A stretch of 64,000 nucleotides of DNA from the NCBI GenBank assembly GCA_000310025.1, contig FN649737.1:1435168-1499167 (forward strand), written 5' to 3'. Within the stretch, counting starts at the first letter, position 1. Each line of letters opens with the position of its first letter. Source of the stretch: Ectocarpus siliculosus. Taxonomy: Eukaryota; Sar; Phaeophyceae; Ectocarpales; Ectocarpaceae. Under the pieces are notes generated by a model that did no database searches, was not told the DNA's origin, and saw only the letters and a list, made by a program, of their open reading frames with translations. A program made the position numbers and the translations under genes. Of this stretch, positions 1 to 64,000 are shown one piece after another.

Positions 1-154
1 GGCTCGTTTCTTATTTTGTTTATGGGGTACCCCACGGCGACCACATGGGTTTTAGTGTAGGGTTCTTGGCTGAGCATCTGTTCCTATGACCAAGTTATTA
101 GATGTTAGATTGAAGACAACTCCCTCTGACGCTGGCTCTTTTTCCATACTTCGA

Positions 155-383
155 GTACTTTACCGTGAGGTTGCGAGTCAGCGCACAGGGGTGCGAGCTA
201 TTTTCAAAGCGTAATTTCTCCACAACTAGGAGGTAACCACTGTCCAAAAGGGCGGTTATGGAAATATCTCATCGAGAGCTTTCCTGAGAAGTATCAGTTG
301 GCGCTACGCACCCTTCTGGTTGTGGAGAAATTACGCTTTGAAAATCGATCGCACCCCTCTGCGCTGGCTCGCACTTACGGTAC
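155..383. mobile_element. Palindromic (fold-back) MITE-like element, divergent copy
   Basis: Two inverted arms (about 155-225 and 319-383) match over roughly 65 bases with a few substitutions; both contain TTTTCAAAGC followed by sequence ending CTCCACAAC. The loop between them has no coding capacity. The TTTTCAAAGC core and the nearby CTCCAC are also in the arms of the elements at 728, 56165 and about 57383, which makes this a diverged member of the same family. No clear target duplication was seen at its edges. Confidence 0.6.
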
Positions 384-727
384 TTGTCCAATAATACTGC
401 TGTAGACTTACACGCAGAGAAAGCAACCACCGTTTAGATCTTACGCATTCTACTGTGATCAGTAGATGACACCATGAAGAGGGGTCGTGTGTGCTGGCAC
501 GCGCGTTCAGGTTTGCTGCAGGACCTGAAATTATGTAGTGGCGGCCAATAATCGATCACCGCAAGTTGTCATACTTACGGAGATTGTAGGCCGCTATACA
601 TACTACGACCCTCGATATCACCACCCAGGAAGCAGATTTGAGCGCGCCAAAACACACACACAAACCGCGGCTTTGGAGTGTCCTCTCGTGATATCAGAAG
701 AATGCATAAGATGGAATGCAAAGCCTA

Positions 728-944
728 CCGTATATGACACAAGATAACACACCCCCTGGACCGATTTTCAAAGCTCGACTACTCCACGACGAAGAGGATG
801 CATAAATGAAACAATACGTTTTCGAACAGCTCTCGACGAGACGGTTCCAACGCCGCCGTTTTCGGCGCTGTGACTCTTCCTGCTGTTGAGAAATCGAGCT
901 TTGAAAATCGGCCAAGGGGGTGTGTTATCTTGTGTCATATACGG
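728..944. mobile_element. Palindromic MITE, best-preserved copy, TA target duplication
   Basis: Terminal inverted repeats begin CCGTATATGACACAAGATAA on the left and end with the reverse complement on the right. About 50 bp per arm pair, with few mismatches. The element is flanked on both sides by TA (726-727 and 945-946), the signature of Tc1/mariner-type (Stowaway-like) insertion. It is 217 bp, non-coding, with a conserved centre containing a short GCCGCC...GGCGC hairpin. It presumably moved using a transposase encoded elsewhere. Confidence 0.8.
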
Positions 945-1921
945 TAACTCATTTGAGCGCCTGCCGTTTTGACTCTTTTGACTTGACTGGTGTGAAATTT
1001 ATCTTGATTTCAAAGGAGGCATGTGGAGGTAGACTGCATGATACGTATGTTAACCCTTATGTGACTACAGACCGATTCAGCTCCGTTCTCAGCTCCGATC
1101 ACTTTGCGTGCCGAAAGATCGCCGTTGTGCCTCGGCTAAGAGCAAAAAACATACGTAGAGACCAGCAGGGAGACACAGGCAGCCCACCCCAAAAGCACGC
1201 TTATCAGCAATGCGCACAGGACTTACATAGTACAATACTATTCACCCATGCCTAATCTCTCTGACGTGGGGCAGATATCCTTTCCAGATCCAATCTACTG
1301 CCTACAGGCTGTCCAAGATTCAAACGCAAAATACCACCACTGGAGGGTACATACAGCACCCTGAACATGTGATCAACCCGGTGCCGCATCCGCGTGGGAG
1401 AGCAGAGAAAGCGCACACCGGAGCCGATGCTAACGTACTGCCTCGGTGCTTGATGTTGTTGTGATTGCGGTGCGTGTGGTTCCCAATATTGGGAGTGAAG
1501 GGTGGTTCGTCTGCTGTGTGCAAAATTTCGCTCAAAGGCAAGGGTTTTCGGGACTACAGCTCCGATCACAGCTCCGATCACAGCTCTCTATTTGTAGTAC
1601 AGAATAGTTTAAATTATCACGATTTTTATGCATTTTGTGCGATAGTGGATGATGGTCTCGATTCTCTGATGAGCGGGCCGTTTTTTTGTCGATCTGGCGC
1701 TTCTGTGAGGCGGTTTCCCGTCAGCGTCTTCGCATCTAGCGCCGCTAGCATTTGCGCTTGCCGTATGCTCTGTCCAAGGATGAGGTGGAGAAGATGTGCC
1801 AACAGGTATTGCTTGCACAGGTACATCCTCTGTGCGGATGGTTGCTGTCGGAGACAGGCATGCACACCTGCTCAGAAACTACTACTGCTGCTGTACAGTC
1901 TATTTCTCTCCTCATAGCTGC

Positions 1922-1939
1922 TACTGCTGTACAGCAGTA
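1922..1939. repeat. Perfect 18-nt palindrome built from the dispersed CTGCTGTA motif
   Basis: The sequence TACTGCTGTACAGCAGTA equals its own reverse complement. It consists of two head-to-head copies of the octamer CTGCTGTA/TACAGCAG that recurs throughout the window. Confidence 0.8.
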
Positions 1940-4004
1940 GTACTACTGTGCTCCTGTTCGTCACCCTTACATATACCGCGTCCCCATCCCTGTGAGCCCC
2001 ACACATGGACCCACTGCTGCACCATCCTTGCCGCCGTGATTTATGGGTGTACACGCATGCTTGGAAGATCTTTGACCGCAGAGAGCCAGTTGTGGGGAAA
2101 AAAAACAAAAAAATTAACGCGGTCACGTAAGGGTTAAGAGCAGCCTCTACTGCCACCCTGTGCGAGAATTAATTATTTCTGTTTTCTCGAAGTCTTCCGA
2201 CTGGTTTCATGTGTCTTGTGTGCACTTTCTGGTGCTCTTGCACTTTTTTTTCAAAACCGGTCAACCTCAAAATAGGTTGTCGACGCGTTCTGTGGTCTAG
2301 TCAAATCGACTTCTACTACATTTATGTGCTACCATATGCTATGCTAGAAATGTTCGGATTCACAAGCACACAAAAGCTCTTGTGTGACCCCGGCTGATAC
2401 GTCACATGTATACACCAAACGGCGTGTAGACTGGCGCCAGAATAGATGTGACGAACACACACGCATTGGTAAATATTCAAATTGGAAAATTCTCTATGCC
2501 GAGACGTCCCATCGAGCATCGGATCAGCCACACACCTGTTGAACATATTTACAGGCTGACAATTACAGAACAGCAGTCTGGACGCCGATGCATGTTTTAT
2601 CCTGCATACGAGATCATCCACCACATAAGAGAGAAGCGCAGTCGATACTACTGCTGTACTGCAAAAGACAAACAGAGAAGCGTGCGATTTCAGTTAAGAT
2701 GGTTTCTACGTAATTCACACCGATCACGCTACACATGATCAGACCGGACATACCTAATGATCGCGTGATGTGAACTCTCGAGGAGTGAACGTGGAGGTTG
2801 ACGGGAAGTATAGTTGATGGCTACTGGAGAAATGAGACAACACTTTGATCCAATCAATACTGGACCGGGCTGAAGGTGGGGGTTGTGATTTTTCTCCGAA
2901 GCAGGACACAGCTTACGTTCACATATTATGTTGCCGGAAGGTGGTGGCGTTGTTTTGGGTTGTGCATCTCCATCGTTAGGGTGAAAAGTAAATTCCACCG
3001 AAGCACTGAGGAACGAGGGCCCAACTGCTAGGGTAGACCGAGATCTGGACCAAGGCAGTCGAGTTGGGAGGCATGACCCGCACTTTTTTAGTATGTGCAA
3101 GATGTTCAATAATTTTTGAAGGTCGTAGTATTGCGCAATTCCGACTATTTGCTATTGGAGTTCGTGATCTGGTAAGCATGCTAAACGAAAACCATGTTCG
3201 ATTCAATCCACCGGAGGACGAAAACGATACGGAAACAATGTCTTTCTGGATAAATACGATCGTACTTGAGTTCCAGATGGTAGGAGAAAAACACTAAGTT
3301 CACAGGACTACTAGAGCAGCTGAAAGCAATGCACACGGTACAGCAACTACAACATCCCCAATGAGCTCAAGCATGCAGAAATAGGAGATGAAGGGTATTT
3401 GCCAAAAAATACCCGAAAGGAAGGGAATATTCTGAGTGGAAGTTGTCGTTACATACGCATGCAGAAGCTCAAAGAGCGTCCGAATGTTGGTCGAGTCTCT
3501 TCAACTGGCAATACGGACCATGTTTCGTCTCCAAGGGATGCGTCAGCGGTCAAATGCAAATACGTAAATATGCTGCGGTTTGGGTTGAGGTGTACACCGA
3601 GAACTCCTCTTTCTGAAGCAATAGCAGAGGACGGTTGATTTGGGCTCATGAAGAAAATGACAGAATGAAGGAGTTTCCAAGAGCACCGCACTAACATCAC
3701 GTTTCCCATGTGGCAATCAGAGAAAGGGCACTTTGAATTGACTACTTGAGAGCACGAACGGTGCTCCATCTTGAACAACGTGCTTGACTTTTTGTTGCCA
3801 TAGTCGCGACGGAAGAGCCTAATGAAACAAGTAAATCCATGTCACCAAAGCTTGCACGTTGATGGCTGTGCGTTCTTCTCTTCACCGTCCAGCCTCTGGG
3901 CACCCTTGGCTGTGCTCAAGGTTCTGAACTCCGACGAAAACTGTTTTTTGTCACCAGTCGTTTCTGTTTGTCACTTGTTCCTTCCCTGCCCTCTCACCCG
4001 CTAG

Positions 4005-4788
4005 GTAAATAGCGTGCTCTCCGCGTACGGCATACCTATGATCGCGGAAGATGGTGATTTCACCTCTTCATACGTCAAGGTGGAGGACAATGGGCAAGGG
4101 ACAGTGTGTGCGTACGCTTATCCGGTCGGGTGGGTGGAAAAGAAGAAGGCGGATGGGTTTGCGACGGCTGCCAACTACCAAACAGGAGATAGCTTGAGTT
4201 TAAACATGGGTACACCAAGCAAAGCCAAGACGATAGGAGACGTGGGTGCGCTCGCCATCGCAGCAGAAGCAACGCCGTCTGAAGGAGCTGCAAAGGTAAA
4301 TCGTGGTGGTGTCGCTGCCATTTTGCAGACATACCGAAAGTGCCGCCTGGAATGGAGTGGATGCACCTCCTACAACTTCGCACGACCCAAGCGTTGCCCG
4401 GGGCATTCTCTAACATGGTGCTGCGCCCAACTCAGCATTACACCTGGTACATGGTTTGATTTTTAACCTCAGGTCATGACCGACCCCGAACTCTTGCGAA
4501 CCTCTATTGAATCAGGTCCTGCAGGAAAAAGCTGTGACTAAAGGAGGGGTCAACTACACATACTTGACCGTCAAGTACAACACTGTCACGAGATCAGGCT
4601 ACGATGTGGAAAGAATATCATACATTGCGGCTACTGTGAAGCAGCGGAAGCTCTTCACTCTGGTCGCGACTGTCTCGAGCGAGCGACGCAACAAAATGGA
4701 CTTGATTTTAAACGCCATTCAAGCGTCATTTCGAGTTGGAGATGTGGGCGTGGTTGAGACTTCTTCGACTGACTTAAACACAAAATAG
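4005..4788 (+). CDS. PsbP-domain thylakoid lumen protein (5' incomplete)
   Basis: Two exons are visible: 4005-4295 and 4516-4788 (stop TAG), joined in phase 0 across a GTAAAT...CAG intron. The 187 visible residues read like a PsbP fold: a hydrophobic GW-containing strand (YAYPVGW), a long middle loop, then GGVNYTYLTVKY, ISYIAATVKQRKLFTLVATV and a C-terminal helix ending SFRV, as in PsbP and PsbP-like (PPL/PPD) lumen proteins of the photosystem II oxygen-evolving periphery. The acceptor CCCGCTAG at 4003-4004 shows that at least one upstream exon, presumably with the bipartite plastid targeting peptide, is missing from this model. Which PsbP subfamily it belongs to cannot be told from sequence alone. 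The family call rests on pattern recognition. Confidence 0.62.
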
Positions 4789-6470
4789 CTTCCATGTGCT
4801 CTGATATCACGCGTAAGAATGAAAGCCTCGAAATATCTACACCTAGTAAAGTGGGTGTGTAGTAGTTCACGCACGGGTGTGTGACACTTTTGTTTATCCG
4901 AACTACTTGCGCAGGAGAAAATAGTAGCTGTCGGAGCGACGACCACAGTGAAGCAGTGGGGCTTGCCAATACGTCATGACTCTCGCGTAAAACCTCACCA
5001 GGGCGGGTGCCCTCGGTTTGTATATAATGGTCGGAAACGTTGAGTGATTTTTTTTCGGGCTCTAAACAACGTACAATCTGTTGTTGATAATAGCTCAGCC
5101 TCTGAGTGGATCACCTGACTCTTTTCCCCTCTTTTCTTGTTGCCGAGGTGGTTGTCTTTTTCTTTCCCATCCGCCTTTTGTTTTTTATGGACGTTCGTTT
5201 TACTCGAAGAACATTCATTTGTCGAGCGGTTCACTATTTACTTTTTTATATACCTACCTGTCTGTGTTGTGGCGGGCCGGCGTTCTTGTGATAGAACTGA
5301 TTGATATGTTCGTGTTTTTGCCGTCGAAGAGTAGAGTTAGAGGAGATACGACATAGAAGTCAGAGCGCTTTGTTTACTTCTGTGGACGACGGCGACAACG
5401 AAACAACGTGCAAGATAATGTTACCTCTCGGGTACGTGGTAATTTTTCACGTAATCGTGTGCATGAGCCGGTCGCCCCGGTAGTCTAGTTGATATCCTCG
5501 AAAGCCTTCAAGTGGTCACGGTCAGGGGTTCGAATCCGGCGTAAGCGAGCTTTTCTTGCGACGTAAGATTTTCTCTCGCTTCCGTTCCTGGTCTGGGTGG
5601 AAAGCGCTCCATGGAGTAATTCGTGTGTACAGAGGGGAGAGAGTGCTGCACTCATCTCGCATTAAAAATCAAAGGCAAAGCACCGCAGGAGGGATGGGTA
5701 GGGGGCCTCAGGGAGATGAACCCTTTGTGTGACCACGGGTTAGGAGCAAACGGCGCAAATGTATGTGAGCACTGATTTGAAGTGAGAACAACAAAAAATC
5801 CCAGCGTGCGGGGAGTATTCTAATTGATTGCGGATCATCACCCAGCGTTTATCTTTCTCTTATACCAGAGAATATCCCCTTGAGGGTACAGCAAAGTCTA
5901 CGGGTAAGTCTACGATGTTTGTTTCTAATGAACACACTAACACTTCAGTCTTGTCTGATATTCAAGAGAGAGCTTTGTGCGAGAACCTGCTCGTGAGTCT
6001 CTTTGGTAGACTACTACTGCTGCTGTATATTTGGATGATGGGCGGTCGATCTCGTCACTCAGCACTCTCGCTCACGCCAATAAATACAGCTTCACGTAAC
6101 TCCCAGAAAATAGACCACCTCACAGAGTCTAAAGTGCACCACACGTACATATATTCGCAGAGATGAGGCTGTGTACAGTAGTATAGTAGCCGGACTCCAC
6201 AAGACACAACTCAACCCTGCACAACAAAAAACTTCAAAATTTCAAATTTCGAAAAATGTGTTTTCCAGAATTTGGAGGGATTCCTCTCAGCCGGCCGTTT
6301 CATTTGTACGTGCATGCGATGACCCTTTTGCTCTCTCTCGTCGGTTTTCCCTTGCCGCGCGTCGGGGGTAATAACACTACAGCCATACCAGGATCGCTTT
6401 ACGGGTCGCTTACACGCTGGCAGTACCGGTCTGGAAGCGCTTGAGAGCGAAGTCGGCGTCGATAGGTGCC
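4789..6470. other. Gap between PsbP-like and SAS-6-like genes
   Basis: Probably the 3' UTR of the PsbP-like gene and the promoter/5' UTR of the next gene. It contains a tRNA-like sequence (about 5474-5550) and a CTGCTGTA motif at 6020-6027. No coding exon was recognised. Confidence 0.4.
5474..5550 (+). repeat. tRNA-like sequence with intact Pol III A and B boxes (possible SINE head)
   Basis: TAGTCTAGTTG (5481-5491) fits the A-box consensus and GGTTCGAATCC (5527-5537) is a perfect B box, 35 bases apart as in tRNA genes. The arms do not fold into a good cloverleaf: the T stem has mismatches and no acceptor stem pairs the two ends. It is therefore more likely a tRNA-derived SINE head or a tRNA pseudogene than a working tRNA. 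The anticodon-loop-like stretch CTTCAAG would place UCA in the anticodon, but nothing else supports a selenocysteine tRNA. Confidence 0.4.
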
Positions 6471-9400
6471 ATGGCGACAGAGCTTCAAACATGTGACTTC
6501 GGCGCTATCGAGGAGATGGATCCATCGATCGGTGAGTTGAAGCTCGGAGACACACACGTGACGCGTACCGCATGTTAGAGTTTTGCGACATGACAAAGCG
6601 ACTGTAGTTTCCTGGAGCTATTCCAAAGGACCAGAGTATGCGAAGGTCGAACGGGAGAGTCGCTGGTGGTTTGGATCGGACAAAAGCAGCAGCACAGCAA
6701 GTACGGTACAGAACGTGCCCGCACTTGCATGAGAACCCAGGCAAATCAACCTCCAGGCTAAAACCGAGTATATAGCGACCATTCATAGCATGGCTCTAGG
6801 AACTAAGAAGCGGGCGCGTTCTGTATCGCACGAGGTACTACTCCACCACACGTACACTCACAGTAGAGTATCCCCGCTTTGCCCACACCGATAACCTGTA
6901 GTCTATAGGCGAACTTACTGCGAGGCCCGTGTTCTCGGAGAGTCTTCACACAACATTCATTCACAGGGGATCGTGTAGGACATGCAAGCGGCGTCTGTTG
7001 TGCTTCAAAGCCTGTGGTCATTGATCGAGCTACGGGTGCTGCCGATGTTTTGGAACGTTTACCGCCCACCGTCTGGGCTGGACCTCGTGTCGCAATGCGT
7101 GATACAAACGTGAAGAATTGTGCGTCAATGGAGTGCACTCTTGTCAACTTGCATCATCAAGTATGTCGTCGTCGTTACTCATCCTTCTCTCGCATTGTCA
7201 TCTGTGTCGTTTAGCGGACGGGTTTCGGGTCATCTACGACCGAGAAGTCCCGTTTGAGCTGCGGGTTCAGGAATCAGCCGACGGACCGCAGCAAGTTGGT
7301 ACTCTAGAGGCGATCAAGGTTAAAGTTCTTATGCTGGTGAGCAGCATGAAGTCAACCGATGCAAGTACGCATGACCTTCATGACAGATTCTCGATGCAGT
7401 TTTTCCCAAACTGTGCTACATGCATGTAGCTGTGTGGGACGCGCATAAACCTTAACTGTGAAGAAAGTCACAGAAAGAGGTGTTCGGCTTCGAACCCAAG
7501 GGTTGTCTTCTAATGTAGACTACAATAATCGCTGCGTTAATCGAACCCCTGGGAAAGAATGCCCTATGCGGAGGTGTACCGATTCTGGTAAAAGTCAATA
7601 TACCCTGCGAATCGGGTCCTCCTTAACACTCTCCACCCACAGAATTTACCCTCAACTGGGAACCTCTTGTGGCCAGGACGGGTAATTCGATGGAAGTGTC
7701 ACAAGGTTCTTTATAGGATCGATTCCAAGAGGTGTTCTCAGGACTGACACACGTTGTGTCCATGGGAAAATGTCCAAGTCAGGAGAAAAAAACGTGCACC
7801 CAAGGAGATTCGAACCAGTATCCAGCTGACGCCATATGCGAAGGTGTACCGATTCTGGTAAAAGTCAATCGACTAGTAGGTTGGGCCAAGGGTCTGAGCA
7901 GTTGGCGAACCCATATTTATTGTACGAGCGCCACTGACGATGCCATCCGTATCCACCCGAACCCCTGTTCCGTTGACCCCTCAGGGAGATGATGCCGCCC
8001 CTCAATCTGTTCGGGTTGAATTGTCCAGTGAGGCTGACCTCTTCTTTCATTACACACACAGCATCGACGATGCTTCGTTTCAGGTAGGCAATGTGTTGGG
8101 CCGCTAACCCAGGCATGCCTCCTTCGCCAGTGATGTCCACATGCATGCATATGGTTCACCAACACGTGTCATATCAAACGGTATCCTAAAGTCGGTACGT
8201 GTGCGTTCATGTAGCATGAGCACCACCAACGCCCTCCCTCAGTGTCTGAAAAACCAAGCACCGCGCATAAATTCCCTGGAACCTAACATGCTGAATTATG
8301 TACAAGCAAGCACGTGGTGACTCGACAAACAACCGCACCACCAGTAGTATTATTATAGTAGCCCACGCCTCGGCCGTCCGTGGTGCAAGCATCGAGTTAA
8401 AACAATGCCACCGTGAAGGGCATGCCAACCGAGAACCATGGGAGCGATCGGACTGTTGCGTTTAGTTTATTCAATAATATGTGACATATCTAGACTATCT
8501 CTGTATTCTAATGCAACACAGGTAATGCAAGAGGAGCAAAAACTGATGGTGGAGTTCCAGGACTACCCGAACGTTCTTATCCGGATGTTGAACAACTGCA
8601 TCAAGGAGCCCCACTCGCACCTCGTCGTTTTCGTCATGCAGCACGACGTCAACGCTCGCCTGGATTTCATACAGGTGGTTGATGCGGGGTCGACAAGAAG
8701 AATTTACTCGTAAAAACAACCGTGAGCGCATGTGCTCATTAAGGGACTTGTTTCACCCGCACGCCTAATGGACGCCTACCTCGCGATAAACTACAACGGG
8801 TTTGTTCATAGACCCATTTAGAAGAACACATTTCGACCACCGTTCGACCGCTGAAACGATGCACATGCAATACACAGTACATCGTTTACCGGCGAGAGCT
8901 GCCATATCGTAACCTGAAGCATGCCTTGCCAACACGCATGCGTCTTCCTTCATCACAGAACATGGAGTACAAATTTGTGGAGCTGATGTCCCTCCAATAC
9001 ACGAGGTCTGCGGAAGACATCGTTCAACATCAAATCACCTACAGATACAACGCGATGAAAGTGAGTCAAGCATTTTTGCGGAGACGATACCCTGGCCACG
9101 CGTGGCGACCAACTGGAAAAGGAGCAACCTCGTGTCATGTTTGCTACACAACACCAGAGTTAGCGGTGGTGCTACACCCTACAAGCTGAATGTCAGCAAT
9201 ACCTGGTGATTCCCTTTCAATGTGCACTATGTAATCAACGGGAACCGGGTGCGTCCACTGCCCCTTACATTGCGTAACGATCGCCTCGAGGCGGCCCTAC
9301 TTAAGTCCCGCAACTTGCTGCTGTTGATATCTGCGTCGAATCGAGAGACTCAATGGACGCATTCCGCGTCCCCTGTTGCCCCAACCAACCAACCGCCCCC

Positions 9401-9635
9401 TCCGCCCCACCCCAATCTGTTCACAAGAGCTGCGCTACCTACAGTATTGCGTCCCTGGTGTTTAATACTCAACATGTTCCTTCGCGCTTGCCTCTGTTTC
9501 TCTGTGTCTGGTCCTCTTTTCCGTGTTCTACGTTCTCAGTCAAGGCTTGCCTTGATGCAGGCACGCCTCCAGGAGGTGAACAACCTTGTCAAGTTGAAGA
9601 ACCCGTCCCTCCTTCTACAGTTGCAGTCTCGGTGA
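6471..9635 (+). CDS. SAS-6-like protein (SAS6L), short form without coiled coil
   Basis: Five exons (6471-6531, 7215-7336, 8522-8674, 8959-9060, 9540-9635) join in frame to give 177 residues. All introns are GT-AG; the last acceptor follows a long pyrimidine tract. The product matches the N-terminal head domain of the SAS-6/XRCC4 superfamily: FRVIYDREVPFELRV, LMVEFQDYPNVLIRMLNN, then LDFIQNMEYKFVELMSL and MQARLQEVNNLVKLKNPS. SAS-6 builds the centriole cartwheel. The SAS6L paralogue keeps the head but lacks the long coiled-coil tail and is associated with flagellar and conoid structures in protists. Here the protein stops immediately after the VKLKNPSLLLQLQ helix, as expected for SAS6L. The start ATG is the only one in frame in exon 1. 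Intron 2 carries two related repeat units. A flagellar or basal-body role is inferred. Confidence 0.72.
7552..7872. repeat. Direct repeat pair inside SAS6L intron 2
   Basis: The segment around 7563-7604 recurs at about 7830-7872, sharing GGTGTACCGATTCTGGTAAA and the following AGTCAAT, with ATGCGGAGG/ATGCGAAGG just upstream. On the reverse strand B-box-like strings lie nearby (GGTTCGAATCT from about 7809-7819 and GGTTCGAAGCC near 7485). The copies could be fragments of a tRNA-derived repeat. Confidence 0.5.
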
Positions 9636-10895
9636 CGGTACAAGCAGTTTTGCGCGGCTACAGCATGTCGGGCCTTTTGGAGGACAAGATAGATCTACGT
9701 ACGCGCCGACCAGCGCGTTGGTTTCGGCACCCCTTTTCGAAGGCACTTGTTTTAGGCTGGGTAAAGAGATCAGAAAGAGCGATCAACAAAATCAGCGACC
9801 ACGTTTACGGTAGGGAGCAGTTTCCGTTGTCGCGGCTACTCCGACTGCTGCCCTTGTATTGACAGATGAACCACGCGACACCTACAGTAGGACAATCGGG
9901 TAGCCTTCGTGTATGTAGAGTGCCTGAGACCCGGTTCCACCTCGTAGGTTCCGCGGGACTTGGTATTGCAGTGCAGTGGACTTTCGCGAACTATCTGCGA
10001 GGTATCAGGGGAGGGGTCTCTCGCCAAACCGCTGTTACGGTGAAAGAAACACGCTTCGTGGAAGTCTTTTCAACCGAATGGGTGCGATCAACGGCTGCCA
10101 GTTGTGTCCAAACCTCAAGCACTGCTGTAAAGAAAGCGAATCTTGGAAACCTCCGCAACAGGTAAGTAGGTGGGTGCGGTTTTCTCCGCAGAGTCAGATT
10201 TCGGCGCATGGACCACGCCAGACATAAAACAACTACCCTTTCACGACGACTTCTAGCTAACGAACGCAGTGGAGTGGTGCAGAAGAGAGAAGAGCCCAGC
10301 AAAAATGATAAACAAACGGTGGCGAAGTTCAAATGCAACCAACAAGACGCCGAACCTGTCCAAAACTAAAGCGGTGTCTCAGCCACCGTCGCCTCAACGG
10401 TCTGAATGTACGTCGCCTCTTATAGCGATCGGGAAAAGATAAAGATGCAACATGACGCAATATACCAACCGCGTGGGGACGAGCGAGCGGTTCAAGTCCT
10501 GTCCCGCTGCCCAACTTTACTACTACTATACTTCACCCAGGAAAACCCAATCACACCAACAAATTGCAAGGCGCCCGTCTATGAAAACACATCGTACACA
10601 ACTGGGGAACATCTTGAGCTCACAACACGGTCGTCGTCATTGTAACCCAGCAAAAACGCAACGGCAACTGGTAAAGCTACGGTTATCTACAGCAAAACTA
10701 CGACCCGGGGCAATCTATCCTGTGTGGATTTCCTCGATTCACACAAAACCTGAACACTGAACGCAAAAACAAGATATACAGCGATCGAGAACCTGCTCGT
10801 GGGTGAACAAGTATACAACCCAAGAGGGATTACATGGCACGAGCACGACAAGGACCGTCGAGACGCTACAGACACACTTTTGCGCTTCGATCGAA
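9636..10895. other. Convergent 3' intergenic region
   Basis: Lies between the stop codons of the SAS-6-like gene (+) and the large protease gene (-), so it should hold both 3' UTRs. No protein-coding exon was recognised. A 510-base open frame overlapping at 9353-9862 has no similarity I can name and crosses the real SAS6L exon in another frame. Confidence 0.4.
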
Positions 10896-13800
10896 TCAAA
10901 TCGTCATGTTGATCACGTTACTAGGAGTGAGTCGTCGCCTTCGATAGAAGAGCACGTAGGCCGCGTCAGAGACGATCTTGTCTGGGGCCATCTCCTGCGG
11001 GGTAGGTGAACATCAACACGAGAGCAACACAAGGGAAACACCAGATATCGGACAGTGGAAGATGACAGCACCGGCGGTGTTAGTGTTGATATGTTTGGCG
11101 TTGTTCTCTCGTGGCAACACTTCGAGGGTTGGCGTTTCGTAGAGTAACGACACGGGGATTCCAATCACGCCCGTCAGCGGTGATGGGACACGATCCTGCC
11201 GCTGGTGTGACAACAGGAGGATCCAACGCAGCAGCACAGAAAACTGAAGTGCTTTGAAGTATATATTCTAGTACCAAATGACAAAGAGGCGGGTGTATCT
11301 GTTCCATGCGAGAGGCAAGAAAGCTTGCCTTCACATATCTTGTTGGTCGTATCAAATGTGCCGAGCAAAACATGTGAACAAAAGCAGCGGCATGGTAAGT
11401 AAGCACTTACCTCCACAAACTCGTCGTCGAAGTTGAGCCATGGGTGCTCCAGGCCCCAACCAGTAACTTCCTCCACCCCGTCCTTACTGCAAGGTGAAGA
11501 GCGGCAATAGGCCGTGTAGTGCCCCCCAGTCATGCCTCCCATATGGTTCACCACGCCGAAGAGGTCATACACCATGCCTGCCTGCCCTCCGCCCGCCTGG
11601 ATATGTATATAGCCGAAAGCCGAACAGAAGGACCGAGTGGGAGGCAACATCGTGTAAGAGACAATTCGGTATTGCCAATGGCTACATGATGAGCAGCCAA
11701 ATTGAGTACTGCCATGCCCTCCGAAGAAGTGCATACAGTATAAAGAAGATACAACAAGACCACATTTCAATATTGTTTTGAAGCGGTTCCCTGAATTTCG
11801 TGACACAGCCTTTGCCGCAGTAGCTTCGAACCCATATGTTATTCTTCAGCAAACGCGATCACCTGACACAGGAACTCGTTGAAATCACGCCATCCGCTCC
11901 ACAAGAACTGCCCGGAATACTTGAAATGGAAAACTTAAAAGTACAGCAGCGCAGCAACAGGTAGGTGAGCCCTTTCTTGCTACCATACGAGATAGACATC
12001 TCTTTCGCTGTGATCCTGTTCGGCTAACCAAGGACGGGTGGGTGTGATACACTTGCCTGATTCCGATGAGCGGAGTTGGATGACACGAAGCCCGACATGT
12101 CGAGACCGGAATGCGGGAACAGCACCAGCGTCCTGATCTTCTCTCGCCACCGGGCGGAGCAGTGGAAGCGCTTCATGTGGATAACCTAACCAAGTGTGTA
12201 ATGTAAGAGGACGGACCCACAGTTAAGAAATACTTGGCTAAGAAGCAGAGGCTCAAAATTATCACGAAAAAAAAAAAAAAAAAAAGGGGTTCACAAAGAC
12301 AGCTCAGCGGTGGATCCTAGACTACACTGGTACTCCTAATATAACAAAACCTGTGCTCGACAGCATTGGCGACGAAAAAAGAAACTGAGGGTCGATCCGA
12401 TGTTGACGTTTTTTATCTCCGGGCCCGCTCTGTATGCCCAAACGAGCCACGTGACAGACCGTCGTTCGCGGTGCATCAACACCCAATTTTCACCATTCAC
12501 ACCGCCAGAGAGCTTCTCCAAAAACCAAGACCATAAACGGCAAGACAAGTGTTCACGGGTCACAAGGAACCCCGCCTGAGTAATATTGTACGGAGGTTGT
12601 TTATGCACGCTTCTGAAACATTTCGGTGCCGTCAGGGACAAACGGAGCACTTGGACACGAAACAAAGCATGACACGATCCCACCCACTTGATGGTATCAC
12701 TAAGGTTTCCATGCTTCATCGTTCCAAGGGTCTGCCGTCGATGTGAAGATGGCAGGTACAGCTCTGCGGTTACCCTTGCGCATGTTGCCAAGCTCAGAAT
12801 ACTTCCCACTACTGTAACTCCATGGCACCTACGCTCCCAAACCGCCCGAACAGACCCCTGAACGCGAAAGAAGCCACCTTCGCGTCAGCCTTATACTGTC
12901 GTCCTGCATCGAGTCTCACCAGCACGTCAGGCATCTTCCAAAGGTCAATCTTCATGACCCCTCTCCTGTGCGCTTGGCAGCTGGAACAGTACCACGAGTC
13001 CTCCTCCTCGAATGTCTCCTCTCTCGTGTAGGCATCCAGACACTGCTCCAACGTCAGCCCGGAAAGGACAGACTATCCACAGTAGATGCCGCCAAAGGAA
13101 GCACAAAGCGGCAGAGCCGCCACAGACGCAGAATGGGCGCGTCAAATTCGATCTATCAAGAGCTCCAACACTAGGCTACGTGTGCATCCTGCGACGGCAA
13201 GAAGCACTGGTGTTGGTACATTCTTACTGGTTCAACATGCAAAAAAAGAACGTTTTTTTTTTATCTCTGTCGTTGTGACAATTGCCTGAACGTCTAGACT
13301 ATCGTTCCAACCAACGGGCAATCGGTACGTGAATCCCAGGTACAACACCGCCACCATTCGTGAATTGATTCTACTGCCCTTCTTCATTCAAAATTCAAAA
13401 ACAACCGCTTCAGTGACAGCATCTTCTTGACAAAACAACGTGCAACAACATTTCTTACAATATCCTGTTGCTATACAAAAAAACAGAAGGAAGGCAGCTT
13501 CGTCGTCGGCGCTGGTTGAAAAATATCACCTGCGCGTTGTTCTCCAACTCGAGGTATGAAGGGTGTTCGAAGGTGGCGGCGAGCACATCAAGGTAGTCCC
13601 TCCCGGGATCTTTCCACTCTAGCGCCAGGATGAGCTGAGTGTGAAATGACGAGCATGGCGAGAGCACACCACAAATAAAGACACTCGGTCAACACAAAAC
13701 GGCCCGAAAAAAGGGGACAACGAGGTGTGGTGCCCAACAAGACCTGGTCATTCTTGTGTGTAAAAAAACGGTTGATGCAATCCTGTAAGAGTGATTGATT

Positions 13801-16800
13801 GAAATACACGATAAAATCACCGCACCATGATGTGCAATTCTTCGAATGGTCTCCTGGTGTGTCAGAGCTGACCGGACTCGACACCATCGGAATCAATGCA
13901 GCTAGCTGTGGTCATCATCAAAACGACGCCATGCACTCCACAAACACCCAAAGGTTTGCCTGAGCTACTCTCACAGGAACATGAGCAAAACTCCGAACTT
14001 CGGCGAAAATACAAAGGTCTAGCCCTCTCTAGGCACTACGAGAGCAAACCGAAATGTCCACGGCAGGATGCGTCGGTACAACAAACAAAGCTGCACACAC
14101 CTTCGTACACAGCAAGGACGATGCCGCCCGCCACCTGTCGGGGACAAGCTCCACCGAACAGACCTCCGTGAGGGGGTTTTGCTTCAGCACGAACTTGACC
14201 GTGAAGGGAAGAAGTTGCGCCAGCTTTTCGTCCGTGATGTCACGCTCCAACCCCGCGGCCGCACGCGCTACCCAGGCAGCCGTAACGTCCGGCCGTTGAG
14301 TTCTTGGTCGCCAGTGTGCGAACGTCCCAACAGACAAAGCAGGCGGTTCACGAAATGTATTGCGTCGGTTGCAGCTATGCAGGTATGCAGGTATGCATGC
14401 ATGCGTATCACTTCGAGGTCACTTTTTGAGTAGCGAGAAATCGTGAGAGACGTGGCCGAAGACAAGCCAAAACGAATCGACTTGGAGGTGACCTTGGTAG
14501 TGCAGAGCCTACGATGTACATGGTACATGGTACTTTACCTCGAGCCTGAGGAAGCCCTAGCGGTCCTGTCCTTGCCCCCTGCCTTGAAGCTCCTGCCGCC
14601 GGAAGACCCCGCGACAAACCTCGACGCTTGCTGCACCACGAGACGCCAGAGGTATCGGGTGGATCGTGCCGGAGGGCATCTAACAAGAAAGGGCAACCCG
14701 AACAAATCCTTCACGGAAGTGCAACACGCAAGAACGAGAGATAGAGGGGGAGAGAGAGGGAGAGAGAGGGAGAGAGAGGGATAGACCATTGAAGACAACA
14801 GATTAGTGACATGGGACAAGAGGCACAAATAGGGAGAGGTGTTCACGGCATGATGAACAACATGCCATGTGTGGTATTTCTTGTTGTGATACCCGACAAG
14901 CTCACCCCGTGGACAGGCCGCTTCAATACGTGTCAACCAATACCCTACGCATGAGCTGCTAGGCTGGAGAGCAGCTCCCCCAGCAGGCACTAAACCACTC
15001 GTAGTACAAGTACATGGCCTGTAGTGAGCATGAAAGGATCCTCCCGGAATAAGCCAAAATACCCAGAGCCAGTAAAGAAAATCAGTAGTTCAGTATATTC
15101 TTAAGACCATACAACACTTGTTCTGCGTTTCAACCTTCCGCACGAACAACCAGCCGACCTGCCAGCAGCAGTCGCCAAAGCCACGTGCACGCAGCACGCG
15201 ACAAAAAGAATAAAAAATGCCGCGCGTGTCAAACTTTCGACAGAGATGCAGCCAGAGAGACCACACAAGCTGCTACCGTCCGTAGGCAAGCTCCACCTCC
15301 TGATGCAGAATCGAATGCTGTTCCGCAGGGGTCACCGGCAGCGCGACAATACACGGCGACCACGTTGTAACTTGTTAAACCTCGACAAGATGTCCTCCGA
15401 TGAGCAGGTTAACGATATTTAACAGGCTACCGTAGGCTAACCTTTGCCGTGACAAATCCAGGCGGCGGCTCCTTGGTGTCTCGTCTGTCCGCGTCTCCCT
15501 CCGACCGCATGCCGGGGCCGTCCCTGCGAGACGACGTGTCCGCGTACGTGTGTCAAAATAGATGAAGATGATGATGATGATGATGATGATGACTGCAGAG
15601 TAGGTGGCGACGAAGCGTACTTTCCGCAACAACCTACAACCCAAGAAAACGACCGACAGCAACCCAAGGAGCCCTCATGACCTGTGAAACCGCTTGCTTC
15701 AGCATTGCTAACCCGTGACGAGACAAGGGACATCGATTTGCTTCCTGCCCGGAGAATGCCGAGATACGATGTGGTTCAACAACGCCTTCTACGCGGGCTC
15801 CGAAATATAAATTGCCGAGAGCAAAATCGGGGTGCGCACCCGAAAAGAGCATGCCACACAGTCGGAAAAAAAAAACTAATTTTGAAAGAGGGCTCACAAC
15901 CCTTGGCAATGTCCATCGTGACGGCAACCTTGGTCCCGCAATCAAACCAAGGCCAGGAACAAATCACGACAGACCATCGTCGCGAGTTACAGCAGTAGGG
16001 GGTTAACATATCTTTCGTTGGACATATCTATCTATCTTCGCCTCCTACCTAGTGGAGGCAGGCTGCGGGTGTGCGCCCGAGGTCGGCACTCTGATGGTCT
16101 TCCGGTGTACCACAGGAATGTCGTTTGTACGCTCCTGACGACGAGTCTGTTGCACGTCGTAGTAATTGTTTGCCAAAACAAGAAACGAGGAGGAGCATCA
16201 AGATCAAAGGGATCATCAAAAGATGATGCTCGGAGATGGACATGCTACCCGTGCAAGCTATAGCTTGTGACAAGCACGGACGATGGTGCGTGCCTGAACG
16301 CCTGGCTGTGCATTACAAATATTTCGCTTATGCTGGTTTGGGGACCGTCAGTCGCATGACAAACAACAGGAGCAGTGGCATCCACTCCACTCCTAGCAGC
16401 CAAGCCAAATGTTTTTGTGTGCATACGTCTAAATTTCTGAGAGTAGTGTAACCGCACATCCATCAAGCACCGATCCCACTGATCGGGAGGAAGAACGAAC
16501 ACGACGGGCACGACAGCTTGCGCAACAACGCGTCCATTCGAAAACAAGCAGCGCTTCTTCGCACCTTGGTGAAGAGCGGCTGTAGCTTCTTCTCCCTCCA
16601 CTCCTGCTCGCCGTAGCTCTCATCCCATCTGGAGGTGAAGGCGTCGAAGTGCACCCTCACCAAGTACTCCGTCTTTCGCTTCTGATCCTCGCCCTTGCCT
16701 GAAAGGGAGGCCTTGGACGGCTTGTCTCCGCCTCTATCCAATGCCTTCGCCCGCGGGTTAATCTTCATGCGGTAGAAAGTGCAGGACCGTTGCGTGAAAA

Positions 16801-19800
16801 ACACACCAGGATAGATAACAGCGGTCATATCGTCGTGTGGTGGTGGTGATGACCTAGCTGTCTATCACTTTTGCAGCGCCGTCTGGAGTCGGAAGGGGGA
16901 CGGACACCAGCCGTCTGGAAAAACAAGGACAACTTACATCACAACCAGCTATCTTCGACGGCAAGTGCTACCACCATACGCTACACCACCGCGCTATTCG
17001 GTCGGGGGGGGGGGGGGGGCTGCCTAGAAATATTGCCCCCATTCCAGAGACGAGGACTTCGACAGATGTTCGTCGAGTAAACATAGACCTTTTGGCTTGG
17101 ACATAGATGGCTGGCTTTGGCTCCTTACAAAAACCTCAAGTAGTAGCCTAGGCCTGCAATTCAGCACCGTTGTGTACCACACCAACATGTGCAGCCTGCA
17201 TTGCCTCACCTCCACAACCGTTGCAGCATACCAGCCCCCCTGCCCATCGAGCGCGTCTAGTCTCCAGCCAATCTCTAGGTCTCTCAGTCTAGTCGGGAAG
17301 GAGGACATGCACCTCTCATCCGGCGTGCGGTTATCTGGCGTGGACGTCGGAGGCCTGTCGAAACAAAAATACGCCAAAAAAAATGATGTAATCGAAAGAG
17401 CGTGAAAGCGAGGTGGTGTTGAGCATGCGCCCCCCGGCAGACCATGACCATGATTAATCACACCGCATCCTGGGAAAATGCTGCCAGTGATGGCAAGCGG
17501 TGTTTGATTCCGTACTACACAACCAAACGAGGCAGCGGTGCCGCGACAAGTCTTTCTGGGTGCCCTTCTCGCTCGTCGTGCAAAGAGTGGTGCCACACGG
17601 ATCCCTAGGGAGAAGCAAAAAATGTCGAACAATCATTAGAAAACAAACCGCCAAAAGAAACCAAGTGTTGTACTTTCTCGAAGTACCAATACAGGACTCA
17701 CAGTGATAGACCAGGGCACTGTGCGGTGACACACGACGGCGGGGTCAGCCTAAATATTCCGCAACGTCGACGTGATGTGACGTGACGCTAGACGCCATAT
17801 CCCGTCTCACCTGTCGTTGTCCAAGTCCGTCTCCTCTGCCTCCTCGTCCTCGCTCCCATCCGAGCGCGCCTCGGCAGCAGCAGTCTCAGGTACCCCCAAC
17901 CCCTCCTTCAGCGTTTCCTTCAGTGGCTCTGGCGAAACCCCCTGACCTTCTTCTGCGGATTCTGCGGCACCCCCTTCCCCCTTGGCGGCAGTGGTGCTGC
18001 CACCATTCTCAACTGGCACTACCACGTTTGGGGCTGGCGTCCCGCTAGTCGTGTTGCTTGGCTCTGTCGGCTCCGCCTCTGTTCCCACGGGCAACTCCTC
18101 CTCTGATAGTGCTGCAGCACCTGCCGCTGTAGCACCTGCTGCTGTTGCTGCTTCTGGTTTTGTTGGTCCTGAACTCGTGGGAGTTGGCACTGGAGAAACC
18201 GTGGCTTGTCTTGACGCGGAGGTGCTCGGTTTGGCACGTCTGTTGAGGTTGATTTCGCCCTGCTGATGACGAGGTTTTATGCGGCAAGGCAAGACGGAAA
18301 AATTACAGGACAACCCGAGCGGTAGTTGGCCAGGTGTATTAATCCCCACAATAACTACGGGTTGCAATAATACCTGCTAGACATGAGTGCTGTTGTCTCC
18401 CCATTGGCAACACCCGCAAAATCATCCAAAGTATGTGGTTGTACGCCAAGAACTGGACCATCGTCTTGACTCACCATCTCTAGAGCAACAACCCACGTGT
18501 CGTCTCGCAGCTCTGTCAGCAGCTCCTTGTCCTGCATAACCTTGATTCTGTCATGGCATCCAAATCGCGGCATGCATCGCACAATTACACGCGGCCGTAT
18601 GAGTTGGAGTGGGCGATAAACAAGGTCGATATCGACCGTCATGTATATCATCCTACTTGTACCTTGCACACTAGCTCAGAGAAAGGAAGCTTGGGGTACC
18701 CCGCGACCAGTAATGTCGACTAACCACGCCCATGCACCCAGAGGAAACCATTTACCAGCAAGCGAATCAACAATATTCGTTCATCACCGTGCTGCAAGAC
18801 ACGTTTCTCACGCCGTACGAAAGCTGAAGCTTTCCACTCACTGGTTTTGCTGCAGGATGGCCACCACAATCGATACCGTCGGTATTCCACACAGATCCGA
18901 CAGCGCCCGCTTAAGGTCGCTCAGCTGCGACGGAAGCAGGATGCGCAACCAAAAGGTCAAACACCAGGGGTGGGGAACAGCGGATGGGCATCGTGTCGAC
19001 CAGAGCAGTATGCATTTTTTGTTACAAGAGTCACCCGAGCTCTCCAAGGAGGTGACACAGCAGAGCGGGTTAAAAGCATACAAGCGCACCACATGGCGTA
19101 CTCGTCGCTGCTCATGGTAAAAGCTACAGAAGGTCAAAGATGTCCATGATCTATTATTCCCTTCACGCCCGCAGGAACTCCTCTCTAGCCAGCTACGCGA
19201 AAGTTGATGCCGTGAGAAGAAAACAAGGGCATTGGTGAAGCTCACCTCCCCCAGTCGCGGCAGCATCATCCCGTACTGCACCGGCACCAGCTGTCTTGGG
19301 TTGCTAAACTGGGCCCCTCCCCCATCTGCGGTGCGACGGAGCACAATTAGCAGCTCGCGGTAAGAATGGATGTGGTAGAGTCGACAGAGATACACTCAGA
19401 ACAAAACGGAATTCCTAACGCAGGTGCAGGAGGGCAGTGAGGCGGTGTGGTAGATCCGCTGCTAGAGCGAGTGAGCGTTAATCAAGTCGGCACAAGCCCA
19501 ATCATCGTCGGCTCTACGATACCACCTTCCTTGCGTGGGGCTTTCGGCAAGCTAAACACACGATATCACGTGCGGGTCACACTTGTGATGGGTGATCACA
19601 CTTGTCATGGGTGACCGGGGAAGGGGAGGCAAGGCCTCAACACCAGCGGCCACCAGCTCAAATGCTTTATTTTTCCATGCTGAACTCGGGGAAAAAACGC
19701 AGTATGAGCCGACAACCAAAGTCTGCTTTCCCACGTGCCGGCTAGTACCGACATCTTACCGCTAGCCATCGCACCGTCTTCTCCGTTGAGCCCGCTAGAG

Positions 19801-22414
19801 CGCACGAGGTATCTTGTTCGGATCCTTGGGAGCATCACCACCGCAACCATCTTCTCGTTGCGGACAGGAATAGGTACCGACAGGTACATGAAGGGGTCGA
19901 AAGTGACCGACTGTGCAGACCACGCAAAGGCCAGACAAAACCAGGCAGCACAAATTGACGGAGGTCAGTCTAGCGGACTTCGTTTGTCATGGGTAACCAC
20001 GCCCATCTTGCACTACAAGCGAAAAGAAAGCAGTAGGCTAGGGTGCATCTCGGTATTGCGTGCAAAAAGCGCTGGAGCGGTGCACGCTGTGTTGAGCCCC
20101 CCTTGCCCTGGCGACTTACTGCCGCCAAAGACGTCAAAATATTCAGGGAGACGTGGCAAATACGTAGCTTCATTTTCCTTCATGAAGTGCGGTGCGGTGA
20201 ACCATACCGTGAACCACACCGTACCGCACCTTCTTGTTGCACACGGTGCACCGACACTCCATCTTGAGCTGCCCCTGGAACAGGTCAACGATGACACTCC
20301 TGTTCCTCTGCACGTGCCTGTCCCACGCCTCGTCGGCTAGGTCCTGGTCTGATCGACCTGACTCCGCGTCGTCGTCGTCGTCGGGGGCGGCTACGTAAGG
20401 CTTGTCGATCACCCTGTTCACGTCCTCGTGGAGGGCATCCAGCATCTCCGCCAGAAACTCCTGTTGAGTGTTGAGTGTTGAGTGTTGAGTTTTAGTGTGT
20501 GTAGTGTCGCACGGGAAACGAAACATGTGTCGTTGCAGCGCAGTCTCTCTTCATGCCACCTGGCTTTGTATGACCTAGAGACAATAACCACACGGAGTTT
20601 CTTTGCAAAAATGCAAAAACACAAAACCCGCAATATTGCTTCAAAGTTGACGAACGGAGTCTCGCGCACCTTCATGACATGTCTTCCCCAAAAACGAAAA
20701 ACAAATGACAAGAAACAAAAAAAACAACATATCCCAACCCTGGGACTAAGCCGAGCTTCGAACTCACGACTCGACGCCAAAAGCTTGGGCATCCAAGAAC
20801 ACGAAAACATGCACGAGGTTTCAGAATACGAAAACATGCACGAGCGTTCATAGCAACACGGTACCTGAGAATCCTGCTGCTCGTTGCCGGCGAACTGCGG
20901 CTTGTACTTGATGAGACCTCTCTTGAACTTGCTGGGGAAGATGCACAGGTACTCTTGAGACCAAAGGGACTTCAACAGCGAAGCGAAGTCTTCCACGAGC
21001 TTGCCCTGGATGCACGACGGTGCCCAAACCGACCAAACGGATTATCAATTGTAGTGTACCGCGTGCGTGTTGGCGGGTTGGGCACCATGGCATGCGAGCA
21101 AAGGGGTGGGTGGGGAAGCCAAAAACGAAGCTATTGTTACTAATAGATCGCCACCGTGGGTCGTTCAAACATATCTCGCAGGCAACCAAACAAGACCGAA
21201 CGCAAGGGGTCTGGGTCCTGTACAAGTATCTGCTTGCGGAGGCAGCATGATCGAGCGTCATCGCCACCCAGGTAGAAAAGGCCAGCAAATAAAAGCAGAC
21301 AAGGTAGATCTGTACCAGCGCCGCTGACGACGGGTGCCAGAGGAGCATACAATATGACTGAAACAATGTGAAAAAAGAAGAAAATAGTAACCCCAAGGCC
21401 GTACCAGCAACGAGCACGGCACGATGCAGAGGTCGGCCAGCACGAGAATGAAGCCGCAATTTTCGTGCAATTAGAGGTGCCACACACAACGGTGTGGTGA
21501 CACAACACACATCGGGTAGGGTAGCTTCTTTCTCGTCCACACCGCGGTTCTGCACAACGGACAGCAGTACTGTAGTGGAAATTACCTGAGTTCCCAGAGG
21601 GTTGTACTTGTTCACTTCCGCCGCCCACATGTCCGACAGCAGGTACGCCCGCACCAGCGGCGTGTGCGACAAGCACTGCACGGCAGAGTTCAAGTAGCAC
21701 GTGTTGCCCACGTTCACCAACCCGCAAGCGCCCGGTACCGGTGGCTTTCCTGGCGTGTTGCTCCTTCTGTTCAACGCACCCCCTCCGTAGTTGGAAATCC
21801 CATCCGCGGTGCTGCCCGTCCCGTTTGTTCGTGGCATGCTCTGAGAGCGGGCGCCCCAGCCGTTTCCGTTTGAGGCATCGCCGGGGAAGCGCCCCACCGG
21901 TGGCGGGAATGTGTTTCCTCCAGGCTTGGAGGAGCTTGGAGCAGGTGCTCCGACTCCGCCCCTGATAGCCGTCGCATCCGGCGATGCCTCCTGCCAAACA
22001 AAAGGGGAACACGATTGGAAAGGTATCAGATTCACATCACGTCGGGCCGGCATGGGATGGACTGGCGTCCAACAACCAAAAGAAGTTACGGGCATTTTTT
22101 GACGGCGTTCATCAACCGCCCACAATCTCGACCGCGTCTGCTTTACACACGTCATCAGTGTAGCAGCCCAGGTCAATACGGCCGCGAACGACGCATGCCC
22201 ACTTCGATGGTGATCAAGAGGTCCAGAGTCATAAGTGTATTGTAGCAGTACTGCTGTATGCATACCTCTTCCGCCTCCGTGTCGCCATTGCCCTCGTTGG
22301 TTGGTCTGAGTGCTGGTGGTGCGGGCACAGCGGGAGCAGTGTGGCTGAACTCCGGCGCTAGCTTCAAGCTCTTGCTGTCGTACCTGACGTGGCCAAGGGC
22401 AGACGGAGAGCGAA

Positions 22415-22474
<60 letters not shown>

Positions 22475-25400
22475 CAGCGTCAACGCAAGGCGGAGTTTTG
22501 AACGGCATGAGCACGAGATCGTGGATCAGGGGGGCAAGCAACTCCTTTCCTGCGCGATCTCCAGGTGCACGGCTCTTTCCGTCTCGAATAAACAGTTTGA
22601 CAAACCGCAACGCACAACCACAGCCCACGGCCGTAAACCAAAGATCGAACGCAAAAGAGACAAGAGAGTCTTGGACAACTCCCGTCGGAGATACTATTCA
22701 TTGCCCGCTGGTGCCGGGAGATCTGACTTTCCGCATGAAGCCGAAAAAAATTCTAGCTCACCACTCATCCCACTGTGGCGCAAACCGATCGAAGTGCACC
22801 CTGACTCGCAGCCTCCTTCGAGAGGGGCCTCCTTGCCTCGGTCCTTCCTTCCCACCCACCCCACCATCTCTCTCTTTGCCGGAACTCCGGCGTTGGCGTT
22901 GGCTCTGAGAAGACCCAGACCTTCCTGCGCCCGCTTTCGCAGCCGATCTGCCCTCGTTTCTATCTGAGGCATCGCCAGGCTCGAGATGCTCGACCTCTTG
23001 GTTCGCGCCCTCCCGAACGGGCTCTTCCGTTGGCGGGTCAAGCTCAAGGCGTTGGCGTCGGTTCTGTCGAGAATAGACAAGGAAGGAGCAGTAGTATACA
23101 TGACAGGCGAGAGAGAATATGTGGGCAAAGAGCGACAGCTTCAGGGCACCCTCTGGCTGCATTGTTCCGAAGGGTTGCGAGGGGAACAGTAAGGAATACA
23201 CGGTAATAGCAGCAATGATTGGTGGTGCGTGGAAGCAGACGACCTTCCGAGAGCGCACAGCTTATAGCTGGTCAGCTCAATGTTCCTTCGGCGGCGGAGA
23301 CTGGCAATGTTAAGTTGAAGTACATCCAGTGACAACAACCACGCGGTACCACGACCAAAAGCAGGGTCGCACCACAAGGCATAAAGAGGTGGCGTGTTGT
23401 TTCCGAGTGTTGCAGTGAACCGCGACGTCGACTGTGTCTGTGTTGTAAGGTTTGATAGGCCTTCCTTGGTCACACGGCGGTAGCACTCACGCTCTTCTTC
23501 CTCCCCACCGGCCCTTCGGAGTCCACGATCTTGGAGCTGCTTTTCGACCCGACCTCCACCACCTGAGAAAGAGACAACGATCACGGGTGCTTGGAACTCT
23601 CAGGACCGTAAGAGTGACGACCAGGGGCTGCTCTGAAATCGGGCAACAGCCAGCATGACGTACACCTTGCTCTATTGTGCTTTTTCGAAGCCCTTTCGCG
23701 TGGCGCGATTCGATCACGGCGAACCCGATGCACCCAAGCAAGAGGGGTCGGCAAAACGCCTCTTCCAACAATTGCAATGTCAAAGTCACTCTAGCCCACC
23801 TGTCCTCGGAACCAGCGGCCCTGGTAGTCCATGGCATCCACTCGGTCGTTTTCGCGGAACTGTCTGAAGCCCGGGCTCTCTATGTACTTCCGTCGTTGCC
23901 ACTTTCCGTCCGGGTTTTTGTTCTCAACCATCACCTTCTCGCCGCCGATAAGGCCTAGTGCCGACAGCGTCATACCCTGTGCTCGCGCAACGACAAGGAG
24001 GGCGGCCACGTTACCAAAACGCACGGGGAGCGCAGCACGCGATCCTCCGACACTTCAACGTCCAAACAAACGTAGGAGCTACACCGTATCATCCCGCGGA
24101 TGCCTGCCGCGACCTGGTACTCATTGCCTCCGCACACCAGTGGAAATAAACAGGATGTTCGTTACGCCAAACCAAACGGAGGAGAATAGCCCCTAGTCTA
24201 GCCTAGAGCAGTCAACGAAACTCCAGACGATCATTCGTGAGAGCAAAATGCGACGCGCGAAAACTGGGACGAGTATACTACATATCCTCAGACAACCTCG
24301 GTCTTCTCTTGCAGAAATAAACCCTCACCTCTTCTTCCGTCTTGACTAGCCTCCACCGATCAAGGCCGGACTGCGGGTCCACTCCCCCCAACTCCCGCCC
24401 CCCACCATAGCTAAAACGAGGCCGGCAAAACCCGGGTGCTGACGATGGCTGGTGAAAAATTTTCGGCGTCACGAGATACCACAGACAGGATGCCAATGTC
24501 GTAGAAACAGGAGAGAAGCGTGTGCACGAACAGGGAGAGCCAATTACAAAGTCGTACGGGGGAGCTGATTTCCACGCGTCTGACACACGGCGGAGTTTGC
24601 TGCTGGCATGCTGTCCCGGAGCCATCGCGGGGGTCCATGGTAGGGAGTATGACAACCAGGGGGTGGAGTAACAAGGGGTGCGATACATACCACAGCCTGC
24701 GGAAGAATAGGCACTATTGTATTTGCTAGGGGTGTGGCGATGAGGGTGTGTGATAACAAGGGCGTGGGACACCTGAAATCACAATGGATCCATACATATA
24801 TTAGCATCGTTTGCAAGTCACTTGCTGGACCCGGAGTTGAACACATGAATGTCCACAAAACAAGGCGGGTCTCACCACTTGCCTCCACACGGGGTACACG
24901 AGTACACGACAGAAGCTCCCACACATGCACCGGTTGAAACATTTTTCGTTCATCTTTGGAGGTGCCTGTAAAGGAGCAGGGTCTGTACATTCCCGGCACG
25001 ATGTGGTTCCCGGTGTTGCGTGTTCTCTGTATGTGCAAGATCATGTCCCTTGACTATCATGCCGAGGTGACAAGCGGGGCTTCGTGGTTGCAAGCGGGAT
25101 ACCCTCAGGAGGTAATAAAGCGACCCACGTGAAATTCGGTTGTCGATATAACGTACGTAACACCGGGTGTGGTATGCTATGCGAGGAGCGACAATGCCGC
25201 ATCCTCTGTGTGTGCTGTAACAGGCGTTTTATCTCTTTAATGCCTCTTAAGTACTTCATTTCGGTTTGACTCAACAATCAAGTCAAGAGAGACGTGGGCT
25301 TTACTTCTCTCTTGGGTTGCCCTCGAAGGGTACTTGTTTTTCGGTATCTGTACGCGGAAGTCAACAACAAACAATCAAATCAGCAAAATGAACAACGTGT

Positions 25401-28400
25401 CTCCCGAACTCACCGCGTGCACGCGGGGAGTGTCGATCAGACCGCTTGTACTGATCTCCAGCACCCATAACCGAACTTGTCCCGTTCGATTTTGACTGGA
25501 AACGTCCCGCCTCAGCGGCGTCTCCCCGTCGCCAACAACATCTCCTTCCTCTGAGAGCCGCTGCTCTTGCACGACGTCCGCGTTTTCCAACACCGGATCC
25601 TGATATGCGCAACATGCAAACACGCGGAGAGACTGATCTCCACACCCTTCAACCTGCTGCTCTCAAATCTGCGACAAGGATTGGAACTATTAAAGCGCGA
25701 CAATATTGCGCACAGACGCCGGAGCTGGCATGGTAAAGCACATGTGCACACGACTTCGAACAAGCGATGCAACCAAACACGTCGTTCACGAAGAGCGATA
25801 AAAGCAAAACAAGTCCCACCTCCTGCGGGATGGTGGCAGCGGTCATCGATAAGCCCCGGCTCATCCCTTGCAGACGTGAGCTGTCCAACACGTCGGCCAG
25901 CATGTCCCTGACGTGCACGTGGTGTGACGTGAGCACCAACCTCTCTCGCCCACCCGGTCTGCCCGCGGGGTCGCACATGCTCACGTGCAGGGCCAGAGGG
26001 TACAAGTCGACCGCAAGGCTGGTCGAGACAGCAGCATACGCCGGGCGAAACAAACGAAATAAACGGTCTGGGTGACACCACCATTCGCAGACAACGGAAA
26101 GCTTGGAAATCGAGACTGACATTTCACGATGATGGTGCACGATGACTTCTGCCACCACCTGCGTGCGGACACGCTGCTACGGGCTAACCACACGTTCAGT
26201 TCCATTCCAACGTGACAATACCATGATTACGCTAAACTCTCGCCAGCACAACGGAGAATCTGCGCTAAAAAGACGTTCAATCAAGCAGGTTTGAGACGAT
26301 TTTTTCGCATATGGCCAAGGTGAACCGCGGTTGACATCCTACAGCAGTACTACGTGCATGGTGGACATGCGCACGTTGTGGCGACAGAGACAACGGGCGT
26401 CGTATTCCCACCGACGGCATGGGTCCCGCTTGGGGGGCATCGGTTTTCAGACGGAGGAATACGCAGGCGTCACGAGCAGCAAGCCCACAAGCCTCCCCCC
26501 CCCCCTCACCGTGCGGTCGATGGTTCAGCCTCAGCGTCGTCCCCCCCTCCTCTCGCCTTCTCCGGGAGCTCGAGGTTTGAAGACACGTTCACCACCTGTC
26601 GAGCAAACACGGGCCCTCCACCGTACCAGTCCACCATGACATCCCACAGCGACTTCGGCAACATGACGTAGTCCTCGCCAAGGTCTAGGTTTGGAGCAAC
26701 TTCCCACTCAGCTCCACCCTGTGCGATTGGTGATTGGTTTTTCATTTGCGCCAGATGGTGCGTTGCATTACACGTTGTGAGATTCACCAGCACAAGACAC
26801 ATGGCAAGTTGTGGGCAGGGTACGTGGGCAAGGGACTTGGTGAGGATTGTGGAAGAAATTCAACGCAGAAGGTTTGCAAGTCTGAGTTAGCCAGCACGTC
26901 TTGAAAAACAGTGGTTCAGGCTGGAGGGTTCTCAGTCAAGGACCGTAACTATCTGCCGCTCAGAGCAGAGCAGATGCCATGAAGTTCAAGCAGTAAATCT
27001 ACGAAACGGCACAGATATTTTCCGGGGGCGCCTCTTGGCTGTCTTCTTCAACGATGCAACTGGGACTTAACCGATCAACAGCGTTCCTCTGACCGTAACC
27101 TACGAACTCGCCACGGCGCCAACGCGTACAAGGTATTTTGATATTTCGGACCCCGTCTTAGTTCATCTCTCCAGCGCACTGCACAACGGCAGAGAACACC
27201 TGATTAAGCCACTAAGCCTCACGAACAGACCCACGCCTCACCTGCAAGCTACTGTTGTCTATTTCGTGTGGTCGCCGGGCAAGCGTGGTCGGCACTGCTC
27301 TTTCTTTGCCTGCTCCCGCTAACCTCTCCATCGCTGGCGATTCTCCTTGAGCGTGCCCGTTCCCGTTACCAACGCCCATAGAAGCAACCCCATCGCCCAC
27401 GACATCCCCAGGGCGTACTGCGACGTCTCCCCCCTCTGCCCCCAGCGTCACAGCAGGCTCATCTGCGGGCCTTTGATCCAAGTATCCTGGGGTCTTGTCC
27501 AACCCTAAAGCCGTTCGCTCCGGCACGCGCAGCACGTCTTCCTTGGTGAGGGCAGCGTAGTTTGACCAGTACGACCACCATGGCGAAGCGACTAGGCACA
27601 TGCACTGGGCCTCTTCAATGGCGTATTCCATCAGATGTGCCAGCACCTGCAACGTGTGTGGAAAATACGCCCACAAACCCACTATTACAAGAGAAAAGCA
27701 CTTCCAATAATCCAGTGGCAAGAAAACCCGGATGTGTGGCGCATCTTGAAAGAAATACGAAAGGGATGCGCACGGATCGTGATAAATCAATGCCCCATGA
27801 CCCTCGAACCAAGGTATCCCTCCGTAGCACTAACTACCGTGAGCACCGCGAGAAAGAAACTGCGTCCGACCAAACATGACTTTGACCCACGGAAAGCCCC
27901 TGAGGCAAACTCCTTCACGTCGAACGTGCAACACCGCCGAGTCAGTGCTCGCTAAAGCCGTCTCCACGACCAACGAGCTAACAAGCCGCGTAGAAGAACT
28001 GCATACCTTGTCCTTCTCCTGCTGCGGCGAGGGCAGAAGATAGAACGGCCGGAGAGCGCGGTCCAGCGCCTCGTCGGACGCATGAAGCTACACGAGGGCG
28101 TAGAAGGGCAACAGGAAGTGAGAGTGTAAGTGTATTATAGTAGTTTGGTGCACGAGGGAGCCTTCGTCAGAATAAAAAGGCTGCTCTGCTGTTCTTGTGA
28201 ACGAACTGTGCAGTTTGCATATCGAGTCCTCATATGTTGCGTGCTTTGAAAAAAGCACGTGCCATTTCCGGCCGATACTTGGTGAGCACGAATCATCACA
28301 TCAAAAGCACTGCTGAGATCTCTACCAATAAGTGGGCGTCGGACGTCTCAAGTCTAGGGCCTCATCAAATACTTTGCAAACTAATAATCCCAGGTATATT

Positions 28401-30701
28401 TGTGTATGACAAGGATCGGACTCACGCCGATGAGGACAAAACGACGTAGAACCACGTCGTTCTGTGAACGTGAACGCGCCGAGAAAGTAGCCCGCGCTCG
28501 GCAAATAAAACCATTTCAAGTCGGTTCTGCATACGACCACTCGCACCTCTGCCCACTCGAAATATTCGGACAGCAGCAGCCCGGAAACTCCAGAGGTCTT
28601 CTGGAAGTGCGCGTGGTTCGCATCCCCGGCAGATAGCCCTAACTGTTTCTTGAGGCCAACAAGTTCCGCCTGTTACATGGAGGAGAGGTGGTTCGTGTCC
28701 AAGAACCAGGTGAGAGGGGAGGGGGAGTGCCAGAGGTACGAATTGTGAAAATATGTCATTCGCTCAAGAAATGCCTCTGCGGCGCCTACACAACAATCAA
28801 TACAGCACGCGCTAAGCCCGCATTCCCTCCTGCACGTACATCCGACAGGCGCGCCGTGGTTGCACCGGAAGCGGAACTCGCATCTCGAGCTCCTCCGTCC
28901 GCCCCTGTACCGTAGTGCTTAGGTTGGGAGGCCCCGGAGAAAAGGTCAAACAAAAACCGTAGACGTTCTTCTCTTGAGCCTCGGCAGCACAGCGCAAGGG
29001 CGCGACAGAAGTTCCGAAAGTCCAAGGAGCCTCGTCCGACGCAGTCGAACAGCAGGAAAGCCGACCTTTGGACCTCCACCGGTAGCCCCTAGAGAACGGA
29101 AAACCAAGTGTGGTACGATTTCGGTGGAACATCAGAAGAAGGTAGGCAACGCGTATGTCTGGCACCTGTGGAATCACACAGGCATGCAGCAAGTAACGAC
29201 CCGCAAGATGCTCTGACAAATCAAGCCAAAGCTGCACTGCCGCAGACGTCGCAAAAGCTTAACCCCAGTCGCACCTGCACGTCAGGGAAGACCCTCAAAA
29301 ACGCCTCCTTGTCCATGCCAGCACGCGCACCGCCGGAGTCCCCCAAAGACACCACCTGGCCGCCCTCACCGCTTCCCGCCCCAACCTTGAGCGGACCTCC
29401 CGTGGCACCGTCTCCCGGCTTCTTGCCGTCCAACTCTGCTGTCGCTGTCGCTGCTCCGTCACGGGACGCTGGAGAAGCGCTCCCATCTTCCCCGAAGCTG
29501 GCACTCCTGTCGCGGTTAGCGCTGGTTGCGGCCGACGTTGCCGTGCCCGAGTTGGAGGAAGGCGCCGCCAGGCTGCCGAACATCTTTGACGCGATGGTAT
29601 GCTTCACGGCCTGTGCCCTCCCCAACCGGAAACTCCTTTGCAGGAGGTTCACCTCGCCGTGGCGCCACCGGTTGAGCAGCTCATTCATCTGGGCAGCGGG
29701 TTGACAGCGCACGTCGTCAGAATGATTGGTACATTGCAAGGATCATTGCTGGAATCCAAAAGCAGCGGCCAAGTTAAACGCCAGCCCACGTGCCGACGGC
29801 CCTAGACACGCAATACGCACACCTTGAACGCGAACTCGCGTTTCTACTATAGATAGTCCCGTTGTAAGGCTGACGTCTTTTCATAGGTCGGCAGCTTTGC
29901 TGTCGATGCCAGGTAGTCAATGTACGCAGTGCACATTCCGATATACGTGTAATCGTGGTGTTTAGCGATGTGCGATACGTGTGAAAATATCATCCGTGGG
30001 GTAGGACTCAAACGGGGAAAGCCGGTTGGGAGTGTATTCCAACAGTTTTAAGTCTGTAGAGTCGCATGTTTGATGCATTGCAGGCAGTTGCCTGGAATAG
30101 GCGGAGAGCCCCGAAATGGACAATGGCATGGCATTCTTCTGAGAGCAGCGCTTGCACCACCGGTTACTGCTGTGTTTGGAGGGAAATGCGCCCTCAATGA
30201 GGAACAGAGATGATATTTCTCTGCTGAAACGAACTCCAAACCACGAAGTACATTTGTGAAACAGCACAGAAAATCAGAGTAGCCTAGAAAGGCTGTGAGC
30301 TCGTCGAAAACAGCTACACAAAGAGGTCTGTCTGCAGTGAGAAAACAACGCGTGCTGCTCTGGAAGTGACGTGAACTTCAGCACCGCATGCCCCTCCTTG
30401 ATTTATGGTATAGACTGTACTCCAACCACGATTACAGCGGTTTGTGAATCTTCCACGGATACCAACAAGGCGACACGTACGGCGAGATTCCAAAGCCAAC
30501 CCTCACGTCCGTCAACTACGTATTGTACAGCATTGATACCTGTGTACATGCGTGGCAATCTAACACCCACGTCTTTGCTTAAAGCTGAGTGCAACAGAAC
30601 TATGTAGGTAGATGACTTACGTTGTCTTGCATGGGCGCCGGCAACGGAGTAGGGAAGCCCCCAGAGGGCGGCTGGGCGGGTTGTGAGGAGCAACATCCCA
30701 T
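10896..30701 (-). CDS. Large ubiquitin-specific protease, USP32/USP4-15-like, with EF-hand, DUSP, UBL and chromo-barrel modules
   Basis: Deubiquitinase of the C19 (USP) family, about 1,950 residues from more than 30 exons. Order: MGCCSS start (exon 30701-30621), a long helical and low-complexity exon (29688-29275), degenerate EF-hand (29088-28840), DUSP (27646-26510; WWSYWSNY, IDNSSL, DYVMLPKSLWD), UBL (26018-23800; LAVDLYPLALHV, VMVENKNPDGKW), first chromo-barrel-like module (23976-22266), Cys box GNTCYLNSAVQ (21990-21586), more catalytic exons (21005, 20460 with a CxxC zinc ribbon, 19910), inserted UBL (19394-18475), low-complexity linker (18262-17811), second chromo-barrel-like module (17354-16565), then 14679, 14302, 13634, 13072 (YCSSCQAHRR), 12185 (VIHMKRF), 11919, the His box GGHYTAYCR with WLNFDDEFV (11596-11411) and the last exon 10994-10896. 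Catalytic Cys, His and Asp/Asn are all present. Phase breaks show that at least one small exon is missing at 24.4-25.4 kb and one or more at 14.7-16.5 kb. One intron appears to use a GC donor (12057). Confidence 0.85.
12267..12285 (+). repeat. A(19) homopolymer
   Basis: Nineteen consecutive A on the + strand, inside an intron of the minus-strand protease gene, where it is a T tract in the transcript. Confidence 0.9.
14725..14783. repeat. GA-rich imperfect microsatellite
   Basis: Repeats of GAGAGAGG/GGGAGA units in a protease intron, about 50 bases upstream (in transcript sense) of the exon at 14679-14539. It forms a CU-rich tract in the pre-mRNA. Confidence 0.8.
15561..15592. repeat. (GAT)n microsatellite
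   Basis: About ten GAT/ATG trinucleotide units, one interrupted, in the part of the protease gene where exon assignment is incomplete. On the minus strand it reads ATC repeats. No coding use is supported. Confidence 0.8.
17004..17019 (+). repeat. G(16) homopolymer
   Basis: Sixteen consecutive G inside the protease intron between the exons at 17354-17210 and 16762-16565; a C tract in the transcript. Confidence 0.85.
20462..20490. repeat. Four tandem TGTTGAG heptamers abutting a splice acceptor
   Basis: Four perfect copies of TGTTGAG lie directly against the acceptor AG of the protease exon 20460-20230. In the transcript they read CTCAACA repeats and supply the pyrimidine-poor tract at that 3' splice site. 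Confidence 0.8.
22412..22472. repeat. (GA)n microsatellite
   Basis: About 60 bases of nearly pure GA repeat. On the coding (minus) strand it is a CT tract about 30-90 bases upstream of the acceptor for the exon 22383-22266. Confidence 0.9.
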
Positions 30702-31731
30702 CCTGCTAGCAGCGACAACACTTCGACAACCCTGTCGACCGGCTTCCCGCCTGCCTCAGCGCCAAGAACCTGGACTACTTGATTCAGTGAAGGGTAGGCG
30801 TGAGCCAGTGCACGATCAAGTCCGCCGTAGTTCTGTAGGAGCCAAGCTGAGCGGAGAGAAAGCAAAGGTTAAGGTTGTATGCTGCACGACAACGATTTGA
30901 AAGGGGTGCGGCATGTTACGGAGGAATACAGCAACGCGCCGTTATTATCAGCTAATGCACCATCGAATCCACCTCCATGCCCCTTTCTTCGCTTTGCCGC
31001 TTGGACGGACAATGCGCGCTTGCCGGTTAGCACTTCAACACCCATCTACTTCATAAACTTCTTGCGCACGTACACCACCTTCGAATTGAATCTCCGGGAT
31101 CGATGTCTCCTTCTTGCTGCTGAAACCTGGTTCACCCGCGCGAGCTACTTCAATGGGAGCTATTTGCATCAGCACAACGGCCGTACTCTACTGTACCCGT
31201 ACAAACTATGCTCGGAGCTACAGCAGGAGCCCCAGCACAGGCAGCTAGCGGACCAACAGGTTCGCTACGTGCTGCCCATGTTCACGGCAGGTGTGCGTGT
31301 GAGAGAGAAAGGGGGAGTTTCGTATTCTCGAGAGTATTGTAGTGCGGGAGGCTCTTATCTTATGAAGAGGCGTGAAGCTGCTGCTATAGCGGCGGAGTGA
31401 TTCGCAGGCCGAAACGTGTGCATTGATGATGACAATTAGCCATCGCTTATCTCACCTCCTCAGTGGCGGTCTTGCGCTGCCGAAGCACCGACAGACAGCA
31501 CCTGCCTGTGCAATAAAGTGTGTGTGTGCGCGGTGCGGGAGGTGTTGTCGTGCCCCCAGATATGTCAACACCCACCCCCGTTGTACGCCGGGTTGGAGTC
31601 CCCCCCCTCCGACGCCACGCTCGGTGGGGGGTATCACAATGGCGATATTCCACAGCTAGGAGAGGATTACGAGCGCCTTGGTGTGACAAGATCGTCACAA
31701 TCTAAGTGGTGTGCAATAGAGGTACTCCACC
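30702..31731. promoter_or_regulatory. Divergent intergenic region, candidate bidirectional promoter
   Basis: Separates the start codons of the protease (-, ATG at 30701) and TM9SF (+, ATG at 31732), so it should contain both promoters and 5' UTRs. A near-consensus acceptor (TTTCTCTCCGCTCAG, minus strand, about 30851) upstream of the protease ATG suggests a spliced 5' UTR. A 522-base open frame on the + strand (30879-31400) crosses the region, but its product resembles nothing I recognise. No TATA box stands out. Confidence 0.45.
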
Positions 31732-34700
31732 ATGGCGCACCGATGGGGGTTGGCTTGTGCGGCGGGATTACTTCTGGCTGCGGTAGGCAAAACGGATGCC
31801 TTTTACTTGCCTGGCAAGGCGCCGAACTCCTTCAGCAACGGAGAGAAGGTGTGTATCTACGTCGGGTGCTTGTGCGCAGAACGCGTTGTAGGTGTGCAAA
31901 AACGTGGGAGTTGCCTGATGTTCGTATTGATAGCAAGTGCTGACGTGCCAGTTTTGAGTGTGTGTCTTGCAGTTTTCTTCTCCGAGTGAACGGACATCAG
32001 CCAAGCCACCTGTGAATGTTCTGCCAGGTAGCATAGCACCCCAGGTGTGTTTCGTGGTTCGGAACTGCTGCGGCACATTAAAAACAACGCGTTTGCCGCA
32101 ATGCTGCATCAAACCACACGGCACAAGACGACTGATTTTGTCGGGTGCTCTTGTCGAGAAAGAGCTTCACTATCACAAGACACAACGGGGTGTTATGCTC
32201 CCGATATTCTATGACGGGGGGCGTGATGCTGTTGCAATAACCTTGTAAGAACATTCCTGCAGCAGAATGTAAGCTACGCCAACATGTATTGTAGCTCCAT
32301 TTGTCTGTCTGGGTGCCGGAACGAAGGTACTGAATCCTCAGTATGCACAACCATCACGTGGTGCCTACTTAGCCTACGGTTGATCAGCTGTTTCGCCTCT
32401 CTTATCCCAGATTGGGTAAAACGTAAAACACACCTGCCAAAAATGTAATCGTGAACAGCCCGTTTTTCGCCTGGAAAATGTGCACGTACAGCAGTTCAGC
32501 AGTAGATGATTGTTTGAGCGTGGCTCCTCTTCCTCAAACCTCCTCTACTCGGTCTATGTATGCATATCGCATTCTCTTCTGATGCTGTCCCAGGTGGAGC
32601 TGCAGGTGGTGTTGCTGACGTCCACCAAGACTCAGATCCCGTTCGACTACTACCGCGCGCCCTACTGCCGACCTAGCAAGATCACCAAGGAGGCAGAGAA
32701 TCTCGGGGAGGTGAGTATCAGAATTTCTGCTGTGTGGCATCACGGCAAATCACGGGTGTTCAGCTTGAAAAGGGTACATACCTTACGTTTTTATCATAGT
32801 CTGAGAAAGGTCACGCTGTGGTCGGAGGAACTACAGTAGGCGACAGGCAGCCGTCTGGTGCGTCGACACCGGAGTCTTCTTGTTCCCTGGCGGATTGAGC
32901 AACACCACAGAGTTCCAACACACGTGCGTGTTCTTGAGCGCATCGCTCTTGCTTTTGCAATCTGCCCGCATGACCTCAACACAACCAGCTGCGAGTTGTA
33001 TGGTCGGTTCATGTCGAAAAATTACGGAGGGCCTACCCTGTAAGTTTTTTTACACGATCTTAGATCGAAAACACAACCCCATAGTATCAAACGACAAATG
33101 GCCTGGGGCGATCGTTGGTGAATTGTGGCGGCACTGCTGTAAATGGCATCTGCAGGTGCTCATGGGGGACAAGATATCGTCGTCACCCTATGTGCTGGAG
33201 ATGGCCCAAAACGCCTACTGCTCCGTCCTGTGCCATCAACAAATGAGCGATGTGAGTCGCGAAGTGCATGTGGTACACTTGCAGCGGCTGTGGCTAGGAC
33301 AGCTGGCAGTCGGACTTGGCTAAAACTGGGCAACGCTTGCGGGGTTCACCATGTGGTAGCTGATGCCGTGTATATACGACGTGTCCGCCGTCAGCATTCC
33401 TTTCCAGTTGTACACCAGTGTACCATACACAGCAGTGGAGCGTACCACGAACGACTGGAGGGTGAGGACTGATTGCCTCTTGCCTGCTGGCTCGTCGACC
33501 GGTCGGTTAGTGTTGATGCACATGCGTGTTGCTGACCATTGTCAAAACTCGGGGCAGAAGGAAAGGCTACTATGCCGAGCGAGGGGCGTGTTTGCACGGA
33601 CCGTCCTGCTTTGCCTTGAAGACCACATGTACATACGTAATGTTTTGCGAAAGTTTTATCACGCTGAGCGTCTCCGTCTTGGGTTCTCTGTCTCGTTGTC
33701 CTGCGGCATGGCGTGGCGGAACAGGGCGACATGAAACAACTCCGATCGTTGATTAGCAACGATTACAGGGTGCACATGCAGCTGGATAACCTCCCAGTCG
33801 CCATCGTCCGCGATGACAGGTGGGCCCGCCCTCCTGCCGACAAGAAGAGCGCACGTACCCATCCAGACACGCACACGTTTAGTATGGCACTGCGGTGTGC
33901 TAGCCTATAGTGGTTGTATCAGTCCTTTCGTGCCGGTGCGCTCAAGGGTTGCGTGTGGTGATGAGTAATGTTGAGGCGAGTGCTCGACCTGCCGTCTGAG
34001 AGAGCTTTGTTTTAGCGCTTCTACCTGTGTACCATCGTTTAGTTGAGAAGGTTGTTTCATGGCGGACGGCATTAATCCAAACTGCAAGAACTCGCGCTTG
34101 ATGCCCATGGCAGAGGGCAGACGACGACTCATGGCTTCCCAGTGGGGTACCAGGAGGGCGAGGACCACTTCCTGTACAACCACTTGACGTTCATCGTCAA
34201 ATACCACGAGGCAGACCACTTCCTGGGGAAGCGCGTGGTCGGGTTTGAGGTGATACCGTACTCCATCGCCCACCGTTGGGAAGAAACGTGAGTGCGGAAA
34301 GCACGGCAATCGAAACGTGTCAACACCTCGCGTACTGCTGTGGGGCTGTCACAAGCAGTAAAGAAAAGGGGGGGTCTGATATGATGGTTTCGTGGTTTCG
34401 AGAGAGACATCCGACGACCGTGGCCGTACCATTAGCACCTTTCACGTTTAGTATTTTCTTCGTTCCACGGCGAGTGTCATGGCACGTACGTATGACGTTG
34501 AGGTTTCTGCAGGTTTTGATGTGGTGGATTGGTTTGACCCAGCTGACCTACCCGCGGTGCGTTTCTGCGTTTTTCGCTGGTGGGTGGTCATGTCGATCAT
34601 CCCACCGTACTTTCAGACACATTGAGGGTGGTGGCCAGCAGGAACCGCAGAGTGGCGATGCGGTAGAAGGAAACAGACGGCGAGACCGCAAACTGGGTGA

Positions 34701-37700
34701 GAATCTCGAGACTTGTCCAGAGAGGGGCATGGCGCCTCCCATTGACAGGCAGTCGGTGGAAGCAGCTGGAGAGGTGAGTAGTAGGTGGTGACGGTGAGTG
34801 TGGTTGATCCTTATCTTGTTGGGATTTTGCGTGTTGTATCGGAACAACCGAGCCCGCAGCTCGCTAATACTCCATGATCCTTCGAAAACGGCATATTTTT
34901 GTACGAGTACTGTTTTTTAAGGTCCCCGCTGATTTTCCGAGGTAGACACGGCGAGAACTTGGTTCCGTTTGTACAATCCTGGATATACATGTAGATATTT
35001 TCGCGGCATACCATTCGCGCGAGTCGTAGTGGTGTCTTCCTCTTTTTTTTCAATATTTGTTGTGATGGTGCGTTCCTTGATTTCTGTTTTACTGGGTTAG
35101 TCCTTGTCGATGGAGTTCCCACTCGTATCACACGATGTAACGGGCTGCCATGTGCGGACGGTATCCCGCAAAACGGTATCTGGCTCGTGCGTTTTCGCGA
35201 CCGATACATTCCAAGTCAACGTCAGGGTGCTTTTTCAATTCCCAGGGCATTCCCTGAATAGACCCGTGACCAGTCAATACCCCGCACATGTCCTGCTGTT
35301 CGTGAGCATCGTTGCTATTCCCCTTGTCGTCTGTGCCACTTTATCGGCGAAGGTTATCTTCACGTACGATGTTGAGTGGGAACTAGACGCCAAAACCACC
35401 TGGTCGCGGAGATGGGAAAATTACCTCAAGGGCAACCCTGAGGTACGTGGCGCACCGTGCGATGTGTTCAACTGTGGGTGCACAGTCAATAGTAGCCAAG
35501 CAAGGACAAGCGGCTCATGCACGGACAAGCAGCGCAATACTGGGAGGGGTCCTGCTAGCGTCCGAAGTGATGCCTTGAGAGGTTTATGGACGTGGTGTTT
35601 CAAGATGTTTGAAGGCATGCAATGTTCTCTTGTACATCTATTCTCCTATTCTATACGAAGTACTTGCAAGAGCCGACTTGACATGAAAGAGGTAACTAAC
35701 ATTTGCGTCACTTTCACCGGAGCGCTCAGGTGCAAATGCGGGAACTCGGGGGTCTGTCTCTGTTGCAATATGAATGACTACGAAGAGATGTGTCTACTTC
35801 GTATAAGTTTACTGGGCCATGCTGCCATTACATATTGCAGAGTACAACAACTCTACCCGCAGTCAGTCATGACATCTACCTTAGGTATGCGGTTTTACCC
35901 CTCCTATTTACAGTAGTACATTCAGCGAATCCCCCCACCGCAACCCTGAGGACGGGGGGGCCGAAGGCCTATATATATTACGATGGTTTTCTTCTTCGTT
36001 GTTCTTCCTGCCGTGCAAAGTCGGGAAGCAGATCCAACGTCCTCGTTCACGGCGTGCAAAAGGTTTGGTAGGTGCAACGTGCCACCCGAAACGACGTTAT
36101 GGTGCACAATGATGAGACCCTTGGCGCGTTGTCTCGAAACGTCCTGTGCAGCGCGTTGGTGCAACGCTCTGCTGTCCACGAGCTAAAGGCAAAGTGTGTG
36201 GGTGACTCTAGAGAGGCGAGCGCAGAGGACGCGGGACCCTTGCTCGGCAAAGCTGGCGTAGTGGGAGTCAGTTGGCAACGCTACTCTTTTTGTTTCGCTG
36301 CTTCGAGAAGTCCCTCCCCCCCGTGTTTAACTTGTCGCCCATCACGTGTTTCCCGTGCTCGTTCGGTGACTTGCAGAACGAGATCCACTACTTTTCTATC
36401 GTGAACTCCCTGATGATTACCCTGTTCTTGACTGGAGTGGTGGCCATGATCATGCTCAGGACGCTAAGGAAGGACATCACTAACTACAACGAGGTAGGGT
36501 TGGAACGGGTATCCAATCCTTGCGCCGGCTGTCCTCTTGCGATCGCTTTGCTTTCTGGGCTGGCAGCTACAGCACATGGATCATTTTGGGTACAGAACCC
36601 CCATTTTGGTTTGGTGTTAGATATGCTCAAATTGCTTGTTCATCCTGTTGAGTCACTTTGCCATATTGTGTAGCGGTGGCAGCTGGTTGCACGGGTCGTC
36701 CAGTTGGTGACCTCGCAATCCCCTTGATATTGGAGCGTGATGTCAGATCTCGGTGCAGTTACACGAATATTTCTTCTCACAGCAGTACGCCTAGCCAAGT
36801 TGACGAAACGATAAATTCCTGAGTACCGCAGTTTTTGAGTTGACGTTCGACGAGGAAAAGGAACAGCTGAGTCTTTCCGCGACAGACAGGGAAGGCAAGC
36901 ACCAGAACAAGTGGAGAAAATAAAAAACGTCTTGTTTACCCTCGTCCGGTGCGATTCCCGCCCATGTATATCCAAAGTACGCCGAAACGAGTATCGAACT
37001 TGACATCCAGGGTAGATGAGATGACAACACACGCGTTTCACTGCTGCTGTTCGCTCGCTGAACCAACGACACCCTCGCTAAAGCCTGTGCTGTGCTTTTG
37101 CTTTTTCGTGGCGCGGTGCAGATGCAATCCGTTGAGGACGCTCAAGAGGAGAGCGGCTGGAAGCTCGTGCACGGAGACGTTTTCCGCCCGCCGTCCTTCA
37201 GCCCCATGCTGCTGTCCATCATGTGCGGTACCGGCATGCAGGTGTTGGCAATGACGCTGTCGACCATCACCTTCGCATTCTTGGGCTTCCTCAGCCCGGC
37301 CAACAGGTAAGCAATGCGTGACAGCTTGCACTCCAACCTGTTGTGGGATCTTTCTAACATAGTTGCTTTGTTTTCGATTCTCAACAAGTCTTGAGGTGGC
37401 AACTAACGCTGCTCAATTGTTTGCCGTTGGTGGCTTCGCAGGGGCGGCATGTTGACGGCGCTGCTGGTGCTCTTCGTGCTGATGGGGTCCTTCGCCGGCT
37501 ACTGGTCTGCCACCATGTACAAGTTCTTCAACGGCAAGATGTGGAAGCGTTGCACGCTAGCCACGGCTCTACTGTTCCCCTCGATGATCTTCGCGATCTT
37601 CGCGGCTCTCGACATTATGGTGAGCGAGGGCGCGTGTGTTTCGGTTAGCACGAGTTACATCGCACGAGAAACACCGTATTCCGTGTTGTGTGATACACCA

Positions 37701-40159
37701 CCTTGGGGGCGTCGTCTATGAAGCACGTGTACACCAGGAGGCACCCTCGCAAGATCGATGCCACAACACCCTGACTGTGAGCGGTGGTCTCGCGCTGCTC
37801 CCACCGAAGCTGCGGTGGGTGGATCGCACCGCTGCCTCTCGGACGCACACCGGAACTGTGCGCGGCTGCTGCTGTGGGTGTTGGCATGCAAGTGCCCGCT
37901 TGACCGTACGCACTCGCTCTACCCCACCCCCTCTCTATGCGAAGGTGTGGTCTCGAGGGTCGTCATCGAAGTTGCCGGTGTCGCTGCTGTTCTTGTGGTT
38001 CTTTGTCTGCGCGCCTTTGGTGTTCGTGGGGAGCTACTTTGGTTTCCGTGCGGAGACTTACACCATTCCCGTCAGGGTCAACCAAATCGCCAGGTGACTG
38101 CTGGTTGTGCAGGGCGCACTTTCGTGTTGTGTGCTTTTACCACGATAGTGCTTGATGCTGTACGTGTTGTTCCTCGTAAATCCCGGGCAACCCGCTCTCT
38201 TCCGTGTCAAGTCTGTGGAGCTGAACACCATCGAGAACCAATGACTTGAAAAAGCACCCCGTGTTGCGGGGCGGAAGTCGCGACATGACCTAAGAGGAGT
38301 CCACCAGTGACACGGCAACAGGAGTGCTTTGGTAGGGCTTTACGTTCCTTTTCGGTAGCACTGACACCCTGTCGATGACCCTGCCTGTCATGTGATTATT
38401 TGTCTTGGCGCGGGATGTGTTCTCCTTGTGTGCGTCCAGACATGTGCCGGGGCAGCTGTGGTACACCAACCCTATGTTTGCAATCGCTCTGGGTGGGGTC
38501 TTGCCTTTCGGCGCGGTGTGCATCGAGCTCTTCTTCATCATGAGCGCTCTCTGGCTGCACCAGGTTGGTGGCTCGTGTGATACAGAAGTTCGAAGTATCG
38601 GTAGAGAAGATCGATTGCTCGGCAGGTCTGTAAGTTCTGTTCAACTACAGGCCGTGGGCACAACAGCCGTATGCTGAAAAACGTTTGGATGCGGAAGTCT
38701 GACCTTCATCTGATTCGGACGTGTCAATGTCGCCCACACTTCCCAACCCCCCTTTCATGCTCTCTCCCGCGCCGGTTAGTTGATCATGCCATCTGCTTGT
38801 TCTGTGTTGTCTGACGAGTACATACCTCAGTTTCGAGGTTGTTTAGAATACCGTAGCAGAGGAATAGACTCGAATCAGAGTAGTCCCCTCCAGTGTCTGT
38901 TTCTGCTTGTGCACAACCTGCGGTGCGGTGCGTTCGGCCAAATGCGTCAGCCTTGTGCTTACAGGGTGCCTCCTCCTTCCTGTCGTGCTGCGTTTGAATC
39001 AGATCTATTACGTGTTTGGGTTCCTGTACGTGGTGTTTTTCATCCTCATCGCCACTTGTGCGGAAATCACGATGGTGATGTGCTACTTCCAGCTCTGTAA
39101 TGAGGATTACCACTGGTGAGTATTATTTGTTTCTGCGTTACAAATGTTTCCAAGATACTGTTGGTTGACGTAATCTGTTGATTGGAGTGTTTCGTCAGGC
39201 ATGTAGCCACCATGATAGAGTACGTCTGCAGGCACGCTCGACCATACGGCGACGGAACTAGAACGAAATGCTCTACGATTACATGTACATGACACTTCAC
39301 ATCCGGGCTATCCTGAAAGGAACCGTTCAAATGCGCCTTTTGGGGTATTTAGAACTGGTCCTGCTGTCTCAAAAGGTGCCATACTCAGGCACTGTTATTG
39401 TCTAATTCTCGGGCCGATAACCAACATCTTTGGCCATCTATTGTTACGTACTTCTTATCTTTTGACAATAGAGCGCCGAGGTGCTTGTATGCCGTGCTTG
39501 CCAAATGCTGTGTTGTCACGGTGCAGTGACACGAGTTCCATTGACAAGGCAAGCGGTCGTGTTCGCGACCTCCTCATGTGTGCGATCACGTGGTTGTTCC
39601 GCTTGGAAATTGTCTTGACGGCCTCAGGTGGTGGCGTGCCTTCTTGTCGGCGGGGTCGAGTGCCGGATATCTGTTCATGTACTCTGTGTGGTACTTCTAC
39701 TCGAAGCTAGACATCAGCGGCTTTGTGTCGACCTCGGTCTACTTCGGCTACATGCTCGTGATTGCGCTAACCTTCTTCTTGCTGACGGGCAGCAGCGGAT
39801 TCTTTGCGTGCTTCTGGTGAGCATGATACTGACGTTAAGCCATGGACGCTGGGCTGGTTGTTCTGTAGACACCCGTAGCGTGCGTGAGCGTAGTCGGTCG
39901 CGATACATGCTGTAGGTTGGAATGATCGTTTCACGCTCAACTCGTTTGACCACTATGATGAATTCCTGCGATACCCATCGGTCCGAGCGCATGACAGGCG
40001 CGTCCTCTCCTCTTCTTGCAGTTACAATTTGAAGCGATGAACGCTGTGACGCGGACTGGTATTTGTTCGACCCACGCGTTTCCCGTGCTCCTACTGAACC
40101 CTTTCTGTCTGCGGTGCAGGTTCGTCCGCAAGATCTACAGCGCCATCAAGGTCGACTGA
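31732..40159 (+). CDS. Transmembrane 9 superfamily protein (TM9SF/EMP70, nonaspanin)
   Basis: Fifteen exons join in frame to 646 residues: 31732-31848, 32594-32710, 33156-33251, 33725-33819, 34114-34287, 34617-34773, 35353-35442, 36377-36493, 37122-37306, 37442-37619, 37945-38093, 38440-38563, 39003-39115, 39628-39816, 40120-40159. A signal peptide (first ~23 residues, cut before FYLPG) leads into the lumenal domain with [30 protein letters not shown] and the acidic C-rich linker. The [12 protein letters not shown] segment starts the nine-helix membrane domain, followed by the family signature [13 protein letters not shown] and later [13 protein letters not shown] and DYHWWWRAF. The C-terminus KIYSAIKVD carries the KxD COPI-binding motif, predicting a Golgi/endosome location. 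Length, order and motifs match TM9SF2/4-type proteins closely. TM9SF proteins act in endomembrane sorting and cell adhesion. Confidence 0.95.
34512..34556 (+). other. Pseudo-exon-like open segment in TM9SF intron 5
   Basis: An open stretch preceded by TTTCTGCAG and followed by GTGCGT looks like an exon ([16 protein letters not shown]), but no phase joins it to the flanking TM9SF exons. The next acceptor (ACTTTCAG at 34616) joins exon 5 in phase. It is recorded as a decoy. Confidence 0.3.
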
Positions 40160-40991
40160 TACAGCAACACTTGGGCAAGCGGGCAACGGTTGTTGCTCGC
40201 GGGCCACGACACCGAAAATGATGGGGGAGTTGAAAGTACCCCGTAACCAAGTATTGTATGGTCGTCAGCACGGATCGGGCAATCGTGTTGCCTTGGTGTT
40301 TTATTTCGTTTTGTGTATGATGCTCTGGGCACGCAGTACGGCACGCGTGAGCTACAAGTGAATTTGATTCGGAAGGTGGATACATGTCAAGTCGTACGCC
40401 TGTGACTTGCGTATTCGATGCCGTTCATAATGTAGTAGCCGTCTCTGTAACAGTTGTGGCCCGATGGAAGATCCAAGCACTTGGGCTTTGCTGAGTTCGT
40501 CGGCGACAATAAATAGCTTGCCGGTGTACAAAAGACACCGATGTAACGGTAAAGTGGGCTGCTGCTGGGTGCCCTGCTCTTGGCTTCTTGGCAGGAGTGT
40601 GGCGCACCCTCGGGGCCTCGTGGGTGGATTGTTTTTTGTTGTTTGCTTTGTATTGTCAAAATTAATGCAAAAATGCTCTGATTGATGGCCACAATCAAGC
40701 CCACCATGTGATCAATGGGGTGGATTGTGGTTTATCGGGTGATGACATTTTATGTGTTCACGGCCAACCACCAACCAGGCGTTTGGCGGACAGGAGAGAC
40801 GGACATTTTGATGGTTTGGCGGAACCACACAATGGGGGCCCCGTGTTCACGATTTTCGACGGAACCACCTGTCAAGCGTAAACCCGCCGCATTTCACCAG
40901 CAGCCACAGCTACTCCTCTCCTTGTACACAACAGCTAAATATACGCAGCATTGACACACCTGTTCACCTGTTGCTCCAACAACGATTGGAG
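40160..40991. other. Intergenic, TM9SF to METTL5
   Basis: Contains the TM9SF 3' UTR and the METTL5 promoter/5' UTR in tandem orientation. No additional exon, repeat family member or RNA gene was recognised. Confidence 0.4.
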
Positions 40992-43900
40992 ATGAAGCTC
41001 AAGCACTTGGAATCACATCTGCAATCGGTGACAACTTACAGCGAGCTTGGCGCCGAGAAAGTCAACATCGAGCTCGAACAGTACAGGTGTGTGCCCTTTA
41101 TTCAAATCCACTTTCCAATGTGAATACAACATTCAGACTTGAGACTGATGGACATATTCATCTGTCGTGCAGCACCTGATGCTGAACTGCCGTACAAGTT
41201 CCTTGTATCTGCAGACAACAGCAGACACATTTGTGTGAGGAGGGCACTTGTTATGGAGCAAGCTTGCTGGCATGTTATCCAACATGGAGTACTGCAAATA
41301 ATGTATGCGTTCATACTCTGCTGAATCGACCGCGTACAAAGTATTGAGACTACAGCAGTACCATGGCGGCTTGTAGTCTACCCCCGTAGGCCCTTTTCTA
41401 CTCAATGTGATTCTGTCGGCACTGATGTGCGCTGGTACTGCAGTATATTGGCTTTCCAGGTGGCGGCATCGTCTCTGTCCATGACTCCGCCCGAAGCACG
41501 CTATGTATTTTACCAACACGCTGCCCGATTCGGGTTGTGTGCACAGCAAGACGTAATCGAAGCTACAGTACAGCCGTACGCGTACCACGTTCACACGTCG
41601 AAGCTATTGCGACCGCTCTTTTGTGCACAAGCGCCAGTGAGTGTTTGCCCCTGGCTCGATTACAGCACGCTGGGGAGACCCTGGTGGCGGAGGCATCATG
41701 CGCTTGAAAGGAGAGAGTGAATGCGCGCCATGGTGTTGGATTTCGCGTGCGGTAGTACTTCTCCTGCTGTACCAGTAAACTATGTTGCTTGTTCCCGCTG
41801 CTGTAACGTGCTGTGTTCACCCAATTCATTGCCCTCTGTGTGCAGCACGTCAGCTCACTTGGCAGCAAGAATGGTCTATACGGCCGAATTCGAGTTTGGA
41901 GACATCGAAGACCGGAGCGTGCTCGATCTCGGTGAGAGGGTTGTTACATTAACTATGTATGTATTCGAATGTCATGTTTGGATCATTGAGGCTCTTCACA
42001 TTTGGACCTGCCACAAGACGCCCCCACCCCCGTCTACTGCTGTAAGATATCCATTATTTTCTACTACATGTGTCCATCTTTACCACGTTTTTTTTTTTGT
42101 CCAGGTTGTGGAACGGGTATGCTTGGGATAGCCGCCGGCATTCTTGGAGCCGGTGCCGTTGTGGGGCTTGACGTCGATTCTGGGGCGCTGTCAGCTGCAG
42201 CTGAAAACGCCGAATCGATGGAAATCGGTATGGACTTCGTGTGCTGCGACGTCGCACGGAACCCGTGCATACCAGGTAAACCAGCACGCCTTTTTTCATG
42301 CTCGAAAGTTGGGTTGGATTGCAGTGCTGTGTGAAGAGTAGTATGAATTTGGCTGTGTCGTATGGCTTGCAGAAAGAAAGTGTTGTTTGCCGCCCATTCG
42401 ACAGCACTGGAGTGCACTTTTTCCCCTCTCCATGGAGAAACGTGTGATGAAAGCTCATGAAGACTGCACATCTTTAGGTGGCCCTGGGCATGGGCAGCGA
42501 AGAGTCGTAAATGAATCCAACCGTGGCCGTGAGCACGCCGCAACTATTGGAACGCGAATTTTCTACCGCACGTTAGCAATAAATAGGACCAACATACCGC
42601 GGACTAAAATCCTAATCAGCCCTCTGCGTGTTGTCTGCCCAACAGAACGATTTGACACGGTGTTGATGAACCCTCCCTTTGGAACGCGAAGAGCTGGCAT
42701 CGATGTCGTCTTCCTGGAGCGTGCTCTTGAGGTATCTGTCCCGTTCAGACGTATGTTGTGGCTGTACCTATTTCGTGCGGGTTACCCCCATGGTCTTGGA
42801 GTTGTTCTCGAAATTGGCTGTCGTACCTGGTACGATTTAGAATCCTTTCATTCGTGGGGTTAAAGTTTGGCTATGTTGTTGACAAGGGCGTGAATTGGGT
42901 GGTGAAACCTCCTTGCGGTACCTTTGAGGCCATGCAAGGGAGTAAAGCCTTACGCATGACCCGAGATCTACCAGAGTGGCGGAAGGAGAGATATTAGCCA
43001 GACGTAAGTTTCAGATGGGGCTGCGTGATGGAGGGGTTTCGTGCTATTGTGGTGCCTTGGCGAGCAAGATGCCTTTCCCAGACACGGCAACACCTTTCGG
43101 TTATGCCGTGTGTTATTTACTTCAAAAATATGTAACATGAACCACGTCTGCTTTAGCCCTACGCCTATTCTCGCGTTTTGGCGGGGTCATTCAGAAGACT
43201 CGGATCCACACAGCCCACACCAACCTCAGGTTTCGAGGCATACGCTGATATCGTCATCCTTGCTGTATTGCACGTGTTTGTCGACGGCGTTTTCATGCAT
43301 GCGCTCCAGGCTGCACCGACGGTGTACTCCATGCACAAAACGTCAACCAGAAAGGTACGAAAGAGACACCATGCTTCCTCTGCAGGTGTTGAATACTGGC
43401 ACGACAGACATAGGCAGGTCGCCCCAGTCTTTCGCTTTGTCAGGCCACTTCCCACCCAACATGCTGTAAGACGTACCCGGTAACGATTATGTCAGAACCA
43501 TAGGGACCCAATGGTACTCCAAGCGACTCGTAGGGGCATATTGCTACTCTCGAAAAGCTGTACCTATGAAGAATCGCCGAACATACTTTCAAACGCGGTC
43601 GTCGAGGTTTCCTGCCGTAGGAGACAACCCTTTGCCATGTAAGATTGTGGGTTCAATATTCCCCAGAAAAGTGTGCACCGCCCCCTCGTTTGGGCAATGT
43701 AAGGGCTTCGATGTTGTCCACGGCACGAACTAACACAATCTGCATTTATTAGCGCTGCTGGGAGCGGCGCCGAATTTTTGGAGTACGGCAGCCGCACAGA
43801 GCTTCATAGCGAGTGCGTTGCTCATCAACGCTTTCGATCTTCCCTTGACGTCCGCCCGTTCCGCAGCACCTACTGAAGAAGGCGGAGGAATGGGGAGTGG

Positions 43901-44061
43901 ACATTACGGTCCTGGCGCAGCTGCGCTTTGATATTCCTGCGACTTACAAGTTCCATAAGCGCAGATCCATGGACGTGGAGGTCGATCTTATCAGGCTGCA
44001 GAAGCGCTTGTCGCGTTCAGATAGCTGTAGTACTGAGAGCGGTTTGGATGCCAAAGGATGA
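40992..44061 (+). CDS. METTL5: METTL5-type 18S rRNA N6-adenine methyltransferase
   Basis: Six exons (40992-41086, 41846-41931, 42105-42275, 42646-42731, 43310-43354, 43867-44061) join in frame to 225 residues, against about 209 in human METTL5. Residues near the start (LKHLESHLQSV, IELEQY) match the family's N-terminal helix. The SAM-binding motif LDLGCGTGMLGIAAGILGAG and acidic loop GLDVDSGAL follow, then the catalytic NPPFGTRRAGID, with the NPPF tetrad of N6-adenine methyltransferases. The C-terminal HKTSTRK, ATYKFHKRRSMDVEVDLIR is nearly identical to animal METTL5. The enzyme methylates one adenine of 18S rRNA, in animals as a complex with TRMT112. A short serine-rich tail after the conserved domain is lineage-specific. 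Confidence 0.93.
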
Positions 44062-45096
44062 CGGGAAGGATGACGCTGGAGTTTGGTTTCGTGCTAAAAG
44101 AGCTTTCCCCACCTCGTGTAAATAGGACAGAAGATGCTTTTTTTTTTCGTGGGTAGCTTTTGTTAAAGGGTTACCTAAAAATAAAAACGCAACAAGCAGT
44201 GGCAAAGGTTGTGTGCCGCGTGTTGGATGTCTACATACATATACAGCAGTATGTTGCGACTTCCATGTTTTGGTCAGAGATTACCGGTATTTGTTGTGTG
44301 TCTGGCAACAAATGGATAGAAGATGGTCTTGTCGGGCAGCAAGTGGATGGTGTACGGCACGCTCGTCCGAATGTGTGTAACGTTGGGACGTCGGGCATGC
44401 GGCATTCATCTTCAAATACATGGGGGCAAATTGGTTGAATGCCCCATCTTGACTGGTATCAGAACATTTTCACCATTCATGCCAGAACGCGGGTCGTTTG
44501 TACCAGCTTTGCACTTCTTGCGATTCTTTCTAAGTTGTTTTCCTTGCGTTTCTGTGTTTCTGTGGTTTACGTGTGTTCGAAGGTACGTAAGTACACAGCA
44601 GCCGCAGCGTCACTTGGCGTCACCGGTTGAGACTACTATTATAGTGAGTGGTGCAACAAAAAAAAATTATAATAGTCAACATCATACGTGGTGTACAGCA
44701 GTATATATATATTTTCTAAAACTGTACGTCCAATACACCCACCCACGGTTCCCACGAAGTTCGAAAGCGATACACACATAGAGGTTTGTGTAATGTACGT
44801 ATGCTGTACACGTTGAATTCATCGGAGGACAGAGTTATGATTGTATTTACCGAAGGAATTTTGTCGTTCGATAAAAAAATAAGGAAGATACACGCGCGCA
44901 GATTTCCTCTTGTACGAAAAAAAACGCCACCGGCGACATCGCCCTGCGCGCCCTGCAAGCGCCCACACGACAACACACACCTACCTTCTCTCCTCTTCCC
45001 TCTCCACGCCCGGCTCAGATCCCGAGCCTCCGCAAGCCTTAGCGTCGTGCATCAACGTACACGCGGCGGTTCCTCAACAAGAAACAAGCTTCGAGT
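44062..45096. other. Intergenic, METTL5 to bL34m
   Basis: Holds two TACAGCAG motifs (44242, 44694) and an imperfect hairpin at about 44627-44680 (ACTACTATTATAGT opposed to TTATAATAGT). No exon was recognised. The bL34m promoter should lie at the right-hand end. Confidence 0.4.
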
Positions 45097-47260
45097 ATGG
45101 CGCTCAGGTCCTTGAGCCGAGCCGGGGTTGAAATGGGTGCGAGGGTAGTTGGAACGGGCAGCAAGTGTTGTCGGGTGCCTCACGCCACCAGGCACGTGGG
45201 TGGGGCTGAGCGGAAGATGTCATCCGTCGTCGGGCAGGGGCCAGGGCACCGAGCACCGTCTTTCCGACAAGGTGGGACCTCTATCTAGAGGTGCTTGATA
45301 TCCTCTCCTGTAGAGAATGGAAACACCAAGAAGCTTCGTGGACTTGTGGACTTGAAAAAAATGGTCTTGGTTCGCTCGCCTCCGCTGTATGTAGCCCTCA
45401 CCCTCGTCTTCGGTTTTCCCCTTGATCCTCTGGCAAATTGCCATTTCAAGAAACTCAATCAAGGCGGCCTGCTGCCTCGTTGCTAAGGTACTATCGTGTG
45501 TTATTTCGTGGCCAGTCAGTGCTTTTTTATTCGGTTCGCGTCCGTTTGCATCGGGACGGTTCACACGTCATCGCTCTACACAACAGCAGTATTATTATAA
45601 TATTATAGTAGCAGCGAGGCAGCAGTGTACAAATACAACGTAGGCTAAGGAGCGAGCTGGCCTCGTTTGCAGTAGGTAGGTATAGGTTGTTCTCGGCCGG
45701 GATGTTTGGCAGTCTCACCAGTAAGGATTGAGTGAGACCTGCTGCGGCGGAGGGACATCTGCTAGACAATGTCTGCTGTTGCTTCTCCGTGTCACCGTGT
45801 CTCGTGTCGCAAAACGTCACCGGCTGTGTCGGCTCTGTACCCACGGTTGTAACCTTCGTCGACATGCCAGATTTTTTGGTTGGGCCGCACTCGGAGAACC
45901 CTTGATGAGGTCGATTGTTGCAGCGTTGCAGCGTTCAGCTCACACCAGTATTCCGACTTCACTTGAAGAAGGCAGAGATGACTCTCTACAAAGGCAGAGA
46001 CAAGCACATATGACACATGTGGCCGTCAGGCATACATAGTTGACGTGAAGAAAAGTACGGGAGGTGGTCGTGTTTGACTCGTTTGGACGTTTGGACGATG
46101 AGCAATTTTTAATTTTCAATTTTTGAGACGGGAAGGAAGGGACGCGCAGACGCACCCCCATCAACGACTTGTAGTCTAGATGTTGTGAAAACGCGCAGCC
46201 CTACGAGAGGCACACAAATAATAATGACACACTGGCTGGTGTCGATGTACATTGCTGTCCATTGGTACGCGCTCATTCCACAGCGCCGACTAGCCGCCTG
46301 CCGACCTTCACGAAGTTCAACCTCTCGCCCTCCTGTGAACGGACGGCGTATGTATTTGTGTTTGTATTTGCTGTGCAACCAGTTTACTTGCCAATATCCC
46401 TCTGGCAATGTCGGGTTGAGCTTCTGTGCATACAGGAGCGCAACTATTTTTGCCAATTAGCTACGAAATCGGCATTTTTATTTCGTCGGTCCTCTATTCA
46501 TATGTGCGTTGAATCTCTTGTTTGTGCTGGAGTGTGGGATTCACGCAGTGGTTACTGCTGTTGAGTGCATGCTCTCTCTCTCTCGCTTTCAGTGTTTTCC
46601 CTTATTCTAGGCATCAATTTTGCCGAAAAGTTCTCGACAAGTCCGTCGGCAACCGTGTGCATGTCGTTCATTTTTGGTACCCACCTCCCTGGCATTGCCG
46701 CCCACTTCCGTTTTTCGTCGTCACGCGACTTTTGCGCAGGGTCGTTGGGTGCCGGAACGCAGCTGTTCAAGCTGGTGGAGACGGACCTCATGTCTAAGGA
46801 GCTCACTCGCTACGGTCCTGCCGATGCCGAACATTTGGGGCTGCACTCTATCCAGGATGTGCTGTCCGACATCGCCGCCGCCACCCTCACGCCCCACAAG
46901 CTCGCCGCACCTGCCGTCACTGCGGTTGCTCCGTCTGCGGAAGTGGCGTCTGTGCCGGCTACGGAGGAGCCGGCAGCAGCGCCAGCTGTGCGAGAGGAAG
47001 AGGTGCTTGCCGCATGGGGGCTGGGACCTGTTGTAACAGACGGTTCCGAGGTTGAGGGCATACAGGCACCTCCTGTGGGAGAGGTCGGGGAAGAGGGAGG
47101 GGAGGTATCGAACGAGAAGGTGGCAATCAAGCGCACTTATCAGCCGAGCACTCTCAAGAGAAAGAGGAAGCATGGCTTCCTGTACCGCGCCAAGACGCGC
47201 CTGGGCAAGAAGATCCTGCGAAGGCGTCAAGACAAGGGTCGCTGGAGGCTGGGCATCTAA
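45097..47260 (+). CDS. Mitochondrial ribosomal protein bL34m
   Basis: Two exons (45097-45271 and 46740-47260) join in phase 1 to give 231 residues. The last 45 residues are an unmistakable bL34 protein: [20 protein letters not shown] followed by [21 protein letters not shown]. The first exon ([18 protein letters not shown]) is rich in Arg, Ser and Ala without acids, as in a mitochondrial presequence. The plastid bL34 of red-lineage algae is usually plastid-encoded, which also favours mitochondrion; that is inference. Between the two lie about 140 residues of Ala/Pro/Val/Glu-rich sequence, including [20 protein letters not shown], which is unusually long for this tiny ribosomal protein. Alternative starts upstream in exon 2 exist but would drop the presequence. 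Confidence 0.88.
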
Positions 47261-48281
47261 GGAAACCGACCAGTTTATTGCGTCCCCTGGCTCGGCGCTT
47301 GGGAGGCACATCGTTGTACATAGAGTTAAGTGATTTGGAACAAGTAGTAGAGATTTTTCGGAGGCAACGTGACAGTCTTCTCGGAAAGTTCCAAATGGTG
47401 GGAGAAAGTAGGCAGAAGGCGTAAAAGGACCGGGCAGGTCGACTGTTCCCTGCTCACACGGAAGCGGCCTTTTGCCCCCGGTTTAAGTTGTCTTGTGCGC
47501 GCACCTCTGGAGATGGGATGTCTTGTGCGCATCATACGTAGTTTGTCGAGTGTTCGTAGATTTTTGGTCCCATTGCAAGAACACATATGCATAAGTGCAA
47601 CATAGACACGAAGCACCACGCAACAACGAGGAAGGAGATGGTATAGCACTCCAGGGGCGGCCGTTGTTTCTGAGTTGCGCCTTATTAAACTTTTCATTTT
47701 CGGAGCATCGGTGTACCTTGCGAACGAAAGTAGGAACCGTTCTTGTTATAGCTTGTAGACCTGAGGTGGAGTTCCGGTGTCTTCCGTGTCTCTCTTTTAG
47801 TAGGCGGGTGGGATTTGATTTGACTCAGGCGACAGTTTCTGGTTGAAACCGTGCTGAAGCTCACATGTTTTCACTCAATAGCACTCGGACAGATGAATGA
47901 CATTGAATGGTGTGCCGGCAAGATCTTTTTGTTTTTGTCTGAAATCCTGGTAACCTTTCGAACATGGGCATGAACGCTTTGAATGCGGGCGACTTGATAA
48001 CTCCAAGCTATGCTTTGTTCTGGGTGGCCAATATTTTCAGCATCACGGTCTTGTGTTCAGACCCAACCGTAGCTGTCGGAATCAAGAGCTCAAAAGGTTG
48101 TGGTTGATACTCCCTTACGATGCCTCAAACACCAACACGGAACACGTGCGCCCTTCAGACTCAAAAATGTCCTGCAAGTCCATGCACCGACAAAGGAACG
48201 GCCACCACCAGTTGAGCTCCCTAAGCGTTGCACCCCGTAGTTCACGCGAACAGGAGGGGTCATCTTTGATGGGAGGGTGCC
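47261..48281. other. Convergent 3' intergenic region, bL34m and KDM8
   Basis: Lies between two stop codons on opposite strands, so it should carry both 3' UTRs. No exon, repeat or RNA gene was recognised. Confidence 0.4.
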
Positions 48282-51200
48282 TCACAGCGTACGCCGCTTG
48301 CCCCACCAAAAACTAACGCTGAAGCTTGTCTCCAGCGACTCGATGTGGTGCCAAAATAGCGGAGGAATGTACAACACCTCCCCTTTCCTCAGCTCGCATT
48401 CCATCAGCGGCATTATCTCCTTGAATCGAGGATATTTTGATAAGTCAGGGTTCGCGGCATCAACCTCACTGGTGTTGCTCATCAGGCCTGGCCTGGGGTA
48501 GACTGCGGCCGATAATTTTCGGTCCACCAGCAAAACCTGACGGCGCGCGAACGAACAAAGACGTGCCAAGAAAGGATGTCAGACTGAGAAACAACTTGCT
48601 TGATGGATGCATGACCTCTACAACACGTCGCCAACGACGGTTTGTGGTGAGTGTGGAGAGTCGTATATGTAAAGCACGGACACACTCGCCCGTTTGGTGC
48701 CGACCACTTGTGCCAGGAGGTTGTGGAACGGGTCGTTATGAAGCGGTGATACTGTCCCTGCTGGGCCGAACCATGCGTTTGTGGCGACGCTTTCCGCGTC
48801 TCCGTGGTCTTCCTCATCTTCGAGAAGAAGAGCACAGTAGTCCGGGGTCATGATGTCCCGCCTCAGTGCAGGAATCTGATCGAAAAGCTGGTGTTGTGCT
48901 AGGTAGGCCTTTTCCTTGCCCTTTTCTCCACATGACGTATTTTTGGCGACGCCGCCGGGAAAGGAGCCTTCTCCCCGTTCCCCTGTGTCCGAACAACCTT
49001 TCTTGTCAGTAGGGGACTCTTCCTGTGAGTGCGATTCGATGAAACGACCGATGAAATCACCGATGGTCATGAGCTCCTGCCGCCAGCCTTCTCCTGTGTA
49101 TGATCCACCCAACTCAACAGGAACCGTGCGCCTCCCCGCTACCTTTTTAAGATACGATGGATTCGACCAGCTCCGTGACGCTCCCATGGCTGGCCAGCCA
49201 TCCAAGACCTGCGTAGACATTACACGAAGCGAGTGGAGAAGGAAAGTCATCACCAGATGGCTCAGTAGAAGCACGTGTGTGCTGTGCTTCCTTTCCGTCG
49301 TTGCCGAAGAGGCGAGTCTTCGCCCCCGAAAACTCGGCACCTATCGCACCCGGCCATGGGACTACGCATAGACTTACAAACCTCTAAAAGCTTAAGGGCG
49401 CGAGGGGGATCGCAGTACCTTCTCTTCAAAAATTCAGGAAACGCCTGCATATCTCAGTTGTCCAAAGTCTAACTCCAGTACGAAACTACAATCGCAAATT
49501 AACAGTCCGCTGACCCCCCTCGTGCACAATGTTAGTCTCTGAGATTATAGCCCTTGCGATACACTACAGAATAATAACGGCCCGCGATTTTCCAAACGAT
49601 CCCGTGTATCATCGAGATCGTTGAGTTACAAGCAGATTTTTTGAAGCTGCTGTGCGGTCTGCTTTTGAAACCCTTCAAGCACACAGTGACAGCGAATCAC
49701 CGCTTATTTGAGTGTGTGGGGCCGCGAACTCAAGCGCAGCTCTTCCTTCACATATCCAGCTCGTCGCCTTTGTCTATTTGAATGCCTTGGGTCATGTATA
49801 AGCAGGTCTAGCCGTAACCAAAGGTGCTTGAAGCGTTTCAAAATCGGACCGCACAGTAGCTTCAAAACTCCTGCTTGTAGCTCACCGATCTCGATGATAC
49901 AAGGGTCGTTGGCAAAATCGCGGACCGCTCATCTGTAGTGTATCGCAAAAGCTACAATCTCAGATACTAACATTGTGCACGAGGGGGGGTCAGCGGACGG
50001 TTTATTTTCGATTGTAGTTTCGTGCTGGAGTTAGACTTTGGAAAACCTGATTATACAGGTGTTTCCTGGATTTTCCAGAGGAGGTACTGCGATCCCCCCC
50101 GTGCCCTTGATACAAGTAAGAAATGGAAGCACACAGAATAAACAGCATGCATCACCTCCGAGAAATCTTTCGTTGATACTGCTCTGGAGCGAGAATGTTT
50201 CGCATAGACTTAACCAGACCGGATTCACAGGCACAACATGCTGCTTCTATTGGCGTCCATTCACTCACCCCTGAGAGTATGACGGGTGTTTCTGCCTGCA
50301 TGTAGTCTCTTCGGAACACATCCAGCGGGGGCATTATAATACGGCGAATGCCTCCACCCGAGCCTGGCCGACCCGTGGCCATCGAACGGTCACGTTTGGC
50401 CTTCTTTGGGCGGACTCCATCCGGTACCGAAGCTGCGCGAGTAGCGACCGGCGCTACTCCAGAAGATGGTGACTGGGCTGCACCAACACGTGGTGGTGCC
50501 AGATCTGTCTTTGAAAACGAATCCGCCTCCATGGCCTCGACGAAGGTGTTTGCGACGCCCTGGAAACGTCCGCCGGCCATCATCGCCACAAGGTCGAGCG
50601 CGTATACTGCCTGCAGGCCGCGCGACATGAAAATGTTTGAATGGAAATATGCGGGCAATTGCTATAGAGCCATAAACGTTGCAAGGCATCAATATCCTAA
50701 ACATCAAACGTACCGGTGATTTTCTGTCATGCATTGCTGTTTCAACGCGAGCCAGGATGTCACGGTTCCACGGAGACACGGAGACTCACATTGTCAAGGC
50801 TGTCCGCCTCTCCAGATATATACGTGGCTATAGCCACCAAGGTGCCAGACACTCCGTAGGCGTCTCTGTGCACTTTGGCCACCGTCTGCCAAGACTTGCC
50901 ACTGAAAATCGCAAGCAACAGCAGCCATGAACACGGGAAAGCTGGTTACTGACAGAAGAACATCGGGGTCCACAACTTGGTGAGCAACAGGGATAGACTA
51001 ACCAGGCAATTATTGTATTTTAGTCATGCCGCATGGATACTCCGCCTAAAAAAAGTATCATCTACTTGTACTGCTGTTTTTCTACTCGCTTTCTTGATGT
51101 ACGTGAGGCTACACGAGGTGTAGCGTGACCACAAGGTTGGAGAGAGTTTGATGTAGTGACGTTCTCATCAACACGTTGGATCCACTAGTGCTTTTGGCAG

Positions 51201-51590
51201 ATCTTGCCGTTAGGTCTTTCCATCTCCATTGTTGTATGCATACCTCCACAAAATACGCTGGTTGTGCCATTGTACAAAAGTTTATGCATATGTGCATCAT
51301 GAATCATGAATGACTTTGTTCGTCCGGCCAATCTCATCCTCCCCCCTCATCCCTTGTCACCTGTGCAGTTGTTCCCACGCGTACTCCCTAGCTTTGAGAG
51401 CAACCTCATGACAACGCGTCCATCGTCCTTCTTCCAGATGTTGGATCGCGCGCTGCACAAGCAGGGAGCAGGGTCTGGAGCCTACCTCTTCCAATTCCAA
51501 TGCGATACACTGGAAGAGAGCGGTAGAAATCTGTCGATCTGAGAGTAATTCGTCAATAACCCGTGATCTCTTCTCGGTGTCGCTTTCCAT
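48282..51590 (-). CDS. KDM8: JmjC-domain oxygenase, KDM8/JMJD5-like
   Basis: Five exons (51590-51361, 50901-50790, 50610-50269, 49208-48690, 48536-48282) join in frame to 485 residues. The N-terminal exons encode the helical repeat domain typical of JMJD5 (WTRCHEVALKAREYAWEQL, SWQTVAKVHRDAYG). A basic, serine-rich linker (VRPKKAKRDRS) follows. The JmjC domain starts at IRRIIMPPLDVFRRDY and continues PVILSG, VAGRRTVPVELGGSYTGEGW, YLAQHQLFDQIP, NAWFGPAGTVSPLHNDP and ends WHHIESLETSFSVSFWW. The Fe(II)/2-oxoglutarate ligands are the HND triad (HxD) and the distal WHH histidine. A low-complexity insert of about 35 residues (SHSQEE to GKEKA) precedes YLAQHQ. KDM8 proteins are arginine/lysine-related hydroxylases or histone peptide oxygenases; the substrate here is unknown. 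Exon 4 seems to end in a GC donor (CGG|GCGAGT). Confidence 0.92.
49398..50114. mobile_element. Long fold-back (inverted repeat) element in KDM8 intron 3
   Basis: Two arms of about 300 bases are inverted copies of each other: about 49398-49710 on the left and 49800-50114 on the right. Both share GATCGCAGTACC near the outer ends, then CCAAAGTCTAACTCCAG, CTCGTGCACAATGTTAGT, GCGATACACTACAG and TGTATCATCGAGATCG towards the centre. By eye roughly 85% of positions match, with small indels. The unpaired centre is about 100 bases, and no transposase reading frame is present. It fills about two thirds of the 1,060-bp intron and could fold into a long hairpin in the transcript. It is unrelated in sequence to the 217-bp MITE family. 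Confidence 0.85.
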
Positions 51591-52883
51591 CTATCGTTGA
51601 AGGCGTTGTAGGGAAGCCAGAGATCCAGAGCAAAGAGAGAAATAGCGAGACACACAAGGAGCAGACGGAGTAAAGAGCAAAGGGCGCGGGGGGCACGCAC
51701 ACAGCGGCGAAAAAATGTGGGGCGGGGCTACAATAATTGACAGTCCCGTGGGCTGGTGCTACTTTTGGCTACTTTGGTGTGCGTGTGAGTGCGTGTCCTT
51801 GCCTTGCGCATCCTTCACAATACAGTAAATAGATAGAATGGGCATCTTGTACAGTGTAGAAGGTTGATGCCAGTTGCACTCGCGGGAAATTAGCTCGTTA
51901 TGTTGAGGGTATTCCTCGATGGCAACGCCTACTATATATAGACTTTAGGCGCAACTATAACTACTGCTGTACCATCGAAGACCAATTTTCGCAACTATGT
52001 GCACATTAGTCTATGCAACAAGCGTGGATTAGAGACACCTGCGCCGGTCCCGGGGTTAAACGCGCTCCACATTCCGTTGCGTTTTGTGCCTAACCCGAAA
52101 GCACACGCCCTTCTTGCTAGCCTCGCAAAGTTCCTTGTGCAGCGCGAGTGGTGACAAAGAGGCAGGAGTTTTTTTTTACTCCACGTCACTGAGCCCCCCT
52201 ACCCACCCCTCCTGCGGTGCTTGGAAACGAAGAATTCAACTTGGGGCATGGGGACCTCTCTCTGTAGAGAACAACAGTCTCGTGTCGGCTCATTCTACCC
52301 AGGGTGTCACGAAGCCATTCGCGAGAGGCGCGAAACTACACCCTAACATGTTTGCATACGGCTTTCTATGTCAAAGGAATCCGAACTTACATCCTTCCGG
52401 CGAGCGCACCACAGCAACAACAAGCAGTTTCAGGACGACAAGTGCAACAACGGTTAAAGTGAAGAATACATACGGCCAGTGCCCCCATCCCGCTCATAAG
52501 AAACATCGTCACAAATTGAGCCGCAGAATTTTGGAAAAACAAGAAGGGCGTAGAAAATGATGGCCTCATCCGCCGGCGCTACGCGAAATAACTCCTGCAT
52601 CTTTGGAGAGTCTTGCTGAAAAAAGGGGATTTCTGGATATAAGCGGGCCGGCAATGTACATAAAAACCCCGCTACTCTTGCGCTTCCGAGGAAAACTCTA
52701 CACATCACTTTGAAAGGTCTTTCCACAAACAGGCGAGATGATTGTCATCAAAACTGCTTTGCGGTGACAGCCGGCACAACTTGACGCGATGTTGACGCGA
52801 TGTTCCGTAGAAAAACTACACAACAGTGCACGCACGCTCTACACCCCGACAAATGCGTTCAGGTCCTTCACACGAGCGCGGCG
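51591..52883. other. Intergenic, CCNDBP1-like 3' end to KDM8 start
   Basis: Tandem minus-strand spacing: KDM8 promoter/5' UTR on the left and the 3' UTR of the neighbour on the right. One CTGCTGTA motif is at 51964-51971. No exon was recognised. Confidence 0.4.
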
Positions 52884-55013
52884 TCACAGCTTCTTCAATG
52901 CTGCTCGTAACACGCCTAGTTTTTCTACAACAGCTTTTCGAAGTGGCGACTCCATCTCACTATTTGTCCCCTCCCCGCAAGCGTAAAATACCTCACAAAA
53001 CGCCGCCAAACTCTTCTCCAGATCGTTCGCTCTACCCAACAACTCCCCGCCATCTAAGGGAGGATACAACAGAATTCCGACTTCCCCAGCGCACTCGTTC
53101 GCGTCGTCCAGATGCGTCTGAACTGATTTCGCCCATTCCAGCTTTCCTTGTAACCACCCCTCTCCCACCGATCCAGCAGTCGCCCCAGACTCCTCTTGCG
53201 GCTCGGGCGAGTCCAGCGAGTTGAGGGAATCGTTTGCCGCCTTCAGACAACGTCGGAACACCCGCAAGACGTCAACGCTCGCCTCCACGCATGGCAGCTC
53301 CGCCGCCCCATAATTCTCGTCCATACCATCAAAATCAAAGTCGTCGAAAGTTCCTTCAGCTCCCTCCTCGCCTTCCCCGGCGCCGCCCACGGTTACCTTG
53401 GCAGCGAATTGTTCGTCAAGCCCGCCTTTGTCCCCAGCGGATTCCGACTTGCCGGCGTTAGCCATTGCGGCGGCCTTGGCTGCCTCGACAAACTCGTCGA
53501 TTGTGTCCTTGACCGCGACACTCCACTGCGTGGAATCGGGCAAGATGTGTGGTGGACAATCAGGGGGAGGAGAGCAGCGGGGTGGGGGATGAAACGCGCC
53601 GACAAAGTGCACACAGATTCACGGCGTTACCGATGACACGAGCTAGCTAAATAGGTGGAGCCTGTGACGCAGGCAGAAGAAGGTCAGCACGATCGGGTTG
53701 ATCAACTGTCGGGGCGACATTCTTGCTGATCGCGCTCACGTACGTGCTGCGTACATTATCAACGCTGATGTGCAACCATATGTACCAACCAACCGGTACT
53801 GGCATGCGTCTTTCACTAAAACCCCGCCAGCCAGTGTGAAAGGGTCGAGCGTGTTTTCGAGCCGGCGGATATTATACTACAAGCGCGATTTTCGCGAAAA
53901 TACGTCAACTTGCGTAGGACACGTCGCGACCTATGGGAAATCGCGTGACCGTCTCACAGCAGAAAGAGCTAGCCTCGGACATGAGCACTACACAACACGA
54001 CCCGTTACATGAATACGAGCCTCCAAACGCGGGCCGCATTCGTGAAGGATTTCAGCAACTGGATACATGCCGTTGCCCACCTGCATCATCTGACGCCGGC
54101 AGGCTAGCTTGTTCGTTTTTGGTGCCTGCTGGAGCTCTTTACACGATTGCCACACCTGGCGTCAGAGAAAGTGCGGATGTGATAAAGCCGGGATAGTTGT
54201 TCCAAACCATGCAAGATACGATGCAGCATGGTAGCATTGCAGCCAGGCACTTGGGAACATCAACTCAGGTCTGGGACGGGCATCGGGGAGGCATAGCACA
54301 GCTACACACACAGCAGTGCATCTTGCCGTGAAACATAGACATTCAACGAGCCTGTTCTTTCACCCGTCGCTTCACCCTGAAATCCAAGGAGCCTACCACA
54401 TGAGCACATTCTGGATGCACTGCTCAAGGCAGAGCTTGGCCAAGATCAGCACTCTAAAGGGACCCAGATCCGACCCTGCTCTAGGTAAAACCCACCGCAT
54501 CATATCTACACTGCTCCCTGAAACTCACCGTTCCTGTGAGGCCGTTGAGACGTGCGTGTCGGGACGGGTCAAGAAGTGCGCCTATCAAATCTTTCAGGGA
54601 GTGCAGAACCGCCCTTACTCCGGCCGAAAAGTACGCCACCATGGATTTTGAGGCCCCAACAGACGAAAGCAGCCTGCACAACACGAAGACAGGGACAGGA
54701 CCGGCTCACAGTGCAATACTACGCGCACGGAACAGCAGACTGCTTACTCGGCTATGGGACCGGTACTATTGGCGCCGCCGTGATACAACGTAGCATGTGC
54801 CTAGTCATGCAGGGCTCTTGAAGGCACTGGGGAGAAGAAAACAAAGAGACGACGACACCCGAAGCAACCAGCATTGACTCACGTGAGAGACGCCACCATC
54901 TGCTGACAAAAGCCTCCCATCTCTCTCGACATGCTCTCCGAAGCCACCTCCGACGGGTTGGCCTTGTAGACCAGGTTCAACCGGGTCACGCCGTCGTGAA
55001 TGGATTGGCTAGC
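52884..55013 (-). CDS. Cyclin-D1-binding protein 1-like (GCIP family), 5' incomplete
   Basis: Three exons join in frame (55013-54883, 54673-54529, 53525-52884), giving 305 visible residues. The first is helical (ASQSIHDGVTRLNLVYKANP, a Q/M-rich helix). The second reads VAYFSAGVRAVLHSLKDLIG. The last exon has an acidic patch (FDDFDFDGMDENYG), then paired helices VLRVFRRCLKAANDSLNSL and KLEWAKSVQTHLDDANECAG, and the signature GILLYPPLDGGELLGRANDL with a final amphipathic helix. The LYPP motif, helical layout and mid-protein acidic segment match CCNDBP1/GCIP-type proteins, which bind D-type cyclins and transcription factors in animals. The acceptor before residue 1 shows that the start codon lies upstream, between 55.0 and about 57.0 kb, and was not found. 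The family call is likely but made by eye. Confidence 0.62.
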
Positions 55014-55552
55014 CTGTGTGTGCGCGCGTGTGCAGAAAATGCTGAGAGGTACGTGCTATAGGGTGCTTGCTGGCCTGGCTGCATCCATTCGATGAAGGTC
55101 AGACTCAAGGTAAGACTGAACACAGCTGGCTGGGGGACTGATGTTCCAATACAACTGCCCCACCCTAACATTTCCCATCCATTTTTCTTTTCTCAGCCTC
55201 GCCAAGAAAAGTCGCTCTCCCGTAGACAGCTATGTTTTGTCGTATTGATGTACGTGCATTAATAGTAGGAAAAATAAATACAAAGACAGAAGGACTATTT
55301 ACTGTACCCGTTCGAGATATAAATATAGCCACAGTCGAACCGGATGTGTTGGAGTCTTTGCAGTGAGTGGAGGGAAGCCGACATTGTTCAACTCCATCCA
55401 GTAGAAGAAGTCCAGCGGCAGGCTATAGTAAATAGTAAATATAGGCAGAACAATAAGGGGGAACGAGAACAGCACCACAAGTTAAGTACACTGTACTGAC
55501 TGATAGTACTGCACCTCGAGATGTATCTGCATTCTGTCAGGCTGCGGGCTGC

Positions 55553-55569
55553 TGTGTGTGTGTGTGTGT
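55553..55569. repeat. (GT)n microsatellite
   Basis: Eight GT dinucleotides in a row, in the intergenic gap. Confidence 0.85.
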
Positions 55570-56164
55570 TTAGAGCGGAAAAAAAAAGTACTTCGAAATG
55601 AGTCGGAAAAAAAAAAAACACGTCTGGGGTCCGAACGGCGATCTATCCACTCTCTAAGCTCTTAACCCGGTTTTGTAGTCACGACGCCAGCATACTCCGC
55701 TTATCCCGATAGAGGCCACCAATTTACACCTTTTAAACTGTTGACAGCCACGATCGAAGGAACACACTTCAACAAAAAATAGTGCAAATTTAGATGTAGA
55801 TATGTAGACATGTACACCCCAATGTATTGGAAGAGGGTGGATTGCTCTCTGTCCCGATGCAAAATAGGCTGGTGGTGTACATCCGCCTGCAGTGAGTAGG
55901 TGTCGCTGTGTTCCTCGCAACCCATGCGGTTCACGAGCCAGGTTGTCATCGACCGATCTCGGCATGCTGCAAGAAGGAAAATATGTAACCTACAATAAAA
56001 GAAAGGTTTGTATTTGTGCTGCTGTAGACTTGACTGAATGTCAACTCCAAGGCCAACAATAGCGAGAAAAATCAACGAAGAGCTGACACCAACGTTTCCC
56101 ACCGCCGCCTCGTTGGCTGCTTCAGCATTTGGACCTGTAACATCAAGGAGGACAGGAGGACCTA

Positions 56165-56394
56165 CCGTATACGCATACCAGGTACGACACAAGATAACAC
56201 ACCCCCTGGACCCATTTTCAAAGCTCGATTACGCCACGACCAAGAGGATGCATAAACGAAACGATACGTTTTCGGAGAGCTCTCGACCAGAAGGCTTCAA
56301 TGCCGCCGTTCTCGGCACCCCCATGTTTTCTGCTTTTGATAAGTCTAGCTTGGAAAATCGGGCCAGGGGGTGTGTTATCTTGTGTCGTATACTG
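56165..56394. mobile_element. Palindromic MITE, second copy, TA target duplication
   Basis: Same element as at 728-944: both arms carry ACGACACAAGATAACACACC and ATTTTCAAAGCTCGA or near copies, and the centre keeps GAGGATGCATAAACGAAACG and GCCGCCGTTCTCGGC. TA lies on each side (56163-56164, 56395-56396). The left arm has a 13-base insertion after CCGTATACG relative to the right arm. It is 230 bp and non-coding. Confidence 0.78.
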
Positions 56395-57382
56395 TATGCA
56401 CAACACAACTTTTTCAACTCTTTCAAAAAAACCACTAGCGCAGTGTCAGTACGAGTATAATGATCATATCAGCAAAGTAAAGTGTCTTGACACCCAACCG
56501 CACTAAAGCGTAAACAATGGCCGGCCATGAAACTACGGCAGGACATTACGACCACAATTTTTGTTGTCCACCTTCAAGAGCGCTACAAGTGTACTTGTAC
56601 GGCTCGTCCATCCCATACATGTGATCGACATGGGCAGACAGCAGACAGATCTGCAGCACTGGCGGAGTTCAAAACGCCTGCTGTCCACAAAAGCAGTGGT
56701 CAGGACAGGGCAAGTGAACTTGTCATGTGGGGCATCCAGGCCGTTCTGCAATCGAACAAACACCGCATCTGCTCCTATTTCACACCGCCCATCCAACCTC
56801 GTGCTGAACTCACCGCTCCGATCACCCGAAGAGCAACATCAACGTCCTCGCTGTTCTTGCTCCAGCACGTTGGTGAAAAGGTGTCTCCCTTCCCATGCTT
56901 TGAATGTCCAATCAAGGTATCAATCTCTTTTCCCAGGCCCTCTAGGTGGCCCTTGACAGCCCCATTGAGCTCCATAACATTTGCGTGCCACAGATAAGAG
57001 AAGAGACGGAGAGCCGTGCGCAGCAGCAGCAGCCAGCCAGGACCACAATCAAATGGTACACAGCGAGCGGGCAACACCACAACATGAAGGGGTTCAACAG
57101 ACAGCAATATAGACACGGGAGGGGGAGTGAGTGCGATCTGCTGCCTGCCGCACTGTGCGTCGCCACGTCGCGTGATCCCGCGATCCAATCTTCTCGTGCT
57201 TCCGTCCGAATGAGTGCTCTAGCTACGGGCGTTCGTGGCCGCTTGCACTCAGGGGGAGTAAAAGCTGTGTTTGTTGGGGCGTTCGCTGTGCTCCAGGCAA
57301 AGTCATTCAGCATCGGAACATCGCCACGCATGTCGGTGGGACCTCGGTTCATGATAGGTGATGGCATACAACATGCACCGCG

Positions 57383-57592
57383 CTGTGAGATTCCACACTC
57401 CTTGGGGCGGATTTTCAAAGCTGGAATACTCCACGACGACGAGGATGCGTATTCGAAAAATATGCACGCGTTTTCGGAAAGCTCTCGAACGAGAAGGATC
57501 AAACGCCGCCATTTTCGGCGCATCGTCAGTGTGTTCCGCGGCAGAGCTTTGAAAGTCGGTCCAGGGGGTATGGTATCTTACGCAACATTGTC
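57383..57592. mobile_element. Palindromic MITE, third copy, degraded ends
   Basis: The centre (GAGGATGCGTATTCGAAAAA, TTTTCGGAAAGCTCTCGAAC, CGCCGCCATTTTCGGCGC) aligns with the copies at 728 and 56165, and inverted arms around ATTTTCAAAGCT are present. The outer 15-20 bases have diverged, so edges are approximate and no TA duplication can be assigned. Confidence 0.7.
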
Positions 57593-58173
57593 AATGACAC
57601 GTATTGTGCATATATGCACACCGGAACCAATCTATACTATGGCCTTTTCTACCAGTGGGAAGGACGAACAGCATTAATTCGAGGTGGGTAGAAACCTCAT
57701 GGAAGGTCTGGACACAAAACAATATATTATACAGCAGTAGCTGCTGTAAGATTCAGAGGCATGCTTCTGGAACTGGGGTCTCCAGGCTCGGGTCTCACGT
57801 GCATATCTGCATATCTGGCGTTCGTTGTAGTCTAGAGGTCCTATGACACAATCTACGAAACAGTCTGAGGTGAAAGTGTTTCGGTGCGACAGCTTTGTCA
57901 GAGGCCGAAAGAGAAAGAAGACCTTCATTGCGTAGAGAGCGATAAGGCAAGACGATCCCCGCGCGGCATGATCATCAACACATATATCATCCGCGTAAAA
58001 ACATTTTTTTCGCAGTCAAAAATAAGAATGCGTGCAACAAGGCAGCGGTCACCGAAGGCTCCTCCAGTACAGATTATGTCACAGGTCACCCGAGTGAGTG
58101 ATGCCCTATAGAAAACTTCTTGTCGTAGACCGCACTTGCAGGCCCTTGCGTCGAACACATCAGCATCCTTCCA

Positions 58174-61100
58174 GTGGGCTCATTGATACCAGTGCTTTTT
58201 ATCCTTGCATCAGATTCCCATCTGCATATTTGGGGGGAAGGGAAACCTCCATTTCCGTATGCCTCGGGCCAGGAACCACCGGAAAGGCTGCGTGAATCGT
58301 GCGGCCCCGAGACCCTAATCCAGGAGATGGACGACGCCGGCATCGGGGGTGCGTTAATTGTGCAGGTCAGCTTGAGTTTAGGAGTGACAAAGTACACCAG
58401 GCAGCAGCTAGTATGTGGGCTGTGATGAAAGCACACAAGCCGCACTACTGAGTGAGTAATCTCGGTCCCGTCTAGTCTCAAGGCAGCGCTTACGGTAGTT
58501 AGTAGTTGCGCTTGACGCTTTAGGCTGGTTTGCTGCTTCCCCCCCTGTTCATGGTCCATAACTCCAGCGTACGGTAGGCATTGAGCCCAGAAAAATAGTT
58601 TACACGTCAATGATGCCTGGAGCTTTCAGTCACCCAACTGTAACCGACACGGGTTACATGAACGCCATGTATTTTCCTTCGCTGTTAAGCCAAATCACCC
58701 AACCAAACAACGCACATCTGCATGTTTGTTTCTGGTTCCGATTCGCTCTGTCGTGCAGCCCATCAACTACAAGTTTGACCACTCGTACGTGTTGGACGCC
58801 ATGAGCAAGTGGCCGGGCAAGGTGAGATACTGTAGGTTGAAGGTTATTGAACCCCGCCAATAATCTTTGCGGTGCCACGCTTGCACTGCTGTGTGTTCGA
58901 GATCGTCTGCGTACGATTGCCGCCACGAAGCTCCGGAGTACTGCTGGACGTTCTAGTGGAGAGGACTTGGTTTTGTAGCGTTTGCCTACGTGCACGTAGC
59001 GAATCCCCCTCGAGCCTCTTGAACGAATGTTGTCTTCCCCTCCAAAAGCTTCCAAATTCCATGTATTGGTCTGTCTGCCTATCTGAACTCTAGCACGACC
59101 TGTATTCTATCAGCCTGGCCAACCAACCAGAGCCCACGAGTGCGAACATGTCGGCATTTTGGTTGATTCCTTTCGGTCAGTTGAGCGACGTGGTCGTTCA
59201 CTCTTTTCAAATGCAGCAAAGCCAGCTTTCTTTGCCGTCGTCGCTGCGTAGCGTACGCTTGGGTCATTGTGGTGCCATCTACCCTCCTTTTCTCCCAATC
59301 GCCTGTCTTGATGCTCCTCTCTCTCCACAGTTTAAGGGGATGTGCCTGGCAAACCCAAACTTGAGCCCCCACGATGCATGTGCTGAGCTGGAACGCCTGC
59401 ATGACCAGGTGCGAGATACGGTAGTGCGACCCAATGTACGTGCGAGCAACGCTGCCAGTGAGGTCCATGCATAGACCTCAATTGTGGCATTAGTTGTTTT
59501 GCACAAGTCACAACAAGGCAAGAAACACGCGCTCCGTGGACTCGTTGACGATGTTTGTGTGCTGCAGGGAGCTTGATTCTCTCGCTCTTTGGTGCAATTG
59601 CTGTGGTGTGCAGGGTTTTTGTGGCGTGAGGTTCAATCCCTACCTTTGGCCGGAAGGAGGCGAGGGCATGAAGGATGACACAGGCGTGGCACTCTTTCGA
59701 AAGGCGGGCGAGTTAGGCCTTCCCGTCGGCGTGATGTGCTTCAAGGGGTTCGGACGTCACGTTGAAGAGATTGAGGCGTTGCTGCTCTCATCACCGCAAA
59801 CCAAGGCAAGGTGTCCATGTATGCGGTGCTTTAGTCCCGGTGGTATGTATGGGTGCATGTAACGATTCTGTACATTCCCCGTCATGCTCTTGAGTCAGGT
59901 TCTGAGTGGAGACGTCGATGTTTTGCTCAGGGAAGCTGTGCGTCTGAAGAAGAACCGAAGAGGCCAACCGCGACGGCTGTGGTGTTCTTGTGCCTACTTA
60001 CTTGCTTCCAACGCGCCTTCCCTTCACCGTCTCCAACTGTGAACTGTTGTCCTTTTTGGGTGTTTCCTACTGTAGCTGGTGGTGGATCACTTTGGGTTCT
60101 TCCTGCAGGATGGAGAGATCGACGAGACGGCATGGAAGCAAGTGCTAGCATTGTCCAAGTGAGTCAGTTGTTGTCGTGCGTCTCCCTGCTTAGTTTGGGA
60201 CGTGGTCCATTCGAATGGACCCGGTGGGTCCTTCGATCATGACTGCGAACATGGTCAAGATCCCCAAGAGTACTTGCGCTGTTGTCTTGACCATGTCAGA
60301 GTTAACAATCACGGTTCGCCTGACACACCGACACCCCGCCTTGCTTGATTGACGGATATGTTGGCAGGTATCCATCAGTATTCATAAAGACCAGCGCTCT
60401 GTTTCGGGTCGCCAAGGTACGCTCGATTTTTCTCTGGGTGCATATGAGAGGCACTTTCCGAGACTTCTACGTGTGTCGCGGGTGCGGTTGCTTTCTGGAC
60501 GACCAAAAAGCTGTGAAATCCTGTGTGTCGTTGCTGCGTTGATTTCTTCTATGCTGCACACGGCCTACATATATGCTGATTGCCTCGTACTCTGGGCTTG
60601 CGAATACGTAAGGTGCTATGCATGCGTTTTGTGGGACCCCTTGGTCTGGCTGGCAGTGCTCCTAGGCAGCCGTTATGCCTTTGCGTAAGGTGTAATTCTG
60701 TTCCTCGTGTTCAGTGTGTCGTTCTTCTCGCATCGGCCTCTGCAAGCAGCAAGCTTTCCCCACATCCGGTTGTTCTCTGGGCTCTGCGTTTGTCATGGGG
60801 TTGAACGGCCTTCATCATCACCTCTTGTCACCGTACGTTGAGTGCTGCCCTCCTTACCCGACGTGAACGTTCTCCAGTTGGTGTAATATTTCGCGCTTTC
60901 GCTTATGGCTTCTCCTCTTTGTGTTGTGACCTCAGGACCCTTATCCGTACGAGAGTCTTAAACCTCGATTCGCAGCGTTGATCGAGCACTTCGGCTCGAA
61001 TAGGCTTTTGTGGGGAAGCGACTTCCCCTTCGTCTCGGACGGGCAGTGCGGGTGAGCAACCCGTTTCGTTCGTGTTCATGTTAATGTCAAACTTTCCGGT

Positions 61101-61462
61101 TCTGCTTGCTCGAGAAGTGGTCGAGTCGACCCTCGAGAAACTGCTTTGTTCGAGGTTGTTCCGAGGCGACCGCAAGGAATCGCGTGTTTGGTTTTGGAGT
61201 TGTATGCTGGTGCCTGGATGTTGCAGAGGAGACATTTTCGTTAAGCTTGACCTGCGCCATCCTCCTTCTTGACCCTGTCCCTCCTCGTTACCCCCCCCCC
61301 CCCGGAACGTTGTGTTGCTATGCCATTTTGTGTCATATCACCAGGTACGGCCCGGCAAAAGACGTTGTGTGCGATGCCATGGGCCTCAAAGAGGAGGATG
61401 TGCACAATATCACCGGCGGCACGGCACAAGCACTCTTTGGCTCTTGGGCGGATGACGCATAG
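58174..61462 (+). CDS. Amidohydrolase-2 family metal-dependent hydrolase
   Basis: Eight exons (58174-58365, 58759-58821, 59331-59408, 59614-59805, 60076-60158, 60368-60416, 60936-61051, 61345-61462) join in frame to 296 residues. The fold is a TIM-barrel amidohydrolase like 2-pyrone-4,6-dicarboxylate lactonase. Key residues seen: DSHLHIW (the HxH metal pair near the N-terminus), GFCGVRFNPYLWP, the strand VVDHFGFF (third histidine) and LLWGSDFPFV with the catalytic aspartate. The substrate cannot be deduced; relatives hydrolyse or decarboxylate aromatic ring-cleavage products. The start is ambiguous: ATG 58174 gives a hydrophobic MGSLIPVLFILAS leader in frame, but the same bases form a good acceptor (CTTGCATCAG), so an upstream first exon is possible. 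Exon 4 appears to end with a GC donor (AAG|GCAAGG). Confidence 0.85.
61291..61303 (+). repeat. C(13) homopolymer
   Basis: Thirteen consecutive C in the last intron of the amidohydrolase gene, shortly upstream of the acceptor at 61344. Confidence 0.85.
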
Positions 61463-62515
61463 CGCTAGACTGCTTTATTTTGATGTTTTTTCGGACGCAG
61501 TTCAGTATATATGGTAGGTGGCAACACGCTTCTTTTATTTTTCAGTTTTGGAGGGTTTCTATCGTGCTTCCTTGCAGCCGGTGCTGTCGCGGTATCCTCA
61601 CCGCTTGCATTCGGGGCTGGGTGATTGTTCTGGAGAGGTACTCGAAGCAATGCTAGGCATGAGGCTAAATGCGAGGTTCTTTCCTACCGTCGCGCCGGTT
61701 GATATGTATTTCACGTGAAATATTGCCCACAAGTGACATCACAATGTAATTTGTGCAGGGGGGTTTCAAGGAACGACGGTGGAACGGGTCGGTACATAAG
61801 CAATGAAGCGGCTTGACCTGACCCCATCTAGACGTTCGGTGAAATATTTGCTTGAGCTGGACGTGTAGTCTAAGTGTCGACTCCAAGCACGGACGGGTGG
61901 ACGGCAAAAATTGACGTCCGGTGCGTGATATTTTCGGGGTGGCATATCAAATGTATCGAGCTTGTCATCAGGTTGAGTTCTGTGCTCCGTACGATGTACT
62001 TCGAAGTACAGGGTTAGTCAGACCCCAATGCACGCCAGTCCACGGTGCTGTCTTGTCATTTCGAACCATGCGATCAACGAGAAAATGCCGTTGTCTTTCG
62101 CGGGTTTCTAGTGCTTTGCGCTGTCTGTTACTGCATCAAGATTCGGCAATGAACGTGCTGAAAGCGCTTCCATCTAAAAAAATGAAGAATATTATTTTGT
62201 GAGCCTTTTGGAGTTCCGTGCCGAGGCATTCGGCGATATCGTGTCCGGCCAAGCACATCGGTGGCAATGAGCACTTTCTCGTCCAAAGGTGTGCCGTTGC
62301 TGCGGATTCACAATCGTTTCGGCGCGTGTACTTGTAGCTGCCGCTTAGACTGCTAGCACGTGCAGCACGAAACTTCCATACGGGATCAAGCGGCACAATG
62401 GAGCATCACTGGAAGCAACACTGAGAGGATCGACGTTGTACATAGTGAAGCAAACTGAACAAACACTAGAGCATCTCGCTCAGATGATACAGAAGCGGAC
62501 GCGGCTCTTCCAAGG
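61463..62515. other. Convergent 3' intergenic region
   Basis: Between the amidohydrolase stop (+) and the stop of the unidentified minus-strand gene. No exon, repeat family member or RNA gene was recognised. Confidence 0.4.
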
Positions 62516-63688
62516 CTACGGCAAATCTCCGTCGGCTCCTCGGTTTTGTGCTTGCTCGGCTTCTCCCCCACCCCCTTCGGCGGCCACGCCGTCCCCCGAG
62601 TTTATCGATTTGCTTATCAAGCCACCCGCCCGGAGGGACTCTTTAAGCTGTGCGGCGTGGTGTTCGAGCTGCCGAATCTGTTGCTCCTGCATTTCAATCT
62701 TTGTTTGCCAAACATGGATGAAATGGGCACGCGGGGGACAGCAATGGAGTGATTTAGGGTGGGCGCCAAAACGTCTGACGAGGAAGGCTTGACAGCAGGT
62801 TCGTTGCAGCAGCTCTTGACATTCAATTTGCAACGACAGAGAACAATTTCATCGCGTTGTCGGCAGTTGTCTGAATCTGGCGACTGTTGGCCTTGCCTGC
62901 CACTCTGCATAGTTTCATGTACTTTCCGACCCACAAGTCCTGGATGGATTGAGAACGGGCGGGCCCCCTCCACGTCTTTCTACCGTGTTTGAAGTCGACG
63001 AAACACAACCAAATCAACCAAAGGACAAAATATATCTCGCAGTTGTCTCCCCCTCCCAAAACCCAAGCCAGAACTGCTCCACACGTGCGATGAGCGTTTC
63101 TTTGGCGGCCCCGAGGGGACAGGATTTCGCTGAAAATAACCCCCAAATCACGTTCGGTGCCAAAACTGGGGCATCTGTAGGAAAAACCTCGATCCCGCCC
63201 ACAGAAACGGACTGAAGTTGAAAACCCGCCTACTTACATACGTACTTGGAGTTTGTTTTCCAAACTGACCAGTAAAATGCGGACGTGAGCGACACTCCGT
63301 ATCACAAGCTACATATGTATCAAACATACTCGAGGCGGGTCATCTCCAGAGTAAAAAACGCCGACGCCAAAGCAAGCAACGCCTTAACACCACCCGTCGA
63401 ATCTCTATGCCTGGTCCTCGTCCTCACCTCCCTCCACATCTGTTGCTGCCCCAAAAGGTGTCCCTCGTTGCTCGTGCCGGTAGCAGCCAATCGTTGTTGC
63501 CCACCAACCCCCACTGCCTCCTTATTATTCTGCCGAACCGCTCCGGAAGGAGGCGTAGGGTGCGCCGCGGGGCCGACCAAGGCCATTGTGGAGGCGTTTG
63601 TTGAGCTCTCGGTTAACCGCTGCACCCTTCTCCCCTTGGACAGGTTCTTGCTGCTAGCACCCCCTTGCCCGCCTGGCATGACCTGTCC
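62516..63688 (-). CDS. Unidentified gene fragment with C-terminal coiled coil (partial)
   Basis: Two convincing exons. 63688-63428 (acceptor TTGAAACAG, donor GAG|GTGAGG) encodes 87 polar residues rich in Gly, Ser and Gln (MPGGQGGASSKNLSKGRR, then GQQQMWRE). 62698-62516 is the last exon, starting IEMQEQQIRQLEHHAAQLKE, a heptad-like coiled coil of about 25 residues, then a Gly/Glu/Ala-rich tail and stop. Both are phase 0. A basic, serine-rich exon at about 63133-63060 (PPKKRSSHVW) may lie between them but is unproven. The gene continues past the right edge or upstream exons remain unseen. I do not recognise the family; a nuclear regulatory protein is only a guess from composition. Confidence 0.4.
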
Positions 63689-64000
63689 CTGTTTCAAGAG
63701 CGCGGTGTGTTGAAATAGGGGGAAGCGTGATCCAGTCAGACGTTCGGCAAGTGTTAGAAACGACACTGGGGTGGACGCAAGCGTCACGTTAAGTTAAAGG
63801 GGGGAGGGGGGGGGGGGGGGCGACCAAAGGGCTTGCACACACGTAAAATCTCAGGGATTCTGTTGTCCAAACAAATATAATATATCCAAGTCCCACGGGG
63901 CTAAAAAAAACACATAATATGCCAGCTTCACCCAAGCACCCAGGCTCCTAGGCCGCAAAGGTGTATTGTGGACAAGGTATGCAGGAAACACCACGGTGGA
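63689..64000. other. Right edge of the window
   Basis: Contains a G-rich homopolymer (63806-63820) and no recognisable exon. Probably intron of the unidentified minus-strand gene that begins beyond the window. Confidence 0.35.

What the first reader, a model, noticed from the sequence alone, without database searches (positions are those of the whole stretch)
10896..30701. Ubiquitin protease with chromo-barrel-like modules before and inside its catalytic domain
Two modules share the same layout: a WY-type barrel start (DRVDAMDYQGRWFRGQ in exon 23976-23800; WRLDALDGQGGWYAATVVEV in exon 17354-17210), then VRVHFD plus a W-D-E motif (RVRVHFDRFAPQWDEWYDS; VRVHFDAFTSRWDESYG). This resembles chromo-barrel/Tudor-knot/MBT folds that read methyl-lysine or RNA. 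The first lies just before the Cys box, the second between the Cys and His boxes, i.e. inside the protease fold. With EF-hand, DUSP and UBL parts also present, I know of no described USP with this order. If the barrels bind histone marks, the enzyme could link deubiquitination to chromatin, although the N-terminus argues for membranes.
Basis: partly seen in the sequence, partly recalled or inferred. Interest (0 to 1): 0.85.

Follow-up and report, generated by a model that had tools for sequence, protein, structure and literature searches.

The report
Deubiquitinase with two Tudor-like barrels
A gene for a large enzyme that removes ubiquitin carries two small barrel modules like those that bind methylated proteins or DNA in animal chromatin readers, one just before the active site and one inside the catalytic region, which suggests that the enzyme is steered or switched by what the barrels bind.

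Summary
The minus-strand region reads as one 33-exon gene (30701-10896, 1961 residues) for a ubiquitin-specific protease: degenerate EF-hand region, DUSP, UBL, then a USP domain with intact Cys and His boxes, closest in solved structures to USP15/USP4. This is the domain order of human USP32 without its CAAX end. The two modules are relatives of PHF20/PHF20L1 Tudor-1 and MBT/chromo-barrel domains: a profile of these two alone finds PHF20L1 first (5.8e-5), and an HMM built without them ranks the frames holding their halves first to fourth of 2367. Neither reaches a Pfam cut-off, and no structure could be predicted. The PHF20L1 methyl-lysine cage is aromatic at 5 of 5 positions in module 1 and 4 of 5 in module 2. 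Module 1 sits in the DUSP-UBL-to-core linker, module 2 in the catalytic insert, two elements needed for full turnover in USP4. A paralogue (C138) has a barrel at the same linker site; two giant USPs probably carry such modules. Best reading: docking, possibly gating, of a deubiquitinase. Ligand and place in the cell are untested.

The parts
10896..30701 (-). whole coding span of the USP gene, 33 exons, 1961 aa
   Evidence: spliced frame with consistent phases
30621..30701 (-). exon 1, MGCCSSQPAQPPSGG..., possible N-myristoylation/palmitoylation start
   Evidence: sequence; motif recalled; upstream exon or start at Met 28 not excluded
28007..29688 (-). exons 2-5, degenerate EF-hand (USP32_N/calcineurin B-like) region
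   Evidence: calcineurin B E=5.9e-5; USP32_N E=0.0045, below cut-off
26510..27646 (-). exons 6-7, DUSP domain (aa 333-495) with an internal loop
   Evidence: Pfam DUSP 7.8e-13
23866..26018 (-). exons 8-11 (first part), ubiquitin-like domain after DUSP, ends VMVENKNPDGKW
   Evidence: Ubiquitin_3 E=0.24 only; position; weak
22344..23865 (-). barrel module 1 (aa 727-886): end of exon 11, exons 12 and 13, start of exon 14; loop of about 100 residues between the halves
   Evidence: cage 5 of 5 aromatic
21586..21990 (-). exon 15, Cys box, catalytic Cys1010 (codon 21699-21697)
   Evidence: Pfam UCH 1.2e-63; USP15 alignment; residue number checked
20230..21005 (-). exons 16-17, rest of the first half of the USP core, zinc-ribbon cysteines CRCTVC
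   Evidence: USP15/USP4 alignments
18475..19910 (-). exons 18-21, end of the first core half and start of the catalytic insert, probably the second ubiquitin-like domain
   Evidence: position in USP15 alignment; no Pfam match; UBL2 by analogy with USP4
17811..18259 (-). exon 22, low-complexity part of the insert
   Evidence: sequence
16565..17284 (-). barrel module 2 (aa 1474-1564), exons 23-24, inside the catalytic insert
   Evidence: cage 4 of 5 aromatic
13530..16146 (-). exons 25-29, rest of the insert
   Evidence: second core half resumes near residue 1783
10896..13042 (-). exons 30-33, second half of the USP core: WYCSSC, His box (His1893, codon 11521-11519), NFDDE; ends NVINMTI, no CAAX
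   Evidence: USP15/USP4 alignments; sequence

Best explanation
The gene encodes a deubiquitinase of the USP4/11/15/32 class, with its catalytic residues intact, in which two PHF20-Tudor/MBT-type barrels have been built into the regulatory parts: module 1 directly after the DUSP-UBL unit, in the linker to the core, and module 2 in the catalytic insert. Shown by sequence: one reading frame, intact catalytic residues, the two barrel relatives, their positions, and the cage residues. Inferred: the barrels bind a partner (a mono- or dimethyl-lysine peptide on a histone or another protein, or nucleosomal DNA as PHF20L1 does) and so bring the protease to substrates. Because DUSP-Ubl, linker and insert together control ubiquitin release in USP4, ligand binding by the barrels may also raise or lower turnover. 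Since the N-terminus may be lipidated, methylated non-histone proteins at membranes are as possible as chromatin.
For: One frame over 33 exons. UCH 1.2e-63, DUSP 7.8e-13; USP15 7.8e-91 with Cys, His and zinc-ribbon residues aligned. Barrels: window-only profile to PHF20L1 5.8e-5; four-module profile (two from the window) to PHF20 4.5e-14 and L3MBTL3 5.1e-14; HMM without window sequences finds the frames of the four halves; module 1 with its loop removed to MORC2 chromo 7.3e-6 (26.1 bits, cut-off 27). The cage of PHF20L1 Tudor-1 (Y24, Y29, F47, W50, Y54, with D23 and E56; PMC13285377 passages) maps to D,Y,F,F,F,W,E (order D23 to E56) in module 1, the only 5 of 5 among six modules compared, and D,G,Y,F,F,W,E in module 2. 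In USP4, linker and insert are both needed for full activity and DUSP-Ubl binds the insert (PMC4243247 passages). A barrel at the same linker site in the C138 paralogue (PHF20 1.2e-5) argues that it is an old, kept part.
Against: Neither module passes a Pfam gathering score (module 2 Tudor-knot 15.2-16.4 bits against 20.8; module 1 with loop removed 26.1 against 27). In the window-only profile each half alone is not significant (independent E 0.54 and 1.9). No transcript, localisation or binding data, and no orthologue outside this genome (three scans of viral contigs only). Y24 is Gly in module 2 (Ser in C138): in PHF20L1 each single aromatic cage mutant reduced or abolished binding, and PHF20 Tudor-1, with Arg there, showed no detectable binding to tested histone peptides. 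PHF20L1 tandem Tudors lose methyl selectivity on nucleosomes. The N-terminus may be lipidated, which does not favour the nucleus.
Confidence: 0.5

Rival explanations
1. The barrels bind nucleic acid (nucleosomal DNA or RNA) or ordinary protein partners, not methyl-lysine; they are docking surfaces only.
For: [quoted passage not shown] The loop of module 1 holds Arg/Lys clusters (GRKKSNRRQR, RQRRSSGKER, SRRRLRVRV), though over its 101 residues it has 22 K/R and 16 D/E. Module 2 lacks one cage aromatic.
Against: Five aromatic cage positions plus the D23 and E56 equivalents are kept in module 1, against 3 and 2 of 5 in the modules on C17 and C2, which have no UCH match near them.
Confidence: 0.3
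2. The barrels are structural: module 1 extends the DUSP-UBL unit and module 2 the insert, fixing their geometry, with no ligand.
For: Module 1 follows the UBL directly in both the window gene and the C138 paralogue; linker and insert are regulatory in USP4.
Against: Cage residues would not need to be kept.
Confidence: 0.15
3. The region is two or more genes and the joined frame is a modelling artefact.
For: No transcript was available; exon 1 and its start are the least certain part.
Against: Thirty-three consecutive exons with matching phases and consensus splice sites, introns of 170-965 bases, domains in the order of a known family, and the two halves of one USP core on either side of module 2.
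Confidence: 0.05

Closest known systems
Human USP32
   Same: EF-hand region, DUSP, UBL and USP domains (PMC10485055 passages); match below cut-off to the USP32 N-terminal domain
   Different: No C-terminal CAAX box here; EF-hand region without a Pfam EF-hand match; two barrels added, which the passages read on USP32 do not mention
USP4 / USP15 / USP11
   Same: Closest solved catalytic domains (USP15 7.8e-91, USP4 2.3e-90); DUSP-Ubl, linker and a large insert in the core
   Different: Linker and insert carry barrels; the insert is about 590 residues against about 285 in USP4; extra EF-hand-like N-terminal region
PHF20L1 / PHF20 Tudor-1, and L3MBTL MBT repeats
   Same: Best structural relatives of the modules by sequence; cage positions largely kept
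   Different: There they sit in chromatin proteins, here in a protease; module 1 has a loop of about 100 residues
Paralogous USP on contig C138 of the same genome
   Same: DUSP, UBL, then a barrel before the Cys box
   Different: No barrel found in its catalytic insert by the module HMM; a possible second pre-catalytic barrel is unconvincing (no barrel in Pfam, HMM E 0.16)

Membership tests
USP (peptidase family C19) | Cys box, His box and zinc-ribbon cysteines in a UCH domain | tested here: met
   Pfam UCH 1.2e-63 over 1001-1946; USP15/USP4 alignments
USP32 | N-terminal EF-hand region | tested here: inconclusive
   calcineurin B 5.9e-5; USP32_N 17.3 bits against cut-off 27; no Pfam EF-hand match
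USP32 | DUSP domain | tested here: met
   Pfam DUSP 49.1 bits against cut-off 29.3
USP32 | Ubiquitin-like domains | tested here: inconclusive
   Ubiquitin_3 E=0.24 for the first; no match for the second
USP32 | C-terminal CAAX prenylation box | tested here: not met
   protein ends NVINMTI
PHF20-type Tudor / chromo-barrel / MBT superfamily | sequence similarity to solved barrels over both halves of the domain | tested here: met
   profiles against solved structures; HMM without window sequences
PHF20-type Tudor / chromo-barrel / MBT superfamily | Pfam gathering score of a member family | tested here: not met
   best 26.1 of 27 bits for module 1 with loop removed; 16.4 of 20.8 for module 2. A curation threshold, not a structural feature
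PHF20L1-type methyl-lysine reader | five aromatic cage residues with D23 | tested here: inconclusive
   module 1 5 of 5, module 2 4 of 5; the mapping is ungapped and rests on sequence
PHF20L1-type methyl-lysine reader | barrel fold and methyl-lysine binding | not testable with these tools

The most novel reading that the evidence does not exclude
A reader-gated deubiquitinase: the linker and insert barrels sense methyl-lysine, or nucleosomal DNA, and switch the DUSP-UBL-driven release of ubiquitin, so one polypeptide reads one mark and erases another. In this lineage the same barrel has been built into several USPs (the window gene, C138, probably the giant USPs on C16 and C456), making a family of mark-directed deubiquitinases.
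Probability: 0.2. Interest if true: 0.75.

Novelty: new variant of a known kind. Interest (0 to 1): 0.5.

Why it matters
In USP4 the DUSP-Ubl unit, the linker and the catalytic insert control how fast ubiquitin leaves the enzyme (PMC4243247 passages). Here reader-type barrels sit in that linker and that insert. If they bind a mark, this is a natural design for coupling deubiquitination to lysine methylation in one chain, and it can be tested with purified protein. It would also show that part of the ubiquitin system of this lineage was rewired with modules known from animal chromatin readers.

Tried and rejected

Rejected: an alternative exon 27 (14679-14620), replaced by 14708-14539, which restores a frame resembling USP15 after the insert (resemblance recalled) and joins exon 28 in phase. 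Reading exon 21 on past its donor: by inspection the next exon is then out of frame. The second WY exon group of the C138 paralogue as another barrel: no barrel family in Pfam, HMM E 0.16; left open. A profile comparison of A2 with A3 is uninformative, since A3 contains A2. A tRNA scan of the window found none.

Papers: eight searches, of which I saw listings with the starts of abstracts, and not all papers found (15 of 17, 6 of 6, 12 of 37, 8 of 8, 8 of 51, 0 of 0, 10 of 25, 1 of 1). Passages only of PMC13285377, PMC10485055 and PMC4243247. Nothing listed describes a USP with a Tudor, MBT or chromo-barrel module; the library is open-access only, so this does not show absence. Domain databases such as InterPro were not available.

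Bias: of the USP loci in the genome (59 UCH exon matches at E up to 0.01 on 21 contigs) I read six, in part: window, C62, C138, C20, C456, C16. C456 and C16 were chosen because MBT matches lay near them, so four of six with barrels is no frequency. C62 has DUSP, a MYND-like zinc finger (by eye) and a Cys box, and no barrel match in the 10 kb read, which does not hold its insert; C20 has none in the 8 kb read. On C16 and C456 the link between barrel exons and UCH exons rests on same strand, 20-31 kb distance and coding-like exons between; it is inferred.

Full report
What is there. The minus strand from 30701 to 10896 reads as one gene. I chose 33 exons by eye from the sequence and checked them by script: phases fit, the frame is open to TGA at 10898-10896, the protein has 1961 residues, introns run from 170 to 965 bases, and of 32 introns 31 are GT-AG and one is GC-AG with donor CAG|gcaagt. 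The first exon is least certain: an acceptor lies just before it, and Met 28 at the start of exon 2 could also begin the protein.

Domains. Pfam finds UCH at 1001-1946 (1.2e-63) and DUSP at 333-495 (7.8e-13) above cut-off, and USP32_N and Tudor-knot below it. The catalytic part matches solved USP15 (7.8e-91) and USP4 (2.3e-90) in two blocks; for USP15 these are residues 1-194 and 785-950 of the 951-residue query, so about 590 residues (about 1193-1782 of the protein) form an insert between the two halves of the core. Cys1010 and His1893 and the zinc-ribbon cysteines are present. The N-terminal region is related to calcineurin B and NCS proteins (5.9e-5) but has no Pfam EF-hand match, so calcium binding is doubtful. 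The UBL after DUSP is only weakly supported (Ubiquitin_3 0.24). EF-hand, DUSP, UBL and USP are the parts of USP32, which also has a CAAX box (PMC10485055, passages); this protein ends NVINMTI. It is therefore a USP32-like member of the USP4/11/15/32 class, not filed as USP32.

The two modules. Alone, each is below Pfam thresholds: module 2 Tudor-knot 0.0085; module 1 MORC2 chromo 0.0098, or 7.3e-6 with its loop removed. phmmer against solved structures gives PHF20L1 first for module 2 (0.069) and L3MBTL3 (0.11), then PHF20L1 (0.31), for module 1. They match each other in both halves. A profile of just these two (loop of module 1 removed) puts PHF20L1 first, 5.8e-5, although each half alone is not significant. 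Adding a module from a paralogous USP (C138) and one from another gene (C17) gives PHF20 4.5e-14 and L3MBTL3 5.1e-14; the C17 row alone passes the MBT cut-off and so helps that result. The C138 module alone matches PHF20 at 1.2e-5. As a control, an HMM built from four modules of the genome without the window sequences puts the four frames that hold the module halves (exons 24, 23, 13, 11) at the top of 2367 open frames, the fourth (0.11) only just ahead of a chance frame (0.27).

Cage. In PHF20L1 Tudor-1 the cage for monomethyl-lysine is Y24, Y29, F47, W50 and Y54 with D23 and a water-linked E56; each single aromatic mutant reduced or abolished binding, and PHF20 Tudor-1, with Arg at position 24, showed no detectable histone peptide binding (PMC13285377, passages). 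Ungapped mapping gives D,Y,F,F,F,W,E in module 1 and D,G,Y,F,F,W,E in module 2; C138 has 4 of 5 aromatics, C16 and C17 3, C2 2. Module 1 is thus the best candidate reader; module 2 may not bind methyl-lysine. The same paper reports that the tandem Tudors bind DNA and lose methyl selectivity on nucleosomes, so DNA binding is a serious rival.

Position. [quoted passage not shown] Module 1 lies in the linker, right after the UBL; module 2 lies in the insert. Docking, or gating of turnover, by barrel ligands is therefore a reasoned hypothesis, not a result.

Relatives in the same genome. G000 has 189.5 Mb in 492 contigs; its name is not given. Searches with the two modules as proteins found only themselves with confidence. 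The DUSP-USP on C138 (loci L003, L004) has DUSP, UBL, a barrel over three exons and then its Cys box; the module HMM finds no barrel in its insert. Two giant USPs, on C16 and C456, have barrel or MBT-type exons upstream on the same strand, with coding-like exons between; the link is inferred. Two other USP loci read in part (C62, without its insert, and C20) show none. Genes on C17 and C2 carry the same module type; on C2 it also has a long loop. So the module type recurs in this genome and was probably used in several deubiquitinases; of the five catalytic domains read across their middle (window, C138, C20, C456, C16) only that of the window gene shows a barrel there (for the others).

Verdict. 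Observation confirmed; interpretation partly supported. New variant of a known kind. My own estimates: architecture near 0.9, methyl-lysine reading about 0.4, gating about 0.2.

Noticed in passing
L004 (G000:C138:664000-673999), about 7050-5050 minus strand: Paralogous DUSP-UBL-USP gene with a barrel (LIDARDSDKNWFESRVTEVD...VHFLGWSEKWDEVL) at the same place before the Cys box; a further WY exon group near 4600-3520 is unclear.
   Followed up: partly
L009 (G000:C16:5837000-5845000) 3700-3840 plus strand; UCH in L013: Single-exon MBT-like barrel (LKVGDWLDARDSDGTWCVAQVVRIEGESMRVHFQGYHSRYDED), probably in the N-terminal part of a giant USP whose UCH exons lie about 28-31 kb downstream.
   Followed up: partly
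L008 (G000:C456:450500-458499) about 4650-3770 minus strand; UCH in L006: Two barrel or MBT-like exons about 20 kb upstream of the Cys box of a second giant USP on the same strand.
   Followed up: partly
L010 (G000:C2:925500-930500) 4010-2031 minus strand: A 659-residue open frame with one barrel split by about 250 low-complexity residues, like the long loop of module 1.
   Followed up: no
L001 (G000:C62:2500-12499) about 4570-3640 minus strand: A DUSP-containing USP with a MYND-like zinc finger before the Cys box (by eye); no barrel match in the stretch read.
   Followed up: no
window 48675-49145, minus strand: Cupin_8/JmjC-like exon (Pfam 1.4e-10); by recall it resembles KDM8/JMJD5.
   Followed up: partly
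window 37110-37634, plus strand: EMP70/TM9SF endomembrane protein exons (3e-22 and 1.1e-15).
   Followed up: no
window 46736-47254, plus strand: Ribosomal protein L34 domain at the end of a longer open frame (3.9e-18).
   Followed up: no
window 12056-12051, minus strand: GC-AG intron donor (CAG|gcaagt) in the USP gene.
   Followed up: no
window about 22416-22472, minus strand: CT-dinucleotide tract in the intron before exon 14, near the acceptor of a module 1 exon.
   Followed up: no
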